From positions 35,517,356 through 35,581,355 of the forward strand of contig OX463815.1 in the NCBI GenBank assembly GCA_949825045.1: 64,000 nt of DNA. The letters are read 5' to 3'. Shown piece after piece: positions 1 through 64,000 of this stretch; position 1 is the first letter of the stretch, and each line of letters opens with the position of its first letter. Both the position numbers and the translations under genes were made by a program. The notes under the pieces are model-generated. The model was not told where the DNA came from, did not search any database, and worked only from the letters and a program-made list of their open reading frames with translations. The DNA is from Argyresthia goedartella. Lineage: Eukaryota; Arthropoda; Insecta; Lepidoptera; Argyresthiidae.

Positions 1-226
1 TTATCTGGTTCGGGGAACCACAACACACTCAGCTATATTGACAATCCTGAGGGAAACCCGAATACATTCCAGATGGCCTGCGATTTAATTTCAATACCCT
101 AACCAAAACGCGTTTACTTTGCGAGGGCTTTCGTCTGTCAGTTGTCAAAAAACTGCTAGGTTGGCAGCAACGTCAAATTCAAAAAGGCCGTTCAGAAACC
201 ATCGATCGAATATCGATTTGGAATCG

Positions 227-387
227 AACAGTCATAATATGTAGAAAAATTACACATTATGGTCATAATGTGTAATTTTTCATATAAGAAATGAGTTTTT
301 ACCAAGTAGCTTAACATTATGCTGATCGTAACGTGCGGTTTTTGTACGCAATAAAGAGGGTTTATGATAAGTATGTAGATAAACCTT
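227..387. repeat. Dispersed repeat with a hairpin (copy 1)
   Basis: About 160 bp that recurs, diverged, at 18160..18320 in intron 7 of the ABC transporter gene. Positions 244..281 form an inverted repeat with 18-bp perfect arms and a 2-nt loop; in the second copy the arms have decayed. No ORF. It is probably a small non-autonomous element, but I cannot fix its ends or target duplication. The flanks 1..226 show nothing recognisable. Confidence 0.6.
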
Positions 388-659
388 ATAATATACTTTA
401 TTCTTTTGATAGTTAGGCAACATTTACTTACTTTTTATCGCACTCTGCTCCTTACAATGCATATGTTGTACACGTATACAAACAAACCTATACAATTATT
501 CTACTTTTCGGTCACCACTACTATGGAGCACTACACTACTAACTACAACAACTCACTTACCTACTAATCTTATACTTGCCATTTTTGAGGAGTTCTTGTA
601 TGTGCTAGCATTAAGTTTACTTGAAAATATATAATTTCCCTTTTAATTTCAAATGTATT
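388..659. other. AT-rich intergenic stretch, nothing recognised
   Basis: No coding signature, tRNA-like box or convincing repeat was seen between the hairpin repeat and the first LINE remnant. Confidence 0.5.
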
Positions 660-876
660 TTTATGCCTATTCTATAGATTGGACCTCTGTGGGAGAATAA
701 TGGCGCAGAAACTCCAACAGATTGATTTTTAGATCTCTTTTAAAATTTGATTGTAATTAACTAATACAAATATTACAATATTAATTATTACAATTAAAAA
801 GCAAGAATAAATAATTATAAACAGCAAGATCTATTTTGAGTGAGATAAACCCCATACAGTCCCGTCATTTAAGTAA

Positions 877-1107
877 GGCTAGTACTTATTCGCACATCCA
901 TAATACTGATTTGTTTAGCAAAAAATGATTAGCAAAAACACTTTTATATTTTAAACATTTTATTTATACTCAAGTTTATGTTTAACCTAACACGGAGGGT
1001 AAAGGGGGTGAGCGAAGAGAAGCCCCCTTCGACTAAACTATTGCAGCATTTTGCCCTGATATTTGCTGTGCAAATCAGTATTTTTGATGTGCAGTTTAAT
1101 ATTTCCC
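877..1107. mobile_element. MITE A1, 231 bp, in the LINE A 3' region
   Basis: Terminal inverted repeats of about 37 bp (877..913 and 1071..1107) share the inner block AATACTGATTTG and GCACATC. A 9-bp direct repeat TTTAAGTAA flanks both sides (868..876, 1108..1116). The uninterrupted LINE copy at 62730 has a single TTTAAGTAA at this point, so the insertion is real. The centre holds a core with the stem AAAGGGGG/CCCCCTT that recurs in other foldback elements of this window. No ORF. An 8-9-bp duplication would fit hAT or Mutator, but I do not assign a superfamily. Confidence 0.8.
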
Positions 1108-1696
1108 TTTAAGTAATCTTGAACATTGTAATGTCCCTTTTTCAACAACGACGCATTAAAGTGCTTTTTAAATTTCTCAGCTTGCAATTTCAAAATCTCC
1201 AGAGGCATCTTGTTGTAGTAGATAATGCACTAATTCTTGAAAGATTTGCTAACCTTCATGCGTCTAAACCGGGGCACCACTAGTCTGTGATTATTTTTTA
1301 GGTAAACATTATAGCTATCGCTAAGATGTTTTAAGGTTCTTGCGTACATACATTATTTCATGAACAGTAATAGGTAGGGTTAAAAATTTCACAGTATCTG
1401 GGCGCACGTTGGTGCCCCGGGTAAGACGAGCGCAAGGGCACTAGTATCTTTTCTCGAAGCGCTCTGTCGTTTTTTTGAATCCTCATAACTTAGTTCTGGA
1501 TTATACCAGATAAACAAAATTCTCAGGATATATTTTCTATAGTAAACTTATCAAACGTATGAAGTTATAATTGCATAGCTCTTATACTTGAGATTTTATT
1601 GATATCTTTCGCTAAGTTTGGAAAATGTTGTAAGGTCCTTGCGTACATACATTATATTTTAGAAAATAAATTGACTAGCTACAGTTAGAATCTCAA

Positions 1697-1868
1697 GTGC
1701 GTTTTAAATTAAAAATTGCTTGAAAAGCTCTTTACTGTAAAATAAAAAAAGTTTAAACATCCGCTGCTTTCCCCCACAACACTGTGCGTTTTAAATTAAA
1801 AATTGCTTGAAAAGCTCTTTACTGTAAAATAAAAAAAGTTAAAACATCCGCTGCTTTCCCCCACAACA
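1697..1868. repeat. 87-bp tandem duplication inside LINE A
   Basis: Two nearly identical copies, starting at 1697 and 1784, of the segment ending at the shared TTTCCCCCACAACA. The LINE copy near 63050..63122 has it once, so this is a local duplication after insertion. Confidence 0.85.
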
Positions 1869-2011
1869 AGATATCATAGGACATGACACTATGAAAGTAA
1901 CTAAAATATACTAGCCTAGATGTAGACTCATCCGTGTTTTGTCTGATGTCGCTAAAAGCGTAAGCCAGAGAACTTAATTTACCAGCTAATTGATCTTTGT
2001 GGGGTCCGCAA

Positions 2012-2752
2012 TGCAATGCAATGTTTGAGCCACTTAAAATAAATAATGAATATATTAAAAGGTCACACCAAGAAAAATACATAGGTTTAATTATCGACGA
2101 TAAATTAACGTGGAGACCACACATTGAGTATGTCAGATCGAAATTGATATCGACGCTAGGAGCACTTCGAAGGGTGGCACACTGTATACCAAGTAAAATA
2201 AGACCACTTATTTACAATTCTTTGGCTAAATCACATCTTGAATATTTAATTGAAATCTGGGGATCAGCGGCTCCATCTAACCTTATCCCGCTACAGAGAA
2301 CCCAAAATAAAATTATCAAGGTCTTACACTACCCTTACGACACACCAACTAAACAACTGTACGACAAAACTAAACTATTTAACATTAACCAACTATATCA
2401 ATATAACACATGTATTTTAATACGAAAAATTACTACGAATGCCATAAAATCTAACATAGAATTACACCTATCATATAACAGAAATCTTCGTAACAAAATC
2501 AAACTCGAACTAACTAAACTAACTAAAACCTAGGACTAATTATGGAATAAAGACAATATTATTTGAGGGAGCACAGATGTTTAATAAATTACCGGAAAGT
2601 GTAAAGAATTGCGAAAGTAGAAACACTTTCAAAAATAAGTTAAAGCTTCACGTCGCAACGAGTACTGTAAATTAATATACCTATATATTTTCAAGCATAT
2701 CTCATTTTAAGTGAATGTAAATTCTTATGAGAATAAAGTTCTTTAAACCTAA
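2012..2752 (+). mobile_element. LINE fragment B (CR1/jockey RT C-terminus), nested in LINE A
   Basis: The + strand ORF 1997..2533 encodes the region after the RT catalytic box: KYIGLIIDDKLTWRPHIEYV, then LIYNSLAKSHLEYLIEIWGS, then LQRTQNKIIKVL. Downstream the frame decays but still resembles a LINE C-terminus (GKCKELRK). The 3' end reaches CCTAACCTAA near 2752. The element is 5'-truncated. LINE A resumes on either side: its minus-strand reading goes from GITIDSKL (right flank) to a GPHKDQLAGK-type segment (left flank), so LINE B inserted into LINE A in the opposite orientation. Confidence 0.8.
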
Positions 2753-3082
2753 CCTAATTTGCTATCAATGGTTATTCCAAGAAACTTCTTATCATTAACT
2801 TATTCTAATGTGTTGCTCTCTAACACTTAACTGGTCTCAACTTGACTGACATTTGGAAGTGAGAATTTGATACACTTGGTTTTACCAGTGTTTAACAATA
2901 CATTATTAACTGTGAACCAATTCAAGGTTAAATATAATCACCATTAACATCATAAAATTTTTGTCTTTCAATTTTGAAGACCAGTAAAGTATCATCAGCA
3001 ACACTAACTAAGAACACTATGTCGGTCAATTTCTCCACCATGATTGTTAATTTTGATTTTTCATCATACATTTTTCATTTAA

Positions 3083-3268
3083 CATATTTCCAACCCAGAA
3101 ATATTGGCGTGTTCTCCAGGGCCAGCCCTGTGGAATCTTCTTGTAAAATTTATGAAATACTCATTTATGCACCGGCCCGTGAACATAAGGTGGGCGTCAT
3201 TAGAAATACGCCGGCCTTGGAAAAGAGTACCTCGGTGTATAGTTAAGTATACTCCGGCGCTGAGTGTG
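3083..3268. mobile_element. Degenerate TTAA-flanked MITE
   Basis: The stretch is bounded by TTAA at 3079..3082 and 3269..3272 and interrupts the LINE A reading after LRSYL. Its interior (TTCTCCAGGGCCA and the GTAAAATTTATGAAATAC neighbourhood) resembles the interior of the better preserved TTAA element at 60400..60719. The terminal repeats here are poor. Confidence 0.5.
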
Positions 3269-3960
3269 TTAAATATGATCTTAGTAGATCCAACGCTTTA
3301 TTTCTAACTCCGTAATGATTTAATTTCATTAGTAGCGTATCATGATCAACATAATCATAAAATCAAATGCCTTTGACAGATCGTAAAAAAACTCCGATAG
3401 CATCCTGTGCAGGCTCCCATGCAGAATAAATATGAGATATAAGGTAAATACCTGCATCGGTAGCAATTCACCCCTAGTGAAACCGTAATGTTGATTGAGT
3501 ATAATATTTTCAAATATTTTTTTAGTGCTGCAAGAACAGATATTGGTCTGAAATTTGAAAGACCAAGGCAGACAAGGGTTTTTCTCCCAGTTTGGACAGA
3601 GGTATTAGTTTACTGTGTTTCATGAAGTCTGGAAAAGCTCCATCGTCAACACATTTATTGAATATGTAAGCTAAGTGTGGGGCTATAACTAGGATTACTG
3701 AACCAATGACTCTGACTGACATACCCCAAAGGTCTTCAGTATTTTTTAAATTTCCTGAGGATATACATGATGGAGTTTTAAACAAACATTACTGACGCTA
3801 GTGTTGTTTTTTAACAAAGTCTCTGTCTGCGTCATAAGGAGATGAATTCAGACGCTCTGTTGTGAGTAAAGGTACATTGGTGAAGGAATGTTTTGAAAGC
3901 TCGAGCAACGTAATCAAAATATCCATTAACTGCTTACTACTCCAACCTCCTGAGTCCCAG

Positions 3961-4377
3961 GGTATTTTTTTTAAATTTCGTCTTGAAACTTTGAATATCG
4001 CTTGTTTGCATAATACAGAAGCAAAAAAAAAACCCTGTTCGTGAAAAACTGGGTTCTCTCGATGTAGAGGATCGTTGTTTCATAGCAAAAACATTATATT
4101 TTGTTGTTGTAGGTACTTAATTATGGATATCCGTGCTCTAGATCCAAACATATATAATTTATTTATAATCACATTTTTAATGGGTGCTGATTAAACCGAC
4201 TTTTTTAATAGCATTATTCGCATCTAAATTTCTACATTGCCTTCGAAATTACTAAGTCAGCCATAATTAACGAGCGCCTTCTAGTATTACTTGATTCAAA
4301 TCAGTCTCAAAGTATTAATAAAGAACAGAGATCACATAATTATAATTAAACTTATATTTTGTTGCGTTTATCCCATC
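3961..4377. other. AT-rich, nothing recognised
   Basis: No convincing ORF, repeat or RNA. It may include unrecognisable 5' sequence of LINE A. Confidence 0.5.
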
Positions 4378-4473
4378 GCTTACTAAGCTAACCAAAAGTT
4401 AAATACTACGTATTGAATACTACGTATTGAACTTTTGGTTAGCTTAGTAAGCGACGAACTTTTGGTTAGCTTG
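4378..4473. repeat. Inverted duplication with 23-bp perfect arms
   Basis: Arms at 4378..4400 and 4430..4452 are exact reverse complements. The 29-nt spacer is itself two direct copies of AATACTACGTATTG. A further direct copy of ACTTTTGGTTAGCTT follows at about 4459..4473. This looks like a local snap-back duplication rather than a transposon. Confidence 0.85.
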
Positions 4474-4739
4474 ACATGTCGATATTAGTAAAACAGCTTT
4501 GTTGTCTTACCATTTCGTTATTCAGTTTTAGAACCTCAGTAGTTTCAAGTTCTGTTGCGAGAACTCAAGATCAGGCTTTATGATGCAGTCCCAAGGCACG
4601 CTATTTTTCCTAATAGTTCCAGTTGCATTAAAACCACGGTTACTCAATTATTACACCAACTTCTGGAAAAGTAACGAATTATAGAAAGTGTCCGGGAACT
4701 AATGAAAAGATCAAATGCAACATGGCAGACTCTCCTGAA

Positions 4740-5640
4740 TTGAAGCCAGCATCGTGTGAGAAGGTTGTGGTTCTTTCATATACTTTCATGTCATAAATAT
4801 ATCTCTTTGGATTGGCCAAAACGAATTCTTTGAGTCCAACGAGATTGGGTTAGTTCGGACAGTATTGTCTGATACCGCATTGACCAGAAAGTGGTATGTA
4901 TCATTATTTCATCTATCGAAATATGTTCTGATTTAGGTTGAGCATGAGATCCTGCACAAACAAAGGTGTTACGTTCCATATTTTGTCATTTGCACGTTGA
5001 CTCTGTGGGATATCGTTGCCGAAATGATTTTCAGCCGTGTTATGAGCAAAAAATATCTTTCACGAGTCATGTAATTATCGCCTGCATTTTCCCAGAACAT
5101 TAAGATTCTCTGGTAACCAATACTGGTCTTGACCAGATTAATGCTAATAAATGTCTTCAAGTCTATAATTGTCCAAGTTTCTTATGATGCTTCATCATTT
5201 TTGTCTCAATTGTTATTGCTCCAATTTTTCCAATATGCTGTCATATATGTATTCCTCGAAACACTCAATTATTTAAAAACTACCATGATCTCTCTGACAT
5301 AACTGGGTGAGTGCAACTAATGTTTTTATGGACGAAATGTTCCCGTCCAAGTGTTACCTGCAGAAGACATTTAATTGTCTGGTACAGCACCTCGTCCCCT
5401 TCCGCGTACTCGTATTGAGAATCCCCTACTCTTTCTGGCTCCGCTTAATGGTAGTCCACATATTCTGGCTCGTCCCCGAATCAATGAAGATGAAGAAAGT
5501 CCTGGCGACGTTGCTGGTGATGATGAATTTGTGTTGATGGTGGTTGGTCGTAGTTTGCATTACATTCAAAGACTGATTCTTCTGAATCGGAGCTATTACC
5601 TACTCCGATCAGCGCGTTGTCTTGTTGGGGTGGCTCGTGT
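4740..5640 (-). pseudogene. piggyBac-like transposase relic
   Basis: Minus-strand reading shows an acidic N-terminus (NSSDSEESVFECNANYDQ, about 5620..5565), a Gly/Arg-rich linker (RVRGRGRGAVPDN), then the transposase body: TFISINLV...YW-like segment (5160..5085), YMTRERYFLLITRLKI (about 5080..5030), and SEHISIDEIMIHTTFW (about 4935..4885), which matches the SIDE-MI acidic motif of piggyBac/PGBD proteins. The frame is broken at least twice and the C-terminal half with its cysteine domain is missing. No TTAA-flanked termini were found. This is a dead fragment, not a domesticated gene. Confidence 0.7.
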
Positions 5641-5799
5641 AACATGTGCACGTGTCTCTATTACACACCTCACACACTCACTCTCTTCACTAAGATTAAA
5701 CCTTAATGCTAATTCAATGATTATGTCTAAAAATTACTCTATATTAATTTATCATTAATCTCAAGAACTTTAATTTGTAAAATTAATTTTGAAATGGTG

Positions 5800-7079
5800 T
5801 CATCTACTTGTAGGAAGTACTACTCATCCTATACTATAGTTGCAGTTCTTCCTACATCAGCCAAAATATTTGAAAAAGCAATTCACGATCGCATCTATTC
5901 CTTTTGTGAAAAATTCAAAATATTCCACGACTCCCGCTCAACCACTCTGGCAGTCTATAAATTCACCCAGGAAATCCTTAATATACTTAATAATAAACAT
6001 TACGCTGTTGGCATACTAATCGATATGACCAAAGCATATGATAGAGTACAATTTGGCATACTGTTACAAAAGCTGCAATAAGTAGCCATAAGAGGTAAAG
6101 CATACGACTGGCTTAGCTCATATTTACATAACAGAGAGCAGCAGGTTCAGATAGAATATTTTAAACAAACTTCAAGAGAAATGACATATCACAGGTCCGA
6201 CTGCAAAACTACTTACGCTTCTATTCCCCAAGGCAGCGTCATCGGATGTCTTCTTTTTCTTTTGTATATTAATGACCTCCCGAAAATTATCGATGACCCT
6301 TGCATCCTCTTCGCTGATGACATTTACCTGGTCTACTCACATTAAAATAGCACATACGTCAACGAACAACTAAAAAAAAACCTTGAACAATTAACAAATT
6401 GGATGACCGACCATAACCTCGAAATAAATCCTCAAAAAACCAAACTTATAACATTCTACCCTCATCAAAAATCCCCCCTAGACATCGACTTCAGCTATAA
6501 TAACACTAAACTAGAAGTAGTAAAAGAAGCAACCCTACTAGGTATCGTAATAGACTCCCACTTGAATTGGGAATCCCACATACTAAAAATAAAAAGCAAA
6601 TTGTCAAAACTCTCATACGCCCTAAAAGAAGTAAAAAATACGAGCAACACTGAAACTAATCTCTCAGCATACTATGCACTGGCACATTCCTCACTCAACT
6701 ACGGCATCATACTATGGGGAAATAGCACTGACGCTCCACAGCGATTCACTCTGCAGAAAAAACTAGTGAGAATTATAGCTAATATAAAACCTAGAGACAG
6801 TTGCAAACCTTACATTAAAAAATATAACATCCTCACCCTTCGTTCCATTTATATCTTAGAAATAATAAAACTTGTCAGAAAATATCCAGAATCATACAAA
6901 TCCAGAGTCATACCCAATAACTCATACAAATTCCGATTCCAAAACAAACTTCTACTTCCAAAAACCGATATGACACTACAATAATCCAACACATACATTA
7001 TGTCCATAAAAATCTGTAATAAGCTCCCAGATAACTATAAAAATATTCTCAACGAAAACGCATTCATCTCTAAGTACAT

Positions 7080-7080
<1 letters not shown>
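5800..7080 (+). mobile_element. LINE remnant (CR1/jockey RT), + strand
   Basis: A 5'-truncated reverse transcriptase. It begins at VLPTSAKIFEKAIHDRIYSF, continues through TTLAVYKFTQEIL, LIDMTKAYDRVQF, SIPQGSVIGCLLFLLYINDL and LFADDIYLVYSH (catalytic FADD), then WMTDHNLEINPQKTKLI and LLGIVIDSHLNWESHI, and ends in the usual C-terminal domain at 6984. Two stops (6079..6081 and near 6345) break an otherwise open frame. The 3' end runs into a (CA)n tract, which may be its tail. Confidence 0.85.

Positions 7081-7122
<42 letters not shown>
7081..7122. repeat. (CA)n microsatellite
   Basis: About 20 uninterrupted CA units directly downstream of the LINE 3' end. Confidence 0.95.
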
Positions 7123-7125
<3 letters not shown>

Positions 7126-8029
7126 TATTATATACTGGTATAAGTACATGCATATAATGATCCCACTGTTACTAAATTCTATTCTAACTAAGATATTTTC
7201 TATCAAAGGTTTTTTATTTATAAAGACTACTTTTACTAATTCCAGTCATTAAATTTAGATTTACCGCGATAGTCACTGACTTTCTTTAATTTAAAAACTT
7301 TATTGAATAATGTTGAAGAAGTCTGAATAGATTTTATTTGGGTTCTGTCATTAAAATCTGGTCCTGGCAAATTTATTTCTAAGTTTTTCGTATACGTCTC
7401 TAGTCTATGGGATGTAATAGGACTATAAAATTATGAATCAGTCATATCCTTACTAGCAATTGGGAATGAAACTGTTTGACGACTGTGATCGGAAGGTAAG
7501 CAGATAATTACATTTTTACTTGTGAATGCACAGTCACAAAAAACGTTATCTAAGCGTTTGGCGTGTAAATGTAATTCTAGTTGGCTCTAGCATGACATAA
7601 ATTAAATGATTGAATGATTGATTGCCCTTTCCCAGCTGTGGGACACGATTATAGACTAACTAAAAAAATAAAATTAATGTTGTTTCTTTGATGTCTCTAC
7701 AAGCAAATCTTCAATAAGGTCGCCACAAACAATCAACTTTTTTTGTTATTATATAGTTTAGTGAGGGCTCCCTCTATAATTTTCTCAAATATTTCGAAAT
7801 TGCCATGGCCTTTTTCATCCCTTGCAATAATATGGCTATCTAGCTCAACACATGATACCTCTATTTGTCTTTCAACAGTAAGTGCAAGAATATCTTTCCG
7901 TTGTTTCACCTTAATATTATTTTTTACTAAGGTTTAAGAACCACTTCTAACAGCAGTTTGTATTGTAATAAAATAACTGACAATTTTGTAATTATTTCTA
8001 TCTCTATCTTCTAAAACGGGGTGTAGCGC
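7123..8029. other. Intergenic, nothing recognised
   Basis: AT-rich sequence with only short chance ORFs. I see no RNA gene, terminal repeats or protein motif. Confidence 0.5.
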
Positions 8030-8049
8030 TTGCACCTGGCCCACTTAAA

Positions 8050-8870
8050 CGGGGCCTTTTGTGCATCTCCCCTTCGCCTGCATATCTACTTCAGCCATCC
8101 CAACTCCTGCACCAGCTGGAGTAGAAGGCCTGGGTGTTTTAGGAGCTCGTGGGTGTTTGTTGTATCACCTAGGATAGCCATCCTGGTTTCTGTTGTGGAT
8201 GGACATGCCAGTAGCAAGTGCTCTACTGTTTCATCTACTTTCATGCACCCCCTGCACAGGGGGCTGTCCGTTGCACCTGTAATGTCAAGTGTTTGTTAAA
8301 GAAACACTTGACAATTACAGGTGCAACGGACAATGTGTACAATGTGTACAATGGCCTATAATAATGCTTGTTAGCATTTTTATTGTACTTATCTATAAAT
8401 AGTTCTGTGTTTTTGCAGTCTTCTCTGCTAGACCATAAGAGGGTTTTATTGCTGTACTGTGACTTCTTTGAGCCTTTTCCGTAGAGCTTCCACTGCTAAG
8501 GGTGAGAATGGTGGAAGGCCAATTGCCGGCCTTCCTGCCCCTAATTTTGCTAGCTTGTCTGCCTCCCAGTTTCCCTGGTCACCTTGGTGACCTTTTACCC
8601 ACTGGACCGTGACCTTGTTTTTTTCAACTAGCCTGTTGAGTGCTTTGTGGCATTCTAGTATAAGTTTTGATTTTGTCAACGGTCTTTTGAGTGAGCTTAG
8701 TAAGGCTGCGCAGTCCGTTTTAACGGTAATGTCATTCCCCTCTGCATCATTTATCAAGTGCATTGCCCCGTGTAGGAAACTCAGTGTTTCAGCCAACCTG
8801 CCTCGGGCTCTCCGTCTCACTCGGTGCGCAGCAGTGCGCGGTTGCCTGCGCCCCTCCGCGTCTCCGGCTC
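8050..8870 (-). mobile_element. LINE 3' fragment with RNase H domain
   Basis: The minus-strand ORF 8820..8446 encodes the C-terminal part of an RNase H domain: VKTDCAALLSSLK (catalytic Asp region), then VQWVKGHQGDQGNWEADKLA with the conserved H and D. Further down the strand (about 8280..8085) a zinc-knuckle-like end is readable: CRGCMKVDETVEHLLLACPS, then a Leu-rich tail to a stop. This order (RNase H then C-x2-C...H...C) fits R1/I/LOA-type LINEs. The reading is broken between the parts by a hairpin insertion. Confidence 0.75.
8266..8331. repeat. Near-perfect hairpin inside the RNase H LINE
   Basis: The left arm from 8266 (GTCCGTTGCACCTGTAAT..) is repeated in reverse complement to 8331, with arms of about 29 nt, one or two mismatches and a 7-nt loop. 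The left arm is LINE coding sequence, so the right arm is a secondary inverted copy. A short direct duplication (AATGTGTAC twice) follows it. Confidence 0.85.
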
Positions 8871-8879
8871 TTAAAAAAA

Positions 8880-9218
8880 CACTAGTCTATACATATATAT
8901 AGTATAGTCTAGCCACAAGACTGCCGAGGAAGGACTGCCTAGGAAGTGGGGTGTTCTGATTCGAATTTTCTATTCCGAAACGGCACTCAGATTTTTTGTG
9001 TAATATGCACGAAAGTTTAAGGTCAAAAATGGCAAAACTGAATTTTTAAATGTAAAGGGGTATTTGCACGATCAGTCCTACGTGACCGGGACGTGGAGAC
9101 GATGCGACTTTTTAGTTTTTGTCAATAGCAACACAATTGTTTTGTCTTTTTTTTTGTCACAAACTTGTCAGTCAGCTGTCAGACTGTCAGTGTCATTTAT
9201 AATTTTACACATGTAAAC
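8880..9218 (+). promoter_or_regulatory. 5' flank of the ABCB7-like gene, with a start-stop uORF
   Basis: This is the only space between the LINE remnant and the ABC transporter start, so the promoter and 5' UTR should lie here. No TATA or initiator element could be assigned. At 9211..9216 an ATG is followed at once by TAA, ending 2 nt before the main ATG at 9219. If transcribed, it is a minimal start-stop upstream ORF in another frame. Confidence 0.4.
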
Positions 9219-9374
9219 ATGGCGGCTGCACTGTTGTCAAATTTTAGATTTGATAAAATAATTCGAAGCAATGCAAAATTCTCTCACATATACTACTACG
9301 GCAGACCAGTAACGTTAAAGAAACCATATTACAATGTTTCACCCCAGCATGTTGCCGCCGCCAGTTGTTTTCGG
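9219..9374 (+). CDS. ABCB7: ABCB7 exon 1 (presequence)
   Basis: Encodes residues 1-52, starting [20 protein letters not shown]. It is rich in Arg/Lys and hydroxylated residues and almost without acidic ones, as expected of a mitochondrial targeting peptide. The ATG at 9219 is the first in its frame and has an AAAC upstream context. Donor GTACGT at 9375, phase 0. Confidence 0.9.
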
Positions 9375-12300
9375 GTACGTTCTCGCACCGCTATTCCTTC
9401 CTGCGTTTTTTCTTATTTACATTACATTTATCAGTAAAATCGCTCTAAAGAAGTAAATATCAGTTATTCTTGATTTCAGGTTTACTCCACGCAACCCCCA
9501 GGAAATTCTAGTACCCCGGATGCCGCCAAAAATGTCTTGGCAGCTGTCCTTGCTAATAAACCCCAAAAAGGGGTTAATCCATTCGGTAGGTTACATACCC
9601 TAGGGGATTTAGCGAAATTATCGAAAATTCTTTATCTGTTTCCAAACATAGGATTGATATATTGCAACCTCAACATTTGTTATATAATTTTGGCATTGAC
9701 CTTGTAAACTTTAAATGTTTTGGTCTAGAGATAACATGGGGTGATACCTGTGTGCATAGGTTGAGTATCAAAAACTTAATAATCAACAGATATCACTATA
9801 CCAAGACACGAGACAGAAATACATGAGTACTTACATGATCAAGCATGATGAAATGGAATTTGTTTTTGTGTACCGATGTGTAGATTTGTGTGAGCTGGCT
9901 GTAAAATGTCAAATTATAGCAATTTGAATTTTTACATCAATCAAACAAATATTCCTACAGTTACAGCTTATGTTGCGCTTGTTAATAGGCACAGTGAAAC
10001 AAAAGCTCAGCTATTGTATTTTTAGACCTTTCCTCATTTTACAAATAAGCAATTCTGAAACAGCCTACTTTACTAATTGTTACCTACATGTTTATTAGTA
10101 CAGCATGATTATTATCTTTGACTATAAAATTGAAAATTCCCTGATTTCTAAACCGGTATAGATATTGAATGGTTTTGTCTCTTCCCATGCGCCGCTACCC
10201 CCTCCAAGCGGCACTCGGGCGCCAAGAAACTTGGCAAGAAGTAGTTCATCATTCATACTGTCAATAATACCAACACTTTGAAAATTACTGAAATCTCTTG
10301 TTGTATTATTAACATGCAAGCCTTGAATCCAAATTATTGTCTATGATTCTTTTCACATTTACTTACTGCTAATACTTAAGTATGCTGCGGTTATCATAGA
10401 AAGATATCTGACAGTTTTAACAAAACAATGTTTATAAACTCATCCCTTATTCTTATCCCTAGGAAAGTCAGGGTGTTCTCATAAACTTCAACTGTCAGAT
10501 ATCTTCCTGTGATAACCACACTAAACTTACATAACTTTAAAAGTTTATGATAGTTTTAGTGCTATTTCATTGAATATCATATTGAAACCAAACATAAAAG
10601 CAGGATTTCAATTATGAACCAATCCAATCTCTTATCATTTTGGAATTGTTACAACCATATATGAAATTAGTTCATTTATTAGTTTTGTGTTACTTCCATA
10701 TTCTGTTTCCCTCCATTTTGTTGTTAATATGTATTGATACTTTTCATAACTGTTTGATTCTTGGTTGAATGCGGCTCTTTTTTCCCTCTCCCTGGCACAT
10801 AACTATGTTTTTGTCCGCTTTTCCCATCCCTGTCAGTTCCTAGAGTATCGTCCTTTGATCACCTCCTGATGAAACATTCCCCTTCCTAGGTATCCTCCAA
10901 AAGAGAAACTGCTTTCATCCAGGTGCCTCTGTTTTGTCTCGTGAAGATATGAACCTGCCTGATGCGAAGCCGGTCACCGGAAAGGATATGTTTAGAGGGA
11001 TGATGGAATATGTCTGGCCTAAGGTAAGATTATTTTGAGTTTTTATCTAGTTGTTGGTGTCAAGTGGTCAATATATTTTCAGGTTTAAAATCTTCATGTA
11101 TTATTTGAATTATTCTTCGTCCCGATAAAATGTAAAACTCAGTTATCAGCTTAAGTAAAATAGGCATAACTTATTCATAGTCTCATTTAGTATCTCGCTT
11201 CACTTTTAACTTCACATATTGTTATTTAATAAAAAAAACACCATCATCAAACATCATCAGATTGAACTAGAACATTCAATATAATACTTTTTCTAGTTTA
11301 ATTTCATGCACATTGCAATTTGTATTATGCACTTTCACATAACTCACTATATTTATGTTTAGAAATAGTTAAATCATTCCCATTAACTTCATAACCTTAG
11401 CCGACCCAAAGTCCACCCTCACATCTCTTTCAGGACAACCCAATGATCCGCAACCGCGTGATGCTGTCCCTCTCTCTCCTGTTCGCCGCCAAGATAGTGA
11501 ATGTATCCGTCCCGTTCCTCTTCAAGCATGCCGTGGACAATGTGAACGCGATGTCGGCGGCCCACGGCAATGAGCTGCTACTTGGCATGGAGACTGTACC
11601 GCAGGCGTTGGGAACTACTGCATTCAGTTTGTTGGTGGGCTGTGAGTGGGTTAATTTAATTACTAGCTGACCACACAGACAGTCTGTCAAAAGCTGTTAG
11701 ACTACCAACGCCATCTGTGGACAAAAGCATGAACTTATGCAATGATTTTTTGATTTGTGTTTGTGTCCTTTGTCTTTAAATTTTTTTTCTCCGTAAGAAC
11801 CTTCTTGAATTCTTACTTAAAACAAATAGTTTAAGAAAAGTTCACCCAAATCAGTCCAGTCGTTTGAGAGATTCTCGCTTACCAAGATTTACCATTATCT
11901 CACTCATTCCAGACGGTATCGTCCGCGCCACGTTGCAACATACTAGAGTATTTAAAGTATAATCCATTATCCCACTCATTCAACGTACTAGAGTATTTAA
12001 AGTATAATTCATTATCCCACTCATTCCAGAAGGTATCGCCGGCGCCACCTCGCAACATACTAGAGTATTTAAAGTATAATCCATTATCCCACTCATTCCA
12101 GACGGTATCACCCGTGCCACGTTGCAACATACTAGAGTATTTAAAGTATAATCCATTATCCCACTCCTTCCAGACGGTATCACCCGTGCCACGTTGCAAC
12201 ATACTAGAGTATTTAAAGTATAATCCATTATCCCACTCATTCCAGACGGTATCGCCCGCGCCACGTTGCAACATACTAGAGTATTTAAAGTATAATCCAT

Positions 12301-15300
12301 TATCTCACTACTTCCAGACGGTATCACCCGTGCCACGTTGCAACATACTAGAGTATTTAAAGTATAATCCATTATCCCACTCATTCCAGACGGTATCGCC
12401 CGCGCCACGTTATTAAGTATAAAGTATAAGTATAGTATTAAGTATAAAGCAACATACTAGAGTATTTAAAGTATAATCCACTATCCCACTCCTTCCAGAT
12501 GGTATCATCCGTGCCATCTTGCAACATACTAGAGTATTTAAAGTATAATCCATTATCCCACTCATTCCAGAAGGTAACGCCCTCGCCACGTTGCAACATA
12601 CTAGAGTATTTAAAGTATAATCCATTATCCCACTCCTTCGAGACGGTATCACCCGCGCCACGTTGCAACATACTAGAGTATTTAAAGTATAATCCATTAT
12701 CCCACTCCTTCCAGACGGTATCACCCGCGCCACGTTGCAACATACTAGAGTATTTAAAGTATAATCCATTATCCCACTCATTCCAGATGGTATCACCCGT
12801 GCCACGTTGCAGCATACTAGAATATTTAAAGTAAATTCCATTATCTCACTCATTCCAGACGGTATCGCCCGCGCCACCGCCGCCGGCTTCAACGAGCTAC
12901 GAAACGCCGTCTTCGCGAAAGTCGCTCAACATTCCATTAGAAGACTGGCTTGCAATGTGTTCACGCATTTACACAATTTGGACCTGAGCTTCCATTTGGG
13001 CAGACAAACTGGCGCACTGTCTAAGGTACAAGAGATAGACAGACGACTTGACAGCCGCTAATTACAGTTTCAACACGTCAAGTTACGTAGTCAAGCACTG
13101 CTAGCTCCTAGGTCATTGCCTGACTGCCAGGTTTCCACTTAACTTGTGTTTAAACTGCATTTACGGGTGCCGAAATTCTGGTGCAAGTCGGCTTTATTTA
13201 TTGTATTATCAATCAGGGTTAGCCATAGATAAAAAGAGGAAAAGAACCCCCCAAGTCTTAGATGTTTATATGTGTGTGACGTCGCTGTTTCTGGTTCTCA
13301 TATTAGGTTATCCTAGTGTGGGGCCAGACGCAATGTTTATGGCTGTACATAATGATTCCTCAGCCACCTTCAGTAAACTAAGAGGAGCCAGGTGCAAAAA
13401 TTAAGAACCCATTGAGAAGTTGCTAACTTTTTGCGCCTTAATTTTCACGAATTTACCAACTTCAATCATTTTCTTAATTCATTGCGGTCTAACAACTTAG
13501 GTTGATTTCGCCAATTTAGCGTGTTTTTATAGAATCCCACATATTTGGACAAGTTCTCTTTTTAGTATAGATTTGATGTTCATTAGAACTTCCCAGGGGG
13601 ACGGTGGGAACCAAGAGTTTCCTGCGGACATGAGCAACTATTCGCCCCAATAATGCAGCATTGTGTCATATTGTCGTTATATCCCCAATGTTATTTGACT
13701 AACGGTGTACAAAACTTCATGAGGAAATCTACATATCTCCTTAGCTGCGGCGATGGTCTAGCCCCCTGTCACGCAAAATGGATTATCGAATAATTGGCTA
13801 AACATGGATACATCTAGACCTCAATCACCCCGTGACAACCCAAGGGAGAGTCCCAGGTTCGAATCCCGGCTGGGGGGGGGAAGAAAACTTCGCTGTATTA
13901 CTTCGCTGTTCCTGTAGCCATATCATTTCAATCCAAAAAAATTACCAATAAGAACACGTTTATTTGACACTGCTGTCTTTTATTGCGACTTTTTCTTATA
14001 TAAGCCAAGTGCTGTAGCCACCATGTATTCCTTGACTTCGAGGGTTTTCTATTGCAATGCCAATCAGAACATGATTATTTGACACTGCTGTATTTTATTG
14101 TCTGAATGCCAATCAGAACATGATTATTTGACACTGCTGTCTTTTATTGTCTGAATGCCAATCAGAAAATGATTATGTGACACTGCTGTCTTTAATTGTC
14201 CAATCAGAACACGATTATTTAACACTGCTGTCTTTTATTGTCTGAATGCCAATCAGAACATGATTATTTGACACTGCTGTCTTTTATTGTCTGAATGCCA
14301 ATCAGAACATGATTATGTGACACTGCTGTCTTTTATTGTCTGAATGCCAATCAGAACATGATTATTGTGTCTTTTATTGTCTGAATGCCAATCAGAACAT
14401 GACTATGTGACACTGCTGTCTTTTATTGTCTGAATGCCAATCAGAACATGATTATTTGACAGTGCTGTCTTTTATAGTCTGAATGCCAATCAGAACATGA
14501 TTATTTGACAGTGCTGTCTTTTATTGTCTGAATGCCAATCAGAACATGATTATTTGACAGTGATGTCTTTTATTGTCTGAATGCCAATCAGAACATGATT
14601 ATTTGACAGTGCTGTCTTTTATTGTCTGAATGCCAATCAAAACATGACTATGTGACACTGCTGTCTTTTATTGTCTGAATGCCAATCAGAACATGATTAT
14701 ATGACAGTGCTGTCTTTTATAGTCTGAATGCCAATCAGAACATGATTATTTGACAGTGCTGTCTTTTATTGTCTGAATGCCAATCAGAACATGATTATTG
14801 TGTCTTTTATTGTCTGAATGCCAATCAGAACATGATTATTTGACAGTGCTGTCTTTTATTGTCTGAAAGCCAATCAGAACATGATTATGTGACACTGCTG
14901 TCTTTTATTGTCTGAATGCCAATCAGAATATGATTATTTGACAGTGCTGTCTTTTATTGTCTGAATGCCAATCAGAACATGATTATTTGACAGTGCTGTC
15001 TTTTATAGTCTGAATGCCAATCAGAACATGATTATTTGACAGTGCTGTCTTTTATTGTCTGAATGCCAATCAGAACATGATTATTGTGTCTTTTATTGTC
15101 TGAATGCCAATCAGAACATGATAATTTGACAGTGCTGTCTTTTATTGTCTGAAAGCCAATCAGAACATGATTATGTGACACTGCTGTCTTTTATTGTCTG
15201 AATGCCAATCAGAATATGATTATTTGACAGTGCTGTCTTTTATTGTCTGAATGCCAATCAGAACATGATTATTTGACACTGCTGTCTTTTATTGTCCGAA

Positions 15301-18300
15301 TGCCAATCAGAACATGATTATTTTGAATCTGTCTTTTGATGGGTCCATTTGTTAATTCTAAAGGTATTCTGATAGAAATTGCCAGAAGTCAGAATAGTAT
15401 GGTATGAATCAGAATGACGACCACTGTGGCGGTGCGGTTGTGGCTCTGCCTTCCATTCGAGAGGTCCCGGGTGCGATGCCCGGCTGGGGATAAAGAAAAT
15501 GTAAACCCCAGATCTTGGATGTTTATATGTGTGTGATGTCGCTGTTTGTGGTTCCCACGACACGCTATCCTACTGTGGGGCCAGAAGCAATGTATGTGCC
15601 TGTATATAAATGTTATGAGTTCATAATAAGCCCACTGGTTGGTAATGTTTTCAAACGGTATTGAAATTTCCAAACGTCAGAATTACATGATAAGTCTACT
15701 GGTTCCCATGATACAGAGTATCATAGTGAGGGGCCACCAACAATGTAAATTAATTTAATTTTGAAAAATATTTCGCAACATTTGCGAATTACTGAGCGTT
15801 TTTTAAAACAAATATTTGGTTTATTTCTTACTTGTCACTTAAGTTACAAAATTTTTTCTGCATTAAATTGCCAATGTAAATGGTTTATGTGTCTGTTGTA
15901 TATCTTCCACAGACAATAGACCGAGGCTCGCGCGCCATAAACTTCGTGCTGACAGCGATGGTATTCAACGTTGTGCCAACAATATTCGAGCTCGCATTAG
16001 TCTCCACCATATTGGGACTGAAGGGAGGCCTGGCGTTTACTGGTAAGAAATGTTGGAGCGGTAAACATTTATATACAAGCACACTTCTGGCCCCACACTA
16101 GGATACCCTGTGACGTGGGAACCAGAAACAGCTACGTCACAGTGGGATTTTTTTCATCCTCCCCTCCTGGATTTGAACCCGGAACCTAACGCAGAGCCTC
16201 GAACGGCAACACCGCAGACGTCGCCAGAATATGGCCTCTCGAGCATGGTAACATGGGGTTTATCTAGCTCAACACAGACCTTGGTGTTAATAATTTTGTA
16301 ATTATTTATTTCTGCTTATTTATTATTATAATTAATATTGCAATATTTGTATTAGTTAAGCGCAAACAATTTTTAAAAGAGATCTAAAAATCAATCTGTG
16401 GTAGTTTCTAAGCCCTTCTTCTCCCACAGTGGTCCAATGTAGAGAAGAGGCAAAAAATGACGTTTGCTAAGCATATGTAAATATCTACAGTAATAAAGTA
16501 CTTACGTAAGTAAGTACTTTATTACTTAAGTACTTAAAGTAAGTAAAGACTGACTTTGGTATGCAAAGTCTTCTAGGTGGACTAAAAAAGGCTGTTAAAA
16601 GTCTGCTCAAACTGTCCCAAACAACAGTGACCAAGATGCCATCATCAAATTGACGATCACTCTGACGTAGGGGTCGAGACTCTTCGTCACCAGCGACGGG
16701 TCCCGGGTTCGATACCCAGCCGTGCGTGGGGGACGAAGACAATCCCTGGCAGGTCTTGGATGTAAATGTTAGGATTTATTGTATTTCGAATCCCAGTTGG
16801 GGAAGAAGAACAAAATCCGCAGGTCTTGGATGTTTATATGTGTGTGACGTCGCAGTTTCTGGTTCCCACGACACAGGATACCCTAGTGTGGGGCCAGAAG
16901 CAATGCCAAGTTAGTGCGGAAGGGGTGTCGCTCCGCACACCTCCCGCCCTACCGCATAGGCCCTGTGATAGTATGCCTGTGATAAGTCTGTATTGACATA
17001 CATAATTAGTACATAATTTCTTTATTGATCAAAGGATATAAAAAAGAGTTACATTAAAATAGCGTACAAAGGCGAGCTTATCTCTAATAAGAGATCTCTT
17101 CCAGCAAAACAGGATGAGATCGTATTTTTTTTATCGATTTCGATCTTGCTAAAGTTGAAGCATGTACTTGTGTATTTAAAATGTCTGCCTCTTTGTCGAT
17201 ATGAAAAGGTAAAATACAATAATCCATTCTCAATCGCGAGACCTAGCTAGACAAGTACAGGAAAATTGTCACATTGAACGGAAAAAATATTTCGAAAAAC
17301 ATGTTCAGAAACTAAAGAAAAAGAGATGGAAGATTTTATCATAGAAGTCGGAGTAACCAGCGACGAACGCAGATTATTTAAGCGTTTCTTGCGAGGATAG
17401 TACCTATACTACTATAAGATATTTGATTTTGATTGTAATAAATAAAATATTAGTTAAAATAAAAGGGGATAATATTTACTCTTCATAGTGTCGCGTACCT
17501 TTTTAGGAAGTATGCTATATCAACATAGACTACCTCACTAAAAATGGCCACTAAACCTGATTTGGACAGTTGCGTGCCTATATATAATAACCGCCTTATT
17601 CATAAATGTCTAATAAACCTATTTTAACTATAATGCCGTTATAATTAGTTTGTCTTTGTCTGTCACTTTGAAATTTGTGTTTGTGAGAAAAGGACAAAGC
17701 ACATTTAAGCTATCATATGTTTTATAAGTTTTATGAATAAGGCGGTAAATGTTTAACAGTTTGTTTATATTTCCAGGGCTGGCGTTCAGCTGTGTCGCCA
17801 TATACGCGGCGTTCACACTGGCCATCACGCAGTGGCGAACCAGGTTTAGGGTCTACATGAACCGAGCCGAGAACGAGGCTGGGAACAAGGCTATCGACTC
17901 GCTTATTAACTACGAGACTGTGAAGGTACGAGAATATTAAGGAGGTGATAAATGTACTGGATTTAACAGAAAATAGTAGTTTATGTGACTGATACATAAT
18001 GCCTCAATATGTACAGTTACATACACTAGTTTATCTACACACATATCATAAGCTCTCTTTGATGTGTTCAGGAACTTCATGTTTGACCGGCATTGAACAA
18101 TTACTAACTTCACAGACAAAGTAGGTGCGGCACGCATGCGGGCGTCGGCGTTCGAAATTTGAATGTCATAATATGTAGAAAATATACACATTATGGTCAT
18201 AATGTTCAATATTCAGATAAGAAATGAGTTTTTACAAAGTAGTTTAACATTATGCTGATCGTAACGTGCGGTTTTTGGACGCAGTAAAGAGGGTTTATGA

Positions 18301-21300
18301 TACGTGTGTAGATAAAAGTGATTATATTTTAGTTGAGGGGGTTCTTAGGGACGTTATACCACAGAACAAGCAGTAGTAACTAGCTGCTCTCACTGCCCGG
18401 CAATAAAGCACATCATAGCTCGCACCTGCGCTACGTCCGATGATTGCAAGACATCTACAGTATCTGTTCCCCGCCCGTGCAGAATGGATTGCGATAGCCT
18501 TTTGATACGACCGTTGAATTGTATTTCGTTCAGTAATTTGGTCATTTTGGATGTTACTGAATTTCAACAAGAAAAGATTCGTTAGGAAACAATGAAGAAA
18601 ACACACTTAAATTATAATATCCTTTATCTGCCGAGAAAATATTTTGTTAGCAAACACGATCAACTTAACGACAGAAACGAATCGATTGCATGATCGAGAC
18701 ATTTTTCGATTGTTCCGAGTGACGAGATACGATCCTTTACCTGAGCCAACGATATCAACAGCCGAGAGCGAGAGATTTGTATAATAAAAGTTATTTAAGA
18801 AAAGCCATCACACTGAAACCTCTGTACACACGATAAATCAAAATTACGATGTGGGGTGCCTATGGAATATTATTATAATATTTTAGGCTAAGACTACTGA
18901 CATTATCTAGATCTAGATATATGTTGCATCGGACCATAAAATCAGGATATTTGAATCAAATCAGAACTACAAACCCGCATAAAAGCAGCAGAATGTGTTT
19001 TTGTTGTTAGGTAATATACCAAAAATAGTCAAACATAGAAAATGTTATCTAATTTTAACCAACAACGTGTTTCAAAACCTTCACTGCATTATATTACCAC
19101 AATCATACTACTCCTGACGTTTTTTTAAATTTGTCCAACGGGACGTAATGAGGGTTTTCTGACTTTGTACTATCTGACAGCTGTTTAGACCTGACGCCTA
19201 CGAGGCGCCGCCTGGTGGCAGAAAAAGTATCGAAAACCCTCATTGGCACGATTGTATTACCTTTGCAACAAAATTATAGCTATTAATCGTAACTATTTGA
19301 AAAATCGAGACAATCGACAAAAATATGTCGACCTCGTGCATCGTTAGTTCTTTCATTCACTTAAACGCCCATCCCTTGACAAAAGTCCAACTCGTCTGTG
19401 ACGCTCTGATAATAAGATTTTGACTTAAAAGGACAATTTAAAGCATTTTCCGGTGGTAATTAATGTGTGAGTCTTTAAACTAGTATCGACAACTAAATGT
19501 GACCTACATCGAGATATTGTTGCGGAATGTGATCGAGAGATCTTTATTTACTTAAAAGCTCGTGTATAAACACGGCATATGTCACCCAACCCATAATAAC
19601 TTCACATTATTATATAACCGCCTTATTCATGAACGTCTAATAAACCTATTTTAACTTTAATGCCGTTATAATTCGTTTGTCTTTGTCTGTCACTTTGAAA
19701 TTTGTGTTTGTGAGAAAAGGACAAAGCACATTTTAGCTGTCATAGGTTTGATAAGTTTTATGAATAAGGAGGTAAATATATAAAACAAAGTCCGGTTAGT
19801 TACACCACTTATAACTAAAGCACGGCTGGACCGATTTTAATTATCTCTTATTTGTTGGGTTAGTCTCCTCCCCGAATATCCGAATATCTTTAATCAGATC
19901 AGAATATTTTTTATATCGGAAAAATTGTTGGAAAAATTCCTACACATATATTTTTTTAAATAAATTGGGTTAATGGGATACGAAGTTCGTAATTAATGAA
20001 TTTGTTCACGCTTCCAGTACTTCAACAACGAGAAATACGAGCTGGAGAAGTACGACGAGTCACTGAAGAAGTACCAGGCGGCCTCTCTGAAGACCGCCTC
20101 GAGCCTCGCGGTGCTGAACTTCGGGCAGCACGCCATATTCAGCGGTGGACTCAGCGTCATCATGGTGCTCGCTGCCAATGAGATCGCCAAAGGTGACAAA
20201 TACATAATAATACAGCCATTAATTAATGGCTGTATTATTATGTATTTGTAATTGTAATTGTAATTACATTAAGGGATAACATTCATAATAATACAGCCAT
20301 CACATTAACCTGCTGAGACGCAGAGAACCTAATAAGGAACTTTTTTGACAGAAGTCACCTAGAGTACTGAAGATTCTATTGTGGGCATTTGCGGGGCACA
20401 AAATAAAATTCGCCTTAATTGTTATGTCATTATTTTTTGTTTTCCGGCCAGCAGGCAAGCGAAAGGGTTAAGGGATAACATACATAATAATATAGCCATT
20501 ACATTAAGGGATAAAATACATAATAATACACCCTTACATTAAGGGATAACATATATAATAATACAGACATTACAATAAGGAATAAAATACTTAATAATAC
20601 ATCCATTACATTAAGGGATAAAATACTAAAACTATACTCAAGAAGCAACCTTTCGATTAGTGAAATCCGAATGAGAATCACTTTAGGGGTTACTAACAAA
20701 AAAAAAAGACTCGTGTCTTTCGATATACACTGATATAAAGTGTAGCTTGAGCTGCCGTTTCGAAATTTTAAGTAATCATGCCAAGTGACACAGCGAGTGT
20801 CTGAGTGCCGCGTGGATTGGGTTACCTCTCTTTTTCTTCTTTTAATATGGCATATTAATCTCTTTTGGGGTTAATTTTGCCATTCTATCTAGAACCTGGA
20901 AAGTTACGTCTTGAGAATGCTCCCTAGCACTACCCGGCAGGACGTGAAGGGCTGTAGGATCCAAGTAGTTACTTCGGACATGAGCAACTGCCTCCCAACC
21001 TCTATTCTTCGTATAGGTTGAGAGACAGAGAGAGGTAGAGAGAGAGTGACGTTACCCCCTTCACACGGCACTCAGTCATAGAGAAACTAGCAGAGACCTT
21101 TACTACCCATATTCACCCACTGCTGGGTATAAGCCTCTTCAGCACACCATCCACTCCGGTCCTGATCCCCCCTGCCTACGTACCAGCTGCGGCGACGATG
21201 TGCTCCGTCCACCTGGCTGACGCCGTACACTTACCTCTCCCAATCTTACGGTCGCAGGTAACATGACGGTCGGCGACCTGGTGATGGTGAACGGTCTACT

Positions 21301-24300
21301 CTTCCAGCTCTCCATACCGCTGGGCTTCCTGGGATCCGTCTACCGGGAGGTAAAGCATATTCTGGATCCTTATTTATGCCGCATAATGCCTTATAATTAT
21401 AATACCGTTATTTATGACACGTATTACTATCTGCTATATGCCAAAGTTAACTAGACACCTGCGAGGGAAGCGATTTTCCCTTCCTCGCGCTCGCTCTCGC
21501 CCTCGACGCATCAGTAGGACAGTGACGGATGTTATGACGTCATCAGAGCGAGGTGCCACGCTGGCTCAGTGCGGTTTGGGGAAGGGGTGTCGAGGCAGTG
21601 GATATCCGGGTTCAGGCCGTGCCCTTCGGTGGGGGCTTTTATTATTATTCATTATTATTATTAACTAAGGCGTCGTGCCCATTTCAGTGAAGTGACATGA
21701 CATGTGTCTACAAAGGCCACGTTTGCACAACATGTTCTACCCGAATAGAATTGAAGAATTGTGTAACCAAAAGGACTAGCCGTGTAAACGCGGCCGTTAC
21801 TTAATTAATAATTTCGAGTCGACTATGATATTCTACAGATATTTTCTATTATCATAAAAGAAGAAATATACTGAAAGAGGAGTAAATCCTACTAAAGTGG
21901 CGTTGTGACAAAGTGAATATGGTCTAGGACGGAACTGTTAATGAAGTTTTTTGTATCTTTCAGGTGCGACAGGCGTTAGTTGATATGCAAACCATGTTCA
22001 CCTTGATGACGGTGCAAAGTAAAATCAAGGTAATAACACATCACACTGACGATAGAGTTGTCACGACATTGGCAAGTTGATGACTAAAAACGCGGATTTT
22101 GCTATCAACAATATTTAAAACTTATGAATGTCAATCCAGTTTTCGATTGACAATAATACAGATTTTGCTTGACAAAATTACTGAATTGCGCGACAAATTG
22201 AGCTCCGAAGCGGCGACGGCGGCTATATGTAGAAGAGGTCCAGCCATCGCAGCCACCGGCTGTAAATATTTGATCCTTAAAATGAAGATCTCCAGGTCCA
22301 GGTCACTACACCTGTGGACCACTGGTCCAACAGCTTATGCTCGGACATTCTATATATAGTTAGTAACCGAGAAACTTATCTTGCGCGATGCAGGATCGAT
22401 CGTCAATTGTTTCGCGATCCGTGATGACATCTGTTGACAACTTCTGGCAACTGCTGTGATAGTTTGCTTGACATCCATCTTGTATATTATACCATAGAGT
22501 AATAATATAAAGGAGAGTGTCCATCGCCCTACAAAGCACCGTACATCGAAAAATTGTTCATTGGTACCAGCCTAGATGTCGCCCATAGTATTTTTCATCA
22601 CTAAATTATAATTTCAATCTCACAACAATCTCAAAGCTTTCATTGCCGGACGAAACAACGTATTTGTAATATTCGCCGGTTAAATCAGCGAGGTGGATGG
22701 CTGAGCGGATCATCATCAGACTTTGAAGTGGTTAATCGTGGTTCGATCCCCAATGCGGACAACCTTTTGTTTATGTTTTTTATAAGGTTTTATTTCTTGA
22801 GCCAAAGTTTTTTTTTTTTTATTTAATGTGCGCGAGGCCGACTCGCACACTTGACCGTTTATTTTACTTCATGTAATTTTGCTTGTTTGCTTCTGATCTT
22901 GTAATAAAATTGATACAAATTTTGGAGAAGTTTTGTCGAAAAGGTTTAAAAAAACCGGTCAAGTGCTGGTCAGACTCGCACACGAAGGGTTCTGTACCAA
23001 CTTACAAGAAAACTCAGGCACTAAAAAAAACAAACAAGAAGTTATATTATTACATAAGTTATTAAATATTTACTGTGCACTGCCTTTTTCATGGTAAATT
23101 TTCCTATCATGCCTTGGTTTGCTGGAAGAAATCTCTTTTGAGAGATAAGCTGGCCTTTGTACATATGTTTTCCACAAATGTAACTTTTTATATATCTTTG
23201 TGCAAGAATTATGAATTATGAAGAACAAAAAAACTTGGATGTGAACCGAGAACAGAGAATACCCAACTAATATCAAACTAATTACGCCATCACATCGTTT
23301 CTCTAAGTCGCGAAATTTACGATCATGTTTGGAATGATATTGAAGTCAAATCTGAGTCTGGTGGCGCTAGTGTAGTCTTATAAATCTCTGACGCCACCTA
23401 AGGCATTATAATGTACAACAAATAGGCAGCAGCAGACAGAGAAAGCTGGTTTCTCTTTCTCCGTAAGCAGCAAACAGGGCTAACGCCACCTGTGCCTGGG
23501 CGGAAATTTTTGCTTTCTACCGAAGTACGATTTTCTGTTCGGGATGGGTAGTCTTCTTGTATTATTAATCTATGGTTATACTTAGTTTGCTTTTCACAGG
23601 AAGCGCCTAAAGCCCCGCCGCTAATCGTAGACGCTACAACAGCGACCATAGAGTTCAAGGACGTCAGCTTCAAATATGTCAACGGGAAACCAATATTCAA
23701 CAATCTAACCTTCAGAATACCAGCCGGAAAGAAGATCGGCATCGTTGGTGGCTCAGGTAGCGGGTAAGTGTAAGCATGGACGAATAAGACTAGAGTGGTC
23801 AGTCCACCGCATACAAAAAAACGTTCCCAGCTAAAGCCAAAATCCTGTATTATTTCTAGATGTCGCTGTACCATGCAATAGGTGCTGGGTGCTTACTCTA
23901 AAAATCGTAGTAAAATCGATCGGAATATCGACGAAAAATCAGAGATGGCGTTAGCATAAGCCTTGTTTTTTCTTAGGAAATGAACGCCCATTCCGCCACC
24001 TTTCCTAAATTAAGCGCGCCACCACGATATCACCTTTAATAGAAATAACTTTTGAACTAGTAGCTCTATCTAGCAATATACATTTAAACTAAAAATCGAA
24101 TTACGCTTCAAAGTACTACGTTTGTTTGTCCTCTAGTTTTAATCGTCCATGGTGTAAGCAGGTATTACATATATAAGCGATGCAGGATTGTATGGAAATA
24201 CTGTTTAAGCATGCTGACACCATCTGACATTCAGTTTACTGTTTTTTTTTGTTGAGAGTGAGAGAGGATTTGTATTGAGAATAGTAATGTAACATAACAA

Positions 24301-27300
24301 AACTTTTTGTTTCTTTTTACTTGTACACGAGTTAGCATTAATCTATATGAATAATCCAGATATGTTTTATAGAATGTCAAAGTTGACCCGATTGGTCAAA
24401 TTACGTGATTTAGGTTTGTATCGTACCTTGTGTTTAGCACATCAGCGCCATCTGCCACAGACCTTTGAAATTATACATTTTTTTCCAGTAAATCGACGAT
24501 GGTGCGTCTTCTATACCGGTTCTTTGAGCCGCAGTCAGGTCAGATCTTCGTCGCCGGACAGAATATCAGGGATCTCGACCTTGCTAGCTTGCGACGGTCC
24601 ATGGCTATCGTACCGCAGGTAACGTTACACCGAACTCAATTTGATGCTTGGTTGCATGACTTCGATGGACAGTCGGATATAAACATGAAACATAAACATA
24701 AATATTTATATATAGGCACATACACTAGCATACCCAGTGTCGTGAGCCTTTTTCGCTTCCGTCCCAGCTGGGATTCGAACCCGCGAAATACAAATACAAA
24801 TCATTTATCCATTAAATATTTTCAGTATCTAATAATACAAAAGGGCCCTGTACTAGATTCTAGAAAATTCACAATTCACAATTCTTTATTGCACAGAACA
24901 TTAAAACAAAACATTTTACAAGAAATTAAAAGGCAAAGGCGAGCTTATCTCTCAACAGAGATTTCTTACAGCAAAAATATCAGGATAGGATACATATAAA
25001 TCTGTTTTACAAGAGCCCCGCCATTCCCAATGTGATACAAAGTAATAAACAACGTTAAGTAGACTATGTAGAAAATAGCCGCTATTATTACAAAATATAA
25101 AAAATAAAAAATATCCAAATATTATTACAAAACATAATTTAGGGTATTAAAATAGGGGTAGTTATGTAGAGTGTGTGAAGTGAGTGTGGAGAGAAGATGT
25201 GAGTGTAGTGAGTGTCTTAAAGAGATGTAAAGTGAAGTGTAATGTGTGAAGGGAGGTGGGGAAAAGTCTTATCTACGTATGAACGTAATATGATATGAAA
25301 TCTCGCTTGGGAGACAGAGCCACTCCACAGAGATCTTCTTATCTACGTATGAACGTAATATGATATGAAATCTCGCTTGGGAGGCAGAGCCACTCCACAG
25401 AGATCTTCTTATCTACGTATGAACGTAATATGATATGAAATCTCGCTTGGGAGACAGAGCCACTCCACAGAGATCTTCTTATCTACGTATGAACGTAATA
25501 TGATATGAAATCTCGCTTGGGAGACAGAGCCACTCCACAGAGATCTTCTTATCTACGTATGAACGTAATATGATATGAAATCTCGCTTGGGAGGCAGAGC
25601 CACTCCACAGAGATCTTCTTATCTACGTATGAACGTAATATGATATGAAATCTCGCTTGGGAGACAGAGCCACTCCACAGAGATCTTCTTATCTACGTAT
25701 GAACGTAATATGATATGAAATCTCGCTTGGGAGACAGAGCCACTCCACAGAGATCTTCTTATCTACGTATGAACGTAATATGATATGAAATCTCGCTTGG
25801 GAGGCAGAGCCACTCCACAGAGATCTTCTTATCTACGTATGAACGTAATATGATATGAAATCTCGCTTGGGAGACAGAGCCACTCCACAGAGATCTTCTT
25901 ATCTACGTATGAACGTAATATGATATGAAATCTCGCTTGGGAGGCAGAGCCACTCCACAGAGATCTTCTTATCTACGTATGAACGTAATATGATATGAAA
26001 TCTCGCTTGGGAGGCAGAGCCACTCCACAGAGATCTTCTTATCTACGTATGAACGTAATATGATATGAAATCTCGCTTGGGAGGCAGAGCCACTCCACAG
26101 AGATCTTCTTATCTACGTATGAACGTAATATGATATGAAATCTCGCTTGGGAGGCAGAGCCACTCCACAGAGATCTTCTTATCTACGTATGAACGTAATA
26201 TGATATGAAATCTCGCTTGGGAGGCAGAGCCACTCCACAGAGATCTTCTTATCTACGTATGAACGTAATATGATATGAAATCTCGCTTGGGAGACAGAGC
26301 CACTCCACAGAGATCTTCTTATGGTCCATGATCCAGTCATGAAGTCATGACAAAACAATTTTTTTGTACGACTATCGATCAGGTTTGTCTTAAGGAAGAA
26401 TAAATGACTATTCCTATACTGTTTGATGTGGTAGTTGCAGAGGGTTGCACACTTGTTGAGCCAGTAAATTCAACACTGCTTGCGTTGCAGGTAGGCACTT
26501 TTGATTATCTCAAAGATATGAGATATCCCGACCGAAAAACTAACGTCCGCCTGCACACAAGGCAACTTTGAACGATTCACAAACGACTCGCTTTCGCTAC
26601 TGGTTGATTTCTGTTTCTTTGGGATTCGTTACCAATTCTTTGGGTACCCATTAGCAACCAGTTACCAATAGATTCATGTGCAGATAGGACTAACATGGGT
26701 GTGAATTATTCACGGTCGGAGATTAATTTCCAACTGGATTTTGGATGGATTTCAATTTTGACTGTATTTCTGGATTGAAACTAGATACTTAAGTTGTCTG
26801 AAGATGTTTCACGATAACCCAAAGAGCGATCCTTGCCCAAAACATACTACTTACCGCTTCACGGAAACCAGAAGCCGGCCATCTTTGCAAATATGACCAG
26901 CCAGACAGGTTACTGTCACTGAATTCTGGATGTTTGGGGCATACACTGTAATTACACTGCATTCCCTGTAGTCATTTAGAATTATAAATGAAGCGTGGGT
27001 TATTTATTCGCTAGAAGAATATTTGTTCACAACTCACTGATAGTCTTTTGTTTTTGACTGACTGCGCCCTCTAGCGGCGCTTTGCGTAAACACAACACAC
27101 GCCACGGTAAAGGGCTCATAATCACATCACATTACGAATGGCCGAGTCGGAAGTGACCCTGCCTACGAAGCCAAGGGTCCCGGGTTCGAGTCCCGGTGGG
27201 GGCAAATATTTGTTTAATGAGAACGGATGTTTGTACCCTAGTCATGGTTGTTGATCTATCTAAGTATAATATTTATCTATATAAGTATGTGTATCGTTGT

Positions 27301-30300
27301 CTAGTACCCAAGATACAGACAATCCTGGTTTGGGGCTAGATCAATGTGTGTAAATAGTGTCCAAAGTGTTATTATTATTATTATTACATGTATTAATATT
27401 ATTAAGGAACTAACGTTGGTCCCCAGGACTGCGTACTGTTCCACGACACGATACAACACAACCTGCACTACGGCGACCTGGCGCGGCCCAGCGATGACGT
27501 CATAGAGGCCGCCAAGATGGCGGAGCTGCACGAAGCTGTGCTGACCTGGCCCAAGGTACGTTGCAGAGGACTACCTTTGGAAACAAGCTCCAACTTCTTA
27601 GGCAGCAGACGACGGCAGCTTTAAAACGTTGTGTAGACATGTTGTGAGGCTGCCGTCGCTGCCGACGCGCATGCCGCTCGTGTGTAGGAGCTCTTAATTG
27701 GAGGTGGGGGTTAAATAGAACAAACATGGCGACAGGTCTTTTCCCACTCGGGGTGGCACAGGGAGCTAGCCCGTCGCCGCGCCCTCATCATGCCAGTCAG
27801 CCAGTAATTCAAGACAGTGCGGCGCTTCAACATCGGATATTCACCTACATGTTGCCTCTCTTTCTATCGCGTTACTTTGTCTCTTCTGACGCGGCATGTC
27901 TAACGTTAGGGTTGTTCTCTTGTGACGAATAATTAATCTTACCAGCTACGAACCAATCTATTATTCTCCATTATATAAATATAGATATCCAATATATAAA
28001 CCAAAAACTATTATTCTCCATTTGATAATTATAATATACTTACGTAGTGGTTAGAAAACTATTTTACAATGTCTCGATGGGTATAGTAAACTAAGGAGAT
28101 AGTCATATACTATTAATCCAGTTCTGGTTACGAAACTAAAAAATAAATTAAATATTAATAGCGCAAATTAAACATTTGATACATACAGCTAATTATCAGT
28201 AGAAGTACGTTTCCTTACCTTTCGATGTCCTTTGGTAGTGTGAACAACGTGAGGTAATGCTTATTAATATTTAGGCAGCCAAATGCGATGTATCTGTATA
28301 TAATGCGAGTACGTGACGTGCTTTCCGGGCGGCGCCCGACGATCCTTAGAAATACTTTGAATTTGTCCTCGCAAACGCGGACGCGGATCTTGTATCTTTA
28401 CAGGTAAAGTGTGGACAACGTCCTGGTTCTACTAAGGTACACTTACTACAGATGATCTATCTTCATTAACAAAAGAAACTTGCAATGTATATTTGTTGTT
28501 TTTGTTTAGGGAACACTCGAAAATTTGAAAATAAACAAGCCGGGTCATATGAATCAATCACAAAGACCAATAAACAAGCTGAATCACAGAAAAAAAAGTT
28601 GCCAATTACACTAGCACAAGATAGTAAAGCCCGTCTGAACAGTAGCGTAAAGCACGAACAAACTAAAAAAATCTCGCACTGTGAACACGGTCTTAGCTTC
28701 GTGGTCGCAGTTAGTCGCTTAAATCAGACACTTAACTAACTCTCTAGACCGTTAATTAAATGCCGACGTTAAACCAAGTCACTAAAGTTCCGTCAGAAAA
28801 GTGAGTGAACACAACGTTTAACGAGTTGTCTAAACGTTCCTAATACACAGTCAGGTCATAAGTTCTGTCACACAATAAAAACTTTGAATTTAGAACGCTG
28901 GCCACAAACAAGTTTATTGAATTCGAATTTCGAATTTTTCATGAAAATAAAAATGTGTACTTTTTAGAATTTTCCTCATTTTTAAATATGGAGTGGACAC
29001 TTAAAGAAGACCGTGTCGCAGTTATTGCGTTGCATCATTGCGGTTACGCGCCAATTCAGATTTTCGACTTACTGAAAAATTTGAATATAACCAAAAGATT
29101 CGTTTATCATACCATAAAACGATACAATGAAGACTCTAGTGTAGATGACCTGCAAGAAGTGGTTGCCCTCGCTCTGTTAGGACTCCAGTAGTGATAAAAG
29201 CTGTGAAGGCGCGAATTCAAAGAAATCCCATACGTAAGCAGAAACTGTTGGCCCTTCAGATGGGGTTAAGCAGGACCACGGTGAAAAGGGTGTTAAATGA
29301 AGACTTAGGGCTTAGGGCATATCGAAGAAAAACAGGACCGATATTGACATGGACCTCGTTCGTGCTGCGATAGACGACTGGCCGCGCAGAATAAAGGCCT
29401 GTATTCAAAATCGCGGGGGTCATTTTGAATAAACTTTATTACCATAAGAATCTATGTTTTATTAAGTTCATTTTGCTATATAAATGTTTACATAAATAAT
29501 AAACATGTCTAAATTATTTCATATTGCACATGTGACAGAACTTATGACCTGACTATGTATTAGGTCCTTACATATGAAATTGGCGTTTTGTATGGAGAAA
29601 TTGAAGTTAACTCAATTTTCAGTATCAACATTTTTGTATTTTTTTTAGGAATGACGGATCCTAATTTTATAAACTTTGTGTGTATGAATGAGACAACATT
29701 TAGCTAACAGAAGATTTTATATAATTTTTGAAAAGTGTCACCTGTAAAAAAATATTACGAATATTATAATGAAAATGGATGACATTTAGGAGGCACTGAT
29801 TTTGAAGATAACATTTTAGTTATCAAACTGAAAATTAAAAGAAAATTTAATAAATAGATGTAAAATATTGAAATTAATTTTAAAACAATAAAAAAAACTG
29901 GCAATAGCTATTGAATTACTCGAATTATGTACTCCTGAATCTGTAAGAAAAATTCGCCAATTTCATAGGTAAGCACCCAATATTTAAAATATTTATTTAT
30001 AAATATTTTTTTATGTGTACTTAAGTTTATGTTTTAAGTATTTTTGTTGTTCTTACATGTTCAACCTAACACGAAGGATAAAGGGGCTTCGCTTCGCTCA
30101 CCCCCTTTACCCTTCACCTAAGATACCGCAATATTTTGCCCTGATACAAACTGTGCAAATCAGCTGTTGACGCCATCTTGTTTTCCAACAGGCTTTCGGT
30201 AAGACAGATTGTTAAACGTTTTTGACGTTGCTTTATTTAAATCAAAATGCTAGTGACTTGGTTAAACGTCGGCATTTAATTAACGGTCTAGAGAGTTAGT

Positions 30301-33300
30301 TAAGCGTCTGATTTAACCAACCAACTGCGACAGCTCTACCAATCAGACGCCAGTGCTTTTCTTTCCCATCAACTCGTCTCGGCAAATAGAGTTTAGTTAT
30401 ATTGTCGCCGCGGTTACACCACCCAGGGGTACGCGACGCAGGTCGGCGAGCGGGGTCTCAAGCTGTCGGGCGGCGAGAAGCAGCGCGTCGCCATCGCGCG
30501 TGCCATACTCAAGAACTCGCCCATCATCATCTTCGACGAGGCCACCTCGAGTCTCGACTCGCTCACCGAGCACGTGAGTACACAACTCAACTCATTATAA
30601 AAAAAACAAATTAACCGACTGCATTTTATTTCGATACCACATACAAACTTATGAATGCAACTGTTACTTGTCTCTTAGCCCGTGAACCAGCTCTCACCTC
30701 TCTCTCGTCCATGAATGCGTTTCTCTTGCACCCATGCTGGAGCCGCATCAATTACTTTGTTGTCTGAAATCCAAACTAGTGACTTTTTACTAAAATTGTG
30801 TAGCCGTCCGTCAAGCCGTTTAGGCTGTAGCGAGTGCTAACAAAATGGAAGGAGATCTCTTATTAGAGACAAGCTCGTCTTTGTACAGATGTAGTGAATA
30901 ATTTCCTTATCGGCAAAACTCGGAACAACGATAACACCCGAATGGTGCCGATGTGTCTATGAATTACTGTATTATTAAATTACGTGTAGGTATCAAATAA
31001 ATCGCATACTTTATTTATCAATGTCAAATGTCAAATTGCCCGTTTGACGTATATTACACTGAGATGTTAAAACCACCACGATTCTATCATATAAAGAATT
31101 CGTTAGGTATACAAAAATATAACTAGTTACTGAGGACGTTTTATTTCAAAAAAAAACGCACTGATAAAAACCAAATTCCGGTTGGGATGATCTAATGATT
31201 CTATAAGGATTGGAACCCCAAAAGTCTAACTATAAGTCAAAACTACAGTAGGATTTTGCAGACCTTTTTTATAACAATAAATTTTTGTAATTAATTAAAA
31301 ATACTATGACATAACAAAAAAGACACCTCAACATAAACCAAAACAAACCAGCAGAGAAATTAATATAAATAAATATGATTTTCTGATTGTAGAACGACTT
31401 CGATTATGACAGCGGGATAAGAGGAGGAGGAGCGGGGTGGACAGTGTGATGCGAAACAATACTTCCAACTTCCATATCACAGTCAGAATCAGAACTATTT
31501 TCTGGTGTATCATCGTCAGAGTTTTCATGAACGGTGATTACAAAACTAGCCATATAATTTTCCAACTCAGGTTCGTGTTTTCGGTACTCGTTTTCGCATT
31601 TGATGGCGTGGTCACATACTTTGGCCCAAACATCGGAACCAATCATATTAACCTTTTCCTGTACCAATTGTTTCACAGTAGTCATATTCATACTGATGTT
31701 TCTTTTGGTTACGTATCCCTTTATTTGAGACCATATGTTTTCAATCGGATTGAAATCAGGATGATATGGTGGCAATCTTAGTACGCTGTGTCCATATTCG
31801 TTCATAAGTTTATCTATAGAGTATTCTACAAAGTCTTGTTTGTACTTGCAAATAATTTCATATACATATTTCAAGTTTTGTTAATGACGGATCAATCGGA
31901 ACGTTATGTTTGGATAGCCGATCAATCATGTCTTGCTTCCTGGTATTTGAATTAGGAGGTTTTTCTACGTACTTATTATGATATGCAGCATTATCTACTA
32001 CTAGTACCGAATGTGGAGCTAAGTTTGGAATGAGTTGATTACGAAGCCATTTTTCATAGTTTTCATTGTTCATCGCGTTGTGATAGTCACCTGTTTTATC
32101 AGTAGACTGATACATTAACAATGCCCCAGGTATAAACCCCTTTCTACTACCAGCGTGCACTATTATAAGACGTTGTCCTTTAGAAATTAACTGTTTCACT
32201 CCGTTTTCTGACGAGTCAGCCCAGCTTTTACCTGCCAAATGTGAGGTATGGATGTATGTTTCATCCATGTAAACAATCTCTCTCCCTTGCAATCTGTACT
32301 TTTTTATCGCGGCTAAAAACTTTACTCTTTTTAAACGAACATCATCTTTCTCGATAAGTAATTTTCTGTTGTTTTCAACTTTTTTATACCGAAATCCCAT
32401 TTTTCTAAGAATTTTTCTTAGCGTAAAGTCACATCCCTTAAAATGTATGGCTTCGGCTTAAAATGTATGGCTTGTTTGTATATCAAATGGAAATTATACA
32501 CTAATCGGCGTAAAACGTTGTAGTCAAAATCGTCAAGACCTAGACAAAATAATTTATTTGGTCTACCCAACTTTGCCGACTTCGGACTATTGGAGGTGGA
32601 TTGATTTATGTATTCTTTTTGCAATATTTTATTTACTGTTCGTTGAGAAATTCCACTGGCCTCCGAAACTCGTTTTTGGACTTTACAAAAGTAAGCAGTA
32701 TAGTTGGTATGTTTGAATTTATCATTTTCAGTTAAGAAATATAAATAAATATTGAAAATAACTTCGCAGGCTTGCCGATCTAAACGTTTCCCTTTTCTTA
32801 GTGCTTTCGGCATGTCTGTTATAAATTGTTAATGTGGATCGAATAAAATCAATGTTTATTATTTACAAAAATGACAGACAAGAGTGAAATGTAAAGTCAA
32901 AAAAAAAAATAGGTGGCCTGCATTAATACACGAGTCCATGAAGTTTATCACAAAATCTAACATAAATATCAACAAAATATTTCTGTGGTATTAACTACTC
33001 TATATAGATACTTCCTCTTGCAATGCGACCGTTCCCTACGTTGTCTCGATGGGTACTGAGTGCGAGTGAAGTAGTAAGACAAAAACGAACATTTCCGAGA
33101 AAATACGAAAGGAAAGGATTATTCACTACATCTGTACACTTTTTTCACGTAACTCTTATTTTTATATAATTTGTGTGCACTAATAATAATAATAATACCT
33201 TGGACCCTATTTACACACATTGATCTAGCCCCAAACTAGGATTCCCTGTATCTTGGGTACTAGACAACGATACACATACTTATATAGATAAATATTATAC

Positions 33301-36300
33301 TTAGATAGATAAACAACCATGACTTGGGTACAAACATCCGTTCTCATCAAACAAACATTTGCCCCCACCGGGACTCGAACCCGGGACCCTTGGCTTCGTA
33401 GGCAGGGTCACTGCCGACTCGGCCATTCGGGTCGTCAGAAGAAAGAAGAGATTATTACATTATATATGTCTTTGGCCATATCATAGAATGGATCTGGCCG
33501 ATTATTTCATGAAATGGTTGTTGGTGGTGAATTTGATGAAACATGTCTTTTTAAAAGCATTTTTGTTCAGTACTAACTAATGTTTTTTATGATTTACATG
33601 TCGAACTAACATGAATATTATTCGGGAGCTAACGCAGTGCTTTTCCCTAAAATATTTCTTCATTCAATGAAAGTTCTAATTCAACCATGGCTGGCCAAAT
33701 TAATGGTTACGACACATGCATATATAAAAAACCGTTCAAGTGCGAGTCTAACTCGCGCAAGAAAGGTTCCGTACCACCGTGCAATAGCAGGGATGGTGTG
33801 GAGTGAATAGTTTGGATTTTACATAGCAAAATGTTGTTTACGAAGTTATTGGTGCGGCTACTTTCACACTCCATGTACGTAACCAGGTGCATTCATAAGT
33901 TTGTATGTGGTATTGAAGGAATTGTTGAATGGGAGCCCTCTTAAATATTTATTTTATTTTGTTTTTTAGTATTTTTTGTAATAGCAGCAACTGAAATACA
34001 TCATCTGTGAAAATTTTATCTGTCTAACTATATGGTTCATGAGAAACAGGCTGGTGACAGACCGACGGACAGACGGACAGCGGAGGCTTAGTAATAGTGT
34101 CCCGTTTGGCACCCTTCGGGTACGGAACCCTAAAGAAGCACTTTCGCTCTCTTTCGTGAGAGTTATAGTATGTATATCATTATTATAATATATAAACTAT
34201 ATTTGCAGGTACATGTATGTATAGTTGTAGTCTGGTATATAAGTATTTTATTTTCCGTATTTTAAATTATATGTATTTTAGTATAGATTAGATATTAGAT
34301 ATTGCGCACTGCCTACCCTTTCATGATACATTTTGCATGGCTTGGTTAGCTGGAAGAAATCTCTTTTTAGAGATAAGCTCGCTTTTCTCCATATGCAACC
34401 TTTTAAATTTAATATGTGTGTCTGCAATCAATAATTATGAATATACACTCGAAAGTAATTCCTTTGGTCTTGTGCAGACGGGTGAAGATCAATATGTTAT
34501 TAGTTGTAGTTGTAGTATGTAGTATCGGCTTTGACCAGTTTCCCCTCAAGTGTAAATTATGTAAATAAATCGATCAAGTGCGAGTCGGATTCACGCACGA
34601 AGAGATCCGAACCATCGTACAAGAAAAGTTGCAAACAAAGACCTTTTTTTAAACTGCGTGTAGTTCATTACTTGTTGCTAAAGCGGCAACAGAAATACAT
34701 ATTCAGTGAAAATTTCAACGTGTTCACGACAATGAATACCAATTTTTTTGAATTTACCTGATGCAAAAAGCAAAAGCTTTCAAAACTATTAATTAGTGTC
34801 TAAAAAGTAAATTAGTTTATTTTTAAGGTGCCGTACACGAAGGGTGCCAAACGGGGCGCTATTACTAAGCCTCTGCTGTCCGTCTGTCTCTCTGTCTGTC
34901 CGTAAGCGGGCTGTATTTCATGAACGGTAATAGGTAGAGAGTTAACTTTTTAACATAATGTGTATATTCAAATGATGTCTCAATTATACAAGTGTTTAGT
35001 TTTAGTATCGTACCACTAGATGGCGTTGGTTGTACTCTGACTCGCGCTATCGTTTGGTTTTCATCATCATCATCATTGGCAGCTTTTTCCGCCCACTGCT
35101 GGGTATAAGCCTCCTCCAATTTGTGCCAACCTCTCCGGTCCTGTGCCAGACGAATCCAGGTATTCCCCGCGATGTTAGTAATATCGTCGACCCATCTGGC
35201 TGCCGGCCGACCCACGCTCCTTCTTCCTTCCTTTGGCCACCACTCGGTCAGGGATCTTCTCCACCTGCCATCACCTCGCCTCGCCAAGTGCCCTGCCCAC
35301 TTAAACTTGAGTCTAGTGATACGTTTTACGACATCTTAGACTTTCGTCCGTTGACGTATCTCGACGTTTCGGACTCGATCTAGAAGTGTGATGTCTAGCA
35401 TGGAACGCTCCATGGCTCTTTGGGCTACTCTCATTCGTTTCACCGTTTCCTTTGTGAGCGTCCATGTTTCGGCACCGTACGTCATGGTAGGCAGGACACA
35501 TTGGTCGAATAGTTTGGTTTTCAGGCATTGCGGCATCTTTCGATCCCTGAATATTCTCTCGAGTTTCTTGAATGCCGCCCATCCAAGTTGGACTCTCCTG
35601 GAGACCTCCTTCGCCTGGTGCTCTCTACCAAAAGATAGAATGTGTCCAAGATAGACATAATGATCAACCACCTCTAGCGTCTCATATCCGACAGTGATGT
35701 TGGACAATGAGCTGTCAGAGATGTTTGTCATAACCTTAGTCTTGGACATATTCATCTTCAGGCCAACTTTAAGAGAAGCACTATAAAGATCTTGAAGCAT
35801 GCTTTGGAGGTCGCCAGGTTTGTCGGCGAACAGGATTATATCGTCGGCGAAGCGGAGGTGCGTCAGGAATGCACCATTGATGTTTATGCCTTGCTGGTCC
35901 CATGTAAGCGTCTTTACTATGTCTTCTAAGACAGCTGTAAAGAGCTTAGGTGATATGGTGTCTCCCTGGCGCACCCCTCGTTCGATGCTAATGCGGTTCG
36001 TCAGCTTGTGAATCCGCACTTGCATCGTTGCCGACTTGTAAAGCTCCCGGAGGACATCCACGTATCGGGCGTCGATCTGGCAACGATGGAGTGCATGGAA
36101 GACCGCCCAGTGTTCGACACTGTCGAAAGCCTTCTCATAATCGATGAAGGCGAAACACAGGGGTCGATTCCATTCCTGTGATTTCTCCAACAGCTGCTTC
36201 ACAGTGTGGATATGATCGATAGTGGAGTATTCGCTCCGGAAGCCTGCCTGTTCGATGGGTTGGCATTCGTCGAGTTGGCGGGTGATCCTATTGCACAGCA

Positions 36301-39300
36301 CTTTGGTAAAAATCTTGTAGATCTGCAGGAGGAGGCTTATCGGGCGATAGTTTCCCAGTTTGGTTATATCCCCTTTCTTGTGCAGTATGGTCACTACCGC
36401 ATTATTCCAGGGTTCGGGTGAAACTCCGCCATGAAGTACCTTATTGAAGAGTTCTACAAGGACCTCAAGTACATGGTCACCACCGGCTATCAGAAGCTCA
36501 ACCGTTACACCTTCTTCGCCGGGAGATTTATCCTTTTTCATTTGCCTCATGGCCCATTCTATTTCAGAGTGTAGAATGGGAGGCAGGATTTGCTCACTTC
36601 GGCATTCGGTTGGGCTGGCTCTGGGGTCGCCGTCTGTGGTGACCGGCTCCGTTGCACTAGATCTGTACAGTTCCGTGTAGAACTCTTCAACTATGGCCTC
36701 TATGCCTTCTCTGTGCGTCACTGTAGATCCGTTCTTGTCTGTTAATTTAATAATTTCTGAATTCCCCGTTTTAGTTCGTATTTTAAATACTTTAGGTCCC
36801 CTATTTTATTTTATTGTACGCTGTATTGTTTCAGTGTTGTGTGTCCTAATATATTTTCTGATAGCCTTTTGAATTTGTTTATTTAATAAATTTAAGTTTT
36901 GATGGTCTCTGACAGTGATCTGACGCATATCTCTTCTCTTTTCCAACAGTGCAGTAGTTTCTGGTGTTAACTTTTGGTGTTTGGTCTTGACTCCGCCCAG
37001 GTGTTTTTAAGTTGTCTCTAGTAAGGACTTGCACAACTTTGCGTTTAGGTTGTCGACGTCCAGATTCAACTATTTCAGTCCTTCGAATGCGTTCTTCAAG
37101 TCCAGTTGGAACTATTTCTGCAGGTGTCTCACATCTTCAAGCATATATCGATTCTGTGACTGAACTAGCTTGCTTCTTTCCTTACTTAAGTTGAATCTAA
37201 ACGTCGCTCTAACTAAACGATGGTCACTTCCTGCCTTAAAGTGACTGAGGACAGTAACGTTGCTAACTATGTTCTTTTGTGAGCTTATTACATAGTCGAC
37301 CTCATTTTTGGTCTTACCGCCGGGGCTTACCCAGGTCCATATCAGTTAATAATATTTCCTAAGTGTTTATTAATCAGGAGTTAACAAGAGTTTAAATACA
37401 GTGCAGTAAGTTCAAGTGAAGTGTTTTACTATCCAGGGTATTTCTGTCGATGAAAGGGGGGCCCCATGCAAGAGACGTATATTATCTATTATTCCTGCCC
37501 TTGCGAATTACTAAAGCAACATTATTCAAATATCACACAAATTTCGCGGTACACATCGACGTTGTCGGTGACGTCGGTTAGTTTGACGTCGCATCAGCAA
37601 ACTTTAGGGACTGGTATCGAAACCAAGTTGAAACCTAGTTTTTAGGATTCCGTACCCGAAGGGTGTTAATCGGGACCCCTATTAACCCCTCATTTTCACA
37701 GAATGTATTTATTTTTATTTTTATTTATTCAGAAAACCAACAGCGTTACAGTTTAATTCTCTTAATTAAATTACTTATTTACTGCAGCCAATTATAGGTT
37801 TCCATAAATTACTTTATTCAAGACTCCTTAAATTATGGGGTTAGTAAAATAGATAGGTTATTTATTCGGAACTATGTTTTGTGTATTATTGAGAGGGGGT
37901 TGGTGTGAATGCAATGTGAGTATGTGTGTATGTGAAGGGTGGTGTTTAGCTATGATTGAAACTGTATTGTTATATTTTGTTATCCGCAGAGAGTGTCAAG
38001 AATTTTATGTTTAAAAATACTTTTGGAATGATGGTATACGTCAATGTCGGAGAAAGTTTTATTGTAGGTTCTAGCTATTCGAGTGAGGACAGAATTGTTG
38101 GCGTAATTGGTACGATGTGCCGGATGGTGGAATAGTTAGTTAGCTGTATGTCTAGTGCGGCGGCGCGGCGTGCGCAGCGGCAGCTGGCTCACTAGCGCGG
38201 GGCAGTCCACGTGTGCGTGCGCCAAGTCGTACAGCAGAGACATGTCGGCGAGTGTGCGGCGCGCCGTAAGACTCGGTATCCTGTGTCGCGAGCAGCTCTC
38301 CTCATAGCCATCGATATATGCGTTGCTCTTATAGGTAAGGTGTTTGAGGAATTTGGATTGAATTTTTTCAAGATTTTGCTGGTGTGTGATGTAGTATATT
38401 CAAGATGTGTATATTCAAGTATACTACGTGCATATGCGAAGAACACCTTTTTTATGCAAGATATATCCCTAAAAGGTTGGCAGGCGCGTAGTACAAACCC
38501 TAAGTTTTTGTAGGCTTTCCTGGTGATGATATCTACATTGTCGTTCATATTTAATTGGTGATCCAGGTATACGCCAAGATCACGCACTTGTTGAACACGT
38601 TCAATACGCTGATCCTGGATTGTGTATGAGAAGTGCAAGGGACTGGTTTTCCGTGAAAAGGATATTAATTGGCATTTCATGGTATTAACTTTAATTCTAT
38701 TAGTGATGTAGTATTTTGATAATGTGTTTAGGTCATTTTGTAGGTAAGCACAGTCCGTCGGTCCCTTGATATCCATAAATATTTTTGTATCGTCTGCGTA
38801 CATAAGAAAGGACGCACTACTAAAACAGGTGTAAATGTCGTATAGATAAGAGTTGTACAAGAGGGGCCCCAAGTGGGATCCTTGTGGGACTCCAGATGAT
38901 ATATCCACGAAGTTTGATCTGAACCCACCAACCACAACCGCCTGTGACCTTTTGGTGAGGTATGATTGTATCCAGCGCAGTAGGTCCCCGTGAATTCCTA
39001 GGTGTTCCAATTTGCGCAGCAGGATGGTGTGATCCACACGATCAAAGGCCTTTTCGAAGTCAGTGTAGATCACATCAACCTGCCGACGTTTTTCCATTGA
39101 ATTAAGGCAGAAGTTCGTGAACAGAGCGAGATTCGTGGTAGTAGACCGGCCTCGGAGGAAGCCGTGCTGTTCGGCGGGTATTCCTTTTGATAAACAAAGA
39201 TAGAAAGTGTCGTATACTCATTTTTCTAATATTTTGGCAAATATATTCAGGATAGATATGGGCCGGTAGTTTGCGACCTTTAATTTAGAGTTCTTTTTGT

Positions 39301-40996
39301 GTATAGTCACGATAAGAGCGGTTTTCCAGGCGCTCGGGAAAAATCCTTCCTTTAATGATCGATTATATAGAATAGTCAGAGGCCGGTGTAGCGCTTGGCG
39401 GCTACGAGAGATAAACGAAGGAGGTAGGTTGTCACTCCCTGAACCTTTGTTGCAATCAAGTTGTTTAAGAGCTTCTAGGACTTGATTGTCAGTGAGCGTG
39501 ATTGAGTGAACATCGAAAGTGACACCAGACTGTGATGGTGGTAACTCTATGTTAGGATATTCATCGGCCGGCGGGATAAAAACACTCTGGAAGAAGCTAT
39601 TGAAGGCCTCGCAAATACTCCCTCCCTCGGTGTACTTTTTTTCTCCGTGAGTGATAAACTTTGGGTAAGAGTAGCCTGAACGTTTAGATTTTATGTATGA
39701 CCAGAAATGTTTTGGCGATTCTTTAATTTTTAGTTCCATTTGTCGTATGTAGTCAACGAAACATTCCGAGTGTATCTTATGCTGCCTCTTTCTAAGTAGG
39801 GAAAACTCAGCGTAGTCAAGAGGGTTCCGGAACCGCTTCCAGCGAGCGTGTACTTTAAGCTTTTCGCGGGAGATCTTGATCAGAGGTCGACTGTACCATA
39901 TTGGATAGGTATTGCGTTTGTGTTTTAGAACTTTAGGGACGTATTGGTTTATGCTACTCCGCAGGTGTTCGTAGAAAACTTTGACGGCTTCGTCTACCGT
40001 GTTCCCGCTTAGTGCTGACTCCCAGTCTACCAGATCAAGAGCTTCAAGTATGCCGTCGTAATCAGCTCTGTTGAATTGAAGTTTAAGGAATGGTCTAGCT
40101 TTCAGTGGTTTAACGGTAATATCGGTAGCGTCTATGCTAAATACAGGGTGGAAAGTATCCGGTTTAGATAGTGGATATTCTACTTCCGCCAAATCCACCG
40201 GAAAGCTTGAAAAGGCTAGATCCAACACGTTATTGCTAGTGTTTTTAAGATAATTGAATTGTGTAAGACCTAACAGACCAAACTCATCTAGTAGATCTGT
40301 AGCTAAGTTCTGTATTTCCACCGGTCCTTTGTTTTTGTACTAGGGGGCCGTTGCTACAATGTACATTTCTGTTGCCGCAACAGCAACAAATAATGAACTA
40401 TACGGATTTTTTTAAATTAAAGGGGGTCCCCATACAAGCGACTATATTGTTTAAATCCCTGCCCCTGCGAAGAGCCTCATAACGTCATGATTCAATATCA
40501 GCATAAATTTCCCTACTCTTAATAACTTTCAGATGACTCCGTCGGTTTCGTATCTATCGGTTTTGCAATCTTGAAGTTGCGGGTTCGAATCCCAGAGAAC
40601 ACATATTTTTTTTTTTATTGTTTAGGATTTAGTGTTTTTTTTCTTCTACGATCGTACGGAACCCTTCGTGTGCGAGTCGGACTCGCACCTGACTGTTTTT
40701 TATATTTAAACGCAAATAATCCCTCACCAATCACCAGCCACCAACCAGCTAATCGGCCAGCATTCCCCCAGGCGATCCTCCAAGCCCTGAAAGCGGCCAC
40801 CATCGGCCGCACCTCGATCTGCATAGCGCACCGGCTGGCCACCGTCGCGGACGCAGACGAGATCCTGGTGCTGGAGCACGGAGCCATCAGCGAGAGAGGG
40901 ACCCATGCGGACCTGCTCAGCCACCCGAAGAGTCTGTACGCGAGGCTCTGGGAGAAGCAGAACAAGGACGCGCCGATGCCCAAGTACACTAACTAG
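9219..40996 (+). CDS. ABCB7: Mitochondrial ABC transporter ABCB7/Atm1 family (15 exons)
   Basis: A half-size ABC exporter of the mitochondrial inner membrane. The family exports a glutathione-linked sulfur or iron-sulfur intermediate needed for cytosolic Fe-S proteins. Exons: 9219-9374, 9480-9585, 10890-11023, 11434-11641, 12859-13025, 15913-16042, 17777-17925, 20018-20192, 21258-21349, 21964-22029, 23600-23763, 24489-24618, 27427-27555, 30427-30573, 40772-40996. They sum to 2178 nt, or 725 residues plus stop, close to the usual size of the family. Residues 1-100 look like a basic mitochondrial presequence; six membrane segments lie within about 141-440. The nucleotide-binding domain has Walker A GGSGSGKST (511-519), Q-loop Gln 559, signature LSGGEKQR (615-622), Walker B IIIFDEA (D639, E640), D-loop SSLD (643-646) and H-loop His 671. 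Every junction has GT..AG borders and compatible phase. ABCB6 is less likely because it has extra N-terminal helices. Confidence 0.95.
9480..9585 (+). CDS. ABCB7: ABCB7 exon 2
   Basis: Encodes the poorly conserved region [20 protein letters not shown] onward. Acceptor TTGATTTCAG, donor GGTAGG, leaving one base of a split Gly codon. Confidence 0.85.
10377..10536. mobile_element. MITE in intron 2
   Basis: Inverted termini: GGTTATCATAGAAAGATATC at the left and its near reverse complement ending GTGATAACC at the right, with similarity running out to TAAGT/ACTTA. About 160 bp, no ORF. The rest of intron 2 (9586..10889) shows nothing else. Confidence 0.7.
10890..11023 (+). CDS. ABCB7: ABCB7 exon 3
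   Basis: Encodes [20 protein letters not shown] through [12 protein letters not shown], ending just before the first membrane helix. The W-P-K end is typical of the family. Donor GTAAGA. Confidence 0.9.
11434..11641 (+). CDS. ABCB7: ABCB7 exon 4 (membrane helices 1 and 2)
   Basis: Encodes [20 protein letters not shown] (helix 1), the loop [16 protein letters not shown], and the start of helix 2 ([12 protein letters not shown]). It ends after the first base of a Tyr codon, with donor GTGAGT. Confidence 0.93.
11901..12858 (+). repeat. 72-bp tandem array that repeats the exon 5 splice acceptor
   Basis: Thirteen or so units fill the end of intron 4. Each unit runs through ACATACTAGAGTATTTAAAG, then CCATTATCCCACTCATTCCAG, then ACGGTATCGCCCGCGCCAC. 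The last 19 nt are the first bases of exon 5 and the preceding CCAG is its acceptor. Acceptor AG dinucleotides lie at 11911-11912, 12028, 12100, 12172, 12244, 12316, 12388, 12497, 12569, 12641, 12713 and 12785; the genuine one is at 12857-12858. Spacing is 72 nt except around a truncated unit near 11975 and an AT-rich insert near 12420. Units differ by a few substitutions (CGCCCGCG, CACCCGTG and similar). Confidence 0.95.
12859..13025 (+). CDS. ABCB7: ABCB7 exon 5
   Basis: Encodes [40 protein letters not shown] and [16 protein letters not shown], a highly conserved cytoplasmic-loop region. It differs from the upstream array units after CGCGCCAC, where exon sequence continues CGCCGCCGG while units continue GTTGCAAC. 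Donor GTACAA, phase 0. Confidence 0.95.
13228..13340 (+). mobile_element. SINE family II fragment (3' body)
   Basis: Carries the family body: GATGTTTATATGTGTGTGAC, TTCTGGTTC, then TCCTAGTGTGGGGCCAGA and CAATG. The same body follows tRNA-like heads at 15425 and 16636. The head is missing here. Confidence 0.7.
13745..13905 (+). mobile_element. tRNA-like SINE head fragment
   Basis: GGTTCGAATCCCGGCTGGGG at about 13855..13878 is a good B box, and GATGGTCTAGCCCCC upstream may be a displaced A box. A stretch of unrelated sequence separates them, so this is a SINE relic and not a tRNA gene. Confidence 0.5.
13919..15320. repeat. 49-bp minisatellite, about 26 units, in intron 5
   Basis: The unit is ATGCCAATCAGAACATGATT, ATTTGACACTGCTGTCTTTT, ATTGTCTGA. 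Units vary by CACTGC versus CAGTGC, ATTTGACA versus ATGTGACA, and a shorter form where ATTATT joins GTGTCTTTT (near 14363, 14798 and 15085). The first, diverged unit (13940..14000) continues GCGACTTTTTCTT, resembling a dispersed sequence at 59900..59965 and suggesting the source. Non-coding. Confidence 0.95.
15425..15605 (+). mobile_element. SINE family II copy
   Basis: Starts with a degenerate tRNA-like head (GCGGTGCGGTTGTGGCTC, B-box-like GGGTGCGATGCCCGGCTGGG), followed by the family body ending GGGGCCAGAAGCAATGTATG. The remainder of intron 5 (15606..15912) holds a further weak copy of the body near 15700..15750. Confidence 0.75.
15913..16042 (+). CDS. ABCB7: ABCB7 exon 6 (membrane helix 3)
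   Basis: Encodes [40 protein letters not shown] and AFT plus one base. TIDRG and the helix are family hallmarks. Acceptor CTTCCACAG, donor GTAAGA. Confidence 0.95.
16080..16240 (-). mobile_element. SINE family II copy, reverse
   Basis: The reverse complement shows the body (CTGGCCCCACACTAGGATAC on the + strand) and then a tRNA-like head, seen on the + strand as TGGATTTGAACCCGGAACC (inverted B box). Confidence 0.7.
16250..16455 (+). mobile_element. LINE A 3' UTR copy, + orientation
   Basis: Reverse complement of the LINE A 3' UTR found at 660..866 and 62515..62740: shared landmarks are GGGGTTTATCTAGCTCAACA, ATTAATATTGCAATATTTGT, GAGATCTAAAAATCAATCTG and CCCACAGTGGTCCA. Only the 3' tail is present. 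Confidence 0.8.
16636..16912 (+). mobile_element. SINE family II copy with internal duplication
   Basis: The head with B box GGGTTCGATACCCAGCCG is followed by a partial body (CAGGTCTTGGATGTAAATGT), then a second B-box-like block (TTTCGAATCCCAGTTGGGG), then the full body ending GTGTGGGGCCAGAAGCAATG. It appears to be one SINE inserted in, or template-switched with, another. Confidence 0.75.
17010..17120 (-). mobile_element. LINE 3' tail (family T), reverse
   Basis: Contains the family T hairpin block on the opposite strand (AGGCGAGCTTATCTCTAATA, then GAGATCTCTTCCAGC), preceded by TTTCTTTATTGATC, an inverted AATAAAG-type end. Other copies lie at 23085, 24885, 30839 and 34305. Positions 17121..17587 hold nothing else recognisable. 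Confidence 0.65.
17591..17745. mobile_element. 155-bp Harbinger-like MITE, copy 1 (intron 6)
   Basis: Termini CCGCCTTATTCATAAA and TTTATGAATAAGGCGG, flanked on both sides by TAA (17588..17590, 17746..17748). A three-base TAA/TTA duplication is the PIF/Harbinger habit. The right end lies 31 bp before exon 7, so the insertion sits in the branch-point region of the intron. An equal-length copy is at 19618..19772. Confidence 0.85.
17777..17925 (+). CDS. ABCB7: ABCB7 exon 7 (membrane helix 4)
   Basis: Encodes [20 protein letters not shown], then [20 protein letters not shown] and [10 protein letters not shown]. The WRTRFR, AGN-AIDSL-NYETVK block is strongly conserved in ABCB7. Donor GTACGA, phase 0. 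Confidence 0.95.
18160..18320. repeat. Dispersed repeat (copy 2 of 227..387)
   Basis: Shares AAGAAATGAGTTTTTAC, ACATTATGCTGATCGTAACG and AAGAGGGTTTATGAT with the first copy. The central hairpin is degraded. Confidence 0.7.
18321..19147. other. Intron 7 sequence, nothing recognised
   Basis: No coding signature. The 94-residue minus-strand ORF near 18606..18322 has no motif I recognise and is treated as chance. Confidence 0.5.
19148..19243. mobile_element. Small MITE (96 bp)
   Basis: Inverted termini ATGAGGGTTTTC and GAAAACCCTCAT, with further complementarity around GACTTTGTACT and AGTAT. The GC-rich centre is CCTACGAGGCGCCGCCTGG. No clear target duplication. Confidence 0.65.
19618..19772. 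mobile_element. 155-bp Harbinger-like MITE, copy 2 (intron 7)
   Basis: Same length and termini as 17591..17745 and again flanked by TAA (19615..19617, 19773..19775). It differs by only about a dozen substitutions, indicating recent spread of the family. Confidence 0.85.
20018..20192 (+). CDS. ABCB7: ABCB7 exon 8 (loop and membrane helix 5)
   Basis: Encodes [40 protein letters not shown] and [25 protein letters not shown] and LNFGQ-AIFS are family hallmarks. The donor is GTGACA, with a 54-bp palindrome beginning at intron position +4. Confidence 0.95.
20196..20249. repeat. Perfect 54-bp palindrome at the exon 8 donor
   Basis: The 27 bases from ACAAATACATAATAATACAG are followed with no spacer by their exact reverse complement. 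It begins three bases after the intron 8 GT. Its arm also appears as direct copies in the downstream 36-bp repeats. Confidence 0.95.
20250..20640. repeat. 36-bp tandem repeats in intron 8
   Basis: Units of the type TTAAGGGATAACATACATAA followed by TAATACAGCCATTACA occur once at about 20268..20303 and as four to five tandem copies from 20468. About 165 bp of unrelated sequence lies between the two groups. Confidence 0.85.
21105..21235 (-). mobile_element. RTE LINE 3' fragment
   Basis: CCACTGCTGGGTATAAGCCT followed by CACTCCGGTCCTG matches the minus-strand C-terminal coding and tail region of the RTE element at 35085..35160. It is short and decayed. Positions 20641..21104 show nothing else. 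Confidence 0.55.
21258..21349 (+). CDS. ABCB7: ABCB7 exon 9 (membrane helix 6)
   Basis: Encodes [20 protein letters not shown] and [27 protein letters not shown] and P-FLG-VYRE are nearly invariant in ABCB7. Phase 0 at the donor GTAAAG. Confidence 0.95.
21540..21655 (+). mobile_element. tRNA-like SINE head fragment
   Basis: GCTGGCTCAGTGCGG resembles an A box, and GATATCCGGGTTCAGGCCG a damaged B box. It ends in a TTATTATTCATTATTATTA tract. The rest of intron 9 (21656..21963) shows nothing. Confidence 0.45.
21964..22029 (+). CDS. ABCB7: ABCB7 exon 10
   Basis: A 66-nt exon encoding [22 protein letters not shown], the linker between the membrane and nucleotide-binding domains. Both borders are phase 0, so skipping it would keep the frame. 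Confidence 0.93.
22685..22775 (+). mobile_element. tRNA-like SINE head
   Basis: GGATGGCTGAGCGGA matches an A box and GTGGTTCGATCCCC a B box, spaced as in a leucine or serine-type tRNA. No acceptor stem can be closed, so it is taken as a SINE head. Intron 10 is otherwise featureless from 22030 to 22684. Confidence 0.55.
22948..23012 (+). repeat. Dispersed repeat G, 5' fragment
   Basis: AAAAACCGGTCAAGTGC, then CAGACTCGCACACGAAGGG and TTCTGTACC. It is the start of a repeat whose longer copies lie at 33725..34135 and 34567..34905. Confidence 0.7.
23085..23230 (+). mobile_element. LINE 3' tail (family T)
   Basis: Carries TGCTGGAAGAAATCTCTTTT, then GAGAGATAAGCTGGCCTTTG and TACATATGTTTTCC, which forms a short hairpin around the GAGAT/ATCTC block. 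It aligns over about 140 bp with 34305..34450, and with the two halves 30839..30885 and 33135..33180. Confidence 0.75.
23231..23599. other. End of intron 10, nothing recognised
   Basis: No repeat or motif was identified between the LINE tail and exon 11. Confidence 0.5.
23600..23763 (+). CDS. ABCB7: ABCB7 exon 11 (start of ATPase domain, Walker A)
   Basis: Encodes the linker [20 protein letters not shown], the A-loop region [15 protein letters not shown], and [16 protein letters not shown]. The intron splits the last Gly codon of GGSGSGKST. Donor GTAAGT. Confidence 0.95.
23764..24488. other. Intron 11, nothing recognised
   Basis: AT-rich intron without recognisable repeats. Confidence 0.5.
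24489..24618 (+). CDS. ABCB7: ABCB7 exon 12 (end of Walker A to Q-loop)
   Basis: Encodes [40 protein letters not shown] and VPQ. The Q-loop glutamine is the last codon. Donor GTAACG. Confidence 0.95.
24700..24795 (-). mobile_element. SINE fragment, reverse
   Basis: GCTGGGATTCGAACCCGCG is an inverted B box, preceded by CACTAGCATACCCAGTGTCG, a decayed version of the SINE body. Confidence 0.55.
24865..25140 (-). mobile_element. LINE 3' end (family T), reverse
   Basis: Begins with ATTCTTTATTGCACAGAACA (inverted TGCAATAAAG end) after a doubled ATTCACAATTCACAATTC, followed by the family T block AAAGGCGAGCTTATCTC and CAGAGATTTCTTACAGC. Only the 3' UTR is recognisable. Confidence 0.65.
25268..26320. 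repeat. 70-bp satellite, 15 units, in intron 12
   Basis: The unit runs CTTATCTACGTATGAACGTA, ATATGATATGAAATCTCGCT, TGGGAGACAGAGCCACTCCA, CAGAGATCTT. Units appear identical except one position (GAGACAG or GAGGCAG). In order the variant reads A G A A G A A G A G G G G G A. The near-identity implies very recent expansion or conversion. Confidence 0.97.
26321..27130. other. Intron 12 sequence, nothing recognised
   Basis: No ORF or repeat of note between the satellite and the SINE. Confidence 0.5.
27139..27400 (+). mobile_element. tRNA-derived SINE (family I), near full length
   Basis: The head has A box TGGCCGAGTCGG and B box GGGTTCGAGTCCCGG. The body contains AACATCCGTTCTC-type sequence (reverse copies are clearer), GTACCCAAGATACAG, TTTGGGGCTAGATCAATG, and a (TTA)n tail. 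Three reverse copies lie at 33183, 44384 and 54328. RNA polymerase III transcription from the internal boxes is expected. It ends about 30 bp before exon 13. Confidence 0.9.
27427..27555 (+). CDS. ABCB7: ABCB7 exon 13
   Basis: Encodes [40 protein letters not shown] and WPK, the helical subdomain after the Q-loop. Phase 0 at both ends. Donor GTACGT. Confidence 0.95.
27556..28703. other. Intron 13 proximal part, nothing recognised
   Basis: A moderately GC-rich stretch (27560..27930), then AT-rich sequence. Short ORFs have no recognisable motif. Confidence 0.45.
28704..30331. mobile_element. Foldback element B1 with long terminal inverted repeats
   Basis: The left end starts GTCGCAGTTAGTCGCTTAAA and the right end closes with its near reverse complement ...CCAACTGCGAC. 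Arms of at least 80 bp include CTAACTCTCTAGACCGTTAA and its complement; similarity then continues weakly for about 50 bp. The interior holds a mariner (28846..29557), about 430 bp of unassigned AT-rich sequence, and the conserved core at about 30000..30165 (TTCAACCTAACACGAAGGAT, CCCCCTTTACCCTTCACCTA). A shorter relative without the mariner is at 55854..56335. It ends 95 bp before exon 14. Confidence 0.9.
28846..29557 (+). mobile_element. Internally deleted mariner inside foldback B1
   Basis: TIRs begin CACAGTCAGGTCATAAGTTC and (right end, reversed) CATAGTCAGGTCATAAGTTC, flanked by TA at 28844 and 29558. The ORF starts [20 protein letters not shown] and covers the two helix-turn-helix regions of a mariner transposase (second part [17 protein letters not shown] after a frameshift near 29160). 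It then jumps to the last residues [20 protein letters not shown] at about 29370. The DDE/D catalytic core is deleted, so it cannot be autonomous. Confidence 0.85.
30427..30573 (+). CDS. ABCB7: ABCB7 exon 14 (ABC signature and Walker B)
   Basis: Encodes [40 protein letters not shown] and SSLDSLTEH, carrying the signature, Walker B and D-loop. Acceptor CACCCAG, donor GTGAGT. It is GC-rich compared with the surrounding introns. Confidence 0.97.
30886..33134 (-). mobile_element. Tc1/mariner-superfamily (DDE_3) transposon, 2.25 kb
   Basis: TA duplications at 30884..30885 and 33135..33136. The inverted ends begin CAGATGTAGTGAATAAT on both sides and stay similar for about 45 bp (TTCCTT..CTCGGAA). 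The single gene inside is a broken transposase on the minus strand. Non-coding parts are 30920..31400 and 32815..33090. Confidence 0.88.
31404..32813 (-). pseudogene. DDE_3-type transposase, two frameshifts
   Basis: Three minus-strand pieces. 32813..32418: N-terminal helix-turn-helix ([19 protein letters not shown]). 32400..31858: [20 protein letters not shown] with the first Asp, and [17 protein letters not shown] with the second. 31874..31404: [20 protein letters not shown] with the final Glu, ending in an acidic tail ([15 protein letters not shown]). The DDE triad is preserved. The first shift is explained by a 20-bp tandem duplication at 32437..32476; the second is an extra base near 31870. 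I associate this with the IS630/Tc1/mariner superfamily and do not name the clade. Confidence 0.85.
33183..33440 (-). mobile_element. tRNA-derived SINE (family I), reverse
   Basis: The (AAT)n tail lies at the left and the inverted B box GGGACTCGAACCCGGGACC and A box (CCGACTCGGCCA) at the right. Full length, close to the copies at 27139, 44384 and 54328. Confidence 0.9.
33725..34135 (+). repeat. Dispersed repeat G, full-length copy
   Basis: Starts AAACCGTTCAAGTGCGAGTC and ends with CCCTTCGGGTACGGAACCCT. The interior has a GACAGACCGACGGACAGACG tract. No ORF. The family recurs at 22948, 34567, 37625 and, reversed, at 40330..40705. Confidence 0.75.
34305..34450 (+). mobile_element. LINE 3' tail (family T)
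   Basis: TAGCTGGAAGAAATCTCTTT, then TAGAGATAAGCTCGCTTTTC and CATATGCAACCTTTTAAATT. Uninterrupted copy used above as an empty-site reference. Confidence 0.75.
34567..34905 (+). repeat. Dispersed repeat G, partial copy
   Basis: Starts at ATCGATCAAGTGCGAGTCGG and reaches GAAGGGTGCCAAACGGGGC and the CTGTCCGTCTGTCTCTCTGT tract. Not coding. Confidence 0.7.
35060..37340 (-). mobile_element. RTE-type LINE, 5'-truncated
   Basis: The ORF on the minus strand includes an AP-endonuclease C-terminus (about 37330..37170: [12 protein letters not shown] and [14 protein letters not shown]), decayed linker, then RT from 36721: [68 protein letters not shown], the catalytic box [16 protein letters not shown], and [15 protein letters not shown]. 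One in-frame TAA near 35336 precedes the last part ([27 protein letters not shown]) from about 35310 to 35065. The 3' tail is a run of CATCATCATCATCAT seen on the + strand at 35062. The combination is typical of RTE (BovB-like) elements. Confidence 0.9.
37700..40330 (-). mobile_element. Jockey/CR1-like LINE, 5'-truncated
   Basis: Minus-strand ORF2. It opens at 40321 in the linker after the endonuclease, passes [56 protein letters not shown], a TGA at 39218, then [54 protein letters not shown] and the catalytic box [13 protein letters not shown] frameshift near 38385 puts the C-terminal domain in another frame ([20 protein letters not shown]), which continues toward 37990. An inverted AATAAATAAAAATAAAAATA tail lies near 37715. 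Apart from one stop and one shift the RT is well kept. Confidence 0.9.
40330..40705 (-). repeat. Dispersed repeat G, reverse, with a tRNA-like insert
   Basis: GGAACCCTTCGTGTGCGAGT and CGGACTCGCACCTGACTG at 40658..40697 are the reversed start of repeat G. The body extends to about 40330. Inside, 40548..40605 carries a B box (GCGGGTTCGAATCCCAG). This block ends just before exon 15. Confidence 0.6.
40772..40996 (+). CDS. ABCB7: ABCB7 exon 15 (H-loop and C-terminus)
   Basis: Encodes [60 protein letters not shown] and [14 protein letters not shown], ending at TAG. His 671 is the H-loop. A longer Lys/Glu- and Cys-rich tail present in some animal homologues is absent. Confidence 0.95.
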   Translation, partial: AILQALKAATIGRTSICIAHRLATVADADEILVLEHGAISERGTHADLLSHPKSLYARLWEKQNKDAPMPKYTN

Positions 40997-41733
40997 TCGG
41001 TTGTATGGAAACTGTCAAATAATTGAAAATTCGTGACACCTGTCAAAAAATGTGATAAATGCCGAAAATCATGACACGTGTTAAAATGTTATAAAATGGC
41101 AAAAATTCGTGACACCTGTCAAAAAAAAGGTTAGCGTATACAAGTCGTGACATCTGTCAAAATTCACGATATTGATGATCATAATAATAATAATAATAGT
41201 GATTCTGTCCGGAAATGTATAAGCGTATCGGCCAAGTAAGGCATCCCTTGGACACTAATAACGATGTCTCTTCTCTTTTGTTTATAGTGGTAAAAGGTGA
41301 AGAGATCATCGCAGGGGGTGCCTTATTAAAACTGAAGTATGGCGGTTTGATGACGTCACTATCATCCCTTCAATATACGGGACTGCAAGTGTTTGAATGT
41401 ACATATTCACATTACTACGTCACTTGATAGTAATTTTATGAATTATTTGAAATCGGTTCCAATCGCTGCTATTTATTACGTAAACAAATGTCATGTCTGA
41501 ATCGATTTATGTACAAAAAAAAACGATGCAAGTTCTTATCACTCTTCTGAAAAGCAATTTTATGACCTTTTATGTCCTGCCAACTTTAGTTTAATTTGTT
41601 ACTGTGACCATAACTACGTTAATCCTATTCATTTAGCCAAAGTTGGTGTAATCTGTATCGAGGCTGATGATTTGCACTGTTATGTACAAGTATTTACAAA
41701 ACTGTTTCTACCTCCGTCGAAATTGTTAATAAA
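40997..41733 (+). terminator. ABCB7 3' UTR with poly(A) signal and short repeats
   Basis: A canonical AATAAA lies at 41728..41733. The first 160 bp contain four degenerate copies of TTCGTGACACCTGTCAAAAA (about 41028, 41068, 41106 and 41146). The end of the transcript is inferred only from the signal. Confidence 0.5.
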
Positions 41734-42334
41734 ATAACGTAATAGTATCCAATTGATTGACGATAAGCTTTTTCTCACCACGGCTGAAGTGAGCGAGCGT
41801 CTGTTTTGACACGTGGCTTACTAGCGATATGTGAGATTTGTATGGAGTGGAAACATTCTTCTGCTCAAAGAACGCAATTTAAGATCATCAAAAATGTAAG
41901 TGTGTATGGCATTTTGTAATTTATCGATTGTGTGCACCTTTTCAAAACTGCCATGTGATAATTTGTTCTGTAAAATGTAAATATATAAAAACTGTTAGTT
42001 TTAAAATTATAAGTACATATACATACACTCGCGGACTGAATTCGTCTTGTTGTGTTTGGATAATTTTGTCCGCAAGTGTATTTAGGAAATGAAAATGTTA
42101 CTGTACAGATCTTTTGAATAAGAATATTATTTTGATAATATGGCTCTTATTTATGATACCTGATTTATCTTTGTGAATGCCTATTTATTTAAATTTTGGA
42201 ATTCTGCAGGTGCTTTTCGTGCATTCGATACCTATACGGATATCGACACTAATATCGCGTGATTTTGTATGGGAATCACCAGATATCCGCCATTTTATCG
42301 ATTGTTCATATTGTGCATGAATAGGCCCCGAGTA
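41734..42334. other. Intergenic, nothing recognised
   Basis: AT-rich, no ORF. It includes short ATCGATA-type inverted matches near 42225..42300 that may be a small MITE relic. Confidence 0.4.
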
Positions 42335-44380
42335 TAATAATAATATCAACTCATATACAAACACGTAAACACCAACCAGTTACTAGCTGAACAACAAAAA
42401 GGATGCCGCAAATTCAGTCAGGGATGCAAGGAGCAACTTATCATCGATGCGGTCGCATCTAAACAAGCTCTTCGCAAAAAAAGAAACATTAACACTATGT
42501 TTATTGACTATAAGAAGGCCTTTGACTTTGTACCGCACACATGGCTTATCTACGTATTACAACACTATAAAGTTCACCCCACTATCATCTCATATCTATC
42601 AACAACCATGCAGACCTGGAACACTATTCTTAAGTTATACAATGATAACAATACAATACAGACTGACAAAATCATCATTCGCAGAGGAATCTTCCAGGGC
42701 GATTCACTGAGTCCCCTCTGGTTTTGCCTGGCACTCAATCCACTATCAAATCTACTCAATAACACAAAAAAAGGATTCCAAATAAAGTTTGATGTGTCAT
42801 CACACCACACATTGTCACATTTACTATATATGGACGATATAAAACTTTATGGAAGTAACTTAACAGAAATACATAAACTTGCAGATCTAACACAACAGTT
42901 TTCTAATGACATACAGATGGAGTTCGGTATTCCGAACTATAAGTGTAACGATAAGTGCAAAATACAATCAGTTCATAGAGGAAAAGTTGAGAGCAATACA
43001 TACATATTAGAGAACGGAGATCAAATAGATCCAGTGGATAACGAGATAGGATATAAATACTTAGGTTACTATCAAACGCAACAGATACATCAAAGGGAGA
43101 CAAAAAAAACAATCATACAGAAGTTTAGGAAACGGATACATAGCATACTTAAAACACAGTTGAACGCTCGAAATACCGTCAAAGCATTAAACACATACGC
43201 CATCCCAATCCTCACATATTCATTCGGTATAATCAACTGGTCCCAATCAGACTTAATAAAACACCAACGCACCATCAACACACTTATGACTAAATACAGA
43301 AAACACCATCCACGCTCTTGCATACAAAGACTCACACTACCTAAAATTGAAGGAGGAAGGGGAATAATAGACTTAAAAAATTTACACAACAAACAAATCA
43401 CCACACTAAGAAGGTTCTTTCACGCTAAATCATCGCACTCAACCCTGCACAATGCCGTCGCTCAGTCCGACTTTAAACATACTCCACTTAACCTACAAGA
43501 CCATCAAGCTCAGATAAATGAAACTATCATCAAACCGCAACAGAAAATCGACATCTGGACACGAAAATCCCTCCACGGCAGACACCGCTTAGACTTAGCC
43601 AACCCTAACGTCGACAAAACTGCGTCGAACGCGTGGCTTAAGAAAGGCGAGCTGTTCCCGGAAACGGAGGTATTTATGTTAGCCATACAGGACCAGGTTA
43701 TAGATACTCGTAACTACAGAAAACATATCATACACGACCGCACAATGGCAAGCGACATGTGCAGACAGTGCCAAAATAGTTCAGAAACAATACAGCATAT
43801 CACAGGAGCCTGCAGATCACTCGCACAATCAGATTATAAACATCGCCACGACCAAGTTGCAGCCATCATACACCAACACCTCGCATTCAGATACAAATTG
43901 ATTGCAAATAAAACAGTCTACTATAAATACACCTCAAACAGTTTTAGAATCAACAGACTTTAAACTCTACTGGGACAGAACTATGATTACAGACAAAACT
44001 ATTCATTTCAACAGGCCTGACATAACTCTCCACGATAAACAAAACAAAACAGTATTTCTCATAGATATAGCCATACCAAATACACACAACCTTACCACAA
44101 CGTTTACAGAAAAAAACACAAAATACACAGACCTTGCCATTGAAATTAGAACACAATGGCACAGGAGTCATCCCATACACATTACACACTAGTCTCAAAA
44201 CATTAAATATACCCAGATCCACACACATACTTCTTCAAAAAGCAACAATACTAAATACATGTAGAATTGTACGGAAATTCATGGGCAAGGACCGTGATCT
44301 TTAGTAGATAAGCACTTGGCGTAAGCCCGTGTATCAGAACCTCTTTATTACAAGAGTGAAATGAAAATTTCATAAAAATA
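42335..44380 (+). mobile_element. R4/Dong-like LINE with restriction-like endonuclease, 5'-truncated
   Basis: Open frame from about 42344 (LLAEQQKGCRKFSQGCKEQL) through FIDYKKAFDFVPHTWLIYVL, RRGIFQGDSLSPLWFCLAL, the catalytic box LLYMDDIKLYG and YKYLGYYQTQQIHQRETKK to the CCHC knuckle MCRQCQNSSETIQHITGAC. A frameshift near 43930 moves the endonuclease to the frame of 43902..44192, where RPDITLHDKQ and FLIDIAIPNTHN match the PD..D nuclease core. The end LLQKATILNTCRIVRKFMGK (about 44235..44290) is the characteristic C-terminus. An (AAT)n tract ends the element. The RT and zinc knuckle are otherwise uninterrupted, so the copy is young. Confidence 0.9.
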
Positions 44381-44383
44381 TAA

Positions 44384-44636
44384 TAATAATAATAATAATA
44401 TACCTTGGACACAATTTACACACATTGATCTATCCCCAAACTAGGATTCCCTGTATCTTGGGTACTAGACAACGATACACATTCTTATATAGATAAATAT
44501 TTTACTTAAATACACAACCATGACTAGGCTACAAACATCCGTTCAGATCAAACAAATATTTGCCCCCACCGGGACTATAACCCGGGACCTTGGCTTCGTA
44601 GGCAGGGTCACTGCTGACTCGGCCATTCGGCTTGTC
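44384..44636 (-). mobile_element. tRNA-derived SINE (family I), reverse
   Basis: Same order as the copy at 33183: AAT tail, body with ATTGATCTATCCCCAAACTA, and inverted boxes (B box damaged to GGGACTATAACCCGGGACC). Its tail abuts the (AAT)n end of the R4 element. Confidence 0.88.
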
Positions 44637-44639
44637 AAA

Positions 44640-46879
44640 CGTTACGTCTTACATTAGGGTACTTAATTGTAAGCCGAGATAGTATCCTATTGGTATTGGT
44701 GTATTCAGGAAATAAGAGGTGAATGGTTTCGCACAATGTACTGATTGCAAAAAAGGTGATTAATTAACGAAACCCATGCATGAAACCATATTATAGTAAG
44801 TCAAGCTTAAAAAAAATGGCACTAAGTTTTGGGGTAGATTTGTCATACTATGGTTGTGTGTTACAAAGCCTAGGATCGATATTTCATCGTTTGGTTGATG
44901 GCCGAAACAAAATGGCATCCGCTTTTTGATGTCCAAACACGGCTAAGGATTTTATTCTCTTCAAAAGTCTGTTATTAATTATTGCAGTTTTCTGTTGAGT
45001 TTGCTGTCGCTACAAAATAGAACATAGATTTCAAAATTCCGCTGTCATCAACGTCTTGTTAGTAACTATTTAGTAATCTGTGGCCTTGTTTTCGTTCATG
45101 TTTTCATCCACATACGTGAAGATACCTATACCCAACCCAAATATAAGATGCTGACAAATTAGGTAGGTACCAATATTTTTAGACCTGATATACTCGTCTC
45201 TAGGAAATAATAAAACTAACTTTAAAGTTTATTAGTTTTTGGAGAAAAAAAAAAAACAAATGTGCCACGTAGACGCACCCTTTCATTCTGATAATTAAAA
45301 ATCGGCTTGTCTGTCACTTAACTGGCTACTTCACTAAGATAAATTAAACTCAAATAAAATATCAATGTCATGCGTTGAGTAATAATACTAGAGACGCTAG
45401 CTCGAACAAAATATGTGCCCGGCCTCTTGACGAGAGCGGGCGTGTCAGTTGTCTAAGATAAAAATCTTTGCGCTCAGATGCGACATGCCGAAGACGTACA
45501 GTCGTATTTGCCCAAAAGTATATAAGTAGAACATGGAACTTCGTTAATGTAGGTATCTTGTATGAGTACCTATTTATAGAAAACCCTCAATAATTCATAG
45601 TTGCAGCGAAGGGCCCTCTGCTAAACATGGGCACAACTGTGCCTTGCCAGTCAGTATGGGAAAAGGCGTGACGCTGATGAGGTATGTGATTACAAAGCCT
45701 GAGTAAAAATCATAATAAAACGTCTTATGCAGTAAATCAGAAATACAAGGATTACAGAGCCTCAGAAGATTAGCATGTTAGTCTTACAATTTTCAATCAA
45801 AATTGGTTCTTTGGCCTAAATGAAGCAAGTTTATATAAATCTTTTTAACTTCCGTTCTTCTAACCTAAGTATATAGCGTTAGGTCTAACAAGGTATATCC
45901 GGTTCCGGTATCCGTACTTCGACTCATACTTTCGGACATTCACGAGGGTGAGATTGTTTAATATTCACAATGCACACTTTTCGTCTGAAGAGAATCCCCA
46001 CTTAGCACGCCCTGATCACTTCCAAACTCGCTGCAGCGTCAATAAAAATAATAATAAAGTTTTTATTCCACAAAAAAACAGAGCATTTCCATATAAAATA
46101 AAACATTAAAAACTAGGGCAACACATAATATAAACATTTTAAAGATAAGTCAATAAAATAAAATAATAATAATTTAGGGAACTAAACTCTGATTTTTTAT
46201 TCCGTAGAATTCTGACATTTCAGATATCATAAGGTTCTTTATGAGGACAATTATTATTTTATTCATTTTCATTAGTGTAAAGTGCAGGTGTAAAGTGTGG
46301 CTGTGAAGTGTAAAGTGCTAGCAACGTCTGAACAGCCAGTGTAAAGTGTGAGTGATTACTAATCAGTAATCAGCGAAGTGAGGCTATTAGAAGTATATAT
46401 ATTTTTTCGAGTAGCCACGACCCCGGCGCCCCTCCTCCCCTTCAGCCTTCACTCGCTGTTTAGTTAACAGCGTCGGGACAGCAAATTCGACTGTTTCACT
46501 TTCAATAACCAGTTTCTACTTAACATCAGAGTTTAGGTTCGGTGCATACAGACATTAATCAATATTTAAAGAACAAGGGGGAAAAAATTGTTGGGATGGC
46601 GCAAGTATAGTTTTTTGAGCGTCTTCAAGAGACACCTAGACTAAACTTTATTTTGTAATTTTACAGGTTTTTACAATTCATTCTCAAATTCAGAGAAGGC
46701 CAGGTAAAATAGCAAAATATTTTAAGAATGTAACTTGAGCAGTTTTGTTACTATGTCACTTATCCTAACTTCCGGCCATAGAGCAACGCGGTTTATCTTT
46801 GCTTCCGGCACAACTTTTGTTTTCAAACTGTTTAATGGGCACTTATATTGAATTAAAACTTGAAGAGGTACGAAAAGTA
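44640..46879. other. Intergenic; a LINE-like 3' tail but no gene
   Basis: No coding exon was recognised, although the 5' exon of the lebercilin gene could lie here. A stretch at 46040..46200 starting AAGTTTTTATTCCAC resembles an inverted LINE end. Positions 46280..46345 contain repeated GTGTAAAGTG. Confidence 0.45.
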
Positions 46880-47080
46880 AAATAAATGAGTTTATTCGTT
46901 TACGCAAGCTCCATCCATATAACAGCCGACCTCTGTGTCGACTAAGCGTTGGCTCAGTTCTTCCATATATAAATATTGGAGAAGATGTTCCTCCTTGCCT
47001 CACTCCACAATTAAGTGGCATAGGCTCTGATAGAAAGCCATTCCACCGGGCAATGTTTTCTGCTGCTGATGCCAACGTGC
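46880..47080 (-). pseudogene. RT fragment of a LINE
   Basis: The minus strand reads ARWNGFLSEPMPLNCGVRQG GTSSP, matching the RT motif before the catalytic box. A frameshift then leads to ELSQRLVDTEVGCYMDGACV. The YxDD box itself is not recognisable. Confidence 0.6.
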
Positions 47081-47149
47081 GAGAATGTGGATTATGTTTT
47101 CTGAGACACCACGATTTCTCATTTTGCCCTACAGTAAGGAGTGTGATGC

Positions 47150-47370
47150 ACGATCGAATGTATGGGCAGGAATACTTGGCGACTTGGAGATCCAATGGGA
47201 TACCACTTGGTCAGCGTAGAAGCATGTACTTTCAACAAGACGATGCCCCCGCCCATTATGATCGTGCCGTACGAAGATACTTGACGGAACATTGCCAAGC
47301 TCGATGGATAGGCCGCGGCGGGAGTGATGCAGGTGGAGTGAACTGGCCAGCCATCTCACCAGATTTAAAA
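47150..47370 (+). pseudogene. Tc1/mariner transposase fragment
   Basis: The + strand reads MYGQEYL, SMYFQQDDAPAHYDRAVRRY, ARWIGRGG and WPAISPDLKP. It contains the second Asp (QQD-AP-H) and the third acidic residue (SPDL) of the catalytic triad. The N-terminal DNA-binding part and the first Asp are absent, and no TIRs were found. Confidence 0.75.
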
Positions 47371-47460
47371 CCGGTTTCACACGAGGGATGGTCACGATCA
47401 GAAGTTCTGAAGAATGACGGGCACGAGTCATGTAAAGAGAAAGAGACATTTTGATGCGTG

Positions 47461-48589
47461 TAAATAGGAACATCCAAAAGCGAGCATTATTGTGCATAGA
47501 AAAACGGGGTCGTTATTTTCAAGAATACTTAAAATAACTGTTTAATAACTTGAATAAAATGGAGTTTTATTAGTAACATCTTAACTTATTGATTTGAAAT
47601 TCTTATTGAAAACTATCAAAGGCTAGTTTATTACAACTGACGCAGTGCCGCCTGGAGGGGGTAGCACCGCATGGGAACTAGAGAGATTGCATACATGGGC
47701 GAGATAGAGAGGTAACACTTCGCTCAGGCGCCAAGAAACTATTAGACGCTCACTTGACACAACTTATCAGTTGATTATGAGTGGGCAGATTTTAATTCAT
47801 TTAGTTTGTTCAGAAAAATAAAACTAAAATAGATATCATATAAAAAGCTTTCTTAACCTTTTGACCGCCCCAGTCGGCAATGGCCGACCACTGGCTCATG
47901 TCGCCTATAGCAGACGCATTTTTTATGTTAAATAAAAGTATCCTTATCTCTTATTATTTAAGTTGTATTTTGCAAAGCATAGCAAACATGTTTGGCGTGT
48001 GAATGATACATTTTCTATTTGATGTATGACGGTCAAAAGTTTGATGTAAGTACTTAATATTAAATCCCTAAAAGTTGGTACCTAATTTCAAAGCACCTTC
48101 GGGTCGGCTTGGTACTTTTGGCTGCTACACGAACACACAGAACGGATTTTATCTAGTCAGTCGGACCGTTGCGACCTCCATGAACTAATCCAGCCAGTAT
48201 CAATCGGTTTTTAAATAATCGATCACATCCCAATCGGTTTCCTGGGCAACGCCAATCACCACAACAAAACTGACGCTGTCATGTCAAACTGGCTTTGTTT
48301 TTGGATTACAAAACAGAGTTTCTCGTTTTTAGCCTTTTATTTCCTGTTTTTGGAGAAAATGCCACGGTATTTATGAAAAGAGGATGTCACTAGCGAGTTT
48401 GATATCACAGGATAAGCGCAAGGATTTCCAAAGGTTATTTTGTAACTCACTATCTTCCTGACTTATCATCTCGTATCATGGATACGTGAATGTTATCTTG
48501 TTATTTCCAAGTATGATAACATCATGCTATAATCCTCCCCCTTCGACCACCAAGTAAGTGACTGCAACAAAAATGTGTGTTTATTACAG
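47461..48589. other. Upstream of the lebercilin exon; possible MITE
   Basis: Positions 47862..48035 have inverted ends TTAACCTTTTGACCG and CGGTCAAAAG, possibly a TTAA-type MITE with a decayed right flank. No exon was recognised elsewhere in the stretch. Confidence 0.4.
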
Positions 48590-48803
48590 AAAAGAAAGCC
48601 TAGAAACAGTTTACAGCAGTAACTCGAGGCTAAGTTTACTTCAAAAGCGGAAGAAGTTAAATCCTCTATCTTTGGCGATGTCGAACCAAACTCTCAATGG
48701 TAAAGGAGGCGACAAGTATGTAACCCAACGGGTGTTGTCTGCAAAGACCCACAGGGTCAAACAACTGCAAAATCAGCTCTCGGACGCACATTATCATTTG
48801 CAG
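48590..48803 (+). CDS. LCA5: Lebercilin exon (first visible)
   Basis: Encodes a Ser/Lys-rich segment (SLLQKRKKLNPLSLAMSNQT) and the start of the domain up to SDAHYHLQ. The donor CAG|GTAAGT is ideal, phase 0. Confidence 0.8.
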
Positions 48804-51800
48804 GTAAGTTTTTAGGCTCACCTTTAGAAAATTATCATTTAGTGTGGACTTTCGCGGTTTTTTGGCGGATTTTTCGGAGTTCATTCTAAGCTCTATCCAG
48901 AAAGTTTCAAGTTGTGGAATTCAATAGGTTAACAGATATAATTTTTTGAAAATCTGTAAAATATATTCAATGGCACCTGTGCCGGCGTTTTCTCCCGCTT
49001 GGTGGCGCTGGCGTAGTTGAAGGAAGAGTTCCTTAGCTGAGGTTAGGTTCAAAACATGTCACGTGATCTTTCAAGACTTCACACTGGCAAAATTAACCTC
49101 AATGAGGTTAGGATGCCATCCAACTAATGCTATAAATCTGAAAGTAGCGATGTTTGGATGTTTGTATGTTTGTGCCTCAATCACGCTAAAACGGCTAAAC
49201 GGATTGAAACAAAATTTTGCACAGAGATAGTTTATGAGCTAGAATAACATATAGGATACTTTTTATCCGACTGAACCAGAAGGAGGGTAACGTTATCTTG
49301 GTAAATGATACTTCCTAGAAACACGCAGATGAAGTTGCGGGCATCAGCTAGAATATTATAAGGAGTACAGATCCACAAACTTATCTGTGGGTGGGTGGGG
49401 CGGGCGGCGTAAGCTAATCTCATTCGTAAGACGCTAGCGACGATGCCGTCACCGGGTCAGATAAGTTGTGGATCTATAAATAGAATTGGACTTTGACAGA
49501 TAGACAGCTTCCAAGACCCCAGCGCCATCTGCAATAAGCTTTTCTGATTAGCTTCCATTGTAGTAACGAAACGCCAAAATAACCCCAAAATGAGCTACGT
49601 GCACTTATTTGTAAGTTGAGAATTTATAGCGGCAATCTCAGATGATATCGATTTATTTTGAATAAAACCTATTTTGGTAATATTTTTACGTCAAATGAAT
49701 TGTTTTTGGATTTGAGCGAATTTGATGAAATTTCACATTTACATAATGAGAGCTGAGATTTATTTTTGAGTAACAGAACGTAGCCTTCATGACGTAGGCT
49801 GGCGGCCATGATAATTGTTTACATTTAAGATTGCAAGCGGTTCAAACGAATCAGTCTGGTAACTAGGTATGGTTGAATAGAATATAAGGTACCTGCGTGT
49901 AGTAAGGGCCACAGTCTATTAAGGGTCACTCTCAGAAAAACACACTCTCAAACGTTTTACATGTTTCAACTCACGCACACTTAGAAAGGACCAATAGCAA
50001 CGCTAATCTTATAGGGCACGTAGCCCACGGGCCGCTATCTTGTCAGTTGCCACGCATTCATCGCGAGCGTTAGACGAGCGTTACCGTGTTACTATTATTT
50101 TTTTGTGAAAATATAGAAATATTGTCAAAAATACGCTGTTTTCTGTGTTTTTCAACATAAAACAATAAATTTAAGTTAATAGTGTTGTCTAATCAAGGTA
50201 AGTTTTGACTTTTCATTAATAAATAAAGACATTTTTAAAGAGTCTCGCATGATTCGTTGCAAAGCCTAATAAGGGCCACATTCGTGGCGGGTCAATGGGC
50301 CGGCTCTTATTAAACATATGAAAATATTACTTTCCAATCACACTAAGATAATTAATTGCTTAAAATACCTGTTTTTTTTTTCTTTTTCATTTGGTTTAGG
50401 CGTTTGGGAGACAAGATATATTTCATTTCTTTTTATCATTTCTTTGTTGAAAGTTAAAAAAGTCAAGTATTAAAGTTTCCAAAAAAAGGGTCAGAATTCG
50501 TGAATCTCTAATTATGTTTTGCTTGCTTGATATCTTTTGCAAAAGCTTATTTTGCTTGTACAGGATCATGGAACCACCTCCTAAGAAGAAACGAGGTTCG
50601 TGGACACTGAAACAACTAGAAGATGCTATGACTGCCGTCCGGGGAGGAATGTCACAACGTGCAGCAGCCGCGCGTTATTCTATTCCCAGAAAAACTTTAG
50701 TCAATCATTTGAAAAGTGGCAAAGTCGAAAAACAAATTGGGCGTCGTACAATTTTAACAAAAGAGCAAGAGACTGATTTTGCCACGCGAATAAAAAGACT
50801 TGCTGCTGTAGGCTTACCGTTAAAACCAAAATCAATTCGACACCAAGCTTACGTTTTTTGTGACGAAAATGACATTCCAAACAAATTTAATCGCTCCAAA
50901 AAACGAGCAGGAAAGGATTGGTTAAAATTGTATTTGAAGCGAAACTCCGATATATCAAAGCGAAAGGTACAGATCTTAAATACAGGAAGGGCTCAGAAAG
51001 TTAATAAACCAATCGTAAATCAGCACTTTAGCGAATATAAAAAATATACGAAGAACTGATTAGAGAGAGCCCCGGACGTCTATATAATATGGATGAAAAA
51101 GGTTGTAGGTTAACCATACATAATCAACCTGTGGTCTTAGCAGAAAAAGGGGCTAAAAATGTGCCCTTGGTTGCACCAGAGCACGCAGAAAACGTAACTA
51201 TTGCCATGTGCGTAAATGCAGTAGGCACTGCTATCCCGCCGATGATACTGTTTAAGGGGAAGAGAATGAAGCCAGAATTCAATGATAATTTGCCATCTGG
51301 ATCAATGGTACGAATGGCAAAAAAAGGGTCCATGACAACGTCTCTGTTCACAGAATTCATCCATCACTTGGGAAAGTACAAAACTCCCGGCAAGTGTTTA
51401 ATTGTTTTTGATCGCGCTTCTTGCCACTTAGATTATAGTATTGTAGACGCAGCGGAGAAAGAAAATATAGTTTTATACTGTTTGCCATCCAACACCACTC
51501 ACTGGCTCCAGCCACTTGACAGAAGTGTCAACAAATCATTTGAGGTTTACTGGGATGAAGAAGCTTTATCATATCTGTACCAATACCCCGGCAGAACAAT
51601 TACCAAAGCCAGATTCAATTCCATCTTAAGCAAAATATGGTCTAAATGTATGACCCATTCCAATATTGTCAACGGGTTTAAAGCTACCGGGCTTTATCCT
51701 TTTGACCCAAATGCCATTCCAGATGAAGCCTATCAACCGTCAATACCGACCAATCACCCGATGCAAGAAAACCAGGTCGGAGAACTAGACCAGTCGCAAG

Positions 51801-54800
51801 TGTCTCCGACTCCTGGCCCTTCAGGCTTGAGAGCCCAGCGCGCAACACGGAGCCATAGCAGTGATTCGGACGAGACCATTATTGATGGCTCGCCGTCTTT
51901 AATACAAAACTATAGCCTACCTTCTCCTGTTAGCAGTGTTGGAGTAAAGAAACGTTTGGTTGACTACACCAAAACAGATTCTGGTTCTGAAGAATCTGAA
52001 TCAAATACGCCTAGCGCTGCAATCAGAAGACCGATTACTTACAGCTCCGATTCTTCCGTCAATATGACGTTTTCGCCTCATAAACGTCAGCCGCTATATA
52101 GCCAAATATATAGCTCTTCTGAAGATGACGATATCGTGGCTGCGGCGCGAAGAAAAGAACGTACTCCCATTAAACCTGTCGATGTATCTTCATTTGTAAA
52201 CATCAACAAAAGAAGGCGGGAACATTCTTCTACAGAAGACGATTCAGAAGACGAGGTTCCATTAGTCAGGTTGAAGTCTCAGAAAAGCACTAAAACTGAA
52301 TTCCGACAACTAATACCGACACCAAACTTAGGTATCGTGAAGAATACACCAAGGCGTAAAGCCATCAATTATAAAGCCCGGATAGTGACGAAAGATTTGT
52401 TTACAGAAAGAGAAAACAGAAAAGACATCCAGAAAAAGAAAGTAAAAGAAAACGAACAGAAACGTAAGGAAGTAAAAAGTAAGGACAAACCTAGCAAGAA
52501 GGCAAACTCAAAGAAAGAATGCACAAATAAAAAAGGAAAGGCATGTCAAACGAAAAATAGTGGAGCTATTAAAGGTAAAAACAAAGTGAACCATGCAGAT
52601 GATAAATGGTACTGCTATGCTTGTTTCACAGAAAATTTTGAAGACATGCGACAATGCCCAACATGCCAAAGATGGTACCACGAGGAATGTTTGGGCCTTA
52701 CGAAAGATGACGTTGATTTTGATTGCTTATTCTGTAATTATAATTAGAAATTTATGATCTGAATTACTGATCCGTTTATAGAGAATCATCCAAGGAAGGA
52801 CAGACTGATCTCATTATTTTTTATGTGTGATCTCAAAATTACTTTTCATAAGTGTAATAAGGGCCAGTATTATCTTTCCAATGTTTATTTTTATTGTTTT
52901 TGAAAAGATTTAAAAAGAGTTGCCAATAGTTTGTTAAAAATGTATATTCTTTGTTTAAAATATACATGTTTAAAGTGTTTTCGAAATAGTTTTGTTTCTG
53001 TGAGTTTAATAAGGTCCATTATTTTGTTTTTCTGTTAATTAAACATTTAATTTATATATTTTTGATGCCAAAAGTTGATGTATGCTAGAAAAAAGTAATA
53101 TTTTGTATTTTTTTCTTGATTTCATATCTTAAATTATAAGTTGGAAAGTGGCCCCTTTTAAAATACCGTGGTTTAATAAGGTCCACAATAAGCTTTTTTT
53201 AAAAGGACTAAATTAAATTCACATCTCATATGTTTCACCAACATTTGTACTTTTTCTTTATCCCAATAAAGCAAATATTCTTCTAAAGACTTGTTTTTAT
53301 TCATAATTTCATTAGTAATATTAATACATTATTTTTTAATTAAGGTGGTCCTTATTTACCGCACTTACCTTAGTCTTGTGGCTAGAGTACGAGCCGAAGG
53401 CTTGGAGGGTCGGAATGCTACGCACCGAGCGAGACGGAGCGGCCGAGGTTGGTAAGCCGACGCTGCGAGGCGAGCGTGGGAGCTCTGCGGTGCGGGGCAT
53501 GGCTGCTGCCATGTAATAGCCGGAGCTAAGGCGATTCCGAATGTAGCCTATCTAAAACGAATAACGATTATCAGGTTATGGTTCCCCCCTCCCCCTGACC
53601 CCCTCAAGGTCAAGGTCTAGAGCTCAATAAATTATTATAAATGTAAGTACTTTTTCACTTATTTTGAATCAAACCTCCGATTTTAGTAATTTCTTCAAAA
53701 AAGCATATCTCCGAAACTAGGAATTTACTCAGGAGGGGGGAGTAGCGGGGTGGATATCTATATCCTCCCTGCTACCCCCTCCTCTCCCTCCAAGGTCAAG
53801 GTCAAGTGGTCAAGTTCTAAAGTCCTTCACTGACGACACAGGGTGTGGCGGGGTGAGGAAGGGGGGGGGGGTTCGTCCATACAATTCCCGCAGCGCAGCG
53901 GCACCGCGCCGCACCGTGTGGCCCGGCCCTTCGGTCTTGTCGCATACGGAGTGTGTACCAGAGGCTCAAGGGCCCGATTCTCATAAGAAAAACGAATAGC
54001 ACAAAATTCATGCTTTGGCTTGTCGGCAGCGCCTGTTTTGTTTGGAGTTTGACTGCCAAATACGGCATTTTGGGCCCTTGGGAGCAATAGAAACACTTTT
54101 GCTATTCATGTTTCGTAAGAGACTCGGGCCCTAGTTGTATCTACCGTCTGTGAAGGTGTCACGCTACTAATTAAATACACTATTCGGCGAGAAAGGGGTC
54201 ATCGCCTCAGCTAAGGAGATATGAAGATTTCCTCATGATTTTTTTGTAACACCGTTATCCAAATAAGATTTGGGCAATATCGAGAATATAACACGAGGCT
54301 GACATATGTTGGTAATTTATGATAATAATACCTTGGAAACTATTTACACACATTGATCTAGCCCCAAACTAGGATTCCCTGTATCTTGGGTACTAGACAA
54401 CGATACAAATACTATTGTAGTTAAACAACCATGACTAGGGTACAAACATCCGTTCTCATCAATATTTGCCCCCACCGGGACTCGAACCCGGGACCCTTGG
54501 CTTCGTAGGCAGGGTCGCTGCCGACTCGGCCATTCGGGTCGTCGAAAAAGAAAGTCAGAAAATTACAATAGGTACTTTAATTTTTATACTTTATTGCACA
54601 AAAACAGAAGATACAGATATATCAAAATAATTTTCAGCAAACCTAGGATGGTCAGGATACATTAAAGAACAGGTAGACCTATGTGCGCAATGTTAAGCAA
54701 TTAAAATTATAATATGTACATAATGTACATAAATACACTAATGTACATAAATACATAACATCGACACAAATAGATAAAATTATACCACAAAATATTCATC

Positions 54801-57800
54801 AATGCAATACTTCTTAAGTCTACAATAGAAGAGAAAGATAGTGTTATTTTAAGCGACTTTTAAAAATATTAAGTAATGGGTATCAGAGGCACTGACGGCG
54901 CTAGAAATTTTGTTCCAGAGCCTGATAGCTCGTTGTCTTAATCTGAACCCACGTTTATATGCGGGTGTGTTGAGTTGCGAGCGTGATTGGAGCGAATAGA
55001 TGCTTACGTCCGCAGGAAACTTTTGTATCCCACCGCTCTGCACGGCGGTCCCCTAACAAAGTGCTAACGAGCTTGTTGCTCGTTAGCACTACTATCTATA
55101 CTAAAAAGAGAACCTTTCCAAATACAGTTAATTCGTTCTGGAGATATGTAGGATTCCTCACGATGTTTTCAATCAGCATATTGTGTGTAATTAATGCAGT
55201 TTAGCCCACCTCTCTTTATGCATACAGTAGGTTCGTACGCAACTCTAAAGCTTTTACCAACATCATGTAACGGACCGCAAACCATACACATCATAACCTT
55301 TTACGACCTCTTTGATTGTGTTTTCGCGCGCTTATAAAACAAACGTTGTTTTTGGCAAGCCTTGTTTCGCCAACCGTTGGATCGTTTGTTGTGTTTTATG
55401 CGCCCGTTTATTATTTCAGGAGCTCAGCAATGAGAACAAAGTTCTGCGTGTACTGCAAAAGAAGCATGAGATCGCTTTGCAGAGGTTTGTGAATAATAAT
55501 TTATACAAATTCTTACAGTTCATTGCTTCTGGCCCACAGACCTACCTACCATCAATCAATATCCGTGTAATATCCTATGTCGTAGCCACAGTATCAGTGA
55601 CGTCTCAAACATAGGTAATAAATAGCCAAAACCCGAGTTTTTGTTCTCCATCGCCGGAATTGTAATACCACGTTTACATTACACCGAAGTGGGCTGGGAA
55701 TAGGGCAGGGAATTGAGCAGGAGTATAATGTAAACGCTCACATATTATTGCCCACCCCAATGCCTGTGCTCCCTCCTTGGCGGGTTTTCGAGCGGGAGTC
55801 GGCCGGGGCAGTCGCAGGAGACAACGGCATGCGTGTGAGCGAGAAGGACATATGTCGCAGTTAGTTGGTTAAATCAGACACTTAACTAACTCTCTAGACC
55901 GTTAATTAAATACCGACGTTTAACCAAGTCACTAAAATTCCGTCAGACAAGTGAGTGAACGAAACGTTTAACGAGTTGTCTAAACGTTCCTAGGCAACAA
56001 GAAATATACTTACAATATATATTTTTTTATGTGTACTTAAGTTTATGTTTTAAGTATTTTTATTGTTCTTACAGGTTCAACCTAACACGAAGGATAAAGG
56101 GGGCTTCTCTTCGCTCACCCCCTTTACCCTTCAACCTAAGCTACCGCAATGTTTTGCCCTGATATAAGCTGTGCAAATCAGCTGTTGTCGTGACGCCATC
56201 TTGTTTGCCAACACGCTGGCTGAAAGACACTGTTAAACGTTTTCGACGATGCTTTATTTAAATCAAAATGCTCGTGACTTGGTTAAACGTCGGCATTTAA
56301 TTAACGTTGTAGAGAGTTAGTTAACCAACTGCGACATATACGTGACGTCGGTATAATGTAACCTCTCATTCCCGCCGATAATGCCGCGTCGACATTTTTA
56401 GAAATATTACCGGCAACACGAGTAGCAGTGAGCAGAGTGTAATGCAAACCTGGCATGACCCCGTATAACCCAGCATGAATAGCAGCTCAAAGATATCAGC
56501 ATTAGATAGAAAGACAATCCGTTTAGTCACTGTTAAAAACAGCCTCGCCCCCTATTTAAATTTACATGTCTATAATTTTCCTGTAAAGAGTAAAGACCTC
56601 AATATGTTTTTTTTTGGGTTTTGGAGATGAGAAATCGAAACAGAATAAGGGGGAGGATGGTCTTTTTTACCACTTTTCTTAAATATTTCTATAATTAAGG
56701 TAATTTTTTTTTCATCCGCGCACCTTGACCTTTCATAAGACATATCACATGACGTGGTGTCCCAACCCCCCGATATTGCCTTCAATAATAAATACATAAT
56801 AAGTGTACCAAATTTCACCTTATCATTTTAAAATTCGTTCGTTTAGTATTACTCTTACACACCATAAAAAACAAACAAACAGAGCATCACACGTTTTTCC
56901 ACACGGGCTAGCAGAGGCACAAATTAAGCCCACGTTCAGCCAGAAAAGAAGAACTCAAAACTCGAATAATTTCTTGCAAGTAGGCAAAAAAATAAAGAAA
57001 AAATTTTCAGCTAAACTAATATGAGTAACTGATTATGGTTTGAGTTTGAAAAAGGAAATTTCCCTTTCAAGTGGTGATTCATGGCTGAATCCCGCACATG
57101 AAAATAAAACTACATTAACACTACCGGTGCATTAATTACATTAATTTTCGTAATTTTTATGCCACAATATAAAAATAATGTAATCTAATGACAATATAAT
57201 AACATCGTATATTTGACACCGTAAGATTGTCTAAACAGTTAGTTGATAAACTAACTTTTTTTGTCGTTAATTGGTCAACTATCGACAGATGTTAAACTGT
57301 AGCGTACTGTTTATTATATGACGCGTTAGTTGATAAACTAACGTTTAAACCACGTTTAAATAGTAAACAGATTTAAACTTGAGTTGCAAACACTGCGGTA
57401 GCTTAGGTGAAGACTAGAGGGGGCGAGCACAGCGAAGCCTTTCGTGTTAGGTTGACATGTAAGAACAAAAGAAACGTTAATTCTAAACCCTGTCGGTCTG
57501 GTTTACTATCTGTCGATTGTTGATCAACAAATGCATTAGTTTATCAACTAAAGGTTTTGACTATCTTACGGTGACATATACCTAGTCGGTCCATAAGTCC
57601 TGTCACAAATATTTTGCCGCATAGTAAATAATACCAAGTTTTATTTTATTTAATACTATATATGGTTTGATAGCTCATTAAATACTGATTAATTAGAACG
57701 ATTTTTGGATTTAAATGCCATATTACACAAATGCTAGTTTCTTCAGAGATTTTGCACTTTTTTACCCAATCAAAAATACGGACGTGATTCACTTTACCTT

Positions 57801-60265
57801 TTTTCCATGAATCTTAAAACCTTTCAAACTTACGTGAGATTTTAGTCAGAACCCGTTCGTTACCTTCATTTTGAAGCATAAGATAACTAAGTCTGGGTAA
57901 AACTAATTTTCATATTCACATTTTACGTAGTGTACTTGTTGCCCACAAGATCATTTTTATACGTTTTTATGAAAACGTAAAAAGTACGTAAAGTTCTCTT
58001 TGGGAGCAGTTGGAACTGAAAGCTAACAGAAAATAAAATGCTAGTTGTTAAGAATGGTCTAAAATCGAGGTTTCAGAATAAATAAAAAAAACCTTGTTGG
58101 TTATCTGGAACACTGTTTTTTTTTAACAAATTTGTGGTAAGTGGTATTTTTGTCAGTTGCGGCGTGTTTTGGGTTCGCGATTGTCTCAAGTTATAAGGTT
58201 TTTTGTCATATTGCGATAATCGTACAAAATGTATTGTATTGCAATTTGATTCGTATAAAATAAGCTTTTTAATCATGTATGATACGAATAAGAAAAAGTT
58301 TATTGCTGAGTTTTATATATCAAAAACCTTGTGACAGAACTTAAGGACCGACTATGTATATATCAATAAGATGTCTCAGTATTTTTTTTCCGAAGCAATA
58401 AATAAGAACAAACAAAAGCTGTAATGGACATAACTTATGAGAAACCAGACTGGACCAATCTCCCCAAGCAGCGCCCGTTCACGTGTATGATTTGTGCACC
58501 AGCCATCATCCCACTCGCCATATTTGAGCGCCATTTTGCCCGCTACTAGAGAGATAAATGTCTTCCAACATTCCAATTAATTAGTACCCGGCTTTAAAAC
58601 AAACTTCGTGCATTTATTTCTAAAGTGTAAGCACAGACGAGAGATACCTACCGCTGGTAAAGTTAGTAAATAATAAATGAAGGTGAAGGAAGATTTGCTC
58701 AATTAATTAGTAGCCCGGGCGCATTCACTTAGCAGCGATAAATTATTAATATGGCCCATTAAATCGTCTTCGAAAGGCACAGGAGGCAGATTCTAGAACG
58801 ACATAAAAATCACTCGGAGGTGTCGATTCACGCCCCAGGCTTTTACTGAGTTTCGAGCAAGGTTTTGTCATGATCAACCACGCAGACGAATTGCCGAATA
58901 TACAGACTACTGCTCAAATAAGATATGTAATCCATTAATGTCTTCACCGAGGGGTATTGGCCTTTAGCCGGATACTTTTGAAGAAGAAATTGAGACATAC
59001 TACACCACCCTGCTTCAGTGCGGTTTGATGGAGGTGTGTCGGGCTAGTGGCCTACCCGACTGTCAGATGTTTTCAAGCTGCCCTATTAGGGCCTCTGACC
59101 AGCTTTACGAATACTACCACCGGGTGGCGATATTAGCCGACCTACAGCTCAACGTGTCATGGGAAACACGAAAGCGCCCGAAATAAATGCCACATAGAAA
59201 TGGACACCCATCAAGCACCTGTCTCAGCCAGATGACGATCGTTTCCGATGTGCGAATACTGCTAGGCCACGGACGCTTCGTGTAACTGGATGATATAATA
59301 ATTCCAGTCTTTTTACTATAGAAACCAAAATACTGGACTGATTTCTTATTTTCAAAGAATGGGACCAAACTGAAAGGTCATCACCATTTCGATTTAAAAA
59401 TCAATCAATCAAAAAATATTTTTGACATCGGTTCATAAATAGGGTATTTAATCGCACATCAAAAATACTGATTTGCACAGCAATAAAGGATCAGAAAAAA
59501 CACTTTTTATGTTTTAAATATTTTATGTGTACTCAAGTTATGTTTTAAGTATTTTTTGTTGTTGTTGCATATTCAACCTAACACGAAGGATAAAGGGGGC
59601 TTCGCTTCGATCACCCCCTTTACCCTTCACCTAAGCTACCGCGGCATTTTGACCTGGTATTTGCTGTACAAATCAGTATTTATGATGTGCAGTTTAATAT
59701 TTCCCCATACATGGTACCAGTTTTGAGATATAACTGCAAAAAGATAAAAAAAAAACGAATTGAGACCCCCCCCCCCTCCTGTTTTAAAATTGGTTTAAAA
59801 ATAATCCGAAAGCTATCCGGATTGATTTCACAAATACAAAATAGAGCTAAAGGATCGGTGTTGGTATTTTCTATTGAAGTAGCCTTATCATGTTTTTCTG
59901 AAATCACAACGCTTTTATTTGACATGAGCTGTCTTTTATTGCGGCTTTGCTTGTTTGTGCGATGTTCCGATTGGTGCATTTTTCAAAAGCGTATCAGAAT
60001 TACTTGAATAGGCCACTGAGTTTCGGGCAAGATTGGGCAATACCCAACCACGCGTGTACTTTTGCATCTCCAGGTACGAGAACTCAAACGCAGAGCTACC
60101 GCAGGTCCTCAACTCTCATAGCGAAGAGATGCGTGTCCAGAGCTCCAAATACAAGCTGTTGAAAGGGCAATACAAGGAGGCCAACCAGAAGCTGAAAGAG
60201 AGGGATATGCAACTGCAGCAGTTGAGGGACGAGCACCAGCATCTGCTCAACTTAAGCAAGGATCG
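48590..60265 (+). CDS. LCA5: Lebercilin (LCA5-type) coiled-coil protein, partial, three exons
   Basis: Lebercilin is a ciliary/basal body coiled-coil protein linked to intraflagellar transport. Exons 48590-48803, 55420-55484 and 60074-60265 join in phase. They give a conserved lebercilin domain: TQRVLSAKTHRVKQLQNQLS, ELSNENKVLRVLQKKHEIAL, ENSNAELPQVLNSHSEEMRV and KYKLLKGQYKEANQKLKERD, ending LLNLSKDR. The heptad pattern is continuous, without Pro breaks except LPQ. About 157 residues are visible. The start is uncertain: either an acceptor TTATTACAG at 48581..48589 or an ATG at 48573. The last donor (GTGAGT at 60266) shows that the gene continues past the window. Confidence 0.82.
49892..53365 (+). 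mobile_element. Pogo/Tigger-like transposon with PHD finger, 3474 bp
   Basis: TA duplications at 49890..49891 and 53366..53367. The ends CCTGCGTGTAGTAAGGGCCAC and (right end, reversed) AGTGCGGTAAATAAGGACCAC form imperfect TIRs. Copies of TAAGGGCCAC or TAAGGTCCAC recur at 49903, 49920, 50269, 52858, 53010 and 53177, plus an inverted one at the right end; they are candidate transposase-binding sites. A non-coding 5' exon seems to end at 50197 (AAG|GTAAGT), with the acceptor at 50561..50563 just before the ATG. It lies in an intron of the lebercilin gene, in the same direction. Confidence 0.88.
50568..52747 (+). pseudogene. Pogo-type DDE transposase with PHD finger, one frameshift
   Basis: Starts MEPPPKKKRGSWTLKQLEDA. 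Residues about 8-55 are a Psq-type helix-turn-helix (GGMSQRAAAARYSIPRKTLV). A second DNA-binding region follows (KPKSIRHQAYVF..FNRSKKRAGKDWLKLYLKRN). From 51050 the frame is shifted: the DDE domain has the first Asp in LYNMDEKG, the second in VFDRASCHL and the third in THWLQPLDRSVNKSF. A Ser-rich acidic linker, a Lys-rich stretch and a C-terminal PHD finger follow, WYCYACFTENFEDMRQCPTC and WYHEECLGL..FDCLFC (Cys4-His-Cys3). The only break is one base in the A-run 51039..51044; both halves are otherwise open. It could be a sequencing slip or a true lesion. Confidence 0.88.
53368..54320. other. Lebercilin intron, no gene; GC-rich block and TCAAGGTCA sites
   Basis: Positions 53390..53540 are unusually GC-rich and purine-rich, with no ORF. 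Positions 53580..53820 hold C-rich tracts and two TCAAGGTCA sequences (53604..53612, 53796..53804). Nothing else was recognised. Confidence 0.45.
54328..54545 (-). mobile_element. tRNA-derived SINE (family I), reverse
   Basis: Shares the full arrangement with the copies at 33183 and 44384, with a deletion of about 30 bp in the body. The inverted B box GGGACTCGAACCCGGGACC is intact. Confidence 0.9.
54560..55100 (-). mobile_element. LINE 3' fragment
   Basis: Minus-strand ORF end YKRGFRLRQRAIRLWNKISS followed by a short tail and stop near 54850; then 3' UTR to the inverted TGCAATAAAG end at 54585..54596. This is the C-terminal domain of a jockey/CR1-like LINE. Confidence 0.7.
55420..55484 (+). 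CDS. LCA5: Lebercilin exon (second visible)
   Basis: A 65-nt exon encoding ELSNENKVLRVLQKKHEIAL Q plus two bases. Acceptor TTATTATTTCAG, donor GTTTGT. Confidence 0.85.
55854..56335. mobile_element. Foldback element B2 (482 bp)
   Basis: Ends GTCGCAGTTAGTTGGTTAAA and ...AACTGCGAC, flanked by ATAT on both sides (55850..55853, 56336..56339). The arms match B1 (28704..30331). The interior holds the same core (TTCAACCTAACACGAAGGAT to CCCCCTTTACCC at about 56075..56135) without the mariner. It is inserted within another repeat whose halves resume at 55640..55850 and 56340..56450. Confidence 0.88.
56340..57212. other. Lebercilin intron, nothing recognised
   Basis: Except for the resumed repeat flank to about 56450, no structure was identified. 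Confidence 0.45.
57213..57576. mobile_element. Foldback/MITE C
   Basis: Arms of about 75 bp: GACACCGTAAGATTGTCTAA and TTAGTTGATAAACTAAC at the left, and their reverse complements (TTTATCAACTAAAGG, CTATCTTACGGTGAC) at the right. The centre (57395..57480) carries, reversed, the core of B1/B2 (GCGGTAGCTTAGGTGAAG and TTCGTGTTAGGTTGACATGT). Confidence 0.85.
57581..58356. mobile_element. Non-autonomous mariner-like element D
   Basis: TA at 57579..57580 and 58357..58358. Ends CCTAGTCGGTCCATAAGTCC and (reversed) CATAGTCGGTCCTTAAGTTC then TGTCACAA, clearly related to the TIRs of the mariner at 28846..29557. No transposase motif was recognisable; only short broken ORFs. It directly abuts element C. 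Confidence 0.85.
58357..59441. other. Lebercilin intron, nothing recognised
   Basis: Short chance ORFs only. No terminal repeats or tRNA-like boxes were found. Confidence 0.45.
59442..59706. mobile_element. MITE A2
   Basis: Ends GGGTATTTAATCGCACATC.. and (reversed) GGGGAAATATTAAACTGCAC, both leading into AATACTGATTTG. Same family as 877..1107 and carrying the same core. No clear target duplication remains. Confidence 0.8.
60074..60265 (+). CDS. LCA5: Lebercilin exon (third visible)
   Basis: Encodes RYENSNAELPQVLNSHSEEM through RDEHQHLLNLSKD. Acceptor TTTGCATCTCCAG, donor GTGAGT, with two bases left for the next codon. No following exon was found up to 64000. Confidence 0.88.
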
Positions 60266-60399
60266 GTGAGTAAAAGTGTTATCATCATCAGGCCAGGCAT
60301 AGGCCTCTTCTTCACCATTCCATCTAATTCGGTCCACAGCCTACTAGCTATGGCGACGATGTGATGTGAAACAGATGGTATGGAGGGGTAGGATATTAA

Positions 60400-60719
60400 C
60401 AAGTTGAGCGCCAGTGTATCTTCAATGATACACCATAGGGTGCTTTCTCACAGGCCAGTGTATACCTATAATTTTGTAGTATTTTTTTAAGAAAAACCCC
60501 ATATTTTCTTTATTTTTTAAGATATTTACACCACAAAATCACAGACACATTCTCCAGGGCCAACGCTTTTGAATGCGCTACTAAAATGTATGAAACGGTG
60601 TATATTGTGGGATACACCGGCCTCCGAAGTCGGGCAGTGTGGTGTATCATTAAGGATACACTGGCCTGTGACAAAGCACCCTATGGTGTATCATTAAAGA
60701 TACACTGGCGCTCAACGTG
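60400..60719. mobile_element. TTAA-flanked MITE with long arms (320 bp)
   Basis: TTAA at 60396..60399 and 60720..60723. Arms of about 75 bp, nearly perfect: CAAGTTGAGCGCCAGTGTAT at the left and its complement at the right. Each arm contains smaller palindromes around GTGTATCATTAA. A TTAA target suggests piggyBac or Kolobok mobilisation. It lies in the lebercilin intron, 134 bp after the exon. Confidence 0.9.
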
Positions 60720-60723
60720 TTAA

Positions 60724-62087
60724 CCTCTCGTCAGTGGAGCTGGCCTCTATGGGAAATGACAGTTCTTTCGCATCTGTGAGCCTGGTCGTTTTTTTTTTTT
60801 TTTTGTAGGTTCGTATTTAGCGAAACTGTAACAGTCTTCGTTAACAGATCTCTGTTTCTTGAAACAAACCAATCAGGAAAGAGCAAGCTAGCTAATGAAT
60901 GAAATGAAATTTGAACTAGTTGATAATTAAATTCATACTTTTTGATGGTTAACAGGAGGGGCTATATTTGTACCATTCTAAAAACAGGTGGTGTATAAAA
61001 CAAATGTACGAAGGTCATCGATGTTTGAGTTTATTACTATTTTGGACACACTAACGTGTAATTATAATAAATCAACGAATCCAAATAATGTTTGAAACAG
61101 AAATAATACATAAAAATATACTGAACTTTAGGGTACTATATATTGAACATCACCATTTTGGTGCAATTCAATTTGAATAAAAGCGCAATTTGCAGAGAAA
61201 GGCAAAGGACTTAGTTAAGATCAAGTAAGAATCCAGTTATTTCCATAATTCTTATTAGATCTAGAGAAATTCCAATTAAAATAATAAAAGAGGACCCAAG
61301 GTCTCCGCCTGTGAGCCTGGTCATTTTGGGTTTCACAGACGCCATCTTTCTTTCAAAATTCCCCCCACTGACGAAAGGTTAAAGTTCAATGTAAGTCCTT
61401 GTAGGAATGTGGCCTTTTAGGAATCCTGTGTTATATTATTCCGACCCTAAAGCATCTATAGGGTAGTATTTGACGTAGTGCTCCTGTTGACATACGAAAA
61501 TGTTTGGTCAGAAGCGAGGCAAGGCTTAAACATGCAAAAATCTCATTTCCATACCGAACCCTAAAAAGATCTAAAGCAATGCGAATTTAAATTCGTGTTG
61601 AGTCATGGGCACTGACAAAAAGGTGAGACTGGAGACCTGGCTTGGCTGGTTCGGTCTCAGTTCATGCATTTACAAGAATTTCAACATTCCTGTTTACGAG
61701 AATTCCAACACTTAAGTATAATTAATTAATCAACAATAATATGAACTCTCCCAAACAGACGGTAAGAGGGCGTTACTTTTCGTTTCTTTCTTCTGCCATC
61801 ATTAATTATTTTGTAACTCTACTAGGTAACAAAAATCCTTAGGAATACGAAAGGTAGAAGTTAGAAAAGCTTCAATTAATTTACGTTCATCGGAGTGTAA
61901 TTTTGCCTCGCAAAGTAAAAAATCACTACGACCGATCGAAAAAGTAAGCGAGTCCAGATGAAATGATCATTGTCATAGTTAATCAAAGTTACTGATGTTT
62001 CAATTATCTTACGTCTTCAATGCGTAATTAATTAGCCATGAACGCTGGAATGCGAGAAAAAAATATTACTTACCTCATACATATATA
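60724..62087. other. Lebercilin intron, nothing recognised
   Basis: AT-rich. No exon, terminal repeat or RNA gene was recognised. Confidence 0.45.
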
Positions 62088-62146
62088 TAGATAATAAAAC
62101 TTAACAATTATGTTATCTTAACATAATTGTTAAGTTTTATTATCTA
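62088..62146. repeat. Perfect inverted repeat, 28-bp arms
   Basis: Arms 62088..62115 and 62119..62146 are exact reverse complements around TCT. Similar in character to the palindrome at 20196..20249, though the sequence differs. Confidence 0.95.
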
Positions 62147-62514
62147 TACTAGACGTGCTTGAAGCGATCCTAATTGAAGGTTTTTCATATTCCCTAATGA
62201 GATTAGGTTTCCAAGTTCAAAGTTAAATGTCAAAAATTTCTTTATTACTGTAGATATTCTAAGTAACTAATAATTTAAAACTAGACACGCCTAAAAACTG
62301 AATACAATGAAAAAACACAATACTAAACAAATAAACCGCCCCAGGACATGCCCGACCCAAAGGTACCCATCACACTGGCAGCATTACCGCGCTGCACGGC
62401 GAGTGAGATCCTTTGGATCAGGAACGCTCCGGAACGATTGTCAAAACCTCGGTCCTTCAGGCGTCGCCCAATGTCCTATAATAAATAAATGTAGATATTT
62501 ACTTATACTTAGCA

Positions 62515-63135
62515 GACCAATTTTTTTGCCTCTACGCTACACTGGACAACTGTGGGAGAAGGGCGAAAAAACTCCCACAGATAGATTTTTAGATCTCTTA
62601 AAATTGGTTGTGTTTATCTAATACAAATATTACAATATTAATAATTATAATTAATAAGCAGTAAAAATAATTACAAAATTATTAACAGCAAGTACTGTTG
62701 AGCTAGATTAACCCCATACAGTCCCGTCATTTAAGTAAATCTTAAACATTCAAGTCGCCTTCTCTTACATGCTTTTTAAATTGCTCAAAAGGCAATTTCA
62801 AAATATCCAGAGGCATCTTGTTGTAGTAGAGAATGCACTGACCCTTGAAAGAGTTGCTAACCTTCACCAGTCTAAACGGGAGAGCAACTAGTCTGTGACT
62901 GTTTCTTAGTATAATATTACAGCTATACAGAAAATGTTGTAAGGTTCTTGCATACTTACACACTTAGAGCTTTTTAAAGCAATTTATTTTCGAAAATATA
63001 ATTATTTTCGAAAAGAAATTGCTTGAAAAAGCTCTCGTTTGGTGCGTTTTAAATTATAAATTGCTCGAATAGCTCTTTTCTGTAAAATAAAAATAATATC
63101 CGCTGCTTTCCCCCACAACAAGATACCATAGGACA
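62515..63135 (-). mobile_element. LINE A copy, 3' region
   Basis: The same family as 660..3960. The minus-strand ORF 62963..62742 gives FRLVKVSNSFKGQCILYYNK MPLDILKLPFEQFKKHVREG. The 3' UTR follows to 62515. Upstream, 62965..63035 is an inverted duplication around ATTTTCGAAAAT that breaks the frame. This copy is uninterrupted where MITE A1 sits in the first copy. Confidence 0.8.
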
Positions 63136-64000
63136 TGAAAGTAACTAAAATATACCCTATAGTACCCTAAAGCATACCATCATGAAGCACATAGGGGGGG
63201 GGGGGGGGGTGTTAAGATCCCCTAAGGAGGCAAAACTGACACCCGACACGGCTGTCTTTATTATCTCGAAGAAGAGAAATGAAAAACAGCTCCTCATTCA
63301 AGCTGAACAAAATCAAAATGGAGATTTATTTATGTAACAAAGCCTACAGCACAGAGCAAAATATTAGGGATTTATTTAGGGATGTGTTTGTTTGTGTATG
63401 TATGATGCCAATGTTTGAGTCATAGATTTAAACATATGGTCGCAACGGTATAATGAGAGAAATCTCGGCGACATCAATTATCCTTACAGATTTCCTTAAG
63501 CTGGAGCAATAATTGCACCCTGAACTGGCCGCGTGAGAGGTGGAATATGTCCACCGGGCTTATTCGCTAACTCAAATGACAGTAAAAAATGATGATCACC
63601 GAGTATAGTTTTCAACTTCCGACTGTAAAACCACACATTTGGTATTCCGTAACTTCGGTGCGCAATTTTAACATTTGAAAATGGCGTGCCGCTCGTGATC
63701 ATCACTGTGCTAGTTCGATGGCCACTGAAGGATATCGACTTCCGATAAATTGGTATTCAGTAATGATTTCGAAGTTTAGCCGTGGACCACCCAAAATGTC
63801 AAAATATAAATGAAAACGACTGTTGGATAGCAGTGTATTTAGGGTGAATAGTGATCATCACCGTAATACTAATCATTACTGTGTTTTAATTTAGTGAGTA
63901 CCTTTGTATTTATTGTTGTTGTTGTTATTGTGATTAGTATAGTGAATAATTTGTCTTTTTATCCAATATATTTATATCTTAATAACCTGTCAAACTTGTC
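63136..64000. other. Window end, no gene recognised
   Basis: Includes a 17-nt G homopolymer near 63193..63210 and three GTGATCATCAC-like palindromes (about 63592, 63693 and 63850). No further lebercilin exon was found. Confidence 0.45.

Follow-up and report, generated by a model that had tools for sequence, protein, structure and literature searches.

A 72-bp minisatellite repeats the exon 5 splice acceptor of ABCB7 in the moth Argyresthia goedartella

The nearest described precedent for the locus reported here is a variable number tandem repeat (VNTR) in intron 18 of human ABCA7, in which each 25-bp unit starts with a splice donor (PMC5954066). In that VNTR the exon-adjacent (first) GT is the canonical one, retention of one unit amounts to ~2%, and use of another copy leads to a stop; the VNTR ranges from about 12 to 427 units and skipping of exon 19 rises with its length (PMC5954066). 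Internal tandem repeats at the exon-intron boundaries of human duplicated genes, which can alter splicing, are described in a second paper (PMC2812944). How competing sites are chosen is addressed in a third, whose data come from outside this insect: where the introns on either side are long, pairing takes place between the sites nearest each other across the exon, and for identical 5' sites in minigenes this is the exclusive outcome; competing 3' sites in general show an upstream preference that long introns reduce and do not reverse (PMC9225289).

Among open-licence papers we found no earlier report of an acceptor array comparable to the present one. Duplicated splice sites were reportedly studied experimentally by Lang and Spritz in 1983 and by Reed and Maniatis in 1986, and a 2007 paper is said to describe human introns that arose from tandem arrays.

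The window analyzed is a 64,000-nucleotide stretch of the Argyresthia goedartella assembly GCA_949825045.1 (contig OX463815.1, positions 35,517,356 to 35,581,355, forward strand). It holds a complete ABCB7 gene model of 15 coding exons, extending from 9219 to 40996 and encoding a protein of 725 residues. A protein search of the genome (1.109 Gb in 89 contigs) revealed one full ABCB7 exon set, with other ABC transporters appearing as weaker matches. The top homologues among the matches listed were from Manduca, Mythimna and Maniola, with whole-length identities of up to ~80%. When exon 4 is joined to the last acceptor, human ABCB7 chains from the PDB align without a gap through the exon 4-5 junction. 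The same spacing is found in 118 of the best 120 homologues of a longer list, these being all that contain both anchors. One of the two remaining homologues (P0091) has AYG instead of GYG at the anchor, and the Choristoneura fumiferana ABCB7 model (P0040, a predicted protein) has a 78-residue non-repetitive insert at the junction.

Table 1. Features of the ABCB7 exon 4-5 region and of the related ABCB6-like cluster (window positions unless a contig is given)
Feature	Position	Strand	Remarks
ABCB7 exon 4	11434..11641	+	Ends GGCT/GTGAGTGGG; gene model, alignment to human ABCB7
Old dispersed repeat in intron 4, upstream of array	11661..11885	+	39 other places in the genome, 70-89% identity
Junction-spanning array	11892..12877	+	72-bp units at the intron 4/exon 5 border, 13 acceptors
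First decoy AG	11911..11912	+	Two strict yUnAy (CTTAC at -31, TTTAC at -21), the only such acceptor in the array; stop after 16 codons
Acceptor AG last bases, upstream copies 1-7	11912, 12029, 12101, 12173, 12245, 12317, 12389	+	
Acceptor AG last bases, remaining copies	12498, 12570, 12642, 12714, 12786, 12858 (real)	+	
Insert in one linker	12412..12448	+	37 bp; spacing of 109 = 72 + 37; linker resumes at 12449
Decoy acceptor with donor-like AAG/GTAACG	12569..12576	+	Donor score 8.8, against 4.7-11.4 for 14 real donors
Penultimate acceptor	12785..12786	+	In frame and stop-free into exon 5; +24 residues predicted
Real acceptor of exon 5	12857..12858	+	Human alignment, gene model, homologue spacing
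ABCB7 exon 5	12859..13025	+	167 nt; flanking introns of 1217 and 2887 nt; gene model
ABCB6-like cluster (L029, L040, L042)	contig C6, 18.92-19.27 Mb		Three paralogues with 120-bp donor arrays

Directly upstream of exon 5 lies a minisatellite whose units cross the exon-intron border, each 72-bp unit joining the final 53 nt of intron 4, AG included, to the opening 19 nt of exon 5. An earlier note on this DNA, made from its letters alone, had described a duplicated exon 5 acceptor spanning 11901 to 12858, with a 72-bp unit that contains the 3' splice site and 19 nt of exon, and about a dozen near-copies. The array is present and slightly wider than described, the 19 exonic nucleotides recur at each AG copy, and there are 13 AGs, of which the real acceptor is the last and the 12 upstream of it are hereafter called decoys. 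Their spacing is 72 bp with two exceptions (117 and 109). The 117-bp gap, from 11912 to 12029, consists of 72 bp and a shortened unit of 45 bp, from which 27 bp, the AG among them, are missing. The units are arranged as core (linker core)n, with 13 linker copies and no recognizable full linker ahead of the first core. The first and last units share TCTCACTCATTCCAG, as the note had pointed out; TCTCAC also occurs in the unit of 12317. A chance repeat was ruled out by the Tandem Repeats Finder (TRF) scores, which run from 704 to 1611 in the long-period rows.

Frames were read from exon 4 into each of the 12 upstream acceptors. It had been claimed that all of them lead to the same in-frame TAA about 16 codons on. 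This holds for eight, which reach the common TAA after 16 codons, but not for the other four: two encounter a stop at the junction itself, where a change of ACGG to AAGG gives T/AA, one stops after 23 codons inside the 37-bp insert, and the path from 12786 stays open because the last linker has GTAAATTCC in place of GTATAATCC. An AG at 12831, within the last linker, also has an open frame and falls outside the 25 best-scoring AGs.

The array appears to be confined to this locus. A search of the 1.1-Gb genome with the array DNA, which skips very common words, returned four matches, all at the array, and the 12 genome-wide matches to the linker with at most 3 mismatches all lie inside it. An exact 35-nt piece had no match in viral contigs. 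A transposon-derived unit was rejected, as neither unit nor linker was found at other loci. The dispersed repeat of ~225 nt that precedes the array ends 6 nt ahead of the first unit; 15 of its 39 other copies end exactly at 11885 and none extends past 11890. Together the array (967 nt) and this repeat leave only ~25 nt of the 1217-nt intron 4. The first linker is missing either because the repeat insertion removed it or because the array started from a duplication with filler. Two further tandem repeats lie in introns of the gene and reach no exon, a 49-bp repeat of 26.5 copies in intron 5 (window 14056-15323) and a 70-bp repeat of 15.1 copies in intron 12 (window 25267-26322), the latter probably young given its 99% match. 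The window also contains long open frames that by eye resemble transposases or reverse transcriptases (31404-32828, 35336-36805 and 38192-40339 on the minus strand; 42344-43963 and 50451-52747 on the plus strand).

The 12 copies after the first differ from one another at 0-12 of 69 nt, one pair being identical, and the most divergent units by pairwise distance are the outer ones. The suggestion that the array grew between two early copies fits these distances but is not proven by them. Near-identical units, private changes and the position of the most divergent copies at the edges fit growth by slippage or unequal exchange, which is the likely route. Among 10 of the 13 copies (the first two and the real one were excluded), 5 of 50 columns vary in the intron part versus 7 of 19 in the exon part (p 0.014). 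Since 14 of the 22 exon-part differences between decoys and real exon (11892-12858) are CpG transitions, several of them shared by descent, we draw no conclusion on selection on the units.

To compare acceptor strength we used a rough model built on the 13 other ABCB7 acceptors. By this model the real site scores 5.9 and the decoys 3.4-9.6, and the other 13 acceptors range from 0.1 to 11.4 when each is left out in turn; four decoys score higher than the real site, one ties and seven score lower. The idea that the last acceptor is the stronger is unsupported by this 13-acceptor model. Strict yUnAy branch-site matches at -14 to -45 from the AG were found for 10 of the 13 other ABCB7 acceptors versus two of the 13 array acceptors, namely the first two, and none was found in that interval for the real exon 5 acceptor. 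A better branch site at the real acceptor is thus also rejected, the trend running the opposite way. Hiding of the decoys by RNA structure was rejected as well (z 0.37, one 261-nt stretch folded). Nothing that could be scored in the repeated part favors the last copy. Private to that copy are the remainder of exon 5 and its donor, so if the last copy wins, the decider must lie beyond the shared 72 bp.

We propose that the array is a single-locus minisatellite, likely grown by slippage or unequal exchange, whose 12 predicted decoys are mostly outcompeted by the last copy through exon definition, and we consider this reading probable. Exon 5, through its body and 5' splice site, would pair with the nearest upstream acceptor, which is the last copy. 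As the decoys score like the real site, we infer that exon definition favors the copy joined to exon 5. The pairing across long-intron exons described in PMC9225289 likewise suggests that the last copy wins mostly, with some leak; exon 5, between introns of 1217 and 2887 nt, offers such a setting. Also counted for the last copy is the junction itself, which lacks an insert in all 118 both-anchor homologues (from the best 120 of a longer list) and in human ABCB7, and so is the ABCA7 VNTR, with its canonical donor next to the exon and its ~2% retention of one unit (PMC5954066). Counted against it are the first decoy, whose use would leave the shortest intron (271 nt) and which offers two strict yUnAy matches to the real site's none, and the upstream preference of 3' sites reported in PMC9225289. 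The decoys would be unused or used at low frequency. Use of any of 11 among the 12 would bring in a stop after 0 to 23 codons, with nonsense-mediated decay as the probable outcome; use of the penultimate site would yield in-frame ABCB7 with 24 extra residues.

The leak could in principle be substantial. The note had set two alternatives side by side, a last site that wins and a share of transcripts routed to decay, and these are the relevant ones. A sizeable share of transcripts might enter upstream acceptors, meet a stop and be degraded, with the number of units setting the dose of ABCB7. This would agree with the stop downstream of 11 of the 12 upstream acceptors, with decoy scores that resemble the real site's, with the better branch-site match at the first decoy, and with the general upstream preference of 3' sites described in PMC9225289. 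ABCB7 is nevertheless conserved and complete here, which requires that the last site be used in most transcripts or that lost expression be compensated, and we regard such a valve as rather unlikely. A second product, in which the penultimate acceptor yields an ABCB7 isoform with 24 extra residues, could account for 12786 alone staying open among the 12 decoys of the array, the stop having been lost in the last linker only. Yet none of the 118 both-anchor homologues (from the best 120 of a longer list) has residues at this position, which in the human ABCB7 alignment falls within a conserved stretch, and one open unit in 12 can arise by chance, edge units being the most divergent; we hold this isoform to be improbable.

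Two other readings receive still less weight next to competition won by the last copy through exon definition. Splicing might proceed sequentially, stepping recursively through the units, a possibility raised by CAGAAG/GTAACG at 12573, where the donor-like sequence directly follows an acceptor and scores 8.8, and by a weaker analogue at 12032 (4.5). However, AGAAG/GT occurs in only two of the 12 decoys, each time owing to a single-base change of the same type and in one case with a good score, and at 1217 nt intron 4 is short. The pattern of an acceptor followed directly by a good donor is not a property of the array, the support for stepping is thin, and we consider it the least probable of the readings. 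A poison cassette exon is similarly not indicated: array GTs other than 12573 have donor scores of at most 5.0, and those of the stop-containing linkers score below real donors. That the array is an assembly artefact deserves mention since it is known from a single assembly and tandem repeats are prone to misassembly. Against this, the units differ, a private deletion and a private insert occur among them, and the same genome contains other junction-spanning arrays, which makes an artefact very unlikely.

Repeats of this kind recur in predicted ABCB7 proteins of other Lepidoptera. Repeated 12-residue words were found in five of the best 120 ABCB7 homologues of a longer list, all lepidopteran predicted proteins. 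By this count five of 57 named lepidopteran species have predicted ABCB7 proteins with tandem exon repeats, and four of these read on past the exon end. In isoform X2 of Maniola jurtina the end of exon 4 is present five times, separated by four linkers (LLVG/CEYSDR), and the Phthorimaea operculella model contains LLIGCE 20 times. These two predicted proteins are compatible with read-through of a T/GTGAG donor like that of exon 4 in the window. Also among the predicted proteins, Vanessa cardui has the end of exon 14 five times and reads beyond it, isoform X2 of Manduca sexta shows exons 9-10 in triplicate, the exon end being followed by the linker VTT, and Mythimna separata has four full copies and one partial copy of the exon 7 tail with no linker residues. 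Some public ABCB7 protein models seem to run through repeated exon ends, by which automatic annotation has apparently been distorted.

Junction-crossing arrays are also found elsewhere in the A. goedartella genome. Among 23 genome stretches (220 kb) we identified six arrays with five or more units of 20 bp or longer, three of which overlap one of the 33 listed exon matches. All three fall on one and the same exon, in three paralogous members of a tandem gene cluster on contig C6 matching ABCB6 of Lepidoptera. The cluster comprises eight places with open frames of 220-778 codons among the matches listed. The 120-bp units carry the exon end followed by GTGAGT in 9, 14 and 17 copies, with the GT kept in 9/9, 13/14 and 15/17. 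The arrays are mostly free of stops: from the first donor onward the open frame runs through 335 codons in L029 and through 669 in L042, and in L040 it continues past the end of the stretch. The three stretches beside the window (L045-L047) contain no listed exon. On contig C31, near an ABC-transporter match, lies a 72-bp array of 22 copies (L034:1265-2861) with an unrelated unit, which overlaps no listed exon.

Repeated 12-residue words were absent from the best 120 homologues of both ABCB6 and CCT1, each taken from a longer list; six ABCB6 homologues had repeated 8-mers at offset 2 only, which we took as low complexity. None of the other listed species thus shows the ABCB6 arrays, and the excess in ABCB7 is no more than suggestive. 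With species counted by listed names, nameless rows left out and length limits that differ among the ABCB7, CCT1 and ABCB6 searches, 5/57 for ABCB7 does not differ significantly from 0/36 for CCT1 (Fisher p 0.15). Pooling CCT1 with ABCB6 (0/35 species) gives p 0.016, a post hoc value from related species with isoforms and 90% clusters mixed. We tentatively raise the possibility, which we consider unlikely at present, that lepidopteran genomes repeatedly grow splice-junction minisatellites with ABCB7 as a hotspot. Arrays would have arisen independently at the exon 5 acceptor here and at the exon 4 donor in Maniola and Phthorimaea; three other species would have gained theirs at exons 7, 9-10 and 14. 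Each array would act as an inherited dial, set by its copy number, for how much of an iron-sulfur transporter is made. The recurrence in ABCB7 together with the ABCB6 arrays suggests that the contribution of junction-crossing tandem repeats to variation in gene structure has been overlooked in these insects.

This recurrence is new and the most interesting side of the finding. The ABCB7 array itself represents a natural, thirteen-fold counterpart of experiments on spliceosome choice between equal sites, set in a conserved gene where a wrong choice of acceptor is predicted mostly to ruin the message. With the duplicated-site experiments it shares near-identical sites competing in cis; it differs in being natural, thirteen-fold and known here from sequence alone. 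NAGNAG acceptors similarly place alternative acceptors in a row, but they lie 3 nt apart, whereas the ABCB7 copies are 72 nt apart, each with its own pyrimidine tract, and CAGAAG occurs only in the AAGG units 12029 and 12570. The repeats described in PMC2812944 are likewise minisatellites across exon-intron boundaries; those belong to recently duplicated genes and have new introns inside the repeats, whereas ABCB7 has one full exon set and implies no new intron. The closest likeness is to the ABCA7 VNTR (PMC5954066), which also places a minisatellite at the edge of an exon in an ABC transporter gene. The ABCA7 units repeat the donor, those of ABCB7 the acceptor together with 19 nt of exon, and copy-number variation and exon skipping are known for ABCA7, whereas the ABCB7 array is known from the sequence of one assembly. 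The ABCB7 unit carries no donor of the ABCA7 type, while the ABCB6 arrays of the same genome do.
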